Source: Pedobacter frigiditerrae
GTDB taxonomy: Bacteria > Bacteroidota > Bacteroidia > Sphingobacteriales > Sphingobacteriaceae
Reading direction: 5' to 3'
DNA: 64,000 nucleotides
Assembly (NCBI RefSeq): GCF_004331645.1
Contig: NZ_SJSK01000006.1
Span: 248,001-312,000 of the forward strand
A model generated the notes under the pieces. The model did no database searches. It was given only the letters and a program-made list of their open reading frames with translations, and was not told the DNA's origin. Shown piece by piece: positions 1 through 64,000 of the stretch; the stretch's first letter is position 1; each line of letters begins with the position of its first letter. A program made the position numbers and the translations under genes.

Positions 1-1
1 G

Positions 2-1282
2 AGGCTGAAAGGAAATAATGGAGAAGTACCTGTTCTACTTTCCCTTAAAACACTAAATCTTGATGAGGGTATTTCTTTAAGTATTATTTTAACTGATTTA
101 AGTGAGCAGAAATTAAGTCAAAGATTACTGCTAAAAAAGAACGAAGAGTTACTCATTGCAGAACAATTAGCCTCCCAATTAAATACCAATTTAGAGAGGG
201 CCGTAAAAGCCAGAACACAAGAATTGTATAAAAGCCAACAACAGTTAAGTAGGGTGCTAGAAACTATGGCCGAAGGAGTAATGATTGTTGATGTGAATAG
301 TAGAATGACTTATGCCAACAAGATGGCACAAGAATTTTTAGGTGTTAATGAAAGTGAATATCAAAATAAAGAATACCATAATCTTAAATGGCAAACCTAT
401 AAGTTAGATGGGGAGCCACTAAAAGCGGAAGAAAATCCAATCTATAGGGCTATGAAAACAGGTAAAGCTGTATATGATTTTGAAATAGCTTTACAGGCTC
501 AAGGTAGAGCGCTTTTTTATGTTGCTGTAAATGCCGTTCCGATTTTTGATGAAGACAAAAAATTAACTGGTGGTATTGGAACTTTTGTAGATGTTACGCA
601 TAGGAGAAAGGCAATTCAGCAGAAGGATGATTTTATTAGTGTAGCCAGCCATGAGCTAAAAACGCCAATAACAAGTTTAAAAGCAGCACTGCAACTTTTA
701 GATAGAATTAAGGAAAATCCTAGTACACATTTGCCGAAATTAATAGCGCAGGCAAACCGAAGTATGAACAAGGTTAGTAACCTAATTGAGGAACTTTTAA
801 ATGCAAGTAAAATTACTTCAGGGCAAATGCACTTAAAAGCCCAATTGTTTAAGTTAACAGACTTAATAGAAGAATGCTTGTTAAACGTAAATGAAAATTT
901 TAAGTCTAAATTAAAAATACATGGCGATTTAGATCTAATTGTTAATGGCGATCCCAATCGTATTGAACAGGTAATCGTTAATTTTATCAATAACTCCATT
1001 AAATATGCGCCCAACGCTACAGCAATAGAAATTCTTTTAGAAAAAAACGACAATATTGCTAAAGTAACGGTAACAGATGATGGCCCTGGTATTCATCCTG
1101 ATAAGTTACCTCACCTTTTTGAACGTTATTATCGTGTTGATGATGGGGGTGCTCAATATTCTGGACTAGGTTTGGGTTTATATATATCTGCAGAGATCAT
1201 CAAAAAACACAATGGCGAAATTGGTGCCATTAGTGAGTTAGGTAAGGGCAGTTCTTTCTGGTTTACTTTGCCAATTGAATAG
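2..1282 (+). CDS. PAS-domain sensor histidine kinase, 5'-truncated by window edge
   Basis: The frame is open without a stop back to base 2, so the gene starts upstream of the window; the ATG-like codons near 224 are internal. The first part reads as the end of a PAS fold (a segment ending LTDLSEQK, up to about 115). A charged coiled-coil linker follows, then a second PAS domain (about 240-600) and a HisKA domain whose phospho-acceptor His lies in SHELKTP (codon 650-652). The HATPase_c domain has an N box (NFINNSIKYAP), a G1 box (DDGPGI) and a G2 box (GLGLGLYIS). It should autophosphorylate on His and pass phosphate to a response regulator. No membrane segment is visible in the part present. 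No receiver is fused to it; the nearest is at 3465-3824, but pairing is unproven. Confidence 0.93.
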   Translation, partial: RLKGNNGEVPVLLSLKTLNLDEGISLSIILTDLSEQKLSQRLLLKKNEELLIAEQLASQLNTNLERAVKARTQELYKSQQQLSRVLETMAEGVMIVDVNSRMTYANKMAQEFLGVNESEYQNKEYHNLKWQTYKLDGEPLKAEENPIYRAMKTGKAVYDFEIALQAQGRALFYVAVNAVPIFDEDKKLTGGIGTFVDVTHRRKAIQQKDDFISVASHELKTPITSLKAALQLLDRIKENPSTHLPKLIAQANRSMNKVSNLIEELLNASKITSGQMHLKAQLFKLTDLIEECLLNVNENFKSKLKIHGDLDLIVNGDPNRIEQVIVNFINNSIKYAPNATAIEILLEKNDNIAKVTVTDDGPGIHPDKLPHLFERYYRVDDGGAQYSGLGLGLYISAEIIKKHNGEIGAISELGKGSSFWFTLPIE

Positions 1283-1340
1283 AATTTGATATCACTTCAT
1301 GTTTTATAGCGATATTAGTCTGTCTTAAATCTATCATCAA

Positions 1341-2123
1341 ATGAAAATAGCTACTTACAATGTAAATGGTGTAAACGGAAGACTGCCAGTTTTGCTCAGG
1401 TGGTTAGTAGAAACGCAGCCTGATGTGGTTTGTTTACAGGAACTAAAAGCACCCGATGAAAAATTCCCATTACAAGCCATAAATGAGGCTGGATATAACG
1501 CCATTTGGCATGGGCAAAAAAGCTGGAATGGTGTGGCTATTTTAACTCGTAATTTAGAAATAAAGGAAACACGCAGGGGCTTAGATGGTGAGGAGGATGA
1601 TTTGCACAGCAGGTACATAGAGGCAATGGTGGGTGGTGTTGTAATTGGCTGCTTGTATTTGCCAAATGGAAACCCGGCTCCTGGTCCGAAATTAGATTAT
1701 AAAATGCGTTGGTTTCAACGATTAACAGATCATGCACAAAAATTACTATCCTATAATTTGCCTGTTGTTTTAATTGGCGATTACAATGTAATGCCAACAG
1801 AGTTGGATGTTTACAAACCAGAACGTTGGGTAGAAGATGCTTTATTTAGACCAGAAGTACGCCAAGCATTTAAAAATCTAGTAGACCAAGGATGGACAGA
1901 TGCCATTCGCACACTTTATCCAGATCAAAAAATCTATACGTTTTATGATTATTTCCGCAACGCTTATGCTAGAGATGCCGGGCTAAGAATAGACCATTTT
2001 TTATTAAGTCCGCAAGTAAAGCCCTTGTTAAAAGCAGCAGCGGTTGATCGTCATGTGCGGGGTTGGGAAAAGACAAGTGATCATTGTCCTGTTTGGATAG
2101 AAATAGCTGAGGTAACACAATAG
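1341..2123 (+). CDS. xth: Exodeoxyribonuclease III (AP endonuclease)
   Basis: 260 aa, the full length of the ExoIII/ExoA endonuclease-exonuclease-phosphatase family. Family motifs are intact: N7 in TYNVNG, the metal ligand E34 in LQELK, GDYNVMP near residue 150, the substrate-binding RIDHFLLS segment, and the terminal catalytic SDHCPVW with D247 and H248. The enzyme cuts DNA 5' of abasic sites and removes 3' blocking groups in base-excision repair in the cytoplasm. The ATG at 1341 directly begins the conserved MKIATYNVNG N-terminus, so the start is secure. It lies 58 bp after the histidine kinase with no obvious terminator between them. A functional link to signalling is not implied. Confidence 0.96.
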   Translation: MKIATYNVNGVNGRLPVLLRWLVETQPDVVCLQELKAPDEKFPLQAINEAGYNAIWHGQKSWNGVAILTRNLEIKETRRGLDGEEDDLHSRYIEAMVGGVVIGCLYLPNGNPAPGPKLDYKMRWFQRLTDHAQKLLSYNLPVVLIGDYNVMPTELDVYKPERWVEDALFRPEVRQAFKNLVDQGWTDAIRTLYPDQKIYTFYDYFRNAYARDAGLRIDHFLLSPQVKPLLKAAAVDRHVRGWEKTSDHCPVWIEIAEVTQ

Positions 2124-2235
2124 ATTTTAAATATTAAGAGTTTTTGTGAAATTAACCTCGTTTAGCGCTTTAGGGAATACATCCGGGTTTATTAAAAAAT
2201 TAATGGTTAATTTTAGTTTCTAAATTTAATACCCA

Positions 2236-3429
2236 ATGCCCTCAAGATCCCCAAGCGCAGAAAGTATCCTTAATGATATCAGTGTAATTAATAGTATTCC
2301 TTCAGTTGCACACATATTAGAAGTAGTGTGTAATTCTACAGGAATGGGTTTTGCTGCAGTGGCTAGGGTTACCGAAGATAAATGGATTGCTTGTGCAGTA
2401 AATGATAAAATAAGTTTTGGCTTGATACCTGGTGGAGAGCTTAAATTAGAAACCACTATCTGTAATGAAATTCGCCAACATAAAAATCCAGTTGTAATAG
2501 ACCATGTAGCTCTAGACGAGCAATATTCGAAACACCATACCCCATTAATGTATGGCTTTCAAAGCTATATCTCTTTGCCAATAATGCTTAAAAGTGGTGC
2601 TTTTTTTGGAACTTTGTGTGCTATTGACCCCAATCCAAATGTTTTAAATACCCCCCAAACGATTGGTATGTTTAAGCTATTCGCAGAGCTGATTGCTTTT
2701 CATCTTGATTCGGTCATTGAATTGGAAGAGAGTGAATTTAACTTGTTGGAAGAAAGAGAAAATGCAGAATTGAGGGAGCAGTTTATTGCCATATTAGGTC
2801 ATGACTTGCGTAATCCAGTTGGTGCTTCGTTAAATGCTGCTCAGCTTTTGCTAAAGATAGCTACCGACGAAAAGGTTAAAAGATTAGCTCAAATTGTTCA
2901 AAAATCTTCTTACAGAATCAATGGCCTTATTGAAAATGTATTAGATTTTGCCAGAGGTAGGCTTGGTGGAGGCATTAAGCTTGATTTAAGCGCAAGTGAG
3001 CCCTTGATTGAAGTTATTAATCAAGTAATTAACGAATTGAAATTAATTTGGCCAAATAGTGCTATTGAGGTAAGTATAGATTTAAAAGAAAAGGTGGTTT
3101 TTGATGGGAAAAGAATAGCTCAACTGTTTTCTAATTTATTAAGCAATGCATTGTCTCATGGTGAGGATAACGTCCCTATTATAGTTAATGCAACAAGTGG
3201 TGATGGGCTATTTACTTTATGTATTATCAATCAAGGTAAAATAATACCTGAGGAGATTTTGGTAAAGTTGTTTCAGCCTTTTTTTAGGGGAGCAGCAAAA
3301 AATGAGAAACAAGGATTGGGATTAGGGTTATACATTTCTTCAGAAATTGCGAAGGCTCACCGAGGGCAAATAAAGGTAGATTCTTTAGTAGATAAAACTT
3401 GTTTTACATTTAGTATGCCTACTAGGTAA
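2236..3429 (+). CDS. GAF-domain sensor histidine kinase
   Basis: 397 aa with no transmembrane segment, so a cytoplasmic kinase. An N-terminal GAF domain (about residues 20-165, with the typical SYISLPI and GTLCAID strands) is followed by a short charged helix. The HisKA domain has its His at residue 189 in GHDLRNP, and the HATPase_c domain contains LFSNLLSNALSH and GLGLGLYISSEI. The GHDLRNPVGA form of the H box belongs to the group of soluble GAF/PAS kinases common in Bacteroidetes. The small-molecule or redox signal read by the GAF domain cannot be told from sequence. It converges on a single-domain response regulator 35 bp downstream, a plausible but unproven partner. Confidence 0.93.
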   Translation: MPSRSPSAESILNDISVINSIPSVAHILEVVCNSTGMGFAAVARVTEDKWIACAVNDKISFGLIPGGELKLETTICNEIRQHKNPVVIDHVALDEQYSKHHTPLMYGFQSYISLPIMLKSGAFFGTLCAIDPNPNVLNTPQTIGMFKLFAELIAFHLDSVIELEESEFNLLEERENAELREQFIAILGHDLRNPVGASLNAAQLLLKIATDEKVKRLAQIVQKSSYRINGLIENVLDFARGRLGGGIKLDLSASEPLIEVINQVINELKLIWPNSAIEVSIDLKEKVVFDGKRIAQLFSNLLSNALSHGEDNVPIIVNATSGDGLFTLCIINQGKIIPEEILVKLFQPFFRGAAKNEKQGLGLGLYISSEIAKAHRGQIKVDSLVDKTCFTFSMPTR

Positions 3430-3464
3430 GCTCATTGCATTAATGAACTATTGAACCAATATAT

Positions 3465-3824
3465 TTAGTGCAAATAATGATCAACTCTTTTCACTAGATC
3501 ATCAATATCAAACGGTTTGCTAATAAAATCTTCTGCATCACATTTTTGTTTAATTTCATGTACATAACTATGTGCCGACATCATTAATATGGGAATATCG
3601 TTGGTTCTTTTGTTCGCTTTTAGCTCATCGCAAACCTCAATTCCATTTCCATCAGTTAACATGACGTCTAATATCACCATATCAGGATGTGATGATCGCA
3701 TTTTGCTTTGGAAAGATTTAACAGTAGGATAGGCCTTCACATCGTAATTTTCTTCCGTTAATAGAAAAGAAATTAATTCCCTGATATCATCATTATCCTC
3801 CAAGATATAAACGCATTTTTTCAT
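3465..3824 (-). CDS. Single-domain response regulator (CheY-like receiver)
   Basis: 119 aa made only of a receiver domain. The acidic pocket is E9/D10 with D12, the phospho-acceptor is D53 in VILDVML, the switch residue is S83 in MMSAH, and the conserved lysine is K103 in SKPFD. There is no output domain, so it must act by protein contact or as a phosphorelay intermediate. An AAAGGAG sequence sits about 10 nt before the ATG on the minus strand, an unusually good Shine-Dalgarno for this phylum. It is convergent with the GAF kinase at 2236-3429 and only 35 bp from it, which makes that kinase the first candidate partner. Confidence 0.95.
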   Translation of the reverse strand: MKKCVYILEDNDDIRELISFLLTEENYDVKAYPTVKSFQSKMRSSHPDMVILDVMLTDGNGIEVCDELKANKRTNDIPILMMSAHSYVHEIKQKCDAEDFISKPFDIDDLVKRVDHYLH

Positions 3825-4000
3825 TTTATTCTCCTTTAATTCTGTTAGTAAGCCCTAAATCTATTAATCTAACTAGTTAAGTGTCTTATTGTTTTAATTA
3901 TCATAAACCAAAAAAGAGTAGGTACAATTAATATTTTTTGAAACTTGTGTATTTGCCAATTGTTAGTTATTTAAAATGAGCAATAGATAAATTTAATGTG

Positions 4001-4180
4001 ATGGCAAAACAAGATGAAATTAACCCAGATGAAAAACCTGTAGGTTATGGGAGTTCAATTCAAACCAGTGGCTATGGGAACAAAAGTAGGCCTCAACAAC
4101 CTTCTAATGAAAGACAACCGTTAGATCAAAACAATGAGCAAGAAGAAAGCGGTGAAGGGAAAGAAGATGACAGCAAATAA
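4001..4180 (+). CDS. Small hydrophilic disordered protein, unknown function
   Basis: 59 aa from the ATG at 4001; a GTG one codon upstream is less likely. It is almost entirely polar, rich in Gln, Asn, Glu, Lys, Gly and Pro, with two GYG repeats (VGYGSS, SGYGNK) and an acidic tail. No hydrophobic core, signal peptide or known domain is visible, so it is predicted to be disordered. It stands alone and its TAA is followed immediately, with no spacer, by the stop codon of the convergent gene at 4181. Whether it is expressed is uncertain; the unbroken frame and biased composition favour a real gene. Confidence 0.55.
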   Translation: MAKQDEINPDEKPVGYGSSIQTSGYGNKSRPQQPSNERQPLDQNNEQEESGEGKEDDSK

Positions 4181-4480
4181 CTAACCGACAGGTAAATTCT
4201 TTAACGTTTTTTGTACTTCGATTTTAATGTCTTGCAAAACCTCATTAGTTAATCTTAACTGGGTTTCTGATGCGGTAGAATCTGCCTGTTTGTAATTATA
4301 CAAAGGTAAACTGCCCGGTACAATATTTTCAGGCTTTATAAAGATAAGGTTATTGTTTTCTTGCTTCAGTCCACCAATAATTCCTCCAAAATAAATGATC
4401 TTGTATTGATTATCCTTTGGTAAAATGGTCAATGTAATTACCTTTTCAGTAACTCTGATTTTTATATTAAATGGTTCCAT
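4181..4480 (-). CDS. Hypothetical protein, 99 aa
   Basis: Soluble protein of 99 aa with no family I recognise. The first half alternates hydrophobic and polar residues (IKIRVTEKVITLTILP, YKIIYFGGIIGGL), which suggests a small beta-sheet. The C-terminal third (ETQLRLTNEVLQDIKIEVQKTLKN) looks helical and amphipathic. No signal peptide or membrane helix is visible. Its stop codon abuts that of the convergent small gene ending at 4180, so the two transcripts must overlap at their 3' ends unless terminated inside the coding regions. Confidence 0.7.
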   Translation of the reverse strand: MEPFNIKIRVTEKVITLTILPKDNQYKIIYFGGIIGGLKQENNNLIFIKPENIVPGSLPLYNYKQADSTASETQLRLTNEVLQDIKIEVQKTLKNLPVG

Positions 4481-4644
4481 AGCGCTGTTTTAACTGCAAA
4501 CAAATTTTAGGACTTCTTGTTCGATAAATAATTTTATTTCTAATACTGGATCAGTTATGCGGTTGTTATTAAAAATGAGAGTCTTATTATTGTTAAATTT
4601 TGTTAAAAGCCAATGCTTAACACAAAAGAGAATTAAATTTGAAT

Positions 4645-5364
4645 ATGACTAAAAGAATAATCCTTCTACTGCTCATTTTAGCACCATTTCAATTACTGGC
4701 ACAGAATTTCTTAACTGGAAACGTATTTGACAATGAAAATAGGGCTACAAGTATAGAAGGGGCAGCAATAAAAAACTTAACTACTAAGGCTTTTACCTTA
4801 TCAGATAAAGATGGTCATTTTGCCATTACGGCAAAAATAGGCGATTTGGTTTCTTTCGGAATGCCTGGTTTTCAAACCGATACGGTTTATCTAGTTAATC
4901 TTTTTCCAAAAAATATATACCTAAGAGTAGAAGTAAACACCCTAGCCGCGGTTGATATTAAAGGTGTTAAAATTTCTCCAATGCTTAATGGGCTAGGCAA
5001 TCCAGATAATAAACCTCCCGTTAAGACATTAGATTACAGTAAGGAAAAAGGAGGCTTAAGATTAAATCTGGGTTATGGCAGATGGCGTAAAGACCAAGCT
5101 AAAATCCAAGAACTAGAGGAGAATGATCGCATTCAACAAGAAATAACCAAAAACTTTAATGCCGAAACCGTAAAAGAAATACTTAAGTTTGAAGGGCCAG
5201 ATGTAAAGGATTTTTTATCCCTCTACAGGCCAACAGTAGATCAAGTTAAAGCAGAAAAGCCATTTAATTATTCTTATTATACTGCCACGGCTTACCGTGC
5301 TTGGCTTAAATTGCCAGCAGATCAGCGGAAATTGCCACCTTTGCCTAAGTTAAAAGGGAATTAG
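4645..5364 (+). CDS. Secreted CarboxypepD_reg-like protein (paralogue of 8477-9181)
   Basis: 239 aa from the ATG at 4645; an in-frame TTG two codons upstream is a poorer start. A signal peptide (TKRIILLLLILAPFQLLAQ) is followed by a CarboxypepD_reg-like beta-sandwich, about residues 20-110: a knob-like start (LTGNVFDNEN), then SDKDGHFAITAKIGDLVSFGMPGFQTDTV. This domain also precedes TonB-dependent receptors, but no plug or barrel follows here. The rest is a polar helical region carrying a block (NAETVKEIL..FLSLYRP and a final LPADQRKLPPLPKL) that recurs in the protein at 8477-9181. It is probably periplasmic or surface-exposed. Function is unknown. Confidence 0.85.
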   Translation: MTKRIILLLLILAPFQLLAQNFLTGNVFDNENRATSIEGAAIKNLTTKAFTLSDKDGHFAITAKIGDLVSFGMPGFQTDTVYLVNLFPKNIYLRVEVNTLAAVDIKGVKISPMLNGLGNPDNKPPVKTLDYSKEKGGLRLNLGYGRWRKDQAKIQELEENDRIQQEITKNFNAETVKEILKFEGPDVKDFLSLYRPTVDQVKAEKPFNYSYYTATAYRAWLKLPADQRKLPPLPKLKGN

Positions 5365-5736
5365 CTTTAAAGATGGTTAACTGTTGAGTTGGGGAGGGGT
5401 GGAGTTGTTGAGTCGAGAAGCGAATAGTTGGTTAACTGTTTAAAGGGTTAACTGTATAAATTGTTTAAGCGGTTAATTGTTTAATCGGTTAACTTGTAGA
5501 CTTGTATTAACTGGAATCACCAGGTATTAACATTCAACTCAACATCTTTACAACTCAACGACTAAGCCGGTAACAATTTAACAATTCATCAATCCAACAA
5601 TTTCTTTATCACCCAATGAACTAGGGAAACTAATGAACCAATGATGCTAATGACTATTGAACCTACCAGTAACAATATTGCTCATTTATTTGAAATTATT
5701 CAATTACCATTTACCTTTATCACAAAATAAATAAAC
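5365..5736. repeat. 372-bp non-coding stretch with degenerate GTTAACTGTTTAA-type repeats
   Basis: No open frame of note. From 5374 to about 5512 there are at least four degenerate copies of GGTTAACTGTTTAA or GGTTAACTGTTGAGTTG. From about 5535 to 5610 the complementary forms appear (CAACTCAAC twice, TAACAATTTAACAATT, CCAACAATTTC), so the two halves can pair as a long imperfect hairpin. From about 5615 to 5665 the pattern changes to AATGAACYA-like units. The last 50 bases hold the promoter candidate for the peptidase gene. This looks like drifted intergenic repeat material rather than a gene. Confidence 0.6.
5689..5719 (+). promoter_or_regulatory. Candidate promoter for the M1 peptidase gene
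   Basis: TTTG at 5689-5692, 19 nt, then TACCTTTA at 5712-5719, against the Bacteroidetes consensus TTTG-N19-TAnnTTTG (one mismatch at the last base). The ATG follows 17 nt later. Confidence 0.45.
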
Positions 5737-7995
5737 ATGCTTAAAATTACAACCAAACAATTTTTAATGGCTGTGGTGCTTGGTATGTGTAGCTTAACTA
5801 GCTTTGCACAAACTACTACAACACCTCCAGCTACAAATTATGTTCCGTCTGATGCTTTCGGGCCATTATTTTATACCCAAAACGGAAATGAATTTCGTTC
5901 AGCCAGTGGTGCCCCAGGTGCTAAATATTGGCAAAACAGAGTTGATTATAACATCACTGCCAATTTAGATACTGCAAAAAACATGGTAAGTGGTACCATC
6001 ACCATCACTTATAAAAACAACAGTCCAGATAAGTTACCTTATTTATGGTTACAGTTAGACCAAAATACCTTCAAAGAAACTTCTCGTGGTTACCAGGTAA
6101 CTCCAGCACGCAGTCGTTATGGTGCGCAAGGCGAAAAATTTGATGGTGGTTATAAAATCGATGGTATAACTGTTTCACAAAAAGCAGCACCAGTTAAATT
6201 TACTTCATTGGTAGAAGATACGCGTATGCAAATTCGTTTAGACCAACCAATGGCAGCAAATGGCGATGTGGTTACTGTTAAAATGAATTATTCTTATGTA
6301 GTTCCTAAAGAAGGGTCAGACAGGACGGGTCATCTAACTACTAAAAATGGAGAGATCTATGCCATTGCACAATGGTTCCCTCGTATGTGCGTGTATGACG
6401 ATGTAATTGGATGGAATACTTTGCCTTATTGGGGTGGTGGCGAGTTCTATTGCGAATATGGTGATATCAATTTCGCTATTACAGCTCCTGCAAGTCATAT
6501 TGTAATGGGTTCAGGAGAGCTATTAAATCCACAAGAAGTATTTACTCCAGAGCAATTAAAAAGATGGAATGCAGCAAAATTAAGCGATGCAACGGTTCAC
6601 ATCCGCTCTGCCGCTGAGGTTTTAGATCCTAAGTCTCGTCCGGCTGTTGCCAAACTAACTTGGAAATTTAAAATCACCAATGCTCGTGATGCTGCTTGGG
6701 CTTCATCAAAATCATTTATTTTAGATGCTGCTCGTATCAATTTACCTAGCGGTAAAAAATCTTTAGCTGTTGATGCACATCCAGTTGAAAGTGATGGAAT
6801 GGACGCTTATGGTAGAGGTGTAGAATATGTAAAAACTACAATTGAGCATTATTCAAAAATGTGGTACGAATACCCATATCCAATGGCTGTTAACGTAGCA
6901 ACCAATATTGGTGGTATGGAATATCCAGGTATTGTGTTTTGTGGTTGGACTGCAAAGAAAAGCGGTGCTTGGGGTGTAATTGATCACGAATTTGGTCATA
7001 CTTGGTTCCCAATGATTGTGGGTTCTAACGAACGTAAATACGGTTGGATGGATGAAGGTTTTAATACATTCATTAATGGTATTTCTCAAGCAGAATTTAA
7101 CAATGGAGAATATAAGCCTGCTCGTCCAACTAACATGAATGCCATTGGTAAAAATAACATTGGTAATTTACGTTATGAAAACATCATGCTAATGCCAGAT
7201 GGTATGCAAGAAGGTAACATCGGTATTAACTTGTACAGCAAACCAGGATGGGGACTAAACATTTTGAGAGATCAAATTTTGGGAAAAGACCGTTTTGATT
7301 ATGCCTTTAGACAATACATTAAAAACTGGGCATTTAAACACCCAACACCTACAGACTTTTTCCGTTCAATGGAAAATGGTGCAGGTGAAGACTTAGCCTG
7401 GTTCTGGAGAGGTTGGTTCTTAAACAACTGGAAAAGCGACCAAGGTTTAGGTGATGTAAAACCAGTAATGAAAGATGGCAAATTATCAGGTTATACCATT
7501 CAAGTTAAGAATTTAGAAAAATTACCAATGCCTATCATTTTACAGATTACTACCAAAAGCGGTAAAAAAGATATCGTAAAAGTACCTGTAGATGTTTGGA
7601 TGAAAAACACCACTTGGTTAGTTCGTTATGCAACTACAGAAGAAATTACTGGTGTATTAATTGATCCTGATAAGGTTTTACCTGATGGAAACCCTGATAA
7701 CAATACTTGGAATGCAGATGGTGCAGCAGCAGCTTCTGCCACGCCACCAGCTAATTTAGATGTGTTTTTAGGTAATTATTCAAACCCTGAGGCACCAATA
7801 AAAGTTGCTATAACCAAAGCTAACGGTGGCTTATCGGCACAATTAGGGGCGCAGCCTGCTTTTCCTTTGAAATTCTCTTCAGGCACAACATTTGTATTTG
7901 AGCAAGGAAATTTAGAATTTACTTTTAATACTGCTAAGAGCGAAATGACTTTATCTGCGCAAGGACAAGAATTCGTTTTTACAAAAGATAAATAA
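5737..7995 (+). CDS. Secreted M1-family metallopeptidase
   Basis: 752 aa with a signal peptide ending near SLTSFAQ. The catalytic zinc site is complete: HEFGH at residues 417-421 and the third ligand E440, exactly HExxH-X18-E. The exopeptidase motif appears as GGMEY (392-396) in place of the usual GAMEN. The N-terminal half carries the beta-sandwich typical of M1 enzymes ([24 protein letters not shown]), and the helical domain follows the zinc site. The last 80 residues (from about [12 protein letters not shown]) form an extra small beta-rich domain resembling the DUF3471-like tails of secreted hydrolases. It probably trims peptides in the periplasm or outside the cell. A strong terminator follows at 8057. 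Confidence 0.94.
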
Positions 7996-8056
7996 GTAGT
8001 CTTGCTTGCGAAGTTTAATCGACGAATGTTGATAGACTTTGTAAGTTAAAGTTGAC

Positions 8057-8091
8057 AAAATCCTGCAAATTAATTTTGCAGGATTTTTTTT
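8057..8091 (+). terminator. Rho-independent terminator after the M1 peptidase
   Basis: Stem AAAATCCTGCAAA / TTTGCAGGATTTT with a short loop, followed by a run of eight or more T. It lies 62 bp after the peptidase stop. Confidence 0.9.
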
Positions 8092-8164
8092 GGCTGTTAT
8101 AGCTGTAATTTATTATTAAGCGAATGAGAATGGTAAATTAAAATGCAGTTCAAATTAGATGCTT

Positions 8165-8195
8165 TTTGATTATCGCCATTCAATGTTTAGTTTTG
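8165..8195 (+). promoter_or_regulatory. Consensus promoter placed 4 nt from a start codon
   Basis: TTTG at 8165-8168, exactly 19 nt, then TAGTTTTG at 8188-8195. Both boxes match the Bacteroidetes consensus. The ATG is at 8200, close to the expected transcription start, so the transcript is probably leaderless. Confidence 0.6.
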
Positions 8196-8199
8196 TAAT

Positions 8200-8421
8200 A
8201 TGCAAACTCCAGAACAAAAAAACAATCCTTTACATGGTTTAACCCTAGAGTTTATTTTAAAGCAATTGTTTTTTCACTATGGATGGGAAGAATTGGGTAA
8301 TCTGGTTAAAATTGCCTGTTTTAAAAACGATCCATCATTAAAGTCGAGCCTTAAGTTTTTGCGTAAAACTGATTGGGCCAGAAAGAAAGTGGAAAAATTG
8401 TATTTAAATACATTTCATTAA
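8200..8421 (+). CDS. VF530 family DNA-binding protein
   Basis: 73 aa, the normal size of the VF530 (DUF2132) family. Conserved family blocks are clear: [20 protein letters not shown], and [21 protein letters not shown]. The family is a small helical fold described as double-strand DNA-binding from its Vibrio fischeri structure; its physiological role is not established. The gene stands alone between a terminator and the next secreted-protein gene, with its own close promoter (8165-8195). There is no Shine-Dalgarno sequence, and the expected transcription start is at or next to the ATG. Confidence 0.92.
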
Positions 8422-8476
8422 AACATTGGCTGTTTAATTAAGTTAATTAAATAGTTTAATTTAACTCCCTAAGCAT

Positions 8477-9181
8477 ATGAAGCTAGTTGTTTTTATATTT
8501 TCATTTATCCTTTTATTTCAATTAGTCGCTACTGCACAAATCCAAATCAAGGGGCAGGTTTTAGATCAAGTAACCAGAAAAGGCTTAGAGAACGTTGAGA
8601 TACTCAATACATCAAGACGCATGACTGCCCAAACCGACACCAAGGGTGATTTTATCATTAAAGCTAAAGTTGGCGATGTAATTATTTATCGTTTAGCTGG
8701 TTACGATACTGATACAGCTTTAATTATAGATTTGAAACAGATTAGAAGATTTCTACATCCTTTATCTAATACCTTAAATACGGTAAGTATCTCTGGACAA
8801 GTAGATAGCAAAAAGCAATATGCCGATATTTATAATAAAGCGAATCCTGTCTTGCTAACACCTGGTAGAGGGTTGCGATTTTATCCATCTACTTTTTTTG
8901 GTAAAGAGGGTAAGGATGCCCGTAGACTTAAAAAATTGATTGAAAGCGACCAAGCAGAAAAAGAGATTGATAAAAAATTTAATGCTGTAACTGTTACAAA
9001 CCTATTGCCTTTGAAGCAACCGGAGCTTGATGCTTTTTTAATGCTTTATCGTCCAGATCTTAAGTTTGTAGTTAATTCAGATGCTGATGACTTTAAGTTC
9101 TATTTGTTGGAGGCTTACGAGCGATTTAAAGCACTTCCACCAGACCAAAAGGTTTTACCTAACCTAAAAAACCCTTTTTAG
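8477..9181 (+). CDS. Secreted CarboxypepD_reg-like protein (paralogue of 4645-5364)
   Basis: 234 aa. The signal peptide (KLVVFIFSFILLFQLVATAQ) is followed by a CarboxypepD_reg-like domain (IKGQVLDQVTRKGLENVEI, DTKGDFIIKAKVGDVIIYRLAGYDTDTA). Domain order, length and C-terminal signature match the protein at 4645-5364: NAVTVTNLL..FLMLYRPDL and LPPDQKVLPNLKNP here, against NAETVKEIL..FLSLYRP and LPADQRKLPPLPKL there. They look like an old duplication now separated by the M1 peptidase and VF530 genes. No TonB receptor is attached. Role unknown; an envelope location is likely. The stop TAG overlaps the final TTTTTAG and no clear terminator follows. Confidence 0.85.
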   Translation: MKLVVFIFSFILLFQLVATAQIQIKGQVLDQVTRKGLENVEILNTSRRMTAQTDTKGDFIIKAKVGDVIIYRLAGYDTDTALIIDLKQIRRFLHPLSNTLNTVSISGQVDSKKQYADIYNKANPVLLTPGRGLRFYPSTFFGKEGKDARRLKKLIESDQAEKEIDKKFNAVTVTNLLPLKQPELDAFLMLYRPDLKFVVNSDADDFKFYLLEAYERFKALPPDQKVLPNLKNPF

Positions 9182-9313
9182 GTAATTATTGTATTTGTCT
9201 TTTTACTAGTTATAGGTGTTACTTTATTATGTTTAAGCTGGAAGCAACATAAATTATTTAATTTAAGTAAACATGGAATACATTTTGTAAATTAGGCATT
9301 CAAATATGAATGA

Positions 9314-10048
9314 ATGAAACGAGTTGCAATTTATCTTACCCTATTTTTAGGTATTGCTTTGTCTTTTGGTTTTATGCCTAAAGTAGAGAAGTCTAAAAGA
9401 CAATCAGTCTTAATTTTCTCCCTAACAAAAGGATTTCATCACGCATCAATTGCTGATGGAATAATTGCCATTAAAAAGTTAGGTACTGAAAATGGATTTG
9501 ATGTTGATACCAGTAATGATGTGAAAGTATTTGAGATAGAGAATCTAAAAAAATACAAAACGCTAATTTTTTTAAGTCCAACAGGATCTAATGTATTTAA
9601 TGATATACAGAAAGCAGCATTAAAACAATACATTAATAATGGTGGCGGTTTTGTGGGTGTTCACGCAGCCAGTGATTTTTGCTATGAATGGGAATGGTAT
9701 GGAAAAATGGTGGGTGGTTATTTTGAGAGTCATCCAAAAACCCAAGAAGCTAAATTAAATGTCATTACACCAAAAAATAAAATTGTAAAGGGTTTACCAA
9801 ATTCTTGGTTACATAAAGATGAATGGTATAACTTTAAGGATTTTAACCCGGCGGTAAAAGTATTAATTAAGGTTGATGAAAGCTCTTATACTGGTGGGAC
9901 AATGAAAAATGATCATCCTATTAGTTGGTATCATGAATATGATGGGGGAAAGGTTTTCTATACAGCTTTAGGACATACAAAGGAATGTTACACAGATGTA
10001 TTCTTCTTAAAGCATTTGCTTGCGGGTATAAAATGGACAATGAAGTAA
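9314..10048 (+). CDS. Secreted ThuA-domain protein
   Basis: 244 aa. After an N-terminal hydrophobic stretch (residues 4-22, probably a signal peptide or anchor) a single ThuA domain fills the protein: VLIFSLTKGFHHASI, LIFLSPTG, GGGFVGVHAASDF, WYGKMVGGYFESHP, HPISWYHEYDGGKVFYTALGHT. ThuA is a glutamine-amidotransferase-like fold first named from trehalose utilisation in Sinorhizobium. In Bacteroidetes such proteins usually belong to carbohydrate metabolism, but the reaction is not defined. No sugar-utilisation genes are adjacent, so context does not help. The start was chosen at 9314 because it gives a normal signal sequence (MKRVAIYLTLFLGIAL). Confidence 0.88.
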   Translation: MKRVAIYLTLFLGIALSFGFMPKVEKSKRQSVLIFSLTKGFHHASIADGIIAIKKLGTENGFDVDTSNDVKVFEIENLKKYKTLIFLSPTGSNVFNDIQKAALKQYINNGGGFVGVHAASDFCYEWEWYGKMVGGYFESHPKTQEAKLNVITPKNKIVKGLPNSWLHKDEWYNFKDFNPAVKVLIKVDESSYTGGTMKNDHPISWYHEYDGGKVFYTALGHTKECYTDVFFLKHLLAGIKWTMK

Positions 10049-10169
10049 GGCGGTTTATAGTTGTCAATTTTCAGTTTATAGTTGTTTCTCTAGCTTCATT
10101 AAATCTTCATATAGTATTTGGACTTTAGTATTGTTAAACGATTTTAATAATCACTAAATCCATAAAAAA

Positions 10170-10361
10170 ATGAAAGCAATTAAAGTTTTAATGATCGCTC
10201 TTGTAGCAGCATTCACAGTAAACACAGTAAACGCACAAACTGCACCAGCTAAAACCCCAAAAACAGAAAAAGCAGCAAAAAAGGCAGCTAAAATTGAGAA
10301 AAAAGCAGATACAACTTCGGCAAAAAAGGTTGCTAAAAAAGCTAAGAAATCAAAAAAATAA
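10170..10361 (+). CDS. Small secreted Lys/Ala-rich protein
   Basis: 63 aa. A clean signal peptide (KAIKVLMIALVAAFTVNTVNA, cut before Q) is followed by about 40 residues dominated by Lys and Ala in short AKK/KKA steps. The predicted mature peptide is very basic and probably disordered or helical. Similar tiny basic exported proteins occur in Bacteroidetes but have no assigned role; binding to nucleic acid, LPS or another anionic surface would be a guess. It is monocistronic and closed by its own terminator (10381-10413), which supports a real gene. Confidence 0.75.
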   Translation: MKAIKVLMIALVAAFTVNTVNAQTAPAKTPKTEKAAKKAAKIEKKADTTSAKKVAKKAKKSKK

Positions 10362-10380
10362 TTAGCGAATTTGGTTAGAT

Positions 10381-10413
10381 AAAACGCTGGCATTTTGTGC
10401 TGGCGTTTTTTTT
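10381..10413 (+). terminator. Rho-independent terminator after the Lys-rich protein
   Basis: Stem AAAACGCTGGCA / TGCTGGCGTTTT (two G-U pairs) around a TTTTG loop, ending in eight T. It lies between two convergent genes. Confidence 0.88.
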
Positions 10414-10417
10414 GCAA

Positions 10418-10732
10418 TTATTTTTTGCCTACGTTCTGATAAGCTGTTGTTAGTGCGTCGTTAAACATATCTTCTCTAATTTTATCTAAACTGAAGAGTG
10501 TCCAACCTTGTTTGCCCCATTTGTTTGGTACAGGGAAAATTATAGAGGGATCGTAAGCAGAAAAAACTGATTGGTCTATTTCATTTAATTTTAAGCAAGC
10601 CTGATTATTTTTTGCATCATAAGTAGCAAAAATCTTTTTTCCTATTCTAAATGAAGGCTTTTCGAAATGAGCCTGTTCATTTACATCTGTAAATGATAGC
10701 GCTAATTCTCTAAATAATTCTAAGGTTACCAT
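10418..10732 (-). CDS. MmcQ/YjbR family protein
   Basis: 104 aa from the ATG at 10732, which begins MVTLELFRELALS. The frame is open to 10795, but the extra 21 residues are unlike the family. Signature positions of the MmcQ/YjbR fold are present: FEKPSFRIGKKIFATYD, ACLKLN, and WGKQGWTLFSLDKI. The family has a CyaY-like alpha/beta fold and is annotated as DNA-binding on thin evidence; no enzymatic activity is established. It is convergent with the Lys-rich protein gene and stands alone. Confidence 0.9.
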   Translation of the reverse strand: MVTLELFRELALSFTDVNEQAHFEKPSFRIGKKIFATYDAKNNQACLKLNEIDQSVFSAYDPSIIFPVPNKWGKQGWTLFSLDKIREDMFNDALTTAYQNVGKK

Positions 10733-10836
10733 TTTTAAAACTACAAAAATTTCTTCTAAACAGATTCTATTGGTATAACGCAAATAAATAAGCAAATTTA
10801 TTTGCCAATCTTTACATTTCCTAAAACTAACAATTA

Positions 10837-11019
10837 ATGATTAGAGTAAATGATGAAACGCCAACTGAGGTATTACAAGATATTAATGTTGGTAATTTAA
10901 TTACTGATGGGTTTAGTAAAACTGGCTTGGTAGAAAGTATAGAAACTACAGATGATGGGTTGTACAAAATCTATGAGTTTTACTTAAATACAGGAAGAGT
11001 AATTACCACAAAGAGATAA
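10837..11019 (+). CDS. Small hypothetical protein, 60 aa
   Basis: 60 aa, acidic, with no signal peptide and no recognised domain. The pattern (TEVLQDINVGNLITDGFSKTGLVESIETTDDGLYKIYEFYLNTGRVITTKR when read in short strands) suggests a small beta-rich SH3-like fold. Its stop is 2 bp from the convergent stop of the gene at 11022. Small orphan genes of this type are common in the group. Its function cannot be inferred. Confidence 0.6.
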   Translation: MIRVNDETPTEVLQDINVGNLITDGFSKTGLVESIETTDDGLYKIYEFYLNTGRVITTKR

Positions 11020-11021
11020 TC

Positions 11022-12581
11022 TTACTTTACTTCCAAATAACCAATCATGTCCTTTCTTCCCCTAACTGCATAAAGGGCTATTTTATTCTTGTCAATTGGC
11101 AGCGATATGTTAATTAAGGAAACGTATTTACTTTGTTTTTTATCCATTAATACTGTTCTTGTTAGATTACCATTGCTGTCAATAGTTCCCATAGTGAAAA
11201 AAGCATCGGCAGTGCCCCCTAATATGGTTTGACCACCAGAGCCAAGTTTGGTTTCTTTTGGGCGTTCATCAAGCCTTTGTTCCAGATTGTCATCTCTATC
11301 ATTATAAAATAACAAAAGCTTATCCTTATAGGCCAATGTTTTAAAACTAGAGGCATTGCTGTTAACTAATGATTGTTGGAATTTTGGAATTCTTGTAATT
11401 ACATTCGTTCCATTTGTTTTTACATTGATGTCTATAATATCTCCGTGTTCAAATACATAATAAGAGCCATATTTTGAACTTACCCAGTATACTCGTTTAT
11501 ATTCCAATAGAAAGTCTTGATCTCCATTTTCCCTTGTTACCCATTTAACAAAATCAAATGAGGCACCTAGGCCGCCATCACGTTCGCTATCGCTTCCTTG
11601 TTTATCTTTTTTAATGATTTCTAATAAATTTTCTGGAAAATTATTAATGTTGGTAGATGATATTGTTTTGGTTGTTGTATTTATTTTAGTAAGGAAGTAT
11701 CCATTTACATTCCCATCAGATTTTTGCTGATGCATGCCAAACAATGTGAGCTCATTATTTTTTTCACTAGCAATCGTCAATGAATGCACAAACTTATCAC
11801 CAATACTGATTAAAAATTCATGTGGAGTAGTTTCGTCTTTACTATAAAGTAAAAGTTTTGTTTTATAAGATGGTACTTTTTTTCCGGCTTTCCGGATATC
11901 CTCTTTATTGGTTTGGCTATCAAAGTGTTTAATCAATACTGCTACTTTGCCATCGTTTGTAATGAGCTGCCCGAAAATAATGATGTCTTTATCTTGATAG
12001 GGAAGTTGGATTGTCTTATCCCAAAGTTTTGCCATTTTGTAATCGTACACGCCTAAGTAATATTTTTCGGCTTCGGCCTTGCTGTAAGGAGATAAGCCCA
12101 TCATTAAAACCTTAGTCGAATCTTCTGATAATTGATAAGATACACTTGATTGTTCAGATTTTTTGATTGCCTCCATTGTACCTAATGGAATATTTGCACC
12201 TTGATTTTTGAATGTTTTGATGTTTAGTGGCTGACAGTAAAAGCTTGTGGTTTTTGACTTTTTATCATAAATATTTGTAAAGAAATACAAGTTCTCTTTA
12301 ATACTAAGCAGCTTGTCAAATTTAACATTGTCTTGATCTACATAGATGGTGTTATTAGCTATTTCAGTGAGGTTACTGTTATAGCCAGTCATAATTGGAC
12401 TAATATCTCTGCCTTTTTGTTCGAAACAGAGTTTAATAAGTTCATTTGAACTTCCTCTAACAAAAGAATTATAAGTGACTTCACTTTTACTTTCTTGGCC
12501 CCAAGTAAGGGTAACATTTTGGGCGTGAGCTGACAGTGCCGCTACGGCAATGAACGAGAGCGTGATAAATTTTTTTAGCAT
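11022..12581 (-). CDS. Secreted protein of unknown function, 519 aa
   Basis: A signal peptide (LKKFITLSFIAVAALSAHAQ) precedes about 500 residues of strand-rich sequence with regularly spaced short blocks such as LYFFTNIYDKKSK, KLLLYSKDET, LTLFGMHQQKSDG and LLLFYNDRDDN. That periodicity is what a beta-propeller-like protein would show, but I cannot name a family. There is no lipobox, membrane helix or C-terminal sorting domain. It is divergent from the outer-membrane-like gene at 12632 with only 50 bp between the two starts, so the two promoters overlap and the genes may be co-regulated. Confidence 0.8.
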   Translation of the reverse strand: MLKKFITLSFIAVAALSAHAQNVTLTWGQESKSEVTYNSFVRGSSNELIKLCFEQKGRDISPIMTGYNSNLTEIANNTIYVDQDNVKFDKLLSIKENLYFFTNIYDKKSKTTSFYCQPLNIKTFKNQGANIPLGTMEAIKKSEQSSVSYQLSEDSTKVLMMGLSPYSKAEAEKYYLGVYDYKMAKLWDKTIQLPYQDKDIIIFGQLITNDGKVAVLIKHFDSQTNKEDIRKAGKKVPSYKTKLLLYSKDETTPHEFLISIGDKFVHSLTIASEKNNELTLFGMHQQKSDGNVNGYFLTKINTTTKTISSTNINNFPENLLEIIKKDKQGSDSERDGGLGASFDFVKWVTRENGDQDFLLEYKRVYWVSSKYGSYYVFEHGDIIDINVKTNGTNVITRIPKFQQSLVNSNASSFKTLAYKDKLLLFYNDRDDNLEQRLDERPKETKLGSGGQTILGGTADAFFTMGTIDSNGNLTRTVLMDKKQSKYVSLINISLPIDKNKIALYAVRGRKDMIGYLEVK

Positions 12582-12631
12582 TTAGTTTGTTTGTTGGGTA
12601 AAACTACTACTTTCGTTGCAAATAAATTAAC

Positions 12632-13426
12632 ATGATTAAAAAAATACTCTCAACCCTATTAATTGTTGCTCCTTGCTGTGTTATCACAGGTTTCGCACAA
12701 ACAAAACAAGCTACGAAGGATACAACAAAAACAGTAATTATCTTTAATAATGGATCTTCTTCTATTCCCAAAAAAAGCTATTCTGCAGGTAATAATATCG
12801 TTAAAATAGACCCAATTGGATTCATTTTTGGTAAGATCCCGATTTCTTATGAGAGAAGACTATCCGATTTATTCAGCGTTCAGTTAAGTGCTGGTATAAC
12901 TTCTAAGAATTATCTTCGCTCAGTTTGGGAGGAAGGTTCTACAGAACCAGCTGGAAGCAATTACACCTATGACGATGCGGCACCCTCTGGATTTGAAGAT
13001 GAAACTGACGGGTTATATAATTTTGATCATAGAACGGCTTCTTTAGGTTACACGATTGGCTTACAGCCTCGTGTTTATATTAGTGAGGAAGCATTGGAGG
13101 GTTCTTTTTTTGGCCTGGGATTAAATATGGCTAGATTTAATTTTAGCACGCCTGGCTTGGTGAAGGGTTCATCTGGTAATACGTTAACTGGTTCGGCAAA
13201 AAATGAATATGAAAACATTAAAGATGTTACGGTATATTTTGGTTGGCAAAGGCTTTATGACAGACTCAGTTTAGAATATTCTACTGGTATTGGGCTTAGG
13301 AAAGTAGATGGAGTGAAATATCGTGCAGGAGGCTCTAATGGTAGTTTTTATGAGTCACTTAGCAGTTATTCAAAAAAAACTGGTGTGAATTTTGAAATAA
13401 GTTTTAAACTTGGATTTCAGTTATAA
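12632..13426 (+). CDS. Predicted outer-membrane beta-barrel protein
   Basis: 264 aa. The signal peptide ends near TGFAQ. The rest alternates hydrophobic and polar residues in about 8-10 strand-like segments (NIVKIDPIGFIFGKIPISYERRL, FSVQLSAGITS, ASLGYTIGLQPRVYI, FFGLGLNMARFNF, VTVYFGWQRLYDRLSLEYSTGIGL) and ends with a final strand GVNFEISFKLGFQL. This matches small outer-membrane barrels of Bacteroidetes, but no specific family is recognised. A possible promoter with TACTTTCG at 12608-12615 precedes it. A terminator follows at 13448. Confidence 0.75.
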   Translation: MIKKILSTLLIVAPCCVITGFAQTKQATKDTTKTVIIFNNGSSSIPKKSYSAGNNIVKIDPIGFIFGKIPISYERRLSDLFSVQLSAGITSKNYLRSVWEEGSTEPAGSNYTYDDAAPSGFEDETDGLYNFDHRTASLGYTIGLQPRVYISEEALEGSFFGLGLNMARFNFSTPGLVKGSSGNTLTGSAKNEYENIKDVTVYFGWQRLYDRLSLEYSTGIGLRKVDGVKYRAGGSNGSFYESLSSYSKKTGVNFEISFKLGFQL

Positions 13427-13447
13427 TAACTTAATTAAATTGTATGG

Positions 13448-13481
13448 CCTTTGTATTCAATGGAGTACAAAGGTTTTTTTT
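13448..13481 (+). terminator. Rho-independent terminator after the barrel-protein gene
   Basis: Perfect stem CCTTTGTA / TACAAAGG with a 10-nt loop, then eight T. Confidence 0.9.
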
Positions 13482-13591
13482 GCCTATTTTCCAGAGACTT
13501 ATCCAATAAATTTACCTAGAACTAGGTATTCTGTTTCCGCTCATTTTTGATTTATATTTATTCGTTAAATACATCCTTAATAAATATTATT

Positions 13592-15193
13592 ATGAAAAAA
13601 TCTTTTTTAAGCTTACTGTTTTTGTTAACGATTGTTTTTGCACACGCTCAAAGTCAAGTTCTTTTTAATACTTCTTTAGAAACCGTAACAGTTTACAGGT
13701 CTGGAGCTGAACTAAATCATACCGTTAGGGTTAATTTGCCTGCAGGGTCAAGTGAAATTATTTTAGGAAATATTGCAAATACAATTGATCAAAATAGCAT
13801 TCAGTTAAGTGCACCTGTAAATGTGACTATTCTTTCTACAACTTTTGTTAGGGATTATTTAAAGACCGAAAATAAAAGTGCCGCTTATGTTAAAGTTGAA
13901 GACAGCTTAACTATTGCAAAAAAGGATTTAAACGCTATTCAAAATAAAAAAGCGGTTGATGAAAATTTACTTGTTTTGTTAGATAAAAACCAAACCGTTG
14001 GGGGTGTTAGTAGTGGCTTGAGTGTAGCTGAGCTTATTAAAATGGCTGATTATTATAAGACAAAACAGTTAGATCTAAAGAATAGTATTTATGGATATCA
14101 GGTTTTAGAAACGAAACAGCAAGCTAAAATAAGTAAGCTTCAACAACAGTTAAATGAATTAAGTACAGATAAGTCTGGAACAAAGGGACAATTGTTATTA
14201 CAAGTTGTTACTAAGGAAGCAACCACTGCGGTTTTTAACTTAAGCTATCTTTCGCCAAGTGCATCATGGGTTCCATTTTATGATTTGAGAGCAGAGAATA
14301 CTGCTACACCATTAAAAATTGTTTATAAAGCTAATGTGGTTCAATACACAGGTGTGGATTGGAAGAAGGTTAAGCTTAGCTTATCAACGGCTACTCCATC
14401 ACAAAACGGAACGGCGCCCTTGCTTTCTGCTTGGTTTTTAAGATTTGGTTCTCCCAACACTTACAGAAATCAAAGTATGCAAAATACCGTTCAAACGATG
14501 GAAAGTAGAGCGCCCATGAAAACTGCTAGCAATAGACAAACAGCAGATGATGTAGATAGAAATTTAGCAACCGCAAACAATAATATATTAAACACATCAT
14601 TTGATTTAGATATTCCTTATGACATTCTATCAAATAGTAAGGCGCATAGTGTCACTTTAAATACTTATAATCAGCCGGTAAATTATAAGTATTATAGTGT
14701 ACCTAAGTTAGAAAGCGATGCTTTTTTACTAGCGGAAATTGCTAATTATGAAAAACTTAATTTATTACCTGGTGATGCGAACATCATTTTTGAGAATACT
14801 TATGTTGGCAAGTCTTTCATAAATCCTAACGCAACTACCGATACTTTAAATTTAAGTATGGGTAGAGATAAGAAAATAGTAGTTAAACGTGAAAAGGTTG
14901 CAGAACAAAGTGGAACAAAACTATTAGGCTCTAGTAAAAAACAAACTTTTACTTATGAAATTAGGTTAAGAAATGGCAAAAGCGAGGCGGTGAATTTATT
15001 ACTAAAGGATCAGTATCCTGTTTCTACAGATAAGAGTATTGAAATAGAATTGATAAGCGCTGATGGTGCTAGCATTAATACTGAGACAGGAGTTTTGACT
15101 TGGAAATTAACCTTAAAGCCTGGTGTTACGGAAAAAGTAAGAATTAGCTATTCAGTTAAATATCCAAAAGATCAGACGATAGAAAATCTTTAG
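13592..15193 (+). CDS. MuiA family (DUF4139) protein
   Basis: 533 aa from the ATG at 13592, which gives a normal signal peptide (KKSFLSLLFLLTIVFAHAQ); the frame extends upstream to 13547 but those residues are not signal-like. Layout: an N-terminal DUF4140 domain (LETVTVYRSGAELNHTVRVNLPAGSSEIIL), a central coiled coil (about residues 85-200), then the DUF4139 region (TTAVFNLSYLSPSASWVPFYDLRAE, VVQYTGVDWKKVKLSLSTATPSQ) running to the C-terminus (LLLKDQYPVS, LTWKLTLKPGVTEKVRISYSVKYP). The family is named after a mucoidy inhibitor in Acinetobacter; its biochemical activity is unknown. It is probably envelope-associated. No linked partner gene is present. Confidence 0.92.
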   Translation: MKKSFLSLLFLLTIVFAHAQSQVLFNTSLETVTVYRSGAELNHTVRVNLPAGSSEIILGNIANTIDQNSIQLSAPVNVTILSTTFVRDYLKTENKSAAYVKVEDSLTIAKKDLNAIQNKKAVDENLLVLLDKNQTVGGVSSGLSVAELIKMADYYKTKQLDLKNSIYGYQVLETKQQAKISKLQQQLNELSTDKSGTKGQLLLQVVTKEATTAVFNLSYLSPSASWVPFYDLRAENTATPLKIVYKANVVQYTGVDWKKVKLSLSTATPSQNGTAPLLSAWFLRFGSPNTYRNQSMQNTVQTMESRAPMKTASNRQTADDVDRNLATANNNILNTSFDLDIPYDILSNSKAHSVTLNTYNQPVNYKYYSVPKLESDAFLLAEIANYEKLNLLPGDANIIFENTYVGKSFINPNATTDTLNLSMGRDKKIVVKREKVAEQSGTKLLGSSKKQTFTYEIRLRNGKSEAVNLLLKDQYPVSTDKSIEIELISADGASINTETGVLTWKLTLKPGVTEKVRISYSVKYPKDQTIENL

Positions 15194-15205
15194 ATTTTTA
15201 TAGCA

Positions 15206-15832
15206 CTAAATTGTAGACTTGTTCTTCTTGGTAAGCTTATTAAATGCAATCATAAATAAACCAACTACAAAAAACGCAATCACCATAAAACCAGAATTTA
15301 TAAGAACCTTTTGATAACCTATTTTATTGACATCTAAGAACGGATAAGGATACCAGCCTACGACATGACCTCTTATTAAAGAGTAAATTAGGTAAGCCAG
15401 TGGGAAATACGCCCAGACTAAACCATCTACCCAATTCAATAGGCCTTTTGGAATATAAATTAGCCAATACACAACATAGACAACAGGTACTGCAACGTGT
15501 AATAAATTATCCACTACCAATTGCCAACCTGTGGGCGACCAGATTCCTCTTAAAACCAAATTGTAAACCAACCCTACTATAAAAATATAAAGTGCTATTG
15601 CTGATTGAACTTTAACCAAAGAAAAGTATTTTCCTAGGGTGGTGTTTGGGAAGAACAAAGAGGAGGTAAGACTGAGAGCTACTAAAATATTGCTTAAAAT
15701 GGTAAAATAACTGATGAAATTAAAAAAGCTTCCATTGGTTAAATAAAGCTGAAGTATGATTGCAAACCAGGTAATTAAGCTTAAAAAAGCTTTGAAAAAT
15801 TTCTCTATTGGGTTTGTGGGTTTGTTTTGCAT
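15206..15832 (-). CDS. Pr6Pr family integral membrane protein
   Basis: 208 aa with about six hydrophobic helices: FLSLITWFAIILQLYL, FISYFTILSNILVALSL, AIALYIFIVGLVYNLVL, HVAVPVVYVVYWLIYI, WAYFPLAYLIYSLI and FMVIAFFVVGLFMIAF. The segments YFTILSNILV and the tryptophan/proline pattern (RGIWSPTGWQ, VGWYPYPFLD) mark the Pr6Pr / FAR-17a-AIG1-like family. In animals, relatives hydrolyse fatty-acid esters; the bacterial function is not known. It is convergent with the MuiA gene (12 bp apart) and followed upstream by a long repeat-bearing spacer. Confidence 0.88.
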   Translation of the reverse strand: MQNKPTNPIEKFFKAFLSLITWFAIILQLYLTNGSFFNFISYFTILSNILVALSLTSSLFFPNTTLGKYFSLVKVQSAIALYIFIVGLVYNLVLRGIWSPTGWQLVVDNLLHVAVPVVYVVYWLIYIPKGLLNWVDGLVWAYFPLAYLIYSLIRGHVVGWYPYPFLDVNKIGYQKVLINSGFMVIAFFVVGLFMIAFNKLTKKNKSTI

Positions 15833-16235
15833 AATGAATGATGAATACCTAAGTTCGGTATCTTATTTTATATTTTAAAACTTTGATGGATTAAGGTTTT
15901 GTAAATTTGACAGGAACTGGCTTTCACTTATAAACCCGATATACGTGGAAAGTGAAGTGTCGGTCTGAGCGCCGCCTGCCGGACGGGCAGGTTGTCGAAG
16001 ACTTCACGAGCTTGGAACATTAGCGGGACTGCATAAGCCATTAGTTGCTGACAATCATTTTCTAAAAAAAGTCTTGGGTCTAACGTCAATAGTCTTGGGT
16101 CGTTTACTTGAGCTTATAAGTAATACTTACCGCTTATAACTTATTGAACACCTTTTGTTTTGCCATTTTTTGAATGAGATTGCTTTATGCTTTGCAATGA
16201 CGAAATAGAGAAATAAAAAAATCTCTGTCAAAGCC

Positions 16236-16266
16236 TTGATTATCACAAATTAAGTTCCTACTTTTG
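16236..16266 (+). promoter_or_regulatory. str-operon (rpsL) promoter
   Basis: TTG at 16236-16238, 20 nt, then TACTTTTG at 16259-16266. A CCCTTA sequence follows 4 nt later, as it does after the rplC and rpsH promoters. About 77 nt of leader separate it from the rpsL ATG. Confidence 0.65.
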
Positions 16267-16270
16267 CAGT

Positions 16271-16308
16271 CCCTTAATGTGGCCTTGTTATAGGCTGGCC
16301 ATTATGGG
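16271..16308 (+). promoter_or_regulatory. Hairpin in the rpsL leader
   Basis: TGGCC (16280-16284) pairs with GGCCA (16297-16301). TAA (16275-16277) and CCC (16271-16273) extend the stem to TTA and GGG at 16302-16308 with a small bulge. It lies at the very start of the predicted transcript and could be a target for S7- or S12-type feedback; that is inference. Confidence 0.4.
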
Positions 16309-16346
16309 AAGTTTTTAAATAAAATAGAAAAAACAAAAAGCAAGAA

Positions 16347-16760
16347 ATGCCAACCATTCAACAATTAGTTAGAAAAGGTAGAGTAGCACTGGAGTTCAAG
16401 AGTAAGTCTCCGGCGTTGGACAGCTGTCCACAGCGAAGAGGTGTATGTACACGTGTATATACTACTACCCCTAAAAAACCAAACTCAGCAATGCGTAAAG
16501 TTGCCCGTGTACGTTTAACCAATGGAAAAGAGGTGAATGCCTATATTCCTGGAGAAGGTCACAACTTACAAGAGCACTCGATCGTGTTAATTCGTGGTGG
16601 TCGTGTTAAAGATTTACCAGGTGTACGTTACCACATTATCCGTGGTGCATTAGATACATCAGGTGTAGCTGGTCGTAACCAACGTCGTAGTAAATATGGC
16701 ACTAAGCGTCCTAAGCCAGGACAAGTAGCTGCAGCGCCAACTAAAGGAAAGAAAAAATAA
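16347..16760 (+). CDS. rpsL: 30S ribosomal protein S12
   Basis: 137 aa. It carries the universal S12 core: [33 protein letters not shown], and [15 protein letters not shown]43 and K88 are the wild-type residues, so the gene encodes a streptomycin-sensitive form as far as these sites tell. D89 is present, the residue modified by RimO in other bacteria. The C-terminus is a short basic tail (APTKGKKK) beyond the usual end. S12 sits at the decoding site of the small subunit. It is the first gene of the str block, 16 bp ahead of rpsG. Confidence 0.98.
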
Positions 16761-16776
16761 TTAGGAGGAAACAGAA

Positions 16777-17244
16777 ATGAGAAAATCAAAACCAAAAAAG
16801 AGAATTATTCTTCCTGATCCTAAGTTTAACGATGTTCAGGTTACAAGATTTGTAAACAATATGATGTTTGACGGTAAAAAATCTATCGCTTACTCTATTT
16901 TTTATGATGCAGTTGAAATAGCTGAGAAAAAAACAAGTGAGAACGGATTAGAAATATTTAAACGTGCTTTAGTAAATATCAGCCCAGCAGTAGAGGTTAA
17001 ATCTCGTAGAGTTGGTGGTGCAAACTTCCAAGTACCTACTGAGGTAAGGCCAGATCGTAAAATTGCTTTAGGCATGAAATGGTTAATCACTTACGCTCGT
17101 AAACGTGGTGAAAAAACCATGAAAGAAAAATTAGCAGGTGAAATTGTTTCAGCAGCTAAGGGTGAAGGTGCAGCAGTTAAGAAAAAAGAAGATACGCATA
17201 AAATGGCTGAGGCTAACAAAGCGTTCTCACACTTCAGATTTTAA
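16777..17244 (+). CDS. rpsG: 30S ribosomal protein S7
   Basis: 155 aa, the standard length. It begins [17 protein letters not shown] and contains [37 protein letters not shown] and the C-terminal helix [16 protein letters not shown]7 starts assembly of the 30S head and, in other bacteria, represses its own operon. A full AGGAGG Shine-Dalgarno sits at 16763-16768, 8 nt before the ATG. This is notable because most genes here have none. Confidence 0.98.
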
Positions 17245-17338
17245 TCTAAAGTAACATAGATATAAAGACTACACCGATTATTTGCAATATTAATAATCGG
17301 TGTAATCATTTAAAAATCGCAGTAATCATTTAAAAATA

Positions 17339-19453
17339 ATGTCAAGAGATTTAAGATTTACAAGAAATATCGGAATTGCTGCTCACATTGATGCGGGTAA
17401 AACCACAACAACTGAGCGTATTCTTTATTATGCTGGTGTTAGTCACAAAATTGGTGAGGTGCATGAAGGTGCTGCAACAATGGACTGGATGGCACAAGAG
17501 CAAGAACGTGGTATTACCATTACTTCTGCTGCTACAACTGTTAATTGGAAATATAGAAACCAAAATTATCATATCAACATTATCGATACACCGGGGCACG
17601 TAGATTTTACCGTAGAGGTAAACCGTTCGTTACGTGTATTAGATGGTTTGGTGTTTTTGTTTTCGGCGGTTGATGGTGTTGAGCCTCAATCTGAAACTAA
17701 CTGGCGTTTAGCTAACAACTATAGTGTTGCACGTATCGGTTTCGTTAACAAAATGGATCGTTCTGGAGCAGACTTCTTAAAAGTTGTTAAACAAGTTAAA
17801 GATATGTTAGGTAGTAATGCAGTTCCATTGCAATTACCTATCGGTGCTGAAGATTCATTTACAGGTGTTGTTGATTTAATTAACAACCGTGGTATTGTTT
17901 GGAATGAGCATGATAAAGGTATGACCTTTACAGAAGTGCCAATTCCAGAAGATATGTTAGATGAGGTTGCTGAATGGAGAGAGAAATTATTGGAATCTGT
18001 TGCAGATTACGATGAGTCTTTGATGGAGAAATTCTTCGAAGATCCAAACTCTATTACTGAGCGTGAAATTTTAGATGCTTTACGTGCAGCTGTATTAGAT
18101 GCTAAAATTGTACCTATGGTTTGTGGTTCATCTTTCAAAAACAAAGGTGTACAAACTATGCTTGATTATGTGATGGAATTATTGCCGTCGCCTATGGATA
18201 GCGAAGGTGTAATTGGAACTAACCCAGATACAGGTTTAGAGGTTTTACGTAAACCAAGTGAAAAAGAACCTTTTGCAGCTTTAGCATTTAAAATTGCAAC
18301 AGATCCTTTCGTAGGTCGTTTATGTTTTATCCGTGTATATTCGGGTAACCTAGAGGCAGGTTCTTACATTTACAATGCTCGTTCAGAAAACAAAGAACGT
18401 ATTTCTCGTATCTTCCAAATGCATGCAAACAAGCAAAATCCAATTCCTAATGTAGGTGCTGGTGATATTGCTGCGGTTGTAGGCTTTAAAGATATCAAAA
18501 CAGGAGATACACTTTGTGAAGAGAAAAACCCAATCATCCTTGAGTCGATGAACTTCCCTGAGCCAGTAATTGGTTTAGCAATTGAGCCTAAAACTCAAGC
18601 GGATGTTGATAAATTAGGTATGGGCTTATCTAAATTAGCTGAAGAAGATCCTACATTTAGAGTTCAAACTGACGAAGAAACTGGTCAAACAGTAATTTCT
18701 GGTATGGGTGAGCTTCACTTAGATATCTTAATTGATCGTTTAAAGCGTGAATTTAAAGTAGAGGTTAATCAAGGTGCGCCACAAGTGGCTTACAAAGAAG
18801 CTATCTTCGGTACAACTCAACACCGTGAAACTTATAAGAAACAATCTGGTGGTCGTGGTAAATTCGCGGATATCCAAGTTGTTATTTCACCAATTGATGC
18901 TGATTACGAAAAAGGTGGTTTACAATTCGTAAACGAAATTACAGGTGGTTCAATTCCACGTGAGTTTATCCCTTCAGTAGAAAAAGGTTTTGCATCAGCA
19001 ATGTCTAATGGTGTGTTAGCTGGTTATCCACTTCCTGACATGAAAGTACGTTTGATTGATGGTTCATTCCACGCAGTCGATTCAGATGCTTTATCATTCG
19101 AGCTTGCTGCTAGAATGGCATATCGTGAGGCTTTACCTAAATGTAAGCCAACTTTGATGGAGCCAATCATGAAAATCGAAATCCTAACCCCAGAAGAAAA
19201 TATGGGTGATGTTATCGGTGACATGAACCGCCGTCGTGGTCAACTTTTAGGTATGGATACTCGTAATGGATCTCAAGTAATTAAAGCAACTGTGCCTTTG
19301 TCAGAAATGTTTGGTTATGTAACTCAGTTACGTACAATCACTTCTGGACGTGCAACTTCAACAATGGAATTTGATCATTATGAAGCAGCACCTAAAAACG
19401 TGCAAGATGAGGTAATTGCTAAATCTAAAGGAAAAGTAAAATCTGAAGATTAG
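17339..19453 (+). CDS. fusA: Elongation factor G
   Basis: 704 aa, full length. GTPase motifs: [15 protein letters not shown] (P-loop), RGITI (switch I region), [12 protein letters not shown], and CGSSFKNKG. Domains II-V follow to the end, including [21 protein letters not shown] and [15 protein letters not shown]. It drives translocation of tRNA and mRNA and helps ribosome recycling. It lies 94 bp after rpsG and 124 bp before rpsJ; the latter gap contains a 17-bp perfect hairpin. No tuf gene follows, which is usual in Bacteroidetes. Confidence 0.98.
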
Positions 19454-19463
19454 TACATAGATA

Positions 19464-19509
19464 TTAGTATTTAGTAGTTAAATGAATTTGTCTAACTACT
19501 AAATACTAA
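19464..19509 (+). repeat. 17-bp perfect inverted repeat between fusA and rpsJ
   Basis: TTAGTATTTAGTAGTTA (19464-19480) and its exact complement at 19493-19509, with a 12-nt loop. It is AT-rich and has no T run after it, so it does not look like an intrinsic terminator. It may be an mRNA processing or stability element, or a degenerate intergenic repeat. Confidence 0.7.
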
Positions 19510-19577
19510 CTACTCAAAAATAAATCCGATTGCTTGTTATTAATAGCTCTAACAGGTAATCATAATTAAAATAGAAC

Positions 19578-19883
19578 ATGAGCCAAAGAATCAGAATTAA
19601 ATTAAAATCTTACGATTACAACTTGGTAGATAAATCTGCTGAGAAAATCGTTAAAACTGTTAAACCTACGGGTGCAGTAGTTAGCGGACCAATTCCGTTG
19701 CCAACAGAAAAGAAAATCTTCACTGTTTTGCGTTCACCACACGTAAACAAAAAAGCACGTGAGCAGTTTCAATTGTGTGCTTATAAACGTCTTTTAGATA
19801 TTTATAGCTCTAACTCTAAAACTGTTGATGCATTGATGAAACTTGAATTGCCTAGCGGTGTTGAAGTAGAAATCAAAGTTTAA
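19578..19883 (+). CDS. rpsJ: 30S ribosomal protein S10
   Basis: 101 aa. It has the S10/NusE signature: [51 protein letters not shown] and a C-terminal [11 protein letters not shown]. It works in the 30S head and in antitermination complexes with NusB. Normally rplC follows within a few tens of bases. Here a 16-bp-stem terminator follows at once, and rplC lies 2.4 kb away, so rpsJ is the last gene of the str block in this genome. Confidence 0.98.
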
Positions 19884-19896
19884 TGATTTTATAGTC

Positions 19897-19933
19897 AAAA
19901 AAAAGGTCCTTGAAATTTTCAAGGACCTTTTTT
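19897..19933. terminator. Bidirectional terminator closing rpsJ and the convergent gene
   Basis: Stem AAAAAAGGTCCTTGAA / TTCAAGGACCTTTTTT (16 bp) with a 3-nt loop. T runs are present on both strands. It stands between rpsJ and the minus-strand gene ending at 19963, and separates rpsJ from the rest of the S10 genes. Confidence 0.93.
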
Positions 19934-19962
19934 ATGCGAAATGATTTTTTAAGTCTGAAATC

Positions 19963-20673
19963 TTATTTTCCCTTACTTTTCATTTCTTCAATAATATTGC
20001 GCTCATCTTGGAGCTCTCTAGCTAGCTTTCTTTGTTGTTCATTTGATTTGGCCTTGTAAGCTTGAAATTCAGTAGAGATTTCGTCATAAAGTTGTGTTCT
20101 ATGTTTAGCTTCTAAAATGTTTTTAGCAGACCTAGCTACAACCACAAATAATGCTATGGCAAGTACAAGGATTATGGACCAAACAATGATATTGTAAGTT
20201 CCTTTTGTAAACGATAAACCTAAAAAGTTAATTTCGTCAATCTTGGCGTTAGTGTTATTAAGCGTAGTTTCCTTTCCATCAACTTCAGTTCGTAAGGTTG
20301 TTATTGTCTTTTCGTGATCTGCCGCTTGAGTTTTTACCTTGTTTAGTTCTATTCTTTCCTTTTTCAAAGTGTCAAGGGCACTTTGCCAAACTGTGGCTAA
20401 ACGACCAGGGTTAATCAGTTTATAGCCATTTATAGATTTAGACCGTGATAGCATAAATTGGTATTGTCCATTTAAGCTAAAGTCTGTGTTTTTAACAGTG
20501 TCCACATATCTGCGTGGTAATATGTATTTTTTTACTGGAGTTTGTTTTTTTACTGGAACTTGTTGTGTCTTTGCTGCACTTTGAGGAGAAGTGATGGGCC
20601 CCTGTGAGAAGGTATTTTGAGTGAGTAAACTCAAAACTAAAATACTTGTAATGGTAATTAACCTTTGTTTCAT
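19963..20673 (-). CDS. Coiled-coil membrane protein, unknown function
   Basis: 236 aa. A signal peptide (KQRLITITSILVLSLLTQNTFSQ) is followed by a Gln/Pro/Lys-rich linker and a soluble domain (about residues 50-95). A first coiled coil follows (about 98-150, TLKKERIELNKVKTQAADHEKTI). A single membrane helix (YNIIVWSIILVLAIALFVVVA, about 160-182) leads to a C-terminal, probably cytoplasmic, coiled coil (TQLYDEISTEFQAYKAKSNEQQRKL). Similar Bacteroidetes proteins have been labelled tRNA methyltransferase; nothing here supports such an enzyme. It sits inside the insertion that splits the S10 operon, facing rpsJ. Confidence 0.82.
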   Translation of the reverse strand: MKQRLITITSILVLSLLTQNTFSQGPITSPQSAAKTQQVPVKKQTPVKKYILPRRYVDTVKNTDFSLNGQYQFMLSRSKSINGYKLINPGRLATVWQSALDTLKKERIELNKVKTQAADHEKTITTLRTEVDGKETTLNNTNAKIDEINFLGLSFTKGTYNIIVWSIILVLAIALFVVVARSAKNILEAKHRTQLYDEISTEFQAYKAKSNEQQRKLARELQDERNIIEEMKSKGK

Positions 20674-20849
20674 AGCAATTGTTACGTTGTTAATTTAACA
20701 ATTATAATGAAAAAATATTGTGTTTTCACATTGATTGATGGTGCAACAACAATATTTTTGATAGTAAAAATCGCTCTTAAATCTATTAAATACACCTTTT
20801 TGGTAGTTTACTAAATGAAAATTTATTTAGGTTAAGCAAAGTAAGGAGG

Positions 20850-20857
20850 TATATTTG
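20850..20857 (+). promoter_or_regulatory. -7 element just upstream of the TauE/SafE start
   Basis: TATATTTG, a full match to TAnnTTTG, ends 5 nt before the ATG at 20863. The -33 box is weak (TTTAG at 20826-20830). The overlapping AAGGAGG at 20843-20849 looks like a Shine-Dalgarno but would lie upstream of the predicted transcription start. Confidence 0.45.
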
Positions 20858-20862
20858 CAGCG

Positions 20863-21699
20863 ATGACGGTTTTACTATTTACCATTATTGTTTTACTAGG
20901 AGCATTTGTTGCTGGACTATTAGGTTCACTAACAGGATTGGGTGGTGGTGTAATCATTATCCCTTTATTAACCTTAGGTTTGGGTGTTGATGTTCATTAC
21001 GCCATAGGAGCTTCAATTATTTCTGTAATAGCGACCTCTTCAGGTTCTGCTGCTGCCTATGTAAAGGAAGGTATAACTAATATTAGGATAGGAATGTTCT
21101 TGGAAATAGCAACAACTATTAGTGCCATTGTAGGGGTTGTAATTGCAACTTATATCAAGGCAGATTATATCATTGTTATTTTTGGATTGATTTTATTGTT
21201 TTCTGCATTTATGATGCTTAGAAAAAAGATAGACCACTCAAACAATGAACAAACCAGCGTTCTTGCTAACTATTTTAAGTTAAATGGCAGTTACCCTGTA
21301 GATGGCCAACAAAAGCAATATGCAGTTCACCACGTGGTTGGTGGTTTTGCAATGATGTTTGTTGCTGGTACCTTATCTGGCTTGTTGGGAATAGGTTCTG
21401 GCGCATTAAAAGTTATAGGGATGGACAACATTATGAAAATCCCTTTCAAAGTCTCTACCACAACCAGTAACTTTATGATGGGTGTAACGGCCGCTGCGAG
21501 TGCGTTGGTTTATTTACATAAAGGTCAGATTGACCCTACTATTGCAATGCCGGTAACAATAGGCGTAATAACTGGGGCAACTATTGGTGCTAAAATTTTA
21601 ATTAGAACCAAAACTGATAAGTTGAAATTAGTTTTCGCAGTAGTGGTGGTGTTTTTGGCTTTACAAATGATTTATAAAGGATTAACCGGCGTAGCATGA
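20863..21699 (+). CDS. TauE/SafE family anion exporter
   Basis: 278 aa with about eight hydrophobic helices in two inverted halves. Each half has the glycine-rich family motif: GLLGSLTGLGGGVIIIPLL near residues 19-37, and GTLSGLLGIGSGALKV in the second half. Members move sulfite, sulfonates or related organic anions, usually outward; substrate cannot be predicted. The stop overlaps the start of the next gene by ATGA, so the two are translationally coupled. The pair lies between rpsJ and rplC with no functional link to translation. Confidence 0.93.
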   Translation: MTVLLFTIIVLLGAFVAGLLGSLTGLGGGVIIIPLLTLGLGVDVHYAIGASIISVIATSSGSAAAYVKEGITNIRIGMFLEIATTISAIVGVVIATYIKADYIIVIFGLILLFSAFMMLRKKIDHSNNEQTSVLANYFKLNGSYPVDGQQKQYAVHHVVGGFAMMFVAGTLSGLLGIGSGALKVIGMDNIMKIPFKVSTTTSNFMMGVTAAASALVYLHKGQIDPTIAMPVTIGVITGATIGAKILIRTKTDKLKLVFAVVVVFLALQMIYKGLTGVA

Positions 21700-22091
21700 G
21701 TAAACAGATAAAACATTATTTAGGTGATAGAGATGTTCAACTCATACTCGGAACCCTGCTTCGTGTTGGTGTGTTGGTGTCTACGGCAATTGTAATTATT
21801 GGGGGTGTTGTTTTTTTATCGACCCAAACAAATCAGATCGTGTCTTTTGAAAGTTTTAAGCCCGAACAAGCAAAATTTTCTTCAGTTGCAGAAATTTTTA
21901 ATGGTTTGAAGAGCGTAGATGGTCTCGCCATTATTCAATTTGGAGTACTGTTATTGATCTTCACGCCAATTGCTAGAGTAGTTTTTTCCATTTTTAGCTT
22001 CTTGATGGAAAAAGATTACATGTATGTGCTCATTGGCATAATCGTATTGTGTGTGATTATCACCAGTTTATATCTAGATATAGCTCATTAA
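21696..22091 (+). CDS. DUF1634 membrane protein
   Basis: 131 aa with three predicted membrane helices: VLVSTAIVIIGGVVFLS, IQFGVLLLIFTPIARVVFSIF and YMYVLIGIIVLCVIITSLYL. The RVGVL..IVIIGG start and LLLIFTPIARV core are the DUF1634 signature. DUF1634 genes are repeatedly found beside TauE/SafE genes, and here the ATGA overlap makes the pairing firm. It probably forms an accessory subunit of the exporter; this rests on gene neighbourhood only. Confidence 0.9.
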   Translation: MSKQIKHYLGDRDVQLILGTLLRVGVLVSTAIVIIGGVVFLSTQTNQIVSFESFKPEQAKFSSVAEIFNGLKSVDGLAIIQFGVLLLIFTPIARVVFSIFSFLMEKDYMYVLIGIIVLCVIITSLYLDIAH

Positions 22092-22165
22092 AGCACTTTT
22101 TAAGACTTTAACTCTAATGCTAAGAAAAATAATCGCAATTATTTGAAATTATTTTGAGCTAACTA

Positions 22166-22196
22166 TTTGAATATTAAGAATTCTTTCCTATTTTTG
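22166..22196 (+). promoter_or_regulatory. Promoter for the rplC-rplQ ribosomal block
   Basis: TTTG at 22166-22169, exactly 19 nt, then TATTTTTG at 22189-22196. This is the best promoter match in the window. CCCTTA follows shortly after, as with rpsL. It lets the rplC block be transcribed independently of rpsJ. Confidence 0.75.
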
Positions 22197-22200
22197 CCCT

Positions 22201-22255
22201 CCCTTAACGGGAATGTATATCCACCTTGAACGAAGCCCTACTGCTTCGATGGGTG
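22201..22255 (+). promoter_or_regulatory. Structured leader upstream of rplC
   Basis: A small CCC/GGG hairpin (22201-22211) is followed by a longer one. In it CACC (22222-22225) pairs with GGTG (22252-22255), an internal loop follows, then CGAAGC (22231-22236) pairs with GCTTCG (22243-22248) around a 6-nt loop. It ends 18 nt before the rplC ATG. L4-type feedback is possible by analogy with the S10 leader of E. coli, but no homology is shown. Confidence 0.45.
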
Positions 22256-22273
22256 TTAAATTTAAAATAGAAA

Positions 22274-22891
22274 ATGTCAGGTATTATTGGAAAAAAAGTA
22301 GGAATGACCAGCATTTTTGACGCCGAAGGAAAGAATATTCCTTGTACGGTGATCGAAGCTGGACCTTGTGTTGTAACACAAGTTAAGACCGAAGAGAAAG
22401 ATGGCTATGTTTCAGTCCAACTGGGATATGATGAAGCCAAAGAAAAAAACACTACTCAGCCTTTAAAAGGTCACTTTGCGAAAGCAAGTACAACTCCAAA
22501 ACGCAAGTTGGTAGAATTCCCTCAGTTCCCTGAGTCACTTAGTTTAGGTGATACAGTAACTGTAGATGTATTCGCTGAAGGCGATTTCGTTGATGTTGTT
22601 GGTACCTCAAAAGGTAAAGGATTTCAAGGTGTAGTTAAACGTCACGGTTTTGGTGGTGTGGGTGGTCAAACTCACGGTCAGCATAACAGGTTGCGTGCAC
22701 CAGGTTCATTGGGTGCTGCGTCTTATCCAGCTCGTGTATTCAAAGGAATGCGTATGGCGGGTAGAACAGGTGGAGACAGAGTAAAAGTTCAAAACTTACA
22801 AGTGTTGAAAGTTTATGCTGAGCAAAACCTTATTGTAGTTAGTGGTTCCATTCCAGGAGCTAAAGGTTCTTACGTAATCTTAGATAAGTAA
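22274..22891 (+). CDS. rplC: 50S ribosomal protein L3
   Basis: 205 aa, standard length. It begins [15 protein letters not shown] and has the core [17 protein letters not shown], the Gln-containing loop [16 protein letters not shown] and [19 protein letters not shown]3 starts 50S assembly and reaches the peptidyl transferase centre with that loop. In this genome it is the first gene of its transcription unit because rpsJ is split off. Its stop is 4 bp from rplD. Confidence 0.98.
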
Positions 22892-22895
22892 GCAG

Positions 22896-23525
22896 ATGGA
22901 AGTTAAAGTAAAAAACATTGCAGGAAAAGAGACAGGTGCCAAGGTGCAACTTCCTGAGTCGGTATTTGGTATTACACCAAGCGACCACGCGATTTATTTA
23001 GATGTAAAACAGTATTTGGCTAACCAACGTCAAGGAACTCACAAATCTAAACAACGTAACGAAATTGCTGGTTCAACCCGCAAGTTATATAAACAAAAAG
23101 GTACAGGCGGTGCACGTGCCGGAAGCATTAAATCTCCATTGTTCAATGGTGGTGGTCGTGTTTTTGGTCCACAGCCAAGAGACTATAGTTTTAAATTGAA
23201 TAAGAAATTAAAATCATTAGCACGTAAATCAGCTTTATCATATAAAGCAATTGATAACAACGTGGTAGTATTAGAAGATTTTACTTTTGATAGCATTAAA
23301 ACTAAAAACTATATCAATTTGGTTAATGCATTAGAATTAGCTGGAGAGAAAACATTGTTAGTTTTGCCTGCACAAAATAATAATATCTATTTATCAAGCA
23401 GAAACATTCAGAAAACTAAAGTTACTACTGCGGATCAGTTAAATACTTATGATGTATTAAACGCAGGTAAACTTTTGTTCACTGCAGATTCGCTTAAAAC
23501 ATTGGAGGAGGCATTTGCCAAGTAA
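22896..23525 (+). CDS. rplD: 50S ribosomal protein L4
   Basis: 209 aa. Typical bacterial L4: [39 protein letters not shown] in the extended loop that lines the exit tunnel, then [24 protein letters not shown] and the Rossmann-like remainder. In E. coli L4 also represses the S10 operon through its leader, so the structured leader upstream of rplC deserves attention. One base separates it from rplW. Confidence 0.98.
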
Positions 23526-23526
23526 T

Positions 23527-23817
23527 ATGGAAATTTTACAAAAACCAATATTAACCGAAAAAGCTTCTGCATTAACTGAAAAAGCTAACCGTTTTACTTT
23601 CAGAGTAGATCACAGAGCTAACAAGTTGCAGATTAAATCGGCCATCGAAAAAATGTACGGAGTTAACATTATTGCCTTAAACACAATGGTTGTTGTAGGT
23701 AAGTTAAAATCTAGAAACACTAAAGGTGGTATCGTATCGGGTCGTAGCCCGAAATATAAAAAAGCTATTGTAACATTGAAAGATGGCGAAACAATAGATT
23801 ATTACGCGAATATTTAA
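23527..23817 (+). CDS. rplW: 50S ribosomal protein L23
   Basis: 96 aa from the ATG at 23527, one base after the rplD stop; an in-frame TTG at 23515 would overlap rplD and is unlikely. The sequence MEILQKPILTEKASAL, RFTFRVDHRANKLQIKSAIEKMYGV and VGRSPKYKKAIVTLKDGETIDY-like C-terminus are typical of L23. The protein sits at the exit of the peptide tunnel and is the docking site for trigger factor and SRP. Confidence 0.97.
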   Translation: MEILQKPILTEKASALTEKANRFTFRVDHRANKLQIKSAIEKMYGVNIIALNTMVVVGKLKSRNTKGGIVSGRSPKYKKAIVTLKDGETIDYYANI

Positions 23818-23840
23818 TAAGAATTGAATAATTTATAACT

Positions 23841-24665
23841 ATGGGCTTAAGAAAATTTAAACCAGTCACTCCGGGAACCCGTTTTAGGGTGGGCGCAAGC
23901 TTTTCGGAGATTACAGCAACCAAGCCCGAAAAATCATTGGTTGTATCTTCTAAGAAATCGGGAGGTCGTAACAATACAGGAAAGATGACAATGCGCTACA
24001 TGGGCGGTGGTCACAAAAAATCTTACCGTTTAATTGATTTTAAACGTGATAAGTTTGATATCCCTGCAACAGTAGCTACTGTTGAGTACGATCCAAACCG
24101 TACCGCTCGTATTGCATTATTGCACTACGTAGATGGCGAGAAGCGTTACATTATTGCTCCTGAGGGATTGCAAGTAGGACAGACAGTGCTTTCGGGTGAC
24201 AAAGCTACTCCAGAAGTAGGTAACACTATGAAATTGGCAAATATTCCTTTGGGATCTATTGTACACAATTTAGAAATTCATCCAGGTAAAGGTGCTCAAT
24301 TGGCACGTAGCGCAGGTGCTTATGCACAGCTTGCGGCTAGAGATGGTAAATATGCAACTATTAAAATGCCATCAGGTGAAGTAAGATCTATCTTAGTTAC
24401 TTGTTTAGCTACGATTGGTGCAGTTTCTAATTCTGATCACGCTAACGAAGTATTAGGTAAAGCAGGACGTAGCCGTTGGTTAGGTCGTCGCCCTAGAACT
24501 CGTCCAGTAGCGATGAATCCAGTGGATCACCCAATGGGTGGTGGTGAAGGTCGCTCTTCAGGTGGTCAACCTCGTTCAAGAAACGGTGTTTACTCTAAAG
24601 GCTTCAAAACCCGCTCACTTAAAAAATACTCAAATCGTTTCATCATAGAGAAAAGGAAGAAATAA
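23841..24665 (+). CDS. rplB: 50S ribosomal protein L2
   Basis: 274 aa, normal length. Landmarks: [52 protein letters not shown], and the C-terminal loop [23 protein letters not shown], which contains the histidine important for peptidyl transfer. The TAA shares one base with the rpsS ATG, so the two genes are tightly coupled. Confidence 0.98.
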
Positions 24666-24931
24666 TGGCTCGTTCGATAAAAAAAGGACCTTATATTGAC
24701 CATAACGTAGAGAAAAAAGTAGTCTCTATGAATGATTCAGGCAAGAAGTCTGTGATCAAAACTTGGTCTCGTAGATCAATGATATCACCAGATTTTGTTG
24801 GTCATACATTTGCAGTACATAACGGTAATAAATTTATACCGGTATACGTAACAGAAAACATGGTTGGTCACAAGCTGGGAGAGTTTGCTCCAACCAGAAC
24901 ATTTAGGGGTCACTCTGATAAAAGAAAATAA
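24665..24931 (+). CDS. rpsS: 30S ribosomal protein S19
   Basis: 88 aa. It begins [19 protein letters not shown] and has the conserved [39 protein letters not shown] blocks. S19 forms part of the 30S head next to S13. It starts on the last base of the rplB stop codon and lies 7 bp before rplV. Confidence 0.98.
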
Positions 24932-24938
24932 TTAAGAG

Positions 24939-25301
24939 ATGGAAGCATTAGCGAAATTAAACAATTGTCCAACCTCACCACGTAAAATGCGTTTGGTTGT
25001 AGATCTAATCAGAGGTGAGCGTGTAGAGAAAGCATTAAGCATTTTAAAGTTTACCAATAAAGAAGCAGCAATAAGAGTTGAAAAACTTTTATTATCAGCT
25101 ATTAAAAATTGGGAAGCTAAAAATGAAGGTTCTCGCCCTGAAGAAAACCAATTATTCGTGAAAACGATAATGGTAGGCGGTGGTCGTCAATTAAAAAGAT
25201 TAAGACCAGCTCCTCAAGGTCGCGGTTATAGAATACGTAAGCGTTCAAACCACGTAACCTTGGTAGTAGATAGTAAGAACGTTGAAACTAAAACTAATTA
25301 A
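24939..25301 (+). CDS. rplV: 50S ribosomal protein L22
   Basis: 120 aa. It has the typical start [19 protein letters not shown], the helical middle [21 protein letters not shown] and the tunnel-lining hairpin with [24 protein letters not shown]. The hairpin residues that give macrolide resistance when deleted elsewhere appear intact. Five bases separate it from rpsC. Confidence 0.98.
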
Positions 25302-25306
25302 CAGAA

Positions 25307-26146
25307 ATGGGACAAAAAGCACATCCAATAGGTAACAGGTTAGGAATCATCAGAGGATGGGATTCTAATTGGTTCGGAGGCAACAACTATGCTGATAAAT
25401 TAGTTGAAGACGAAAAAATAAGAAAATATCTTTCTGCACGTATTGCAAAAGGTGGTGTAGCTAAAGTAGTAATTGAGCGTACGTTAAAACGTATCACTGT
25501 TACTATCCATACAGCTCGTCCAGGTATTGTAATTGGTAAAGCAGGTGCTGAGGTAGATAAAATCAAAGAAGAGTTAAAGAAATTGACTAAAAAGGAAATT
25601 CAAATTAACATTTTCGAGATTAAACGCCCAGAACTTGATGCACAATTAGTTGCAGAAGGTGTTGCAAAACAGTTAGAAGCTAGAATTTCTTTCCGTAGAG
25701 CAATGAAAACCACTATCGCATCAACAATGCGTATGGGTGCAGAAGGTATCAAAATTATGACTTCAGGTCGTTTAGGTGGTGCTGAGATGGCTCGTAGCGA
25801 ACAGTATAAAGAAGGAAGAATTCCTTTGCATACTTTCCGTGCTGATATTGATTATGCATTAGCAGAAGCTTTAACTACTTATGGTAAAATAGGTGTTAAA
25901 GTATGGATCTGTAAAGGTGAAGTTTACGGTAAACGTGATCTTTCTCCAAACATCGGTGCTGCGAGCAATGCTCCAGGTAAAGGTGGCGACAGACCTCAAG
26001 GCGCTTTCGGCGGTAGAGATAACAGAGGTGCTGGCGGAGACAGAAGGAATGACAAACGCCCAGGTGGTGGTCGTCCGGGTCAAGGCGGTGCTGGTGCAGG
26101 AAGAGATAATAAAGGTGGTGGTGCCAACAGAGGTCCACGCAAATAG
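25307..26146 (+). CDS. rpsC: 30S ribosomal protein S3 with Gly/Arg-rich C-terminal extension
   Basis: 279 aa, longer than the 210-235 aa of most S3 proteins. Residues 1-216 are standard: [18 protein letters not shown], the KH domain with [21 protein letters not shown], and [18 protein letters not shown]. Residues 217-279 are a low-complexity tail of Gly, Arg, Asp, Asn and Pro with RDNRG and RDNKG repeats. The tail starts right after [11 protein letters not shown]3 contributes to mRNA entry and helicase activity; a basic disordered tail there could touch mRNA, which is inference. Similar tails may be common in relatives. Confidence 0.97.
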
Positions 26147-26181
26147 TTAACAAGATCGTTTAACGATAATATTAAAATAAA

Positions 26182-26604
26182 ATGTTACAGCCAAAAAGAA
26201 CGAAGTTCAGAAAGATGCAAAAAGGCAGAATGAAAGGTTTAGCAACTCGTGGTGCTGAATTATCATTTGGTTCTTTCGGGATTAAATCTTTAGAGGCAAC
26301 TTGGATTACAAGTCGCCAGATAGAAGCAGCCCGTATTGCGGTAACTCGTTTCATGAAACGTGAAGGTCAAGTTTGGATTAGAATATTCCCGGATAAACCG
26401 GTAACTAAAAAACCAGCTGAGGTACGTATGGGTAAAGGTAAGGGTGCTCCAGAATATTGGGTAGCCGTTGTTAGACCAGGACGTATAATTTTTGAAGCAG
26501 AAGGTGTTCCAATGGAAGTTGCCAAAGAAGCATTAAGACTTGCCGCTCAAAAATTACCAATTCAAACAAAATTTGTAGTACGTAGAGATTACGTAGAAGC
26601 ATAA
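26182..26604 (+). CDS. rplP: 50S ribosomal protein L16
   Basis: 140 aa. It begins [19 protein letters not shown] and contains [26 protein letters not shown]-type text, the conserved [31 protein letters not shown] and the C-terminal helix. L16 organises the aminoacyl-tRNA entry site. A 72-bp gap with a hairpin follows before rpmC, wider than other gaps in this part of the cluster. Confidence 0.98.
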
Positions 26605-26632
26605 AAAAGTTTAGGGATCAATGTTGTAAATA

Positions 26633-26651
26633 ACTTGTTGTTATAACCGCT
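26633..26651 (+). promoter_or_regulatory. Hairpin in the rplP-rpmC gap
   Basis: ATAAC TTGTT GTTAT hairpin, flanked by an outer partial pairing of GTT..GGG (about 26609-26616) with CCC..AAC (about 26654-26661). No T run follows, so it is probably a processing, stability or binding site rather than a terminator. Confidence 0.35.
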
Positions 26652-26676
26652 AGACCCGAACATAAAAATTAATAAA

Positions 26677-26886
26677 ATGAAGAACTCAGAAATCATAGGG
26701 CTTTCACAAGAAGAACTAGTAGCTAAGATTGCAGAAGAAAGAGAAAACTTGGTAAAGTTAAAATTTGCACATACAATTTCGGCTATTGAAAATCCTACCC
26801 GTATCAATAAGGTAAGAAAAGATATTGCCCGATTAAACACTGAATTGACTAAGCTTAAAGCTCAGTCTGCAACTGAAACTAAATAA
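26677..26886 (+). CDS. rpmC: 50S ribosomal protein L29
   Basis: 69 aa, two-helix protein. [41 protein letters not shown] and [16 protein letters not shown], read in order, are the L29 pattern. It sits by the exit tunnel next to L23. It is followed 13 bp later by rpsQ. Confidence 0.97.
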
Positions 26887-26899
26887 CTTTAGAGTCGAA

Positions 26900-27154
26900 A
26901 TGGAAAGACAATTAAGAAAAACAAGAACCGGGTTGGTGGTAAGCAACAAAATGGAAAAATCTATTGTTGTGGCGGTTGAGCGTAAAGTGAAACACCCGAT
27001 CTATGGTAAGTTTGTTAAGAAAACTACCAAATTTATGGCTCATGACGAGAAAAACGAATGTGGTATCGGTGATACTGTATTAATACAAGAAACTCGTCCG
27101 CTGAGTAAAAACAAGAACTGGAGATTAGTACAAATTTTAGAAAGAGCTAAATAA
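26900..27154 (+). CDS. rpsQ: 30S ribosomal protein S17
   Basis: 84 aa OB-fold protein: [42 protein letters not shown] and [23 protein letters not shown]. It binds the 5' domain of 16S rRNA. One base separates its stop from the rplN start. Confidence 0.97.
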
Positions 27155-27155
27155 G

Positions 27156-27524
27156 ATGGTACAACAGGAATCACGATTAAACGTAGCCGATAATAGCGGC
27201 GCAAAACAAGTACTGGTTATCCGTGTGCTTGGTGGAACTGGCAAAAGATATGCTTCTATAGGTGACAAAATTGTTGTTACTGTAAAAAGCGCTTTGCCAT
27301 CTGGTAACATTAAAAAAGGAACAGTTTCTAAAGCAGTTGTAGTAAGAACCAAAAAAGAAATCAGACGTAAGGATGGTTCTTATATTCGTTTTGATGACAA
27401 TGCAGCAGTATTGTTAAATGCACAAGACGAGCCACGTGGTACACGTATTTTTGGCCCGGTTGCAAGAGAGCTGCGTGAAAAACAATTCATGAAAATTGTA
27501 TCATTAGCACCGGAGGTATTATAA
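27156..27524 (+). CDS. rplN: 50S ribosomal protein L14
   Basis: 122 aa, invariant family length. [68 protein letters not shown] and [14 protein letters not shown] are all conserved. L14 lies at the subunit interface and is the target of RsfS in silencing. It ends 1 bp before rplX. Confidence 0.98.
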
Positions 27525-27525
27525 T

Positions 27526-27864
27526 ATGAAAAAAGAAGTAACACAAGCCAAAGTAAAAATCCGTAAAGGAGATTTAGTAAAGGTTATAGCTGGCGATTCA
27601 AAAGGCCAACAAGGTAAAGTACAAGAAGTGCTTGTTGCCAAAAGTAGAGTTATTGTAGAAGGTATTAACCTTGTATCAAAACATACTAAACCAAATGCTG
27701 CTACACCAAATGGTGGTATAATTAAAAAAGAAGCTGCTCTTCATATTTCTAACGTACAGTTAGTTGATCCAAAATCTGGTAAAACTACTCGTGTTGGTCG
27801 TAAATTAAACGCTGACGGAAAATTAGTTAGAGTTGCTAAAATATCAGGGGAGGAAATCAAATAA
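27526..27864 (+). CDS. rplX: 50S ribosomal protein L24
   Basis: 112 aa. The KOW motif is clear ([22 protein letters not shown]), followed by [14 protein letters not shown] and [20 protein letters not shown]. It is an assembly initiator of the 50S subunit. A CGGAGG sequence lies 9 nt before the ATG inside the end of rplN. The TAA shares a base with the rplE ATG. Confidence 0.97.
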
Positions 27865-28430
27865 TGGCATACGTACCAAGATTAAAAAGCAAATATAAAG
27901 AGGAAATTGTAACTGCTCTAAAAGATAAGTTCAATTACAAAAGCATAATGCAAGTTCCTAAATTAGAGAAAATTGCCATCAACCAAGGTGTTGGTCGTTA
28001 TTCTGTAACTGACAAAAAAGTTATGGATAGCTCTATCTTAGAAATGAGTACAATTGCTGGTCAACAAGCTGTAGGTGCAAAATCTAAAAAAGATATCTCA
28101 AACTTTAAATTACGTAAAGGTATGCCAGTTGGTGTAAGAGTAACTTTACGTGATAACAACATGTATGAGTTCTTAGACAGATTAATTTCTGTAGCTTTGC
28201 CTCGTATCCGTGATTTCAAAGGTATCAATGATAAAGGATTTGATGGAAAAGGTAACTATACTTTAGGTATTACTGAACAAATCATTTTCCCAGAGATTAA
28301 CATCGACAAAATCAATAAGATTTTAGGTATGGATATTACGTTTGTAACGTCTGCTACTACTGATGTTGAGGCATTGGAACTTTTAAAACAATTTGGATTA
28401 CCATTTAAAAATCAAAAAACAGAGCAATAA
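27864..28430 (+). CDS. rplE: 50S ribosomal protein L5
   Basis: 188 aa. [56 protein letters not shown] and [12 protein letters not shown] are standard L5 blocks. It binds 5S rRNA and helps form the central protuberance. The stop overlaps the rpsN start by one base. Confidence 0.98.
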
Positions 28431-28699
28431 TGGCAAAAGAAGGTGTAAAAGCTCGCGAAATTAAGCGCCAAAAATTGGTTGCTAAATATGCAGACAAGCG
28501 TGCAGAATTAAAAGCTGCAGGTGATTACGAAGGATTAGATAAGTTACCAAAAAACTCTTCAGCTGTGCGTTTGCACAACCGTTGTAAGTTAACTGGTCGT
28601 CCTCGTGGATACATGCGTACTTTCGGTATATCAAGGGTATTATTCCGCGATATGGCTTTAGCAGGAAAAATTCCTGGAGTTAGAAAAGCTAGCTGGTAA
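28430..28699 (+). CDS. rpsN: 30S ribosomal protein S14 (long, zinc-free form)
   Basis: 89 aa. It begins [24 protein letters not shown]-like and ends with [33 protein letters not shown]. The CxxC-x12-CxxC zinc ribbon of short S14 proteins is absent; only one Cys ([11 protein letters not shown]) remains. This, together with the zinc-free L36, suggests low zinc demand for these ribosomal proteins. After it comes a 159-bp gap with a promoter and a structured RNA candidate, so rpsN is the last gene before an internal start. Confidence 0.97.
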
Positions 28700-28714
28700 T
28701 AAAGAAGTTATAAG

Positions 28715-28746
28715 TTTGGAGTTATAAGTTGTAAGTTGTATTTTTG
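28715..28746 (+). promoter_or_regulatory. Internal promoter upstream of rpsH
   Basis: TTTG at 28715-28718, 20 nt, then TATTTTTG at 28739-28746, followed by CAGCCCTTA. It lies inside the ribosomal cluster, between rpsN and rpsH, and would drive rpsH and the genes behind it. Confidence 0.65.
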
Positions 28747-28800
28747 CAGCCCTTACAGCTTATAGCTCTTTAGCGTATAGCAAAGATTAGAATTTTAACC

Positions 28801-28844
28801 GATAGCAGGTCCCAAAGCTGGGTGGCAGAAAGGATACCACTATC
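28801..28844 (+). promoter_or_regulatory. Structured RNA candidate in the rpsH leader
   Basis: GATAG (28801-28805) pairs with CTATC (28840-28844). After a small CA/A internal loop, GGT (28808-28810) pairs with ACC (28836-28838). Inside, CCCA (28811-28814) and TGGG (28819-28822) form a hairpin with loop AAGC, next to an unpaired TGGCAGAAAGGAT segment. It ends 14 nt before the rpsH ATG. Bulged helices with internal purine-rich loops are the kind of site S8 binds, but this is inference. Confidence 0.5.
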
Positions 28845-28858
28845 ACAATTATATAATA

Positions 28859-29257
28859 ATGAATACAGATCCAATAGCAGATTACCTGACAAGGGTAAGA
28901 AATGCCATTAAGGCAAATCATAGAATCGTTGAGATTCCTGCATCAAACCTTAAAAAGGAAATCACAAAAGTTCTTTTTGACAAAGGTTACATCGCAAACT
29001 ACAAGTTTGAAGACACAACTACTCAAGGCGTTATCAAAATTGCCTTAAAGTACAATGCAATTACTAAAATCTCGGCTATCCGTACATTAACTCGTATCAG
29101 CAAGCCAGGTTTAAGACAATATGCTGGTGTAGAAAACATGCCAAGAGTATTAAATGGTTTAGGTATAGCAATCTTATCTACTTCTAAAGGTGTAATGACC
29201 GATAAAGAAGCAGCCAAATTAAACATTGGTGGTGAGGTATTGTGTCACGTTTATTAA
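28859..29257 (+). CDS. rpsH: 30S ribosomal protein S8
   Basis: 132 aa. MNTDPIADYLTRVRNAIKANHRIVEIPAS, FDKGYIANYKFED and the C-terminal RVLNGLGIAILSTSKGVMTDKEAAKLNIGGEVLCHVY are typical of S8. S8 binds the central domain of 16S rRNA and is the translational repressor of the spc operon in E. coli. Here its own leader contains a promoter and a folded element, so feedback at this site is a reasonable hypothesis. Confidence 0.98.
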   Translation: MNTDPIADYLTRVRNAIKANHRIVEIPASNLKKEITKVLFDKGYIANYKFEDTTTQGVIKIALKYNAITKISAIRTLTRISKPGLRQYAGVENMPRVLNGLGIAILSTSKGVMTDKEAAKLNIGGEVLCHVY

Positions 29258-29272
29258 TAGGAGGATAGCACA

Positions 29273-29830
29273 ATGTCAAGAATAGGAAAAAATCCAATTA
29301 ATGTACCTGCAGGTGTAACTATAACAGTTTCCAAAGAGAACTTAGTAACAGTTAAAGGCCCAAAAGGAGAATTAACTCAAGCAGTAGATGCTGATATCAT
29401 TTTATCTCAAGAAGATGGCGTATTTACGGTAAGTCGTCCAACTGAGCAAAAAAGACATAAAGCCTTACACGGTTTATATCGTTCTTTAATCAATAACATG
29501 GTTGTTGGTGTAACAGATGGTTTTAAAATAGAACAAGAATTAGTTGGTGTGGGTTACCGTGCTACTAACCAAGGTAATACTTTGGATCTAGTTTTAGGTT
29601 ATTCTCACCATTACGTATTCCAGTTACCAGAAGAGATTAAAGTAACCACCACATCTGAAAAAGGTCAGACTCCTAAAATCATTTTAGAGAGTATTGATAA
29701 ACAATTGATAGGTCAAGTAGCAGCAAAAATCCGTTCGTTACGTACTCCAGAGCCATATAAAGGTAAAGGTATCAAGTTTGTTGGTGAAATATTAAGAAGA
29801 AAAGCAGGTAAATCAGCTTCTAAAAAATAA
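29273..29830 (+). CDS. rplF: 50S ribosomal protein L6
   Basis: 185 aa with two similar alpha/beta domains: [60 protein letters not shown] and the C-terminal [30 protein letters not shown]6 lies near the factor-binding site. A perfect AGGAGG (29259-29264) lies right after the rpsH stop and 8 nt before the ATG. Confidence 0.98.
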
Positions 29831-29835
29831 TTAAA

Positions 29836-30189
29836 ATGGCAGGAAAAAAATTATCTCGTAGAGATCGTATAAAAAAAGGTATCAGAAAAAGACTTACTGG
29901 ATCTGAAAGCCGTCCACGTCTATCGGTTTATAGAAGCAATAAAGGTATTTATGCTCAAATCATTAATGATGTAACTGGTAGTACAATAGTTTCAGCATCA
30001 TCTTTATCTAAAGATTTTACTGGTAAAGGAAACAAATCTGATCAGTCGATCGCAGTAGGCAAGTTAATTGCTGAAAAAGCAATTGCAGCTGGTGTTAAAG
30101 AAGTTGTTTTCGACAGAAATGGTTACTTATACCATGGTCGTGTTAAATCGTTGGCAGAAGGTGCTCGCGAGGCTGGTTTAGTATTTTAA
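29836..30189 (+). CDS. rplR: 50S ribosomal protein L18
   Basis: 117 aa: [38 protein letters not shown], then [42 protein letters not shown]. It binds 5S rRNA with L5. Five bases separate it from rplF. Confidence 0.98.
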
Positions 30190-30207
30190 TCTAAGAAATA
30201 GGATAAG

Positions 30208-30726
30208 ATGTCAACTATCAATATAAAAAGAGTTAAGACTAGCGAAATCGAATTGAAAGATCGTTTAGTTAGCATACAACGTGTTGCCAAAGTAACCAAA
30301 GGTGGTCGTACTTTCAGCTTCTCGGCCATTGTGGTTGTTGGAGATGAGCAAGGTGTTGTTGGTTACGGTTTAGGTAAAGCTAAAGAGGTTACTGAAGCAA
30401 TTGCTAAAGGAATTGACGATGCAAAAAAGAACTTGGTTAAAGTTCCAATTTTACATGGTACTGTTCCTCACGAGCAAATCGGTAAATTCTCTGGAGGTTT
30501 TGTTTTAATCAAACCTGCAGCAGTAGGTACTGGTGTAATTGCTGGTGGTGCAATGCGTGCTGTATTAGAGAGTGCTGGTATTCATAACGTACTAGCAAAG
30601 TCAAAAGGTTCATCTAACCCACACAACGTGGTAAAAGCAACAGTAGATGCTTTAACTAAAATGCGTGATGCTTATACAGTAGCACAGCACCGTGGTGTAG
30701 ATTTAAATAAAGTTTTTAACGGATAA
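30208..30726 (+). CDS. rpsE: 30S ribosomal protein S5
   Basis: 172 aa. The N-terminal dsRBD-like domain ([46 protein letters not shown]) is followed by the C-terminal domain ([40 protein letters not shown]). S5 takes part in mRNA entry and decoding fidelity. The residues around GGRTFSFSA, where spectinomycin resistance arises in other bacteria, look normal. Confidence 0.98.
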
Positions 30727-30730
30727 TATC

Positions 30731-30910
30731 ATGGCTAAAATTAAAATTACCCAAATAAAAAGCATTATCGATAGAAGCGAACGCCAAAAAAGAACTATGC
30801 AAGCTTTAGGTTTAAAGAAAATGAACCAAAGTGTAGAAGTTGAGGCTAACGCTGCCATTATTGGGATGGTAAGAAAAGTTAATCACTTAGTAGCTATAGA
30901 GACTATTTAA
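30731..30910 (+). CDS. rpmD: 50S ribosomal protein L30
   Basis: 59 aa, easily missed because of its length. The ATG at 30731 lies 4 bp after the rpsE stop and the frame ends with TAA at 30908-30910. Translation begins MAKIKITQIKSIIDRSERQK and continues TMQALGLKKMNQSVEVE, ending VRKVNHLVAIETI. This is the L30 pattern, with the RTMQALGLKK helix conserved. It sits in its normal place between rpsE and rplO. Confidence 0.96.
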   Translation: MAKIKITQIKSIIDRSERQKRTMQALGLKKMNQSVEVEANAAIIGMVRKVNHLVAIETI

Positions 30911-30915
30911 TTATT

Positions 30916-30997
30916 AAGATATGTTAGCGCAATATTTTGTGTCAACATATCTTTATTTATTTATCGTTGTCCCTGATTAGTGAAAGCGAAGGGCAAC
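30916..30997 (+). promoter_or_regulatory. Two hairpins in the rpmD-rplO gap
   Basis: AAGATATGTT (30916-30925) pairs perfectly with AACATATCTT (30944-30953). A second stem pairs GTTG and CCCT (30966-30974, with a bulged T) with AGGGCAAC (30990-30997). The first is followed by TTATTTATTTAT, a poor terminator tail. They may attenuate or process the message before rplO. Confidence 0.45.
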
Positions 30998-31013
30998 ACA
31001 ACAAGTTTAAAAA

Positions 31014-31460
31014 ATGAACTTAAGTAATTTAAAACCTGCAGCAGGTTCTGTAAAAAAAGTTAAAAGAATTGGTCGTGGTCAAGGTTCTGGTCGTGGTGGT
31101 ACATCTACTCGTGGTCATAAAGGAGCTGGTTCACGTTCTGGTCACAAAACTAAGATTGGTTTTGAGGGTGGTCAGATGCCATTACAACGTCGTGTGCCTA
31201 AAGTTGGTTTCAAACCAATTAACCGTACTGAATATGTAGGTGTGAACTTAGATATTTTACAAGGTTTGGCAGAAAGATTTAACTTAACTACAATTGATTT
31301 TGCTGCTATACAAGAGCACGGTTTAGCTTCTAAAAATGATCTAGTGAAAATCTTAGGTCGTGGTGAAGTTAAAGCTAAATTAGAAGTTACAGCTCATGCG
31401 TTTTCTGCAACTGCACAAAAAGCTATTGAAGCTGCTGGTGGCTCAATTGTAAAATTATAA
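31014..31460 (+). CDS. rplO: 50S ribosomal protein L15
   Basis: 148 aa. The basic, glycine-rich N-terminus ([26 protein letters not shown] read in order) and [23 protein letters not shown] are the L15 signature. The C-terminal domain ends in [13 protein letters not shown]. It is a late 50S assembly protein. It follows a 103-bp gap with two hairpins and precedes secY by 3 bp. Confidence 0.98.
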
Positions 31461-31463
31461 TTA

Positions 31464-32798
31464 ATGAAGAAGCTATTTACTACTTTAAGTAATATTTGGA
31501 AAATACAAGAATTAAAGGAGCGTATTCTTTTTACGTTAATGATTCTTGTTATTTACAGGTTTGTTTGTCAAGTGGTTCTACCTGGTGTAGACCCAGCTCA
31601 ATTAGATAATACTCAAAAAACTGGTATCTTAGGTTTATTAGATATGTTTGCAGGTGGTGCTTTTTCTAAAGTATCAATTGTAGCTTTAGGTGTAATGCCT
31701 TATATCTCTGCATCTATTGTAGTTCAGTTATTGGGTATTGCAGTGCCTACTTTCCAGAAAATGCAAAAAGAAGGAGAGAGTGGCAGAAAAAAATTAACGC
31801 AAATTACTCGTTACCTAACAGTTGCTATCACTGCGGTTCAGGCCGTAGGATATGTTAAAACACAAGTTACACCAGCCGCAATTATTATTGATCCTACATT
31901 ATTTTATGTATTGTCTGGATTTGTATTAACGGCAGGTACTTTGTTTGTAATGTGGTTAGGTGAAAAAATAACCGATAAAGGAATTGGTAATGGTACATCA
32001 TTAATCATTATGGTAGGTATCATTGCTCGTTTACCAGGAGCAATTACACAAGAGTTTAGCTCTGTATTTGCTGGTAACGACGGTGGTTTAATCCGTTTTG
32101 TATTAGAAATCGTTGCTTTGTTTGCAATCATCATGTTCACAATACTTATTGTTCAAGGTGTACGTAAAGTGCCTGTGCAATACGCAAAGAGAATTGTTGG
32201 TAATAAGCAAGTTGGCGGTGTTAGACAATACATTCCGTTAAAAGTTAATGCAGCTGGTGTGATGCCAATTATTTTTGCTCAAGCATTAATGTTTGTGCCA
32301 AATGCTTTAATTGGTTTATTCCCTGAAAAATTAGCTGACAGTTGGTTACATCAGTATACTGATATCACCTCATTAACTTACAGCTTAACATTTGCTTTTT
32401 TAATTATTGCATTTACTTTCTTCTATACTGCAATTACTGTTAACCCAACTCAAATGTCTGATGACATGAAAAAGAATGGTGGTTTTATTCCAGGTATCAA
32501 GCCAGGATTAGCTACTTCATCTTTTATTGATGATGTTATTTCTAAGATTACTTTCCCTGGATCGTTATTCTTGGCAATTATCGCAATTTTGCCATCATTT
32601 GCTGTTAAGGTTGGTATTGCACAAGAGTTCGCTCATTTCTTTGGAGGTACATCACTACTAATTTTAGTAGGTGTTGTATTAGATACTTTGCAACAAGTAG
32701 AAAGTTATTTATTAATGCGTCACTATGATGGATTAATGAAAACAGGTAGAGTTACTGGGCGTACAGGAATTCCTGCGAGCGGTGGAGCTGCATTGTAA
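31464..32798 (+). CDS. secY: Protein translocase subunit SecY
   Basis: 444 aa with ten hydrophobic segments. It has the plug and helix-2 region (GILGLLDMFAGGAFSKVSIVALGVMPYISASIVVQLL), the EKITDKGIGNGTSLIIMVGI loop, the cytoplasmic loop YAKRIVGNKQVGGVRQYIPLKVN and the terminal YDGLMKTGRVTGR tail. It forms the channel of the Sec machinery in the inner membrane. As usual in Bacteroidetes, adk is not between secY and map. Confidence 0.98.
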   Translation: MKKLFTTLSNIWKIQELKERILFTLMILVIYRFVCQVVLPGVDPAQLDNTQKTGILGLLDMFAGGAFSKVSIVALGVMPYISASIVVQLLGIAVPTFQKMQKEGESGRKKLTQITRYLTVAITAVQAVGYVKTQVTPAAIIIDPTLFYVLSGFVLTAGTLFVMWLGEKITDKGIGNGTSLIIMVGIIARLPGAITQEFSSVFAGNDGGLIRFVLEIVALFAIIMFTILIVQGVRKVPVQYAKRIVGNKQVGGVRQYIPLKVNAAGVMPIIFAQALMFVPNALIGLFPEKLADSWLHQYTDITSLTYSLTFAFLIIAFTFFYTAITVNPTQMSDDMKKNGGFIPGIKPGLATSSFIDDVISKITFPGSLFLAIIAILPSFAVKVGIAQEFAHFFGGTSLLILVGVVLDTLQQVESYLLMRHYDGLMKTGRVTGRTGIPASGGAAL

Positions 32799-32806
32799 AA
32801 TAAAGC

Positions 32807-33592
32807 ATGTCAAAAATTTATTATAAATCTCCGGAGGAGATAGAATTAATAAGAGAAAGTTCTTTACTTGTTTCAAAAACCTTAGCTGAAGTTGCTAAGA
32901 TTATTGCACCAGGTGTAACCACTATTGCATTAGATAAGTTAGCTTATGAGTTTATTAGTGATAATGGCGCAGTGCCGGCTTTTTTAAACTATGGTGGTTT
33001 TCCTAATTCATTGTGCATTTCGCCTAATGATCAAGTGGTACATGGATTTCCAAATGAATATGTAATCAAGGAAGGAGATTTAATCTCTGTTGATTGCGGA
33101 GTGATCAAGAATAATTTCTTCGGAGATTCTGCTTACACTTTTTCTATTGGAGAGGTTGATGCTGAAAAGCAAAAGCTAACCAAAGTAACACAAGAGTGCT
33201 TAAACTTTGCAATTGAAAAAGCTGTAGTTGGAATGCGAATTGGTGATATAGCTTTTGCTGTACAACATCACGCAGAAAGCAATGGGTTTGGAGTAGTTAG
33301 AGAACTAGTAGGACATGGTGTTGGGGTTAAGCTTCACGAAAAACCTGAAGTACCAAATTATGGTAAAAGAGGGAACGGCGCAAAGTTAGAGGAAGGAATG
33401 GTTATTGCTATTGAACCAATGATTAATGCAGGAACTGCTGCTGTTAAGTTTTGGTCTGATGGATGGACAGTTACCACCAGAGACAACAAACCTTCTGCAC
33501 ATTTTGAACACACGGTTGCTATCAAAAAGGGGAAAGCAGATGTATTATCGACCTTTTCACTGATTGAAGAAGTTTTAAAAGAAAAAAAGTAA
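32807..33592 (+). CDS. map: Methionine aminopeptidase, type I
   Basis: 261 aa. The pita-bread fold metal ligands are in place: VDCGVIKNNFFGDSAYTF (the two Asp), ELVGHGVGVKLHEKPEVPNYG (His and the substrate-contact His), EGMVIAIEPMIN (Glu) and HFEHTVAI (final Glu). It removes the initiator methionine in the cytoplasm. It follows secY by 8 bp and precedes infA. Confidence 0.97.
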   Translation: MSKIYYKSPEEIELIRESSLLVSKTLAEVAKIIAPGVTTIALDKLAYEFISDNGAVPAFLNYGGFPNSLCISPNDQVVHGFPNEYVIKEGDLISVDCGVIKNNFFGDSAYTFSIGEVDAEKQKLTKVTQECLNFAIEKAVVGMRIGDIAFAVQHHAESNGFGVVRELVGHGVGVKLHEKPEVPNYGKRGNGAKLEEGMVIAIEPMINAGTAAVKFWSDGWTVTTRDNKPSAHFEHTVAIKKGKADVLSTFSLIEEVLKEKK

Positions 33593-33611
33593 AAAAGTAA
33601 AAATTTTTATT

Positions 33612-33619
33612 TAATTTTG
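33612..33619 (+). promoter_or_regulatory. Candidate -7 element before infA
   Basis: TAATTTTG at 33612-33619 followed by CAACCCT, similar to the rpsL and rpsH starts. No good TTTG lies 19-20 nt upstream; the region there is A-rich. It could add transcription of infA and the alpha genes. Confidence 0.4.
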
Positions 33620-33663
33620 CAACCCTGTTTAATACAAGCTAATTAAGTAAAAATCAATATTAT

Positions 33664-33882
33664 ATGGCTAAACAAGCCTCAATTGAACAAGACGGAGTAA
33701 TAAGAGAAGCATTATCTAATGCTATGTTTCGAGTAGAACTTGAAAATGGCCACGAGATTATTGCTCACATTTCAGGAAAGATGAGGATGCATTACATCAA
33801 AATTCTTCCTGGAGACAAAGTTAAATTAGAGATGTCGCCTTACGATTTATCAAAAGGCAGGATTACTTATAGATATAAATAA
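33664..33882 (+). CDS. infA: Translation initiation factor IF-1
   Basis: 72 aa, the invariant length. The OB fold shows [39 protein letters not shown] in order, then [31 protein letters not shown]. It blocks the A site during initiation. It is followed after 1 bp by rpmJ. Confidence 0.98.
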
Positions 33883-33883
33883 A

Positions 33884-34000
33884 ATGAAAGTTAGGTCATC
33901 AATTAAAAAACGTAGCGCTGATTGTAAGATTATTCGTCGTAAAGGTAAACTTTACGTGATTAACAAAAAAAATCCAAAATATAAGCAACGTCAAGGGTAA
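33884..34000 (+). CDS. rpmJ: 50S ribosomal protein L36 (zinc-free form)
   Basis: 38 aa; ATG at 33884, one base after the infA stop, TAA at 33998-34000. Translation begins [20 protein letters not shown] and ends [13 protein letters not shown], a full L36. Of the zinc ligands of standard L36 (C11, C14, C27, H33), only C14 is kept; the others are S11, N27 and Y33. Metal binding of the usual kind is therefore impossible. No second, zinc-type copy is visible in the window. Confidence 0.96.
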
Positions 34001-34013
34001 TTAAGAAATATTG

Positions 34014-34053
34014 TAATGTACCGTACAACGGTGGCCCGCCGTTCGGAATTACT
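34014..34053 (+). promoter_or_regulatory. Hairpin in the rpmJ-rpsM gap
   Basis: Outer pairing GTAAT / ATTAC and inner pairing AACGG / CCGTT (around TGGCCCG) with CC / GG between them, in the 70-bp space before rpsM. It has no T tract. A site for S4- or S13-type feedback on the alpha genes is possible. Confidence 0.4.
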
Positions 34054-34070
34054 TAAAATTATAAATAAAT

Positions 34071-34448
34071 ATGGCAAGGATTTCAGGTATTGATTTACCA
34101 AGAAACAAAAGAGGTGAAATCGGACTAACTTATATCTACGGTATAGGAAGACAAACTGCTCAGAACATTTTAACTGAGGCAGGTATCGATTTTAACAAAA
34201 AAGTACAAGACTGGTCAGATGACGAATTGTCGGCTATTCGTACAATCATTAACGATGGAATTAAAGTAGAAGGTGCTTTACGTTCTGAGGTTCAATTAAA
34301 CATCAAACGTTTAATGGATATCGGTTGTTACCGTGGTTTACGTCACAGAAAAGGTTTACCTGTTCGTGGTCAACGTACAAAAAACAATTCTCGTACTCGT
34401 AAAGGAAAGAGAAAAACAGTTGCTAATAAGAAAAAAGCTACTAAATAA
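34071..34448 (+). CDS. rpsM: 30S ribosomal protein S13
   Basis: 125 aa. [34 protein letters not shown], the helical middle and the basic tail [23 protein letters not shown] are typical. S13 contacts the P-site tRNA and the large subunit. Unlike the tight packing of the spc genes, the alpha genes here are separated by 70-110 bp gaps, each with a hairpin. Confidence 0.98.
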
Positions 34449-34456
34449 TAAATGAT

Positions 34457-34477
34457 AAATAACCCTTGTGGTTATTT
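34457..34477 (+). promoter_or_regulatory. Hairpin in the rpsM-rpsK gap
   Basis: AAATAACC (34457-34464) pairs perfectly with GGTTATTT (34470-34477) around a 5-nt loop. No T tract follows. Confidence 0.4.
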
Positions 34478-34556
34478 GGAACAAATTAATTTAAATGGTT
34501 AATGGGTCCGGGTTATTCGCTAATCCAGTAATTCACTAACTTATTATTAAAGCAAA

Positions 34557-34946
34557 ATGGCTAAAAGTAAAAAAGTTACCAAAAAACGTATAGTTGTTAT
34601 TGAGTCTGTAGGTCAGGCTCACATCAATGCTACGTTCAACAACATCATTGTTACTTTAACAAACAATAACGGTCAGACTATTTCATGGTCGTCTGCAGGT
34701 AAAATGGGATTTAAAGGTTCTAAAAAGAACACTCCATACGCTGCTGGCCAAGCTGCATCTGATTGCGGTAAAGTAGCATTTGACTTAGGTCTACGTAAGG
34801 TAGAGGTATTTGTTAAAGGTCCAGGTTCAGGCCGTGAGTCTGCAATCAGAACTTTACAAGTTGCAGGTATCGAAGTGACTTCTATTAAAGATATCACTCC
34901 GCTTCCACACAATGGATGTCGTCCTCCTAAGAAAAGAAGAGTTTAA
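34557..34946 (+). CDS. rpsK: 30S ribosomal protein S11
   Basis: 129 aa: [49 protein letters not shown] in order, then [45 protein letters not shown]11 is part of the platform and contacts the Shine-Dalgarno helix in other bacteria. In Bacteroidetes the platform is known to sequester the anti-Shine-Dalgarno, so this region is functionally interesting. Confidence 0.98.
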
Positions 34947-34954
34947 TTAATTAT

Positions 34955-35002
34955 TTTTAAAGCTAAGAGTCTCCCGATTTAAGTTGGGAAGATACTTTAA
35001 AA
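34955..35002 (+). promoter_or_regulatory. Hairpin in the rpsK-rpsD gap
   Basis: TTTTAAAG (34955-34962) pairs with CTTTAAAA (34995-35002), and inside it TCCC (34972-34975) pairs with GGGA (34986-34989). It ends 12 nt before the rpsD ATG. S4, the product of rpsD, represses the alpha operon in E. coli. Confidence 0.4.
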
Positions 35003-35014
35003 TCAAAAACAACA

Positions 35015-35623
35015 ATGGCAAGATATACCGGACCAAAGTCCAAAATAGCCCGTAAGTTCAGAGAGCCAATTTTCGGCCCTGACAAAGTATTAGACAGAAA
35101 AAATTATCCTCCAGGCCAACATGGCGCTTCTAAAAGAAGAGGAAAACAATCTGAGTATGCTGTACAGTTAATGGAGAAACAAAAAGTAAAATATACTTAT
35201 GGTGTATTAGAAAAACAATTTCGTAACCTGTTCACTAAAGCTTCATCTCGCGAAGGTATTACTGGTGATAACTTGTTGCAATTGTTAGAAGCACGCTTGG
35301 ATAACACAGTATACAGACTAGGTATTGCTCCAACCCGTTCAGGTGCACGTCAATTGGTTAGCCACAAACACGTAACTGTAAATGGTGAGGTTGTAAATAT
35401 TCCATCATATCAATTAAGAGCTGGTGATGTAGTTGCAGTACGTGATAAATCTAAATCATTAGAGGCAATCACTACTTCTGTTGCGGGAAGAGTAATCAAT
35501 AAGTTCAATTGGTTAGATTGGAATGCAAGTGAGTTATCAGGTAAGTTTTTAGCTTATCCTAACCGTGATGAGATCCCAGAAAACATTAAAGAGAATCTTA
35601 TAGTAGAGTTATACTCTAAGTAA
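35015..35623 (+). CDS. rpsD: 30S ribosomal protein S4
   Basis: 202 aa. [51 protein letters not shown], the S4 RNA-binding domain ([39 protein letters not shown]) and the C-terminal [12 protein letters not shown] are normal. The N-terminal zinc Cys cluster of some S4 proteins is absent. S4 nucleates 30S assembly. Confidence 0.98.
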
Positions 35624-35701
35624 TAAATTTTGTTAAAGCCCAAGTGGCTTTAACTTTTTTACGTTACACATTATTCATATAACGATCTAAAAACATTATA
35701 A

Positions 35702-36694
35702 ATGGCAATTTTAGCATTTCAGAAACCAGATAAGGTAATCATGCAGAAATCAACGGATTTCGATGGTCAATTCGAATTTCGTCCTTTAGAGCCCGGTTTC
35801 GGTGTAACAATTGGTAACGCCTTGAGAAGAATTTTACTTTCTTCTTTAGAAGGTTTTGCTATTACAAGTATTCGTTTTTCAGGCGTTTCTCACGAATTCT
35901 CTACAATGAAAGGTGTTGTAGAAGATTTAACAGAAATCATCTTAAATTTAAAACAAGTTCGTTTTAAAAAAGTTGGTGATTCTGGAGATTCAGAAAAAGT
36001 ATTCATTATTGTAAACGGTCAAGATCAATTCTTGGCTGGAGACATTACAAAATTCTCTAACAACTTTGAGGTTTTAAACCCTGATTTTGTTATCTGTAAC
36101 ATGGAGAAATCAGTAACTTTAGAGGTAGAATTAACTATCAATAAAGGTCGTGGTTATGTTCCTGCAGAAGAGAATAAAATTACTGATACAGTTGTTGGTG
36201 TAATCGCTATCGATTCGATTTTCACCCCAATGAAAAATGTAAAATACACGATTGAAAACTATCGTGTTGAGCAAAAAACAGATTACGAGAAATTAATTTT
36301 AGATATTTCTACTGATGGATCTATCCACCCAGAAGAAGCTTTAAAAGAAGCAGCTAAAATTTTGATCCAACACTTTATGTTATTCTCTGATGAGAACCTA
36401 GTATTAGAATCTCAAGCGAAAGAGGAAACTAAAGAAGTTGATGAAGAAATTTTACACATGCGTAAAATCCTTAAAACAGAATTGGTTGATTTAGATCTTT
36501 CAGTTCGTGCTTTAAACTGCTTAAAAGCAGCGGATATTCGCACTTTAGCTGATTTAGTTTCTTATGATGTTGCTGATATGTTAAAATTCAGAAACTTCGG
36601 TAAAAAATCTTTAACTGAAATTCAAGAATTGGTAAAATCTAAACAATTATCGTTTGGAATGAACCTTTCTAAATTCAAGTTAGACGAAGAATAA
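35702..36694 (+). CDS. rpoA: RNA polymerase subunit alpha
   Basis: 330 aa. N-terminal domain: [34 protein letters not shown] (dimerisation and beta contacts), [16 protein letters not shown]-terminal domain: [44 protein letters not shown], the helix-hairpin-helix that contacts UP elements and activators. A 136-bp gap before rplQ holds no clear promoter or terminator. Confidence 0.98.
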
Positions 36695-36830
36695 AAACAG
36701 TTTTCAGTTTTGAGTTTGCAGTTGTGAAATTGTGCTCAAGGCTCGGAATATAATATTAATTAAATATTCACTGTGTATAATTCCCTCAGATTAAGTTCAA
36801 AGAGACGGTATACACTTTACAAAACAAAAA

Positions 36831-37421
36831 ATGAGACACGGTAAAAAACACAACCATTTAGGCAGAACTACATCGCACAGAAAAGCGATGTTAGCAAACA
36901 TGGCTTCATCGTTGATTAAACACAAGAGAATTTCAACTACTTTAGCTAAAGCAAAAGCTTTACGCGTTTATGTTGAGCCTCTAATTACAAAATCTAAAAA
37001 CGATACTACACACTCTCGTCGTACAGTATTTGCTTACTTACAAGACAAAGAAACGGTTACAGAATTGTTCCGTGATGTAGCTGCTAAAGTTGCTAACCGT
37101 CCAGGTGGTTACACTCGTATTATCAAATTAAACAATCGTTTAGGTGATAATGCTGAGATGGCACTAATTGAGTTAGTTGATTATAACGAAGTTTACGGTA
37201 AAGATACTGCAGCTGAAGAAAAGAAAACTACACGTAGAGGTAGAAGTAAAGCTAAAAAAGCTGATGCTCCTGCTGCTGTGGCTAAAGCTCCAAAAGCTGA
37301 AGCTGTAGTTGAAGAAACTGAAGTAGTTGAAGAAGCAGTACCAGCGGTTGAAGAAACTCCTGCTACTGAAGAAGCTGCTCCAGAAGCAAGCTCTACAGAA
37401 GAAGAAGCTCCAAAAGCATAG
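36831..37421 (+). CDS. rplQ: 50S ribosomal protein L17 with acidic C-terminal extension
   Basis: 196 aa. Residues 1-122 are ordinary L17 ([79 protein letters not shown]). Residues 123-196 are an added tail: first basic ([13 protein letters not shown]), then repeats of Ala, Glu, Pro, Val such as [18 protein letters not shown]. Acidic L17 tails occur in Bacteroidetes; their role is not known. It is the last gene of the cluster and is closed by a strong terminator. Confidence 0.97.
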
Positions 37422-37444
37422 TTTTTAAATTAACTATAAAATAT

Positions 37445-37480
37445 AAAAGCCCTTTAGGTATTCCTAAAGGGCTTTTTTTT
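37445..37480. terminator. Bidirectional terminator closing the ribosomal cluster
   Basis: Stem AAAAGCCCTTTAGG / CCTAAAGGGCTTTT (14 bp) with loop TATT, then eight T on the plus strand. The convergent gene ends at 37483. Confidence 0.93.
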
Positions 37481-37482
37481 AA

Positions 37483-38106
37483 CTAGATTTTTATTCCTTC
37501 TAATCCATATTGCTTCAATACCTCACTTGGAACTCCGGGCCATTGATTTGGTACGTTTCCAACATAGCCAATATCTTTTACACCCATTTCGGTGGTATAA
37601 AATCCAGATGCCGTAAGACTTCTCATTCTATTGAAAAAAGCAACTCCCGCTAACATTTCTGGCTTTGCCTTTTTGGGATAAGCAATTTCATCAATAATGC
37701 TTATTTGTTCTTTGGGTGTAGCTTCGATAAAGGAACTTTCATATCTATTGAAACATTGGATATCTAACCATTTAAGTCCTCCACGCAATGGTACTTGATG
37801 TTCGGGAATATCTTTAACAATAAATTCGATAAATTCTGGAACTTTGGCTTCAGTTGCACTTCCTGAGAAATCATCTTTTGGAATAATGATATCTACCAAT
37901 ACTGAAATTGTGGCTATTTCATGCTTAGTGAAAAAAGTTTCAGCCTTTAATTTTTGGTCTCTATCTGTTTCCCATTGTTCTCTACCAGCTTCTTTTTCCG
38001 AAGCTACAACTTCCTTTTTTTCTTCCGAAGGGCTACAAGCTCCTACCAATACTGTTGTGCTTAAAGCGGTAAGGCCAATTGCCTTTAATGAATCACGTCT
38101 GTTCAT
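37483..38106 (-). CDS. Gluconate 2-dehydrogenase subunit 3 family lipoprotein
   Basis: 207 aa from the ATG at 38106, which begins MNRRDSLKAIGLTAL; the frame is open to 38181 but that part overlaps the upstream gene in another frame. The start shows a Tat-like twin Arg (NRRDSLK), a hydrophobic run and a lipobox-like VGAC, so export by Tat and lipid attachment are likely. The mature part (KHEIATISVLVDIIIPKDDFSGSA, VPEFIEFIVKDIPEHQ, GVAFFNRMRSLTASGFYTTEMG) is the subunit-3 family that accompanies GMC oxidoreductases. The partner is the gene 2 bp upstream. The pair is probably a periplasmic sugar or polyol dehydrogenase. Confidence 0.9.
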   Translation of the reverse strand: MNRRDSLKAIGLTALSTTVLVGACSPSEEKKEVVASEKEAGREQWETDRDQKLKAETFFTKHEIATISVLVDIIIPKDDFSGSATEAKVPEFIEFIVKDIPEHQVPLRGGLKWLDIQCFNRYESSFIEATPKEQISIIDEIAYPKKAKPEMLAGVAFFNRMRSLTASGFYTTEMGVKDIGYVGNVPNQWPGVPSEVLKQYGLEGIKI

Positions 38107-38108
38107 GA

Positions 38109-39845
38109 TTAAATGTTTTGTTTTTTCTTCTCTGCTAAAATATATTCCGCTGTTCTCATTGCTAGGGCTAGGATTGTCCAAGTTGCATTTTTATCACCTT
38201 GTTGTACAAATGGTGCTGCATCGACTACAAATAGATTTTTACAATCATGTGCCTGACAATATTTGTTTAAGGCAGATTTTTTTGGGTCATCGCCCATTCT
38301 AATTGTACCAACTTCGTGAATAATCTTTCCAGGAGCTTCTAATCCATAATTATTTTCTGCACCTTCAATTTTTGAAGTAACAATAGCCCCCATCTCTTTC
38401 ATAATAGACAGAAACGTTTCTTGCATGTGTTTGGCTTGAAGAACTTCTTCCTTTGCCCATTTATAATGAAACCTTAGCACTGGAATGCCATACTTGTCTA
38501 CTACATTTGGGTCAATTTCACAATAATTATCTTCTCTAGCTATCGCGGTCCCACGGCCAGCCATACTTACCCCGGTCCCATATAAACGGCGATAATCATC
38601 TTTTAAGGAAGTGCCATAACCTCCGGCTTCTTTCATTTTTCCATTTCGGTCAGGCACCATTCCATTTTGTGTTGGTACACCGCCACTGAAACCATAAGAT
38701 GGCATACGCATTCCGCCTCCATATTCAATATGATAACCTCTAGGGAAATCTAATTTTTTATTATCTACCCACCAAGGCGAGTAAATATGAACACTACCAA
38801 GGCCGTCTTCATTATATCGCTTTCTATCCATTAACTGAGGTAAAAAGCCAGATACACTCGCTCCAGTAGAGTCATGTAAGTATTTTCCAACAACACCACT
38901 TTTATTGGCTAATCCATTTTGGTGATGAGATGATTTTGAATTTAATAAAATTCTAGCCGATTCACATGCGCTAGCGCCTAAAATCACTAATTTTGCATTT
39001 ACCTGATATTCCTGTAAATCTTTTCTATTAACATAAGAAACACCTTTTGCCAACCCATCTTTATCAGTAATTACTTCTCTAACCATTGCATCGGTTATTA
39101 CTGTTAAATTACCTGTGCTAACCGCAGGAATTACTAAGCATGATGAAGCAGAAAAGTCTCCATAAACTTTACAACTTCTACCACATTGGCCACAATAGAA
39201 ACAAGGTGCACGGTCTTTATTCCCTTTAATTTCTTCAGTCATTACGGCACCGCGACCAGTAATTACAGGTACGCCAGCTTTTTCTGCACCTTTTTTAATT
39301 AAAAGTTCATGTAATCTAGGTTTTGGTGGCTTCATAAAAATCCCGTCAGGTTCATTTTCTATGCCTTCTGCAGTGCCATAGATGCCTATCATTCTATCAA
39401 CTTTGTCGTAAAATGGTTTTAAATCGGCATATGTTATTGGCCAAGGGTCCGTTAAACCATCAGTAGGTTTAAAATCTATTGGGCCCATTCTTAAAGAAAT
39501 TCTGCCCCAATGATTGGTACGACCACCGAGCATACGGGACCTGAACCATTCAAATTCTGTTTTATCTTTAGTTGTATAGGGCTCGCCTTCTAATTGCCAG
39601 CCACCATAAGAAGCATCAAAATCTCCAAAGGGACGGGTTGTGCCAGCTCCACGACGGGGAGATTCCCAAGGCCATTTCATTTGTTGGGCGTCAATTCTTG
39701 GGTCAAAATACTGACCAGCTTCAAGCATTAGAACTTTTTGTCCGGCATTTGCCAAAACATAGGCAGCCATTCCTCCTCCAGCACCAGAGCCAACAACAAT
39801 GGCGTCATACACGGTGGAAGACTTTTTAATTTGAAAGTCACTCAT
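38109..39845 (-). CDS. GMC family oxidoreductase
   Basis: 578 aa. FAD-binding motif GSGAGGG at residues 19-25 with the following VLMLEAG strand end. GMC features: RMLGGRTNHWGRISLRMGP, a Cys-rich stretch CFYCGQCGRSCK in the middle, and the C-terminal HEVGTIRMGDD with the catalytic-pair region VVDAAPFVQQGDKNATWTILALAMR. This is the type that works with a subunit-3 protein (gluconate, fructose or sorbitol dehydrogenase-like). The CxxC cluster could hold metal or disulfides. It has no signal peptide of its own, while its partner does, which suggests co-export as a folded complex through Tat. Confidence 0.92.
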   Translation of the reverse strand: MSDFQIKKSSTVYDAIVVGSGAGGGMAAYVLANAGQKVLMLEAGQYFDPRIDAQQMKWPWESPRRGAGTTRPFGDFDASYGGWQLEGEPYTTKDKTEFEWFRSRMLGGRTNHWGRISLRMGPIDFKPTDGLTDPWPITYADLKPFYDKVDRMIGIYGTAEGIENEPDGIFMKPPKPRLHELLIKKGAEKAGVPVITGRGAVMTEEIKGNKDRAPCFYCGQCGRSCKVYGDFSASSCLVIPAVSTGNLTVITDAMVREVITDKDGLAKGVSYVNRKDLQEYQVNAKLVILGASACESARILLNSKSSHHQNGLANKSGVVGKYLHDSTGASVSGFLPQLMDRKRYNEDGLGSVHIYSPWWVDNKKLDFPRGYHIEYGGGMRMPSYGFSGGVPTQNGMVPDRNGKMKEAGGYGTSLKDDYRRLYGTGVSMAGRGTAIAREDNYCEIDPNVVDKYGIPVLRFHYKWAKEEVLQAKHMQETFLSIMKEMGAIVTSKIEGAENNYGLEAPGKIIHEVGTIRMGDDPKKSALNKYCQAHDCKNLFVVDAAPFVQQGDKNATWTILALAMRTAEYILAEKKKQNI

Positions 39846-39962
39846 TATAAATGGTTAGAATTTATCGTTATCCTAATTTAAAGCTTAATTTTGTGAAATG
39901 GAAACGTTGAGCCTACTATTTTAATTATGTAGCCTTAATGTTAGGTAAATCGATTTATTTAT

Positions 39963-41147
39963 ATGAGCAATAGCGATATTCTATTAAAGTTTGCAAACCT
40001 TTTAAAAACTAGCATAGCCGAAAAAAAACTAGTGAAATTATCTCTTGGTAATTATCAGGGGAATGACAAGGAGTTGAAAAATCTGTATGTGAAGTTGGTT
40101 AAAATTAAAAGAGTTGATATGCTATCTTTTAATTATCGATATAAAACTAGAGATATATTTAAAAATTTAGCACTTGATGAAGGTTCAGGTTTAATTATCA
40201 ATCTTTTAAGCAATGATTTTAAGATTGCCACTTTATTCACTACAAACAAGGAGGTGATAATTGAACACGATAAAAAAGGTTTGATTAAGCTACGTGAAAG
40301 AGAAATGAATGTGAAATTAGAGCCGAAACTTACTCACGATAAGGAGAAAAAAAGATTGATTAAGCCGACGGCTAATAGTTATCTTCATTCTTTGAAAATT
40401 ACTGATGCGGAGGGAAATGTTTTTAAAAATGCGCAGGATAAGTATAAACAGATTAACCAGTACATTGAAATTTTAAACTCATTAATTAAAGAATTACCGG
40501 AAGGAACTATTAAGAATGTTGTAGATATGGGTTCGGGTAAAGGTTATTTAACTTTTGCTTTGTACGACTACCTGCACCAACAATTGAAATTAAAAGCAAA
40601 GGTAACAGGCGTTGAGTTTAGAGAAGATTTAGTGAATTTATGCAACGACATTGCCAAACAAGCTAATTTTGAGCAATTGCATTTTGTTGAAGGAACTATT
40701 GAAGATTATAAAGTAAAAGAAATTAATTTACTAATTGCACTACACGCTTGTGATACTGCAACTGATGATGCCATTTTTAAAGGGATAAATGCTGGTGCAG
40801 AATTAATTGTTGTTGCACCTTGCTGCCATAAACAGATTAGAAGAGAAATTGAAAAGCATAACGTTAAAAACGATGTTTCTTTTTTAACCAAGTATGGAAT
40901 TTTCTTAGAACGCCAAGCTGAAATGGTAACTGATGGAATTAGAGCTTTAATTTTAGAATACTTTGGCTATAAAACTAAGGTATTTGAATTTATTTCAGAT
41001 GCACATACGCCGAAAAATGTTTTGGTGGTGGGAGTGAAAAAAAGTCCGAAGTCTGAGGAGCAAAAAGTGATTTTACAAAAGATAAAAGAAACTAAAGCTT
41101 ATTTTGGGATTGATTACCATCATTTGGAGCGGTTATTGAATTTATAA
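39963..41147 (+). CDS. Class I SAM-dependent methyltransferase (Methyltransf_32-like)
   Basis: 394 aa. The N-terminal half (residues 1-150) is a charged domain of unknown role. The methyltransferase domain starts near residue 185 with VVDMGSGKGYLTFALYDYL (motif I), then VTGVEFREDLVNLC (acidic residue after strand 2) and LLIALHACDTATDDAI, and ends with LIVVAPCCHKQIRREI. The ALHACD and PCCHKQ blocks mark the group related to human GSTCD and to bacterial Methyltransf_32 proteins, with proposed RNA or protein substrates. It stands alone, divergent from the GMC gene. Confidence 0.88.
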   Translation: MSNSDILLKFANLLKTSIAEKKLVKLSLGNYQGNDKELKNLYVKLVKIKRVDMLSFNYRYKTRDIFKNLALDEGSGLIINLLSNDFKIATLFTTNKEVIIEHDKKGLIKLREREMNVKLEPKLTHDKEKKRLIKPTANSYLHSLKITDAEGNVFKNAQDKYKQINQYIEILNSLIKELPEGTIKNVVDMGSGKGYLTFALYDYLHQQLKLKAKVTGVEFREDLVNLCNDIAKQANFEQLHFVEGTIEDYKVKEINLLIALHACDTATDDAIFKGINAGAELIVVAPCCHKQIRREIEKHNVKNDVSFLTKYGIFLERQAEMVTDGIRALILEYFGYKTKVFEFISDAHTPKNVLVVGVKKSPKSEEQKVILQKIKETKAYFGIDYHHLERLLNL

Positions 41148-41299
41148 TGTGGCTAAAGCCAATATGTTGCCATTATTCCGTTGGCTGAAGCCAACGGCAA
41201 TGAAGTTAAAGTTCTATCTATTCAGATATTTATCTAGTTCATTTCATTGCCGTCTGTTTTAACTGACGTTTTTATGTTTTTTATTGGGCTTTAGCCACA
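41148..41299. repeat. Nested inverted repeat (152 bp)
   Basis: Outer arms TGTGGCTAAAGCC (41148-41160) and GGCTTTAGCCACA (41287-41299) are exact complements. Within them are the palindrome CCGTTGGCTGAAGCCAACGG (41178-41197), a second arm pair ACGGCAATGAA (41194-41204) and TTCATTGCCGT (41243-41253), and a hairpin of CGTC with GACG (41251-41268). It has no open frame and looks like a miniature inverted-repeat element or a stable RNA-forming repeat. Confidence 0.8.
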
Positions 41300-41462
41300 G
41301 GTTTACATTTTAGCATAAGTTTTTGTTATTTAAACCTGATGGTAGCGAGCACGAAGCCGAAGGCATGTAAAGCGAACAGCAGGGCTGCAAATCCGAAGAA
41401 TTACTGACATTCGTTTTCTAAAATACCTTCAACCTTTAGACCTTCTGCCTTTTGCTTTTTTT

Positions 41463-41477
41463 CTGCCAACGTGTCAG
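41463..41477. promoter_or_regulatory. 15-bp palindrome upstream of dnaK
   Basis: CTGCCAACGTGTCAG, a perfect CTGnCAnnnTGnCAG dyad, 124 bp before the dnaK ATG. No CIRCE element (TTAGCACTC-N9-GAGTGCTAA) is present. It may be a heat-shock regulator site or part of an upstream promoter. Confidence 0.35.
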
Positions 41478-41601
41478 CCAATATTAGCCTTAATTAATAC
41501 ATTTTAACAGATATTTAGATGTTATTTCTGCCAAAAGCCAATTGGCACATTGCTTGTTATTAACGAGTAAACAATAAAATTTAAAAGAAATACATAATAA
41601 A

Positions 41602-43503
41602 ATGGGAAAAATAATTGGTATAGACTTAGGAACAACAAACTCTTGCGTTTCTGTAATGGAAGGTAACGAACCTGTAGTTATAGCCAACAGTGAGGGTAAA
41701 CGTACAACGCCATCTATTGTTGCTTTTGCAGAAAACGGCGAGCGTAAAGTGGGTGAACCTGCTAAGCGTCAGGCGATAACGAACCCTACAAAAACAATTT
41801 ATTCTATTAAACGCTTTATGGGTTCTAGCTTTGCTGAAGTTTCGAAAGAAGTTGGTAGAGTACCTTATAAAGTTGTTAAAGGTGATAACAACACGCCTCG
41901 TGTTGAAATTGACGACCGTAAATATACTCCACAAGAGATTTCTGCTATGATTTTGCAGAAAATGAAAAAAACGGCTGAAGATTTCTTAGGACATGAAGTT
42001 ACTGAAGCAGTTATTACTGTTCCGGCATATTTTAACGATGCACAACGTCAGGCTACTAAAGAAGCTGGTGAAATTGCTGGATTAACTGTAAAACGTATCA
42101 TTAACGAACCAACTGCAGCTGCTTTAGCTTACGGTTTAGATAAAGCACACAAAGACATGAAAATTGTTGTGTTTGACTGTGGTGGTGGTACACATGATGT
42201 TTCTGTTTTAGAATTAGGTGACGGTGTTTTTGAAGTAAAATCTACTGACGGTGATACTCACTTAGGTGGTGATGATTTTGACCACGTAATTATCGATTGG
42301 TTAGCTTCAGAATTCTTGACTGAAAATGGAATGGATTTGGCTAAAGACCCAATGGCTTTACAACGTTTAAAAGAAGCTGCTGAAAAAGCTAAAATTGAGT
42401 TATCTAGCACTACTTCAACAGAAATTAACTTACCATATATTACTGCTGATGCTAGCGGTCCAAAACACTTAGTTAGAACTTTAAGCCGTGCTAAATTTGA
42501 GCAATTGGCTGGAGATTTAATTAAACGTACGATTGACCCTTGTAAATCTGCTTTGAAAAATGCTGGTTTAAAAGTTGGTGATATCGACGAAATCATCTTA
42601 GTAGGTGGTTCAACTCGTATTCCTGCAATTCAGGATGCTGTTAAAGCTTTCTTTGGTAAAGAGCCAAGTAAAGGTGTAAATCCTGATGAAGTTGTGGCAA
42701 TTGGTGCTGCTATTCAAGGTGGTGTTTTAACTGGTGAGGTTAAAGATGTATTGTTATTAGATGTTACTCCACTTTCTTTAGGTATTGAAACTATGGGTGG
42801 TGTAATGACAAAATTAATTGAAGCAAATACAACTATCCCTTCTAAAAAAGCAGAAACTTTCTCTACAGCTGCTGATAATCAGCCTTCGGTAGAAATCCAT
42901 ATTTTACAAGGTGAGCGTCCAATGGCTGCTCAAAACCGTACAATTGGTCGTTTCATATTAGATGGTATTCCACCAGCACCTCGTGGTGTGCCTCAAGTAG
43001 AAGTTGCTTTTGACATTGATGCTAACGGTATTTTACACGTAAGTGCTAAAGATAAAGCTACTGGTAAAGAGCAAAAAATCCGTATCGAAGCATCTTCTGG
43101 TTTAACTGATGAAGAAATCAAGAAAATGAAAGAAGAAGCTGAAGCAAATGCGGAATCTGATGCTAAACAAAAAGAAGAAGCAGATAAAATTAACGGTGCT
43201 GATGCTTTAATTTTCTCTACTGAGAAACAATTGAAAGAATTTGGTGATAAATTATCTGACGATAAAAAAGCGCCAATTGAAGCTGGTTTAGAGAAATTAA
43301 AAGCAGCTCATTTGTCTCGTAACTTTGCAGATATCGATGCAGCTCAAGAAGAATTACAAAATGCATGGAACGTAGCTTCAGAAGAAATGTACAAAGCTAG
43401 TGAGCAACCTCAAGGTGCTGCACCACAAGCTGATGCACAACAAGGTGGCGATACTGTTACTGATGTTGATTTTGAAGAAGTAAAAGACGAAGAGAAGAAA
43501 TAA
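41602..43503 (+). CDS. dnaK: Molecular chaperone DnaK (Hsp70)
   Basis: 633 aa. Nucleotide-binding domain: [18 protein letters not shown] at the start, [48 protein letters not shown]. Note the Cys in DCGGGT, as DLGGGT is more usual. The substrate-binding domain has [16 protein letters not shown] and the lid is helical. The tail ends [14 protein letters not shown]. Neither grpE nor dnaJ is adjacent; the gene is monocistronic with its own terminator. It folds and refolds cytoplasmic proteins. Confidence 0.98.
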
Positions 43504-43810
43504 GTCTTTAGTCACAAGCCCTAAGTCGAGAGTCTTGGGTTGATATAAAAAGCGTTGCTGATTAAGTTCAGTGACGCTTTTTTAATTTATTTCGTCATTG
43601 TGAGAAGGCTTTTTCAGCCGACGAAGTAATCTTAAAGCGATGATTTGAAAATGATTGGTAGTGTTCTATGGCTAGAGTGGTCCCGCTATTCGTTTCTCCC
43701 GATGAAAAATCGGGATTCATTGCTATCGGGTTTATTTAGCAAAGGAAAGTGCTTTTAGGAAATTTTTAATAAAAATAGATAGATTCTTCGTTGCGCTCTG
43801 AATGACAAAC
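43504..43810. repeat. 307-bp non-coding stretch: dnaK terminator and composite repeat
   Basis: Starts with an AGTC-type unit containing AGTCTTGGGT (43503-43540), then the dnaK terminator. A TCGTCATTGTGAG..CGAAGTAATCT unit follows (43592-43633), then a reversed copy of the mosaic repeat (43648-43737) with the 41-nt block at 43648-43688 and the palindrome CCCGAT / ATCGGG (43698-43714). It closes with the inverted partner AGATTCTTCGTTGCGCTCTG..ATGAC (43781-43806). No gene is seen. Confidence 0.75.
43549..43583 (+). terminator. Rho-independent terminator after dnaK
   Basis: Stem AAAGCGTTGCTGA / TCAGTGACGCTTT (two G-U pairs) with a 6-nt loop and six T at the end. Confidence 0.9.
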
Positions 43811-44884
43811 CTAGGATAAACACTCTTCAATTATATCTTGAAGAGTTTTTTCATTTTCAAATAACTCACTTAATAATTTGAATTGGTTTTTTGCTCTATC
43901 TAGATTTTGTTCTGGATAAGAAATTGGGTAATAATCACTACCATTTAAATAATCTGTTAAGAACCTTAACGCTTGCATATAAATCATATACTTTCCAGAA
44001 AATAAAACCAATTCTTTTTCAGTTCCTGTTAATGTGCTGGCCATTTCAAATAAATAACCCTTAATTGTTGCTTTAAAATAATCTAATCGGATGTTAATTT
44101 TACTTAGATCCTTTTCATTTTCAGAGAATGCACAAAGATAAGTTCGCATCATATCTCCTAAATCAGATATGAATTTACCAGGCATTAAAGTATCCAAATC
44201 TATTACGCAAACGCCTTCAAAATTATTCTCTTTTAAAAGAACGTTACTGATTTTGGTATCATGGTGCATTACACGATTCGGAAAATCTTGGCGATGCTCA
44301 TAAGAACGATAATAAGCTATAATGAAGTGATGATGTAAAGCGGTTTCAATTTCTTGTTTCGCTTTTTCTTTAAATACTGTTGTCGATTTACTTAAAGCAA
44401 AAGTAAATTGCTCATATCTCCAAGCTAAATCGTGAAAGCCAGGAATAGTTGGTTTTAGAGTTGAAGCATCGTAATTATTTAACAACCTACTTAATTTTCC
44501 AAATTGTTTGGCAGCTTCATAAGCCTGCTTCGAGTCAGATAAAGTATCAAAAGCAATGGTGTCTTGAACAAATGGTAATAAGCGCCAATATTCATTTTGA
44601 TATTGAAACATTAGTTCCCCATTTAAAGCAGCAATTGGGGCAGGAAATAAATAATCTGGAAAATTTAATTTTAAATAATCTGCAACTAGTTTAATGTTAT
44701 TTGCTATGGCAAATGGATCCTTAAAAACTTGAGTATTGATGTTTTGTAAGATATACTTTTCATCGCTATGTGTAGAAAGCAAATAGGTTCGGTTTATATG
44801 ACCCGAACCTATTTGGTGTAAAGCAACAGTTTCAAAATTATAACCGTAAGCTTTTAATATATTTTCATCAATACTTAGCTCCAT
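43811..44884 (-). CDS. APH-fold sugar kinase (NahK/AmgK-like)
   Basis: 357 aa of the aminoglycoside phosphotransferase fold. The glycine loop GSGHINRTYLL is near residue 27. The catalytic loop is VMHHDTKISNVLL (Asp base, Asn Mg ligand), and the DFG-equivalent is VIDLDTLMPGKFISDLGDMMR. The LDTLMPG form is typical of N-acetylhexosamine 1-kinases (NahK) and related sugar-1-kinases rather than of antibiotic kinases. It overlaps the upstream nucleotidyltransferase gene by 10 bases, so kinase and nucleotidyltransferase are translated together. A salvage route from free sugar to sugar-1-phosphate to NDP-sugar is likely. The sugar (GlcNAc, GalNAc, MurNAc or other) cannot be told. Confidence 0.88.
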   Translation of the reverse strand: MELSIDENILKAYGYNFETVALHQIGSGHINRTYLLSTHSDEKYILQNINTQVFKDPFAIANNIKLVADYLKLNFPDYLFPAPIAALNGELMFQYQNEYWRLLPFVQDTIAFDTLSDSKQAYEAAKQFGKLSRLLNNYDASTLKPTIPGFHDLAWRYEQFTFALSKSTTVFKEKAKQEIETALHHHFIIAYYRSYEHRQDFPNRVMHHDTKISNVLLKENNFEGVCVIDLDTLMPGKFISDLGDMMRTYLCAFSENEKDLSKINIRLDYFKATIKGYLFEMASTLTGTEKELVLFSGKYMIYMQALRFLTDYLNGSDYYPISYPEQNLDRAKNQFKLLSELFENEKTLQDIIEECLS

Positions 44885-45774
44885 AAATTTTCTGGATAAG
44901 CTCCATCTTTTACAAGCTGATCAATACTAGCTTGTACAAAAGGCTTATCTTCTTTATAAGTAACACCAAACCATTGATTTGAAGTAGGTACTACTTTAAA
45001 AGCTGCAGTATTATTTTTTACTAAGTTTTCTCCGATTAATGGAATAAAAAATTCTGCCTTAGGCTTGTCTTTATTAGCCAAAGCAAATTCTTTAAATAAT
45101 TCTTCAGTTATTTTGAAAACAGCAGGAGTAAAACCCCAGAAATTCATTGAAACAGGTGTTTCGAAATCTAAAGGATATTTTTTATCCTCTTCTTCATATA
45201 CGATCGTATCACCATCTTGAAAGACTTTAGTACGTTCTACAATTTCACTTAAGTTACCAGCATCATCAACTTTACAAACACCACGAGAAACAGCGCCAAA
45301 ATCTGATAATGTTTTGCCAATTTGGTAACCTATAATTGAGAAATTGCTATCATTTGCCTCTTCATTTAAGAAATCAAACATTTTTTTATAGGCATCAAAG
45401 CCGTAAAAATCGTCAGCATTAATAACACAGAAAGGTTCTTTTACCACTGTTCTTCCTGATAAAATTGCATGAGCGGTGCCCCAAGGTTTTTCTCTATAGA
45501 TTTCTTCTTCAATACCGAATTGTTTTAAATCGAAATTTTGGAAAACATAATCTGTTTCTATTTTGCCTTTGAGTTTAGCATCAAAAATACTTCTAAAGTT
45601 TTCTACAAATTCTTCTTTAATAATAAATACAACTTTGCCAAAACCAGCTTTAATTGCATCATATATAGAATAATCGATAATGGTTTCGCCGTTTGGGCCA
45701 AAGCCATCTATTTGTTTCATGCTTCCGTAACGGCTTGCCATACCTGCAGCCAGAATTAGTAAGGTAGGTTTCAT
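44875..45774 (-). CDS. Sugar-1-phosphate nucleotidyltransferase
   Basis: 299 aa. It opens with the nucleotide-binding signature LLILAAGMASRYGSMKQIDGFGPNG, and later shows VINADDFYGFDAY with the Mg-binding Asp. A lid region follows (VSRGVCKVDDAGNLSEIVERT). Longer than MurU (about 220 aa) and without an acyltransferase hexapeptide domain, so not GlmU. It probably joins a nucleotide to the sugar-1-phosphate made by the kinase encoded next to it. No other sugar-metabolic genes are in the immediate neighbourhood. Confidence 0.9.
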   Translation of the reverse strand: MKPTLLILAAGMASRYGSMKQIDGFGPNGETIIDYSIYDAIKAGFGKVVFIIKEEFVENFRSIFDAKLKGKIETDYVFQNFDLKQFGIEEEIYREKPWGTAHAILSGRTVVKEPFCVINADDFYGFDAYKKMFDFLNEEANDSNFSIIGYQIGKTLSDFGAVSRGVCKVDDAGNLSEIVERTKVFQDGDTIVYEEEDKKYPLDFETPVSMNFWGFTPAVFKITEELFKEFALANKDKPKAEFFIPLIGENLVKNNTAAFKVVPTSNQWFGVTYKEDKPFVQASIDQLVKDGAYPENLWS

Positions 45775-45816
45775 TAAAATAAATTTTTTTGATTAGGATT
45801 TTTTCAAATATAAGTT

Positions 45817-47388
45817 TTAAAAGCCAAAAATACCACCACTTCTTGACCTAGGTTTTTTGCCAGTTAGCATTCCAAACAGACCTCGGACAATTTCTTTGCC
45901 AATTTGACGAGTTATAGTTGCTCCCATTACTTGTTCCACAATGCTTTTTTCTCCTGATCTAGGTTTGCTTTCTTCTTCAACTCGTTTTTGCTCGTCTGCA
46001 GCGGCTTTAATTTTATTGTCTTCTGCTAATTTGACATTGATTCTATCTGTTAACATTTCGAATGCACTTACAGGATCAATTGCTTTTTGATATTTTGTGA
46101 ATAATGGACTGGCTTGCATTAATTTTTCACAATCAATGGCTGCCATTGGCCCCATTACAGCCCTTGGAGGTGTTAACATTGTAGCAGCAACTTCGGTAGG
46201 GATGCCTTTTTCATTTAGCACAGTAACTAATGCTTGTCCGGTTCCTAATGCAGTTAACAATTTGTCGATTTCGTAAAAATCAGATTTGGGATAAGTGTTA
46301 ACGGTTTTCTTTAAAGCATCAACATCATTTGGTGTAAAAGCCCTTAAAGCGTGTTGCACTCTATTCCCAAGTTGTGCCAAAACGGTTTCAGGAATGTCCA
46401 TTGGCGATTGTGTACAAAAGAAAACACCAATTCCTTTAGAGCGAATTAATCTGATTATTGTATTTACTTGTTCTAAGAAAGCTTTTGGAGCATCGTTGAA
46501 GAGTAAATGTGCCTCGTCAAAAAAGAAAACCAATTTTGGTTTGTCTAAATCTCCAGCTTCTGGCATTGCCTGATATATTTCTGCCAATAGGCTTAATAAA
46601 AAAGTAGAATATAAAACAGGCTGATTTTGCACATCGGCAATATTTAAAAGAGAGATAACTCCTTTGCCATCAACGCGATTAAATAAATCTTCAATGTCAT
46701 AAGAGGTTTCGCCGAACATTCCACCTAAACCTTGCTGCTCAATGGCTACAATCTTTCTTAATATTGTACTTGAAGTAGATGCCGAAATAGAACCATAACT
46801 ATTTTTAATCTCTGCAGCACCATCACCTTCAGATAAATAACCCAATAATTTTTTTAAATCATTTAAGTCTACAATTGGCATTTTGTTGTCATCTGCATAT
46901 TTAAAAATTACAGCCAAAACACCTGTTTGAGTATCATTCAGCTCTAAAATTTTTGCTAATAAGACTGGTCCAAATTCGGTAACAGTTGCTCGCATTTGTG
47001 CACCACTTTTTCCACTAAGCGAATAAAGCTCAATAGGAAAACCAGTAGGAGTGAAAGGTTTGTTTAATTGTGTACTTCTTTCTTCAATTTTAGAGTTTGT
47101 GGTCCCAACTTGATTTAACCCAGATAAGTCTCCCTTAACATCTAACATAAATACAGGTACGCCAGCATCAGATAGTTGTTCTGCCAATAGTTGTAGGGTT
47201 CTTGTTTTTCCTGTTCCGGTTGCTCCGGCTATTAAGCCGTGGCGGTTCATCATTCGCAAAGGCAAATTTACTTCGGCTTCTGCTAATACTTCGCCTTCTA
47301 AAATCCCTGCTCCTAAATATATCGATGCGCCAGTTGGTGCATACGAAGTTTTAATTTTTTCTGTAAATAAAGTCTTTTTATCATTCAT
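45817..47388 (-). CDS. HerA/DUF853-type P-loop ATPase
   Basis: 523 aa. Walker A is GATGTGKTRT after MNRHGLIA, and Walker B is KLVFFFDEAHLLF. IRLIRSKGIGVFFCTQSP and LGNRVQHALRAF complete the HerA/FtsK-like pattern of the DUF853 (YjgR) family. The C-terminus is polar and ends KKPRSRSGGIFGF. The family is often called helicase HerA-like, but a DNA-processing role for YjgR proteins is not established, and no NurA nuclease is nearby. It stands 43 bp from the nucleotidyltransferase start, in the same direction. Confidence 0.92.
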   Translation of the reverse strand: MNDKKTLFTEKIKTSYAPTGASIYLGAGILEGEVLAEAEVNLPLRMMNRHGLIAGATGTGKTRTLQLLAEQLSDAGVPVFMLDVKGDLSGLNQVGTTNSKIEERSTQLNKPFTPTGFPIELYSLSGKSGAQMRATVTEFGPVLLAKILELNDTQTGVLAVIFKYADDNKMPIVDLNDLKKLLGYLSEGDGAAEIKNSYGSISASTSSTILRKIVAIEQQGLGGMFGETSYDIEDLFNRVDGKGVISLLNIADVQNQPVLYSTFLLSLLAEIYQAMPEAGDLDKPKLVFFFDEAHLLFNDAPKAFLEQVNTIIRLIRSKGIGVFFCTQSPMDIPETVLAQLGNRVQHALRAFTPNDVDALKKTVNTYPKSDFYEIDKLLTALGTGQALVTVLNEKGIPTEVAATMLTPPRAVMGPMAAIDCEKLMQASPLFTKYQKAIDPVSAFEMLTDRINVKLAEDNKIKAAADEQKRVEEESKPRSGEKSIVEQVMGATITRQIGKEIVRGLFGMLTGKKPRSRSGGIFGF

Positions 47389-47445
47389 GGTAAGATGTTT
47401 TTCGACCTCAAATTAAGAAAGATATATCGGAATTGAAATAATAGT

Positions 47446-48072
47446 TTAAGCTTTATTCATTCTCTTTTGAAATTCATCTACAAATAAACTTACGTGATAA
47501 CCATCTGCCAATGCATGATTTATATGAATAGAAACTGGCATAGATTTTCTATCTTCGATTTCTGTCATTTTGCCAAAGGAAAATTTTGGACAGCTATCTT
47601 TAAATGAAAAACTACGAGCATGAGATAAAGAGGTGAATTTTAACCATGGCATAGCCGAAATATGAATTACATTATCGCCTGAGCCAGCAGGAACTAAACC
47701 TGTTGAGTTTTGAACTCGTTCTATTTCTTTTTTTGCAATTGATTGAAATTCTTCAAAATCTGGTGAGTAGTCTATGTAAGAAAAGCCAAATGTGCCATCT
47801 GGACGATTGATAACTGCCGAAGCATTAACTTGGTTGTAAATATAGATTTGGTCATCTTCAATTCTTAATCTGAAATTTTCTATAGCGTTAGCTGATGATA
47901 AAGCTTGATGTAAATAATATAAGAAAAATCTGATGCCTTCTTTTTTACATTTATTGTAGGCAATAGTACAATCAATATCTACTACTACACCAAAAAAAGG
48001 TTCTTCAAACCGATTAAAGAAATTAAAGTGGTCCTTTCTGACCCAATTTTCTAAATCAAACAGTTGTTTCAT
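47446..48072 (-). CDS. Chloramphenicol acetyltransferase-like (CatA family) protein
   Basis: 208 aa. The CAT fold is visible: WVRKDHFNFFNRFEEPFFGVVVDIDCT at the start, PDGTFGFSYIDYSPDFEEF, and the catalytic segment HINHALADGYHV with H186 and D190 at the positions of the CAT His-x3-Asp. The classical HHAVCDGFH motif is changed (NHALADGYH), so activity on chloramphenicol is uncertain. Chromosomal CAT homologues in Bacteroidetes may acylate other substrates. It overlaps the HAD gene by ATGA and is translated with it. Confidence 0.88.
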   Translation of the reverse strand: MKQLFDLENWVRKDHFNFFNRFEEPFFGVVVDIDCTIAYNKCKKEGIRFFLYYLHQALSSANAIENFRLRIEDDQIYIYNQVNASAVINRPDGTFGFSYIDYSPDFEEFQSIAKKEIERVQNSTGLVPAGSGDNVIHISAMPWLKFTSLSHARSFSFKDSCPKFSFGKMTEIEDRKSMPVSIHINHALADGYHVSLFVDEFQKRMNKA

Positions 48073-48761
48073 TTTTTAAGGATACTTAAAATTTCATCTA
48101 TTGAGGTTATGGCAGAAAAATTTTCATGTGCCACATTATTTTCTACAACCTCATGAGCCCAAGTAGTATGATAGGGAACGTGAATGGCATGTGCACCAAT
48201 CTGTAAAACTGGTAAAACATCAGATTTTAAGGAATTGCCAATCATTAGAAAGTCTTTGGGTTTGCAATCTAAATGTTTTAAGAGCTTAAGGTAATCCTTC
48301 TCCTGTTTGTCGCTCATGATTTCAATATGGTGGAAATATTTCTCCAAGCCAGATTTTTGTAGTTTTCTTTCCTGGTCTAATAAATCACCTTTGGTAGCAA
48401 CAACTAAGCGATATTCTCCCTTTAAAGCTTCTAAAACGGTTTCAACTCCGTCTAATAATTCAATTGGTTTATTTAGTTGTTCTTTACCAAACTCTATTGC
48501 TTTGCTAATCATTTCTAAGCTTGCTGTTCCTTCGGTAACTTCTAAAATGGTTTCTATCATCGAAAGCATAAAGCCTTTAATGCCGTAACCGTATAAAGGA
48601 AGGTTTCTGATTTCTATTTTAAATAATTCTGCGGCTACGCTATGCAATGGAAGGTAATCTTCTAATAAAGCGCAAAACTTATCTTCTGCCTCGCGGAAAT
48701 ACGGTTCGTTTACCCATAAGGTGTCATCTGCATCAAATGCGATAACTTTAATGTTGGTCAT
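48069..48761 (-). CDS. HAD family hydrolase
   Basis: 230 aa. HAD motif I is FDADDTLW (nucleophile Asp and acid/base Asp), motif II is VVATKGD, and motif III/IV follow in LLKHLDCKPKDFLMIGNSLKSDVLPVLQIGAHAIHV. The helical cap lies between motifs I and II, as in phosphoglycolate-phosphatase-like enzymes. Substrate is unknown. It is translationally coupled to the CAT-like gene, the only clue to its role. Confidence 0.92.
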   Translation of the reverse strand: MTNIKVIAFDADDTLWVNEPYFREAEDKFCALLEDYLPLHSVAAELFKIEIRNLPLYGYGIKGFMLSMIETILEVTEGTASLEMISKAIEFGKEQLNKPIELLDGVETVLEALKGEYRLVVATKGDLLDQERKLQKSGLEKYFHHIEIMSDKQEKDYLKLLKHLDCKPKDFLMIGNSLKSDVLPVLQIGAHAIHVPYHTTWAHEVVENNVAHENFSAITSIDEILSILKK

Positions 48762-48827
48762 TTTGGATATTGTTTATTGGTAAAAATAAGAATTTTTTAA
48801 CCATTAAGAATTTAAGGATATGTTCAT

Positions 48828-48859
48828 AAAAAAAGGTCGAGGGGAAAACCCTCAACCTT
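48828..48859 (-). terminator. Minus-strand terminator after the M42 peptidase
   Basis: Read on the minus strand: stem AAGGTTGAGGG / CCCTCGACCTT (one G-U pair), loop TTTTC, then a run of T. It lies 26 bp from the stop of the gene at 48885. Confidence 0.8.
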
Positions 48860-48884
48860 CTGCCTTTGTGCCTTCAACCTTTCT

Positions 48885-50003
48885 CTAAGAGAATTCCCTA
48901 AAATCTTGGTCTGCTTTTATGTTTAACAAGCTTTGATAGATTAAGCTGATTACATTGTCTACATCTTCTTTGTGCACCATTTCTACAGTAGTGTGCATGT
49001 AACGCAATGGTAATGAAATTAACGCAGATGGAACCCCACCATTTGAATAAGCAAAAGCATCAGTATCTGTTCCTGTAGAACGAGAAGAAGCTTGGCGCTG
49101 GAAAGGGATGTCGTTTTTCTCTGCTGTTTTAATTAACAATTTGTTCAAGTTGGTTTGTACAGCTGGTGCATAAGAAACAACAGGGCCTTTACCTGCAGAT
49201 AAATCACCTTGTATGATTTTGTTAATCATTGGAGTGGTGGTATCGTGTGTAACATCTGTTACAATAGCAACATTTGGCTTAATACGTTGAGCAATCATTT
49301 CAGCACCGCGTAACCCTATTTCTTCTTGCACTGAGTTAACGATATATAAACCAAACGGCAATTTTTTCTTGTTTTCTTTTAATAAACGAGCAACTTCGGC
49401 AATCATAAAACCACCTACACGATTATCTAAAGCACGACCAACGTAATAACGGTCATTTAATACCATAAATTCATCTTCATATGTAATCACACAGCCTACA
49501 TGGATTCCCAATTTTTCTACTTCTTCTTTAGTTGTACAACCGCAATCTAAAAAGATGTTTTTTAATTCTGGAGCTTGTTCTTTATCGCCATGACGAGTAT
49601 GTATTGCTGGCCACCCGAAAACAGCTTTAACCAGACCTTTTTCAGTATGAATATTTACACGTTTTGATGGTGCAATTTGATGGTCTGAACCACCATTACG
49701 AATTACGTAAATTAAACCATCACTAGTAATGTAGTTCACGTACCATGAAATTTCATCGGCATGTGCCTCAATAACCACTTTATAACTAGCTTTTGGATTG
49801 ATTACACCAACTGCTGTACCATAGTTATCGATAAAATGTTCGTCTATATATGGTTTCAGGTAATCTAACCAAAGTTTTTGACCTTCCCACTCATAGCCAG
49901 TTGGGGCAGGGTTGTTTATATATTTTTCTAAAAATTGTATAGATTTTTTAGTTACTACTGGAACGTGTTTTTTCTTGTTTTCTTCTTCTTTCTTCTTTGC
50001 CAT
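48885..50003 (-). CDS. M42 family metallopeptidase
   Basis: 372 aa. Metal ligands and motifs of the M42/M18 tetrahedral aminopeptidases: VIEAHADEISWYV (first His and Asp), RALDNRVGG (bridging Asp), NSVQEEIGLRGAEM (Glu-Glu), VTDVTHDTTTP and LPLRYMHTTVEMVH (final His). A Lys/Glu-rich start (MAKKKEEENKKK) precedes the catalytic fold. The enzyme is expected to trim peptides in the cytoplasm. Its own terminator follows and a repeat-rich 196-bp spacer precedes it. Confidence 0.94.
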   Translation of the reverse strand: MAKKKEEENKKKHVPVVTKKSIQFLEKYINNPAPTGYEWEGQKLWLDYLKPYIDEHFIDNYGTAVGVINPKASYKVVIEAHADEISWYVNYITSDGLIYVIRNGGSDHQIAPSKRVNIHTEKGLVKAVFGWPAIHTRHGDKEQAPELKNIFLDCGCTTKEEVEKLGIHVGCVITYEDEFMVLNDRYYVGRALDNRVGGFMIAEVARLLKENKKKLPFGLYIVNSVQEEIGLRGAEMIAQRIKPNVAIVTDVTHDTTTPMINKIIQGDLSAGKGPVVSYAPAVQTNLNKLLIKTAEKNDIPFQRQASSRSTGTDTDAFAYSNGGVPSALISLPLRYMHTTVEMVHKEDVDNVISLIYQSLLNIKADQDFREFS

Positions 50004-50066
50004 ATGTTATATGATTACACTGTTAAAGTGATTACTCAGATTTTTAATATTTATTCTTTTGAACTA

Positions 50067-50234
50067 CCAAGGCACAAAGAACACAAAGCTTGCAATATTT
50101 TTTTAGTGCTTTTTGTGTCTTCGTGGTTAATTAATGGTTTCATATTTATTCGTTTGAGCGCCCCAAGGCACAAAATACATTAAGATTTATATATGTATTT
50201 TAACACTTGGTGTTCTTAGTGTCTTTGTGCTTAA
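50067..50234. repeat. Four CACAAAGA-type units in two inverted pairs, running into a coding region
   Basis: Units: + CCAAGGCACAAAGAACACAA (50067-), - matching CCACGAAGACACAAAAAGCA (within 50102-50126), + CCCAAGGCACAAAATACATT (50162-), - matching GCACAAAGACACTAAGAACA (within 50204-50234). The first two and the last two face each other as inverted pairs. The last unit forms the final codons of the GNAT gene. Confidence 0.75.
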
Positions 50235-50637
50235 TTTCTAGTTCCATAATTACAAAATCAAACCCATCTGCGGAATAAGTTTTATCTGTTTCGTAGAAGC
50301 CAAATTTAGTATAAAATTCTTTTGCATTTACTCTTGCATTGCACCAAAGTTTTGTCAGTTTTTGAATCTTGCAAAAATCTATAAGATAATCCATTAATTG
50401 TTTGCCCAAACCTTGGTTTTGCGCTTCTGGTAAAACTGCTAGTTTTCGGAATTGACCAACATTGCCCTGCGTAAATAAAGAAACAACGCCAGTTAATTCA
50501 TAGTCTACATAAATTCCGAAATGGACACCATCAAAATCGTTAGCTAATTTTACAAACTCATAAGGATGGTCTGGGTACATGGCAATATGCCTAATGCGCC
50601 AAGTTAATGCAGGGAATATTTGTTCTACTACCGCCAT
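50200..50637 (-). CDS. GNAT family N-acetyltransferase
   Basis: 145 aa. The acetyl-CoA binding motif A is clear (FRKLAVLPEAQNQGLGKQLMDYLI), followed by KLWCNARVNAKEFYTKFGFYETDKTY. Substrate is unknown. The last 11 residues (KHKDTKNTKC and the stop) are encoded by a copy of the intergenic CACAAAGACACTAAGAACAC repeat, so the native C-terminus has probably been replaced or extended by repeat sequence. Its ATG abuts, with no spacer, the stop of the carboxylase gene. Confidence 0.9.
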   Translation of the reverse strand: MAVVEQIFPALTWRIRHIAMYPDHPYEFVKLANDFDGVHFGIYVDYELTGVVSLFTQGNVGQFRKLAVLPEAQNQGLGKQLMDYLIDFCKIQKLTKLWCNARVNAKEFYTKFGFYETDKTYSADGFDFVIMELEIKHKDTKNTKC

Positions 50638-52179
50638 TTACAAAGGTATGTTACCGTGTTTTTTTCTTGGGTTGTTTACTACTTTATTTTCTAGCATTTT
50701 AAAAGCCTTTATCAGTTTTATACGAGTTTGAGACGGTTCGATAACCTCATCAACAAAACCACGTTCTGCAGCACGATAAGGGTTTGCGAAAATATCTGAA
50801 TATAATTTCTCTTTCTCAATCCATTTCTCTTGAGGGTTTTCTGCAGATGTAATTTCTCTTTTAAAGATAATTTCTGCTGCACCCTTTGCACCCATAACGG
50901 CAATTTCTGCAGTAGGCCAAGCATAATTCATATCTGCACCAATGTGTTTACTGTTCATTACATCATAAGCACCACCATAAGCTTTACGAGTAATAACCGT
51001 AATACGTGGAACTGTAGCTTCACTAAAAGCATATAATAATTTTGCGCCATTGGTAATGATGCCATTCCACTCTTGGTCGGTGCCAGGCAAAAACCCAGGA
51101 ACATCTTCCAATACTAAAAGAGGAATGTTAAAACAATCGCAAAAACGAACAAAACGAGCAGCTTTTGTAGACGAATTGCTATCTAAAACTCCAGCTAAAT
51201 AGGCAGGCTGATTGGCAACAATCCCTAAACTTTTTCCCGCTAAACGAGCAAAGCCAACCACTATGTTTTCTGCGTAATCCTTATGTACTTCTAAAAAACT
51301 ATCTGTATCAGCAACTGCTGAAATGATTTCACGAACGTCATATGGTTGCGTTGCATTTTGTGGCAATAGTTCGTTTAAAATGGGCCGACTTTCATCTGCC
51401 ATTTCGTAAACTAAACTTGCTGGTGTTTCCTCGCAATTTTGAGGCATATAACTCAACAATTTTTTAACATGACTTATCGCTTCTAGTTCGTTTGCACAAG
51501 CAAAATGGGTTACGCCAGATTTTGTAGCATGGGTTACCGCACCACCTAATTCTTCAGAGCTTACTTCTTCATGTGTAACTGTTTTAACCACATTTGGTCC
51601 AGTTACAAACATATAAGATGTGTTTTCTACCATTAGGATAAAATCTGTAATGGCTGGAGAATAAACAGCCCCACCAGCACAGGGCCCCATAATAGCCGAA
51701 AGCTGTGGAATAACACCAGATGCCTGAACGTTACGATAAAAGATATCGGCATAACCACCTAAAGAAACCACCCCTTCTTGAATTCTTGCACCACCACTAT
51801 CATTTAAACCGATTAATGGAGCACCATTTTTGGTGGCCATTTCCATTATTTTGCAAATTTTTTCTGCGTGAGTTTCAGAAAGTGAACCTCCAAATACCGT
51901 AAAATCCTGAGAGAAAATATAGGTTAATCTGCCATTGATAGTGCCATAACCAGTAACTACCCCATCGCCCAAATACTTTTCTGTCTCCATTCCAAAATCG
52001 GTGCTACGGTGTATAACCAATATCCCAATTTCTTCGAAACTTCCTTCGTCCATTAAAAAATGAATACGCTCTCTTGCAGTTAGTTTCCCTTTTTTATGCT
52101 GGCTATCAATACGAGCCTGACCGCCACCAAGGTGAGCCTTTTGTATTTTATCCTGTAAGATTTCAATCTTATTTTTCAT
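50638..52179 (-). CDS. Acyl-CoA carboxylase beta subunit (carboxyltransferase)
   Basis: 513 aa from the ATG at 52179 ([20 protein letters not shown]); a TTG four codons upstream is less likely. It shows the carboxyltransferase core: [56 protein letters not shown] and [17 protein letters not shown] in the first half. In the second half [32 protein letters not shown] and [14 protein letters not shown]. This is the propionyl- or methylmalonyl-type beta subunit. The biotin carboxylase and biotin-carrier partners are not in the window, so they must be encoded elsewhere. It probably works in odd-chain or branched-chain acyl-CoA metabolism. Confidence 0.93.
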
Positions 52180-52192
52180 CTCAAAATTCAAT

Positions 52193-52207
52193 AAAATTTA
52201 ACGCAGT
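52193..52207. repeat. Left copy of a 15-bp direct repeat
   Basis: AAAATTTAACGCAGT. An identical copy lies exactly 600 bp to the right at 52793-52807. The two bracket the gene at 52383-52721. Confidence 0.6.
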
Positions 52208-52382
52208 CAAATTACGGTTATTAGCTTGTTTTTTGTACAGAGATTTTCATTTTTATATAATTGGTAGTGAATTGGTTTGTAAAAATCTCGTTTTAAATTA
52301 CATTTTTATTACTTATATATTTGATAATCTCATTCTTTTGGAGCTATTTTTGAAGCAAACGAAAGAAAATTGTAAATGATTT

Positions 52383-52721
52383 ATGTTTCTTAGAAAATAC
52401 CGTGTGCTAATAGTAATTGCCTTTATGGGCATCTTTACTGCAAAGATGGTAATTTCTGGTGCACCTGTTTTTTTTGCTCATTTAGATAAATGCTTAATGA
52501 ATGCTGTGATCATGCAGCTTGAAGCAGAAAACAATGGAGAGGATTCAGGTAAAGGCAATATTAAATTTGCTGATCATAAATTAATGATTCATCATTACGA
52601 TTTAACTTATGTGCCTTTATTGATAAATCAAGGTATAACAAATAGTTTTATAGACCACTCTCGGCGATATGTAGACCCTTATCACCCTTCTGTACCAACA
52701 CCACCACCTAACTTTTCATAA
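52383..52721 (+). CDS. Small membrane-anchored or exported protein, unknown function
   Basis: 112 aa. An N-terminal hydrophobic helix (YRVLIVIAFMGIFTAKMVISGAPVFFA) is a signal anchor or signal peptide. It is followed by an acidic segment (LEAENNGEDSGKGNIKFADHK) and a His/Tyr/Pro-rich tail (HHYDLTYVPLL, DHSRRYVDPYHPSVPTPPPNFS). No family is recognised. It lies directly upstream of the SulP gene, in the same direction and 91 bp away, and is bracketed by a 15-bp direct repeat. A link to the inorganic-carbon genes is possible but unproven. Confidence 0.6.
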   Translation: MFLRKYRVLIVIAFMGIFTAKMVISGAPVFFAHLDKCLMNAVIMQLEAENNGEDSGKGNIKFADHKLMIHHYDLTYVPLLINQGITNSFIDHSRRYVDPYHPSVPTPPPNFS

Positions 52722-52792
52722 TTTTTATTATTGTCACCTTGTTATGCAAAATTAATTTTTCGCATAGAGATGCCTTGTATTTAAAATTTATA

Positions 52793-52807
52793 AAAATTTA
52801 ACGCAGT
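52793..52807. repeat. Right copy of a 15-bp direct repeat
   Basis: AAAATTTAACGCAGT, identical to 52193-52207, ending 5 bp before the SulP ATG. Confidence 0.6.
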
Positions 52808-52812
52808 GAGTT

Positions 52813-54417
52813 ATGGGAAATGAGAATTCGACCTCTTCTAGGTTCGAAGTAAAAAAATATATATTAAAAAAGAATTTAAAGAAAGACTTGCCATCAAGTG
52901 TAGTTGTCTTTTTGGTAGCGTTACCTCTATGTTTAGGTATTGCTTTGGCCTCTGGAGCACCATTATTTGCAGGTTTAATTGCAGGTATAGTTGGCGGTAT
53001 TGTTGTGGGCTTTTTAAGTGGTTCGCAATTAAGTGTTAGTGGTCCGGCGGCAGGGTTAACCGCTATTGTATTAGGTGCAATTGCTAGTTTGGGTAATTAT
53101 CAGGTATTTCTGCTTGCGTTGGTTTTAGCAGGAGTTCTTCAATTAGTGCTCGGTCTTATTAAGGCCGGCACAATTGGAAATTATTTTCCTTCGAGTGTAA
53201 TTACCGGAATGCTAGCTGGAATTGGATTGTTGCTTATCCGTAAGCAATTATCACACGCAGTGGGATACGATAAAGATTATTTTTTAGATGAAGGCATTAG
53301 TGAAAAAGGAGCAGAGAATGCAATGTCAGCTATCGGGAATGCATTAAATTCAATTAGCTTAACCGCAACTGTAATCAGTGTATTGTCTCTTTTGACACTT
53401 ATTTATTGGCCAAAAATCAAAAAACTAAATGTAGTACCTGCACCTTTTGTCGTGGTTGCTTTGGGTATTACTTTAGCAATTGTATCTAAAAATACTAATT
53501 ATGCACTTGCACAAGAACACATGGTTAATATTCCAATGTTTAGTGGTTGGCAAGAATTTAAAGGATTATTTACCGCTCCAGATTTTTCGGCGGTTGGTAG
53601 ATGGGACGTTTGGGTTGTTGCTGCTACAATTGCTGTTGTAGCAAGTTTGGAAACCTTGCTTGGAATAGAGGCAGTAGATAAAATGGACCCTATTAAACGA
53701 GTTACTCCAACTAATCGTGAACTTATAGCTCAAGGACTTGGTAATATTACAAGTGGTATGCTTGGTGGGCTTCCAATGACATCAGTAATTGTAAGAAGTT
53801 CTGCAAATGTTAATGCAGGAGCCAGGACTAAAATGTCGGCCATCTTCCATGGTTTGCTATTGCTATTGTCACTTATTCTGATTCCTGGAATCATTAATAT
53901 GATTCCTCTAGCTTGTTTAGCTGCAATCTTATTGTTTACAGGTTATAAGTTAACAAAAATTTCCTTGTTTAAGGATATGTATCAAAAAGGCTGGGATCAA
54001 TTTATTCCATTTTTAGTAACAGTTTTAGCAGTTGTATTAACCGACTTATTAAAAGGGGTAGCAATAGGTATGGCATTTTCTATATTTTATTTATTGCGTA
54101 CCAATATGCGAAATCCATTCTTCTATAAAGTTCAAGAAGAAGGCAATAAAAAGAATATTAGAATTAAATTGGCAGAAGAGGTGTCCTTTCTAAATAAGGC
54201 AGCAATTCAGGTATTATTAACAGGAATACCAAAAGAAACAAACGTAATTATCGATGGTTCAAACGCTAGATATATAGATCCTGATGTTTTAGAAACCATT
54301 TTTAATTACAAGCATAATGCTTATACTAAAGGCATTATCGTAACTTTGGAGCACATAAAGAGTAATTATGTTGTTCCTAAATTAAATAACAAGATTGTAG
54401 AAGAAATTAATAAATAG
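52813..54417 (+). CDS. SulP family anion transporter (bicarbonate candidate)
   Basis: 534 aa. Ten or more membrane helices begin with DLPSSVVVFLVALPLCLGIALASGAP and the SulP signature GIVGGIVVGFLSGSQLSVSGPAAGLTAIVLG. Family segments ETLLGIEAVDKMDP and ELIAQGLGNITSGMLGGLPMTSVIVRSSANVNAGARTKMSA-like text follow. The C-terminus is a short STAS domain (LNKAAIQVLLTGIPKETNVIIDGSNARYIDPDVLETI). SulP proteins carry sulfate, bicarbonate or other anions. Because a carbonic anhydrase gene starts 4 bp downstream and a second one follows, bicarbonate or CO2-related transport is the best guess. Confidence 0.93.
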   Translation: MGNENSTSSRFEVKKYILKKNLKKDLPSSVVVFLVALPLCLGIALASGAPLFAGLIAGIVGGIVVGFLSGSQLSVSGPAAGLTAIVLGAIASLGNYQVFLLALVLAGVLQLVLGLIKAGTIGNYFPSSVITGMLAGIGLLLIRKQLSHAVGYDKDYFLDEGISEKGAENAMSAIGNALNSISLTATVISVLSLLTLIYWPKIKKLNVVPAPFVVVALGITLAIVSKNTNYALAQEHMVNIPMFSGWQEFKGLFTAPDFSAVGRWDVWVVAATIAVVASLETLLGIEAVDKMDPIKRVTPTNRELIAQGLGNITSGMLGGLPMTSVIVRSSANVNAGARTKMSAIFHGLLLLLSLILIPGIINMIPLACLAAILLFTGYKLTKISLFKDMYQKGWDQFIPFLVTVLAVVLTDLLKGVAIGMAFSIFYLLRTNMRNPFFYKVQEEGNKKNIRIKLAEEVSFLNKAAIQVLLTGIPKETNVIIDGSNARYIDPDVLETIFNYKHNAYTKGIIVTLEHIKSNYVVPKLNNKIVEEINK

Positions 54418-54421
54418 AAGG

Positions 54422-55057
54422 ATGAAGGCACATACTTTAGAAACACAAACATCAATTACCCCTGAAAAAGCATTTGAAATACTAAAAGAAGGTAATGAAA
54501 GATTTGTACAAAATTTAAAAACGAATAGGGATTTATTAGCACAAGTAAATGATACTAGGGCAGGACAATGGCCATTTGCCGTAATATTAAGCTGCATAGA
54601 CAGTCGTACTTCTGCAGAATTGATCTTTGACCAAGGGCTAGGAGATATCTTTAGTGTAAGAATTGCTGGGAATTTTGTAAACCAAGACATTTTGGGTTCT
54701 ATGGAATTTGGCTGTAACGTTGCTGGGTCTAAATTAATTGTAGTTTTAGGACACTCTAAATGCGGTGCTTTAAAGGGAGGATTGGATGCTGCTGCAATCC
54801 GTGAGACAGGAATGAAAAACCTTAGCCATTTAGTAGATCATTTTAACCCAATTATTGATGAAATTATTAGCGAAGGAGAAGAACGTTCATCTAAAAATAA
54901 TGATTTGTTGGAAAGATTAAACGTGCAAAATGTAAAACAAACCATGGCTGATATCCGCAACCAAAGTACCACTTTAAACCAAATGGAAAAAGATGGAAAA
55001 ATAAAAATTGTAGGTGCAAATTATAATGTAGAAACTGGTGTTGTAAGCTGGTTATAA
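54422..55057 (+). CDS. Beta-carbonic anhydrase (first copy)
   Basis: 211 aa. Zinc ligands C58, H111 and C114 and the catalytic dyad D60/R62 are in place (LSCIDSRTSAELI, VVLGHSKCGALKGG). It has the clade features RIAGNFVNQDILGSMEFG. It interconverts CO2 and bicarbonate in the cytoplasm. It lies 4 bp after SulP, so they share a transcript. A weak terminator-like hairpin follows at 55092-55121. Confidence 0.95.
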   Translation: MKAHTLETQTSITPEKAFEILKEGNERFVQNLKTNRDLLAQVNDTRAGQWPFAVILSCIDSRTSAELIFDQGLGDIFSVRIAGNFVNQDILGSMEFGCNVAGSKLIVVLGHSKCGALKGGLDAAAIRETGMKNLSHLVDHFNPIIDEIISEGEERSSKNNDLLERLNVQNVKQTMADIRNQSTTLNQMEKDGKIKIVGANYNVETGVVSWL

Positions 55058-55091
55058 TTTTTTAAAGCCATTTAAAAACAGATAAGAATAA

Positions 55092-55121
55092 CAGAGCCTT
55101 CATGATGTTTTGGAGGCTTTG
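55092..55121 (+). terminator. Weak terminator-like hairpin between the two carbonic anhydrase genes
   Basis: CAGAGCCT pairs with AGGCTTTG (one G-U pair), followed by a T-rich but interrupted tail (TTGTTTATTTG). It may reduce read-through into the second gene. Confidence 0.45.
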
Positions 55122-55166
55122 TTGTTTATTTGAGATAAAAGTATCCAGAGGTTAATAATTAGAATT

Positions 55167-55826
55167 ATGTGTGCAAAAACAATAGAAACAAAAGATATTA
55201 CATATAAAGGCCTATTACAAGGCAATGTTGACTGGGTTGAGGATATGATTAAATCTGACCCTACCTATTTCGATAAATTATCAGCTGGTCAAACTCCACC
55301 AGTATTGTGGATAGGCTGTTCTGATAGTCGTGTGCCAGCTAATCAAATTACAAATACTTTGCCTGGCGATATTTTTGTACATAGAAATATTGCTAATGTA
55401 GTTGTACATACAGACATGAATATGCTAAGTGTATTAGATTACTCTGTTAATGTATTAAAAGTAAAACATGTAATTGTTTGCGGACATTATGGCTGTGGTG
55501 GTGTTAACGCTGCTTTAGGTAATAAGCAAGTTGGTATTATCGATAACTGGTTGAGGAATATCAGAGACGTTTATCGTATGCACGAAAGAGAAATGGCGAC
55601 TATCAAAGATCCCGAAGCAAAATCTAACAGATTAGTAGAATTGAATGCTATTGAAGGTGCAGCGAATGTAATCAACACTTCAATTGTACAAAATGCTTGG
55701 GCAAACGGACAAGAACTGTCTGTTCATGCATGGGTTTATAGTTTAAAGACAGGCTTAATTAAAGATTTAAAAGTAAGCAGCCATAGTGTTGATGATGTTT
55801 CCCCAGTTTTTAAGGTAAGTTTATGA
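55167..55826 (+). CDS. Beta-carbonic anhydrase (second copy, Can-like)
   Basis: 219 aa. Zinc ligands C51, H107 and C110 and the dyad D53/R55 are present (LWIGCSDSRVPANQI, VIVCGHYGCGGVNAAL). The segments LPGDIFVHRNIANVVVHTDMNMLSVLDY and DNWLRNIRDVYRMHE, EGAANVINTSIVQNAW mark the E. coli Can/YadF group. It is clearly different from the copy at 54422, so the two are not a recent duplication. Together with SulP they form an inorganic-carbon supply module for carboxylases. Confidence 0.95.
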   Translation: MCAKTIETKDITYKGLLQGNVDWVEDMIKSDPTYFDKLSAGQTPPVLWIGCSDSRVPANQITNTLPGDIFVHRNIANVVVHTDMNMLSVLDYSVNVLKVKHVIVCGHYGCGGVNAALGNKQVGIIDNWLRNIRDVYRMHEREMATIKDPEAKSNRLVELNAIEGAANVINTSIVQNAWANGQELSVHAWVYSLKTGLIKDLKVSSHSVDDVSPVFKVSL

Positions 55827-56265
55827 TTTTAAAAACTAACAATAGTAAAATACCAAGCTTAGATTTGGTTTTTTTGAACTACTTTTTTATAGCTTAAAAA
55901 TTTAATAAAGGATTGAAGCGCAGAAGAACTGCTTTTTATTTACATTCATCCTGCTTTCCACTTTATTTCTAATTATTTTTAAACAAAATAATTAGAAGAT
56001 ATCGTTTCAATCAGGCTAAATTTAGCGGTATTGCAAGTAAACCGTACATAGTAGCAGATTGCCGAAGTTTCTTAAACCTGACATACGCGAAAATCTCCTG
56101 AAACTTCCCCGATTTCATCGGGAATAGGATGTTTTAGGAATTGTAGCATTGGCACGACTTGCTTAAATAGTTTTGCAGGACTTGCTTTCAAAAGAGAATT
56201 AAATAGTAATGCAAAAAAAACCGTCCAAACATAAATTTGGACGGTTTTTGTAGTTTATTGTAATA
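55827..56265. repeat. 439-bp non-coding stretch with a divergent copy of the mosaic repeat
   Basis: A weak ACCAA / TTGGT hairpin with a T run lies at 55852-55875 and may end the carbonic anhydrase message. From 56073 a sequence starting TAAACCTGACATACGCG resembles the start of the repeat at 15931, and the palindrome CCCGAT / ATCGGG at 56108-56122 matches the one at 43698-43714. The 41-nt block is not clearly present. The pruA terminator is at 56212-56248. No gene is seen. Confidence 0.6.
56212..56248 (-). terminator. Minus-strand terminator after pruA
   Basis: Stem CCGTCCAAA / TTTGGACGG with a 6-nt loop, followed on the minus strand by eight T. It starts 18 bp after the pruA stop. Confidence 0.92.
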
Positions 56266-57897
56266 TTACTCAGCTAAAAATGGATAACGGTAATCTTTAG
56301 GTGGATCGAAAGTTTCTTTAATTGTTCTTGGAGAAACCCAACGTAACAAGTTAATCATCGAGCCAGCTTTATCATTTGTACCACTTCCTCTAGCACCACC
56401 AAATGGCTGTTGACCAACAACTGCACCAGTACATTTATCATTAATGTAAAAATTACCAGCAGCGTTGCGTAAACGGTGAGTTGCTTTTTCTAATGCATAT
56501 CTATCTTTACCAATTACAGCGCCGGTTAAAGCATAAATAGAAGTGCTGTCAATAATATTTAATGTTTTGTCAAAATCTTTATCGTCGTAAACGAAAATGG
56601 TTAAAACTGGGCCGAAAAGTTCTTCGCACATTGTGGTGTATTTCGGGTCATCAACCACTAAAACAGTTGGTTCAATGAAATAACCTTTACTGTTGTCATA
56701 GTTTCCGCCAGCAATAATTTCTACACCTTTATCTTTTTTAGCTGCATCAATATATTTAGCTAAACTGTTAAATGATTTCTCATCAATAACTGCATTAATG
56801 AAATTGCTGAAATCTTCTGTTCCGCCCATTTTAAATGTCGCCAAATCGCGTTGCATGAATTTCTTAACTTCTGGCCAAACACTTTTTGCTATATAAACTC
56901 TACTTGCAGCAGAACATTTTTGTCCTTGATATTCAAAAGCACCACGAATAATTGCTGTGCTAGAAACTTCAGCATCTGCCGAACCGTGGATTAAGATAAA
57001 ATCTTTACCGCCAGTTTCGCCAACTATACGAGGATAGGTTTTAAATTTATGAATGTTGTTTCCAATCGTTTTCCAAATGTCTTGAAATACACCAGTAGAA
57101 CCCGTAAAGTGAATTCCTGCAAAATCGGGGTGTGAGAAAATCACATCTCCAGCATCTGGACCAGAAACATAAACTAAATTAATTACACCATCAGGTAATC
57201 CTGCTTCGCGGAAAATTTGCATCAAAACATTAGCTGCAAAAATTTGTGTGTTTGCTGGTTTCCAAACTACAACATTGCCCATCATGGCAGCAGAAGTAGG
57301 TAGATTTCCTGCAATTGCAGTAAAGTTAAATGGAGTTAATGCAAATACAAATCCTTCTAATGGGCGTTGCTCTAATCTATTCCAACTACCACGAGGCGAA
57401 ACTGGTGGTTGTTGTTTGTAAATTTGAGACATATATTCTACGTTGAAACGTAAAAAGTCAATCAATTCGCAAGCTGAATCGATTTCTGCCTGATATGCAT
57501 TTTTGCTTTGCCCCAACATAGTTGCAGCATTTAATTTATAGCGGTAAGGACCAGCAATTAAATCGGCAGCTTTTAAGAATATAGCAGCTCTGTGTTCCCA
57601 AGCTAAATTTTCCCAATCTGCTTTTGCAGCTAAGGCCGCATCAATTGCCTGACTAACGTGACTCTTGTTTCCTTTGCTGTAGTTGGCTAGCAAATGTTGG
57701 TGGTCATGTGGAGGAGTAATTCTTCCTTTTTGTTCGGTGTGAACTTCTTGTCCGCCAATGTACATTGGAATTTCAATCACTTTTGAGCGACTATCAGCCA
57801 ATGCTTCTTTTAATAATTCGCGTTCTTTGCTTCCTGGTGCATAACCCAAAATGGTCTCATTAACAGGTGCTGGTACGTTAAAAAATCCTTTAAGCAT
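56266..57897 (-). CDS. pruA: L-glutamate gamma-semialdehyde dehydrogenase
   Basis: 543 aa, the length of stand-alone delta-1-pyrroline-5-carboxylate dehydrogenases. The catalytic Cys is about residue 328 in GQKCSAASRVYI, and the general-base Glu is in VGETGGKDFI. RPLEGFVFALTPFNFTAIAGNLP and the C-terminal GAVVGQQPFGGARGSGTNDKAG are diagnostic. It oxidises the semialdehyde to glutamate in proline breakdown, using NAD. No proline dehydrogenase is adjacent. It is divergent from lpxK. Confidence 0.97.
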   Translation of the reverse strand: MLKGFFNVPAPVNETILGYAPGSKERELLKEALADSRSKVIEIPMYIGGQEVHTEQKGRITPPHDHQHLLANYSKGNKSHVSQAIDAALAAKADWENLAWEHRAAIFLKAADLIAGPYRYKLNAATMLGQSKNAYQAEIDSACELIDFLRFNVEYMSQIYKQQPPVSPRGSWNRLEQRPLEGFVFALTPFNFTAIAGNLPTSAAMMGNVVVWKPANTQIFAANVLMQIFREAGLPDGVINLVYVSGPDAGDVIFSHPDFAGIHFTGSTGVFQDIWKTIGNNIHKFKTYPRIVGETGGKDFILIHGSADAEVSSTAIIRGAFEYQGQKCSAASRVYIAKSVWPEVKKFMQRDLATFKMGGTEDFSNFINAVIDEKSFNSLAKYIDAAKKDKGVEIIAGGNYDNSKGYFIEPTVLVVDDPKYTTMCEELFGPVLTIFVYDDKDFDKTLNIIDSTSIYALTGAVIGKDRYALEKATHRLRNAAGNFYINDKCTGAVVGQQPFGGARGSGTNDKAGSMINLLRWVSPRTIKETFDPPKDYRYPFLAE

Positions 57898-58014
57898 AAA
57901 TTAAATTCTTGTTTGCGCAAAGATAGGTTTTTACACTAAGCAGCTAAAATAAAAAACGCTTCAAATGAAATGGATTTGTAATAAAACTGGAATTTAAATA
58001 TTAACAATTATCCC

Positions 58015-58022
58015 TATTTTTG
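58015..58022 (+). promoter_or_regulatory. -7 element before lpxK
   Basis: TATTTTTG, 8 nt before the lpxK ATG at 58031, so the 5' leader would be very short. No good TTTG lies at the expected distance upstream. Confidence 0.4.
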
Positions 58023-58030
58023 AAACCTAG

Positions 58031-59083
58031 ATGATTAAATACTTACGACTTTTCTTACTGCCTTTTTCTGTAATTTATGGTTTTATCATTCTGTTAAGGA
58101 ATAAACTATACGATTGGGGTTTTTTAAAATCTACAAAATTCGACTTGCCTGTAATTTGTATTGGTAATTTGGTGATTGGTGGAGCAGGAAAAACACCTAC
58201 TACAGAATATTTAGTTAGGCTTTTGGCAGATTATAAAATTGCTATTTTAAGTAGGGGATATGGTCGTGAAACAAAAGGTTTTTTACTGGCGGATAAAAAT
58301 GCAACAGCCAAAACCGTAGGCGATGAACCGATGCAATATTTTCAGAAATTTAAAAATGTAACTGTTGCCGTTTGTGAGGATAGGGTTTTTGGTATCAATC
58401 AATTAAAAAACAGCCATGATGTGATTTTGCTAGACGATGCATATCAACACCGAGCTGTAAAAGCTGGTTTTAATTTACTTCTTTTTGATTATGCCAGCAC
58501 CAAGAAATTTCAATTTATGCTGCCTGCAGGTAATTTAAGAGAACCTTGGAGAAATTACGATAGGGCACAAGCTGTATTAGTAACCAAAACGCCACTGCCA
58601 TTAAACATGATGGATCAAATTGAGGTACGAAGAAAAATAGATACTAGAATAGATCAACGTATATCTTTTTCCTCAATAAAATATGGTAACCTGATTCATT
58701 TACACACCGAAGAAACTGAAGAGGTTAAAGCTGGTAATGTTATTTTTCTTTTAACTGCAATTGCTAATCCAAAGCCATTAAAAAGTTATTTAGAGGGATT
58801 TTCTACAGAAATTCAGCAATTTGAATACCCCGATCATCATAATTTTAGCAGTGAAAATATTAATACCCTAATTAATGCGTTTTACAATCATCCTGCTAAG
58901 CAAAAAATAATAATTACAACAGAAAAAGACAGTCAACGTTTATTAGGTGATAATTTAAAAGATTTACTGCTAAATTTGCCAATATACTACCTGCCAATAG
59001 AAATAGAATTGGCACCAAAAGATAAATTTACCTTTGATAAAAATATATTAGACTATGTTGCAAACCATAAAAGAATCAGTTGA
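58031..59083 (+). CDS. lpxK: Tetraacyldisaccharide 4'-kinase
   Basis: 350 aa. The N-terminal membrane helix (LRLFLLPFSVIYGFIILLRN) is followed by the kinase P-loop GGAGKTP at residues 50-56 and by AILSRGYGRETKG, VGDEPMQYFQK, VILLDDAYQHRAV and LPAGNLREPW. These are the LpxK landmarks. It phosphorylates the lipid A precursor at the inner face of the cytoplasmic membrane. The last 29 bases overlap the start of the purine nucleoside phosphorylase gene in another frame. Confidence 0.96.
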   Translation: MIKYLRLFLLPFSVIYGFIILLRNKLYDWGFLKSTKFDLPVICIGNLVIGGAGKTPTTEYLVRLLADYKIAILSRGYGRETKGFLLADKNATAKTVGDEPMQYFQKFKNVTVAVCEDRVFGINQLKNSHDVILLDDAYQHRAVKAGFNLLLFDYASTKKFQFMLPAGNLREPWRNYDRAQAVLVTKTPLPLNMMDQIEVRRKIDTRIDQRISFSSIKYGNLIHLHTEETEEVKAGNVIFLLTAIANPKPLKSYLEGFSTEIQQFEYPDHHNFSSENINTLINAFYNHPAKQKIIITTEKDSQRLLGDNLKDLLLNLPIYYLPIEIELAPKDKFTFDKNILDYVANHKRIS

Positions 59084-59870
59084 GTACCTAAAACGTAAAA
59101 TAGGAGAGTTTGAACCTGAAGTTGGAATTGTATTAGGTACCGGACTAGGTGGTTTAGTGAAAGATATTGAGGTTGTGCACAGTATCATGTATTCTAGCAT
59201 TCCTAATTTTCCAATTTCTACATTAGAATTTCACTCAGGAAAATTAATCTTTGGAACTTTAAAAGGTAAAAAAGTAGTCGCTATGCAAGGCAGATTACAC
59301 TATTACGAAGGTTATTCGATGCAACAAATTACTTTTCCAATAAGAGTATTAAATGCCTTGGGCATTAAAACATTATTTGTTTCCAATGCTGCAGGTTCAT
59401 TAAATTCAGATTTCAAAAAGGGTGATTTGATGATTATTAATGACCACATTAACTTGCAACCAGAAAGCCCACTTCGAGGTTTAAACGATTCAGATTTAGG
59501 CCCTCGTTTTCCAGATATGAGTCAGCCTTATAATCGTAACTTAATTGCTGAAGGATTAAATATTGCTAAAGCAGAAAATATAACTTGTCATCAAGGTGTT
59601 TATTGTGCCGTAACTGGCCCCAATTTAGAAACCAAGGCAGAGTATAAGTACTTAAGAATTATTGGTGGTGATGCTGTGGGAATGAGTACTGTGCCAGAAG
59701 TTATTGTCGCAAACCATATGGGGTTGCCAGTTTTCGCTATTTCTGTATTAACGGATGAAGGTTTTCCAGAAGACTTACAGCCATTTAATTTAGAAGAGAT
59801 TTTAGAAACCGCTTCACAAGCAGAACCAAAAATGACACAAATCCTTAGCCAGCTTATCTCTACATTATAA
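59055..59870 (+). CDS. Purine nucleoside phosphorylase (PunA type)
   Basis: 271 aa, the size of trimeric PNPs. Motifs: GIVLGTGLGGL (phosphate loop), QGRLHYYEGYS, LFVSNAAGSLN, YCAVTGPNLETKAEYKYLRIIGGDAVGMSTVPEVI in order. It splits purine nucleosides with phosphate in salvage. The ATG at 59055 gives MLQTIKESVEYLKRKIG, the normal N-terminus, so the 29-base overlap with lpxK looks real. Its stop shares one base with the next gene's start. Confidence 0.95.
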   Translation: MLQTIKESVEYLKRKIGEFEPEVGIVLGTGLGGLVKDIEVVHSIMYSSIPNFPISTLEFHSGKLIFGTLKGKKVVAMQGRLHYYEGYSMQQITFPIRVLNALGIKTLFVSNAAGSLNSDFKKGDLMIINDHINLQPESPLRGLNDSDLGPRFPDMSQPYNRNLIAEGLNIAKAENITCHQGVYCAVTGPNLETKAEYKYLRIIGGDAVGMSTVPEVIVANHMGLPVFAISVLTDEGFPEDLQPFNLEEILETASQAEPKMTQILSQLISTL

Positions 59871-61882
59871 TGCGTAAAATAATTGCATCCATCATTTTTT
59901 GTTTTTTGCTTTTTTGCTTTGCAAATTCTTTTGCACAAGATTTAAAAACCAATATCAATAACAATAAAGAATTGGATTCTTTAAGAAAAAAGGAAGAAGC
60001 TGGCTCAGATTCTGTAGTCTTTAACTCGAAATTTGTAAGGTACACTACTTATAAATTAACTAAAGACAGCATCAGGACAATTCCTATTGATACTGGCCTA
60101 ACAGGAATTCAGAATTTTAGCCCAATTGCTCAACCTCGCAGGCCAACTGTAGGGACAGGACTTTTAGGTTTAGCTGCAACATCAATGTTGTTCGAGCCCT
60201 CAAAAACAATAGGTTTTGATGCAGGCTTTCATTCTCTAGATTTTTATACTTTAAACCATGAAGACATTAAGTTTTATCAAGCTCGTTCACCTTTTACTAG
60301 TTTATATTACATGAGCGGTTCTGATAAAGAACAAATGTTAAAGATAATTCATACGCAAAACATCAAGAAAAATTGGAATGCGGGTGCACAGTTTAATAGA
60401 ATTGGGGCAAATGGAGACTACTTTCATCAAAGAGGAGATGACTTAAATGCTTCGGTTTTTACTTGGTATCAATCTACAAACAAACGATATAACCTTTGGG
60501 CAGATGCTGTCTTTAATACATTGAAGGCACAAGAAAATGGGTCAATACTAAAAGAAGGTATTTTTGAGCCTACTGGAGAAACATTGGTTGATAAACTGGC
60601 AGAACCTACACGTTTAAGAACAGCAAAACAGCTTTGGAGAAAAACATCTTTAATGTTAAAACAAACCTATTTTGTTGGCAGAATAGACAGTACTGGATTA
60701 AACTCAGCTCAAAATATCTTACCTACAAATAAGATAACTTATACCTTAACCTATACAAAAAATGCTTATTCCTTTAAAAAGGATGAAGATGATGCTTATC
60801 ATGTCTTGCCAAAAGGTTTGGTAGATTCTATTTTTACTAACGACTCTACTAACGTTATGCACGTGCAAAATGAATTTATTTATAGCTTCTTTTTACGTGC
60901 AAAAGGTAGTTCGTTTATTAAAAACGAATTAAAAATTGATGCCGGTGTCAGACACGATTTTTACGATTATAAGCAATATGGAATCTTAAAAGATTCTAGT
61001 AATTATTATGCTCATACATCGGCTTTCCAAAACATTACTTTATTAGGTACTTTGGGTTATAGATTTAGTAATCGATTGGATTTAAATTTAGATGTACAAC
61101 AGATTTTCCAAGGTGAAAATGCTGGAGATTTTTTATACGAAGCAAAAAGCAATTTGCTGCTAAGTAATAAATTCGGTCGAATTATTTTAGGGGCATATCT
61201 TCAAAATAAAAGCCCAGAAGAAGTTTACCGAAGATATTATGGGAATCATTACAGATGGGATTTTACAAATAGATTAGATAGTACATTAGATAGAACAAAA
61301 ACTGCTAGTGCGTCTTTCGGTTATGTAAATGATAAATACAAGTTTGATGCAGCTGTAAATTATTACCTTATTACCGATTATCTATACTTCGCTCAAGATG
61401 GAACAAATAGTATTAAACCAACACAAGCCAGCGGAGATATCAATTTGCTTAAAATAAGTGTAGGTAAGAAGTTTACTTACAAAAGCTTTCACCTAGATGC
61501 TTATGTGGTTTATCAAAAAACCGACAGCAAAAATATCTTGAGAACCCCAGAAGTATATACTTTCAATAGTTTGTATAAAGACCAAACATTTTTTAAGGTG
61601 TTTAAAACGCAATTGGGTATCGATGTGAGGTATAATACGCCTTATAACAACCTTTCTTATTCTCCTGCCGCAAGCCAATTTTATAACAGCAACGCTACAA
61701 TTTTGGGAACAAAACCAGTAGTTGATGTTTGGGTTAAAGCAGGATTGCGTAGGGCTAATTTATTTTTAAAATACGATTATGTTAATCAGGGGTTGTTTAA
61801 TGGAGGTTTTTATACGGTAAATAAATATCCAATGCCAGATAGGTTACTGAAGTTTGGGGTAAGTTGGAACTTCTATGATTAG
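59870..61882 (+). CDS. Putative porin of the Bacteroidetes
   Basis: 670 aa. A signal peptide (KIIASIIFCFLLFCFANSFAQ) is followed by a periplasmic, polar start and a long strand-rich region with many aromatic-ended segments (NWNAGAQFNRIGANGDYFHQRGD, RYNLWADAVFN, LNLDVQQIF, IILGAYLQNKSP, YKFDAAVNYYLITDYLYFAQ, LFLKYDYVNQG), ending in LLKFGVSWNFYD with an aromatic near the C-terminus. This matches the putative porin family (PF14121-type). It should lie in the outer membrane. It starts on the last base of the phosphorylase stop, so all three genes lpxK, PNP and porin are one transcript. Confidence 0.88.
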   Translation: MRKIIASIIFCFLLFCFANSFAQDLKTNINNNKELDSLRKKEEAGSDSVVFNSKFVRYTTYKLTKDSIRTIPIDTGLTGIQNFSPIAQPRRPTVGTGLLGLAATSMLFEPSKTIGFDAGFHSLDFYTLNHEDIKFYQARSPFTSLYYMSGSDKEQMLKIIHTQNIKKNWNAGAQFNRIGANGDYFHQRGDDLNASVFTWYQSTNKRYNLWADAVFNTLKAQENGSILKEGIFEPTGETLVDKLAEPTRLRTAKQLWRKTSLMLKQTYFVGRIDSTGLNSAQNILPTNKITYTLTYTKNAYSFKKDEDDAYHVLPKGLVDSIFTNDSTNVMHVQNEFIYSFFLRAKGSSFIKNELKIDAGVRHDFYDYKQYGILKDSSNYYAHTSAFQNITLLGTLGYRFSNRLDLNLDVQQIFQGENAGDFLYEAKSNLLLSNKFGRIILGAYLQNKSPEEVYRRYYGNHYRWDFTNRLDSTLDRTKTASASFGYVNDKYKFDAAVNYYLITDYLYFAQDGTNSIKPTQASGDINLLKISVGKKFTYKSFHLDAYVVYQKTDSKNILRTPEVYTFNSLYKDQTFFKVFKTQLGIDVRYNTPYNNLSYSPAASQFYNSNATILGTKPVVDVWVKAGLRRANLFLKYDYVNQGLFNGGFYTVNKYPMPDRLLKFGVSWNFYD

Positions 61883-61910
61883 AGTAAGAGAGTCAGTAGT
61901 CTACAGTCGG

Positions 61911-61952
61911 TAGTCTTGAGTAGGTATTAAAAAGACTCGGGCCTCAAGACTA
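61911..61952. repeat. 10-bp inverted repeat of the AGTCTTGAG type between convergent genes
   Basis: TAGTCTTGAG (61911-61920) and its exact complement (61943-61952), part of an AGTC-rich stretch from 61888. The right arm overlaps the stop codon of the minus-strand gene ending at 61950. No T run. Confidence 0.6.
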
Positions 61953-63212
61953 AGTTTTCTGTGGTTTCTTCTTAGCGGCAGGAAATAAAACATTATTTAG
62001 TATTAAACGATAGCCTGCTGAATTTGGGTGTAAGCTTAAATCTGTCGGTGGGTCATTTACTTGGTGTTGGTAATCCTCTGGGTCGTGGCCGCCATAAAAA
62101 GTAAATTGCCCTTTGCCTATTTCACCATGCAGATAACGCACTTCATTACCACCTTTATTTTCTCCTAAAACCGTAACGTTAGGTTTAACCAAATTCTTTT
62201 TAAAGGCGGTAGTTTGCCCCATGAAACCCTTAATCACTTTGTCATGGTCTTGTGTAAGCATAGTAGGTACTAAATCCCATTTGGCAGAAAAGTCAAACAA
62301 AGTAAAATAGTCATTACTTTCATTAAAATTTCTGGTTTGGGTTGCATCAATATCAGAAAATTCATATCGCTCAGGATTCATGTCTAATTTAAAATCCTTA
62401 AAGGCAACACTTTTATTATAGTCTAACTTTTGTTGTGCATTGACATCAGTTCCGTCACCATCAAACATACTTTCTGCAATGTCTATGCCTTCTGCAGCAA
62501 GAGCAATGTCAAAACTATCAGTTCCAGAACACATAGCGAAAAGAAATCCACCACCTGCACAAAATTCCTTAATGTGTTTTGCTACTGCCAATTTCATTTC
62601 AGATACTTTCTTAAATCCATTTCTTTTGGCTGCTGCTTCTTGGTATTTCACATCATCCTTGTACCAGGTTGCATTTCTAAAAGAACTCCAAAAGCGCCCA
62701 TATTGACCAGTAAAATCTTCATGGTGCAAGTGCAACCAATCGTAACTGGTTAACTTATCCTTTAAAATTTCATCGTCGTAAATAATTTCGTAAGGAATTT
62801 CGGCATAGGTTAATACTAAAGTTACGGCATCATCCCACGGTAGTTTGCTTTTTGGAGAATAAACGGCAATTTTGGGAGTTTTCTCCAACTTTACCATTTC
62901 CATATTTACATCTGGATTATTGATCTCATTTAAAATTGCATTCACTTTTCCATCGGCTAAAATCTCGTAAGAAACACCACGAACCTTACATTCATCCTCA
63001 ACAATCTTAGTATATTTAACTAAAAAACTTCCGCCTCGGTAATTTAATAACCAGTCTACATCTGCTTGCTGTTTAATACTCCAATAGGCAATGCCATAAG
63101 CCTTTAAGTGGTTTTTCTGACCTTCATCCATATAAATTAATATAGATGAAGCTTTGGCGGCCACAGAAAGGAGAAGAATTGTAAATAATAAAATATATTT
63201 TTTCAGAAACAT
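61950..63212 (-). CDS. Secreted protein annotated elsewhere as asparagine synthetase B (label doubtful)
   Basis: 420 aa. A signal peptide (FLKKYILLFTILLLSVAAKAS) precedes SILIYMDEGQKNHLKAYGIAYWSIKQ, an ordered block found in Bacteroidetes proteins labelled asparagine synthetase B. The sequence has neither the N-terminal Cys glutaminase nor the SGGxDS ATP motif of AsnB, so that label is very likely wrong. Visible blocks such as EFCAGGGFLFAMCSGTDSFDIALAAEGIDI, YLHGEIGKGQFTFYGGHDPEDYQH and SAGYRLILNNVLFPA resemble a glutamine-amidotransferase-like fold. An exported location and unknown function are the safest call. Confidence 0.82.
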   Translation of the reverse strand: MFLKKYILLFTILLLSVAAKASSILIYMDEGQKNHLKAYGIAYWSIKQQADVDWLLNYRGGSFLVKYTKIVEDECKVRGVSYEILADGKVNAILNEINNPDVNMEMVKLEKTPKIAVYSPKSKLPWDDAVTLVLTYAEIPYEIIYDDEILKDKLTSYDWLHLHHEDFTGQYGRFWSSFRNATWYKDDVKYQEAAAKRNGFKKVSEMKLAVAKHIKEFCAGGGFLFAMCSGTDSFDIALAAEGIDIAESMFDGDGTDVNAQQKLDYNKSVAFKDFKLDMNPERYEFSDIDATQTRNFNESNDYFTLFDFSAKWDLVPTMLTQDHDKVIKGFMGQTTAFKKNLVKPNVTVLGENKGGNEVRYLHGEIGKGQFTFYGGHDPEDYQHQVNDPPTDLSLHPNSAGYRLILNNVLFPAAKKKPQKT

Positions 63213-63461
63213 AATTTGATGCTTATTACGAATGTATATTTTTTGTAGGCCATTTAAAAATATTTACGTTCATTAAAACGTTAAATTAAAGCAATTGATA
63301 TAGATTTATAATTTCTTGACAGGAAATATACGCTAATACTATAGCTAATCGTTTCAAATTGTTAAATTTGCTCCCCGCAAACTAGAATGATTTATAGTTA
63401 ATATATAAAAGAAACACTCTAGTTTCTAACCGTTAAAAACATTTCAAAGAAAAAATATAAA

Positions 63462-63926
63462 ATGAGTAAAGCAATAATAAAAACCGAAAAAGGTGACATG
63501 ACCGTTGAGTTCTATGATAATGATGCTCCTAAAGCAGTTGCCAATTTTAAAAAATTAGCTAGCGAAGGCTTTTATGATGGAATCGCATTTCACCGTGTAA
63601 TTCCTAATTTTATGGTTCAAGGTGGTTGTCCTAACTCTAAAGATGGTGCAAGCGGTATGGCTGGTACTGGTGGTCCAGGTTACAAAATTGATTGTGAAAC
63701 AAGTGGAGGAAACCAATATCATGATCGCGGTGTTTTATCTATGGCGCATGCTGGTAGAAACACTGGTGGAAGTCAGTTCTTTATCTGCCATAGTAGAGCA
63801 AATACAGCTCATTTAGATGGCGTACACACTGTTTTTGGTAAGGTGACAGAAAATGTAGATATTGTAGACGATATTAGACAAGGTGATAAAATCTTGACGA
63901 TTGAAGTTTTAGAAGAAAACGCGTAA
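63462..63926 (+). CDS. Peptidyl-prolyl cis-trans isomerase (cyclophilin)
   Basis: 154 aa, a single cyclophilin domain without signal peptide, so cytoplasmic. Active-site blocks: FHRVIPNFMVQGG (catalytic Arg), GMAGTGGPGYKIDCE, LSMAHAGRNTGGSQFFI and HLDGVHTVFGKV. It speeds proline isomerisation in folding. The preceding 249 bp are AT-rich and contain no repeat or gene I can identify. A 74-bp tail to the window end holds no recognisable feature. Confidence 0.96.
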   Translation: MSKAIIKTEKGDMTVEFYDNDAPKAVANFKKLASEGFYDGIAFHRVIPNFMVQGGCPNSKDGASGMAGTGGPGYKIDCETSGGNQYHDRGVLSMAHAGRNTGGSQFFICHSRANTAHLDGVHTVFGKVTENVDIVDDIRQGDKILTIEVLEENA

Positions 63927-64000
63927 AGCGACTAGCGGCTGACGTCTTGTACGTCTAACGCCCATCGCCCTGCGCTTAACGCACAAATTATGAATTTAAG

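Follow-up and report, generated by a model that had tools for sequence, protein, structure and literature searches.

The 64,000 nucleotides of Pedobacter frigiditerrae DNA analysed here (the window) contain a 44-nt RNA element in the 159-nt spacer between rpsN and rpsH, the gene for ribosomal protein S8. The features of this locus are collected in Table 1. The product of rpsH has PDB matches to uS8 (down to 1.7e-60) and is 91-98% identical to the S8 proteins of the Pedobacter contigs among the matches listed. The names of the other genes were assigned by eye from their translations.

Table 1. Features of the rpsN-rpsH locus, in window coordinates.
Feature	Position	Strand	Remark
rpsN	stop at 28699		upstream neighbour of rpsH
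Long inverted-repeat hairpin	28707..28781	+	surrounds the promoter-like site
Promoter-like TTTG-N20-TATTTTTG	28715..28746	+	inside the long hairpin; lineage-specific
S8-site-like leader element, whole	28801..28844	+	bulged helix GATAG-CA-GGT ... ACC-A-CTATC
P1 helix, 5' strand GATAG	28801..28805	+	pairs with 28840-28844; compensating changes in relatives
Core, 5' strand AGGUC	28807..28811	+	corresponds to A595-C599 of 16S helix 21
Variable apical segment, usually a hairpin	28812..28832	+	4 to 38 nt in relatives
Core, 3' strand GAUACC	28833..28838	+	corresponds to G639-U644; 28836 is A642
P1 helix, 3' strand CTATC	28840..28844	+	covariation with the 5' strand
AU-rich link to the rpsH ATG, 14 nt	28845..28858	+	unpaired in the fold of 28700-28861
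rpsH (ribosomal protein S8)	28859..29257	+	gene of the proposed ligand, first regulated gene

The element was compared with its relatives in several partly overlapping samples. Upstream regions of rpsH were read from 110 loci, and sets of 30, 16 and 20 genomes were chosen by hand, the last of these for 16S rRNA. Alignment A2 has 58 rows from Sphingobacteriaceae and Flavobacteriaceae, aligned from sequence alone in one register; 52 of its rows passed a filter asking for four of the five P1 pairs and six were added by eye. This filter missed L008, L091, L094 and L109, which were added to A2 by hand, and L098 and L106 were also measured. Alignment A3, with 82 distinct rows, was fitted to the structure. 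Finally, a parser that asked for three of the five P1 pairs returned 142 elements. All three samples lean to pairing through the way their rows were chosen, though the filter and the parser dropped few. The parser read all of L002-L069 except L068 and all of L114-L169; the window's own locus (L005) is among the 142 and its copy L113 is not. The loci L113-L169 had been fetched as model matches, so the 142 of 196 loci parsed cannot be taken as a prevalence.

A sequence-only reading of this DNA had proposed a bulged helix 14 nt before the rpsH start codon, and this helix is indeed there. Its place is nearly fixed: P1 lies 13-19 nt from the rpsH ATG in all 142 parsed elements, with a mode of 14, where the parser allowed 9-23. 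The length from P1 to P1 ranges from 27 to 61 nt in relatives, and P1 itself is formed by all five pairs in 121 of the parsed elements, by four in 7 and by three in 14. The inner CCCA/TGGG hairpin that was also proposed is not conserved, as relatives form other apical hairpins, e.g. GCC-GGGU-GGC in several Pedobacter loci. Among the 139 apical segments that are at least 8 nt long, 120 nevertheless fold with three or more pairs. The apical hairpin, at 28817-28826 in the window, closes on a GGGU or GAGU loop in a number of loci from both families, e.g. L004, L032, L123 and L131.

The resemblance to a known protein-binding site lies in the core. The published core of the S8 site, in the accessible part of the source, consists of A595-(A596-U644), (G597-C643)-U641 and an invariant A642, with any nucleotide at position 641 in natural sites (PMC4176348). 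The same portion of that paper has a conserved serine and a peptide of S8 contacting A642, and the stretch STSKGVMTD in the S8 of the window corresponds, when matched by eye, to this region. The sequence-only reading had suggested a comparison with 16S helix 21, and the two cores agree position by position. Strand order, A595, G597-C643, U598, A640, C599-G639, U641 and A642 are identical in the leader and in helix 21 of the same genome. The pair 596-644 is G-C in the leader and A-U in its own helix 21, where the 3' strand reads GAUACU. Judged from these letters, the leader and the 16S rRNA differ in their pairs by compensation and are the same in their unpaired contacts.

These features are shared widely among the relatives. 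A595, G596, G597, U598, A640, A642, C643 and C644 are invariant in A2; with A595 fixed and the pair 596-644 kept, the triple that they make in the S8 site is itself inferred from sequence only. In A3 both G597-C643 and U598-A640 occur in 82 of 82 rows, and the parser required G597 and C643. At 596-644 the parser demanded a standard or A-C pair and found G-C in 137 leaders, A-C in 3 and A-U in 2 (L187 and L191, both from family f4), whereas all 18 Bacteroidota 16S loci that we read have A-U. Position 641 is A in 129 of the 142 leaders and otherwise U, against U in the 18 16S loci. Position 599 changes only jointly with 639, and the pair is U-A in 61 of the 142 leaders. Flanking helices are present on both sides of the core, with covariation in P1 and usually a hairpin at the apex. 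The leaders usually have a mismatch at 594/645, where the 16S and E. coli sites that we read have a pair. The sequence-only reading had also closed the inner helix with U-A642, whereas in the S8 site U598 pairs with A640 and A642 is free. RNAalifold likewise gives U598 the partner A642; A640 is the partner in the single-sequence fold of the element and in the S8 site, and A642 is then free.

The leader model R1, described below, did not have the 16S rRNA of its own genome among its 12 matches at E-values up to 10, and the resemblance to helix 21 was therefore tested with a descriptor, made of the S8-site core and a five-pair helix. It was derived from the published core, but at a time when the element was already known. 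Seventeen of the 20 hand-chosen genomes gave a 16S match. Eighteen 16S loci were read, that of the window's genome included, and in the 17 on which the descriptor was run it picked out helix 21, at the same 16S position, every time. Over both strands of the window it matches perfectly at one place only, the element. Ten shuffled plus strands held between 0 and 3 such matches (mean 1.0), so that a single match is no surprise and the weight rests on conservation. Of the 70 loci in the Sphingobacteriaceae set, 69 show the element with this descriptor, where 0.98 are expected from dinucleotide shuffles; these counts keep duplicates, e.g. L019 and L033 are one contig. Two of five flavobacterial loci (0.12 expected) and 9 of the 29 loci L170-L198 (0.64 expected) also match, with three of these nine off the usual place (L177, L180 and L183).

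Covariation gives a further view of the same helix. In A2, 98.3% of the cells pair and 30 are double changes, compared with 5.3 in shuffles, and partners slid along the alignment are at most 49.2% paired. In A3, 97.6% of the cells pair, with 81 double changes compared with 21.0. One measure, the number of pairs with changes on both sides, is unexceptional (reached by 44 of 500 shuffles for A2 and 327 of 500 for A3); the remaining covariation measures were reached by at most 4 of 500 in either alignment. Alignment cells count sequences and not events, and for this reason we traced the types of each pair over a tree built from 140 rpsH genes. Double changes that keep the pairing number 1.0, 7.6, 4.6, 10.4 and 7.3 for the five pairs of P1, about 31 in total, whereas two controls with slid partners total 2.3 and 1.5. 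Within the core there are two such events at 599-639 and one at 596-644. The fourth and fifth P1 pairs also lose their pairing, about 7.0 and 12.7 times. The covariation that the sequence-only reading had named as a check is thus found.

The folding energy of the element is ordinary (z -0.49; equalled or exceeded in stability by 57 of 200 shuffles), and we dropped it as support. The element stands above chance through conservation and covariation, not through fold energy or its lone match in the window.

The distribution of the element was charted with two models, in genomes grouped into families. Family f1 is inferred to be Sphingobacteriaceae because it holds the genome of the window. Family f4 appears to be Flavobacteriaceae, an inference from rpsH: when 46 of its loci were compared with 16 named ones, 42 had an rpsH closest to that of Flavobacterium, Winogradskyella or Subsaxibacter, and the other four to that of a Cyclobacteriaceae MAG. 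The model R1 was built from the 58 aligned sequences, which already included five flavobacterial ones, and gave a single match in each of 38 genomes (11 in f1, 26 in f4, and G120) out of 395 spread over the phylum. R2, built from 84 matches, found 44 of the 395 (11 in f1 and 33 in f4). In the two families themselves it matched 158 of 201 f1 genomes and 119 of 249 f4 genomes, nearly always once; second matches, of unassigned position with respect to rpsH, occur only in G090, G538, G690 and G436. Both families are represented in the models, and these counts are therefore prevalences and not independent proof. The same holds for the window, where the leader model scores 67 bits at 28795-28848 and 14 bits at the next best place, as the model contains this sequence.

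The link to rpsH is close to complete. Located model matches adjoin this gene in 30 of 30, 27 of 27 and 22 of 22 cases (78 distinct genomes, including that of the window), the 22 being Pedobacter genomes with coordinates for both rpsH and the match. Among the 79 genomes with a located match the one exception is G120, of family f22. Its R1 match is weak (E 0.014) and does not share a contig with its rpsH, and R2 did not report it; we rejected it as a false positive. The spacer is otherwise variable in Sphingobacteriaceae (in L064 only 9 nt precede the modelled element), and the element keeps its place. The sequence-only reading would have been refuted had the spacer been absent in close relatives; instead the element is kept beside rpsH in two families.

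Some members of these families lack a recognizable copy. Reading model-negative genomes at rpsH nevertheless turned up the element in 10 of 18 from f4 and 2 of 7 from f1, while it was not seen in the other 8 and 5; G510, with only a weak match (2.9e-4), was excluded from the genomes inspected. It was not seen before rpsH in L068, a MAG close to Sphingobacteriaceae. The absences within f1 and f4 indicate that the element is dispensable. At the usual place it was found in none of 35 loci and none of 19 genomes of other families.

Upstream of the element, the spacer holds a second structure. The fold of 28700-28861 has a z-score of -4.31, with none of 200 shuffles as stable, which fits the upstream hairpin. 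This hairpin surrounds a TTTG-N20-TATTTTTG site, a pattern that we take to be the Bacteroidetes promoter consensus. The sequence-only reading had placed a good promoter ahead of the helix. A promoter-like site does lie there, yet no more than 24 of 70 loci, that of the window among them, have TAnnTTTG between the rpsN stop and the element, and a sigma-70 scan found no site inside the rpsN-rpsH spacer. In the window this site may place the element at the head of a transcript led by rpsH. The element probably also works within a longer operon mRNA, since 46 of the 70 loci have no TAnnTTTG. Many relatives carry inverted repeats of unrelated sequence in this spacer. In loci of the Sphingobacterium type (L049, L054, L056, L066, L069, L099, L122 and L128) TAnnTTTG overlaps the 5' arm of a terminator-like hairpin, as if read-through were stopped while a new transcript started.

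Other structures were seen near rpsH in further relatives. In family f8 an S8-site-like element, GTAYC-xA-GGTC..GAAACC-R-GRTAA, lies 81-89 nt upstream of rpsH (L226, L177, L251, L256 and L268), and in L226 and L177 it precedes a TAnnTTTG-like site; L246 has a degenerate copy. It occurs in 5 of 33 loci where 0.3 are expected. L226 and L177 prompted the search, which leaves 3 of 29 newly fetched loci. This is possibly a third arrangement of S8 control. The Hymenobacter-like spacers of L081, L086, L092 and L228 share TTTGGCAGGTTGCC(G/A)AAAGAAACCAT(G/T)GGCC upstream of a promoter-like TTATCTTTGCG, a stretch that is like the S8 core but has no matching P1. A conserved GGCAGGTTGCC...GAAACC in Hymenobacter-like loci resembles the core, but no matching P1 was found and it was not counted. 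A different hairpin, AATTAT(C/T)C..GATAACATATAAA, stands directly before rpsH in Bacteroidota MAGs (L080, L088, L089, L095, L097, L100-L103, L107 and L110).

The closest known system is the S8 operator of the E. coli spc operon (rplX-rplE), which has the core of the leader and the ligand and logic proposed for it. A circularly permuted form of our descriptor finds this operator at rplE +6 to +84, with the core GAAACU / CAAGUC and A641. It puts A595 at rplE +80, in agreement with the A+80-(A+81-U+11) given in the accessible part of PMC4176348. The E. coli operator lies in coding sequence at the start of rplE and is permuted relative to helix 21, whereas the Pedobacter leader is non-coding, in the 5' UTR before rpsH, and keeps the strand order of helix 21. 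The permuted descriptor found nothing at rplE in positions 20000-38000 of the window, where its one match is at 22375-22411. What is new relative to E. coli is a proposed S8 operator that is unpermuted, non-coding and at rpsH instead of rplE.

Structured leaders before ribosomal protein genes are known from the same phylum. Eckert and Weinberg (2020) reported 20 r-leaders, including those of L13, S4, S15 and S16 in Bacteroidia or Flavobacteria; in the portion available to us none of the 20 has S8 as its ligand, and the main text has neither 'uS8' nor 'rpsH' (PMC7247131). The term 'rpsH' is likewise absent from the accessible parts of PMC2864571, PMC8040213 and PMC11109978. Within the available text, the only S8 case named in PMC2704228 is that of E. 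coli, and PMC7160235 concerns other RNAs. At gathering score, Rfam 15 has no match at the element in the window and none in 18 related loci. Twelve matches below this score were set aside as chance, being mostly microRNA precursors on the upstream hairpin, together with msr, preQ1-II, snoU36a and ssnA. Elsewhere in the window, on the minus strand, there is a Flavo-1 RNA (RF01705; 55943-56021, 48.4 bits). The element is undescribed in the literature searched, as far as titles and the starts of abstracts among the matches listed can tell. Subscription papers and supplements, including the motif tables of PMC8040213, lay outside this search, so that an earlier mention is possible.

The element is very probably an autogenous S8 operator that blocks the translation of rpsH, where binding and repression are inferred and not measured. 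The sequence-only reading had offered a ribosomal-protein-binding RNA, and this idea is supported by sequence comparison, without binding data: the determinants that S8 recognises in helix 21 and in the E. coli spc operator are present in the core, and the element adjoins rpsH in two families. We infer that S8 in excess of 16S rRNA would bind the helix on its own mRNA, hold it folded near the start codon and so keep the 30S subunit off rpsH. In Bacteroidetes, Shine-Dalgarno pairing is rarely used. The simplest mechanism would be steric, with bound S8 fixing the helix within the 30S footprint. Production from the tightly packed downstream genes, rplF, rplR, rpsE onward, may drop too, by translational coupling or mRNA decay. 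This spread is modelled on the E. coli spc operon and is the least certain step.

S8 might bind and yet have its main effect on transcription, or on the decay of the upstream mRNA or of the entire message, instead of on rpsH initiation. This is unlikely; it shares S8 binding with translational repression and does not exclude it. The accessible part of PMC10931766 describes retroregulation of upstream genes as a further effect of S8 in E. coli. Moreover, the similar site in f8 precedes promoter-like sequence, 81-89 nt from rpsH. On the other hand, the element keeps an almost fixed distance from the ATG in both main families, and the 14 nt between element and ATG in the window are too short for a terminator.

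It is harder still to credit a conserved element for translation or mRNA stability to which S8 does not bind, e.g. a hairpin with a standby or protective role. A place immediately ahead of the start codon would suit it, the apical part varies freely and no binding data exist, but it leaves unexplained why the fixed nucleotides, A642 and A595 among them, are those of the S8 site and why the element is tied to rpsH. We give practically no credence to the idea that a bulged helix in an AT-rich spacer merely resembles the site by chance. The ordinary fold energy would allow it, as would the rate of perfect descriptor matches, roughly one in each shuffled strand of 64 kb, whereas one fixed place, repeated compensating change in two families and the count of 69 in 70 loci would not. 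A mobile repeat was rejected, as the spacer matches once in its own genome and not at all in the plasmid collection. The points that do count against translational repression by S8 are the lack of binding and expression data, the folding energy, the mismatch at 594/645, the absences within the families and the descriptor written after the fact. None of them favours another ligand.

Pedobacter, Flavobacterium and their relatives probably use this leader to lower the production of S8 when there is sufficient. With more modest confidence, we propose that two Bacteroidota families control their spc genes by an S8 operator with an origin separate from that of the enterobacterial operator, with the same core, the opposite strand topology, and a site at rpsH in place of rplE, which puts S8 at the head of a control unit of its own. 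In part of f8, the site would then have moved, or arisen again, upstream of a promoter-like site. This compact and testable candidate operator is found in 277 of 450 genomes, one per species, in the two families searched, and the same protein apparently reads one RNA core in two circular permutations at two genes.
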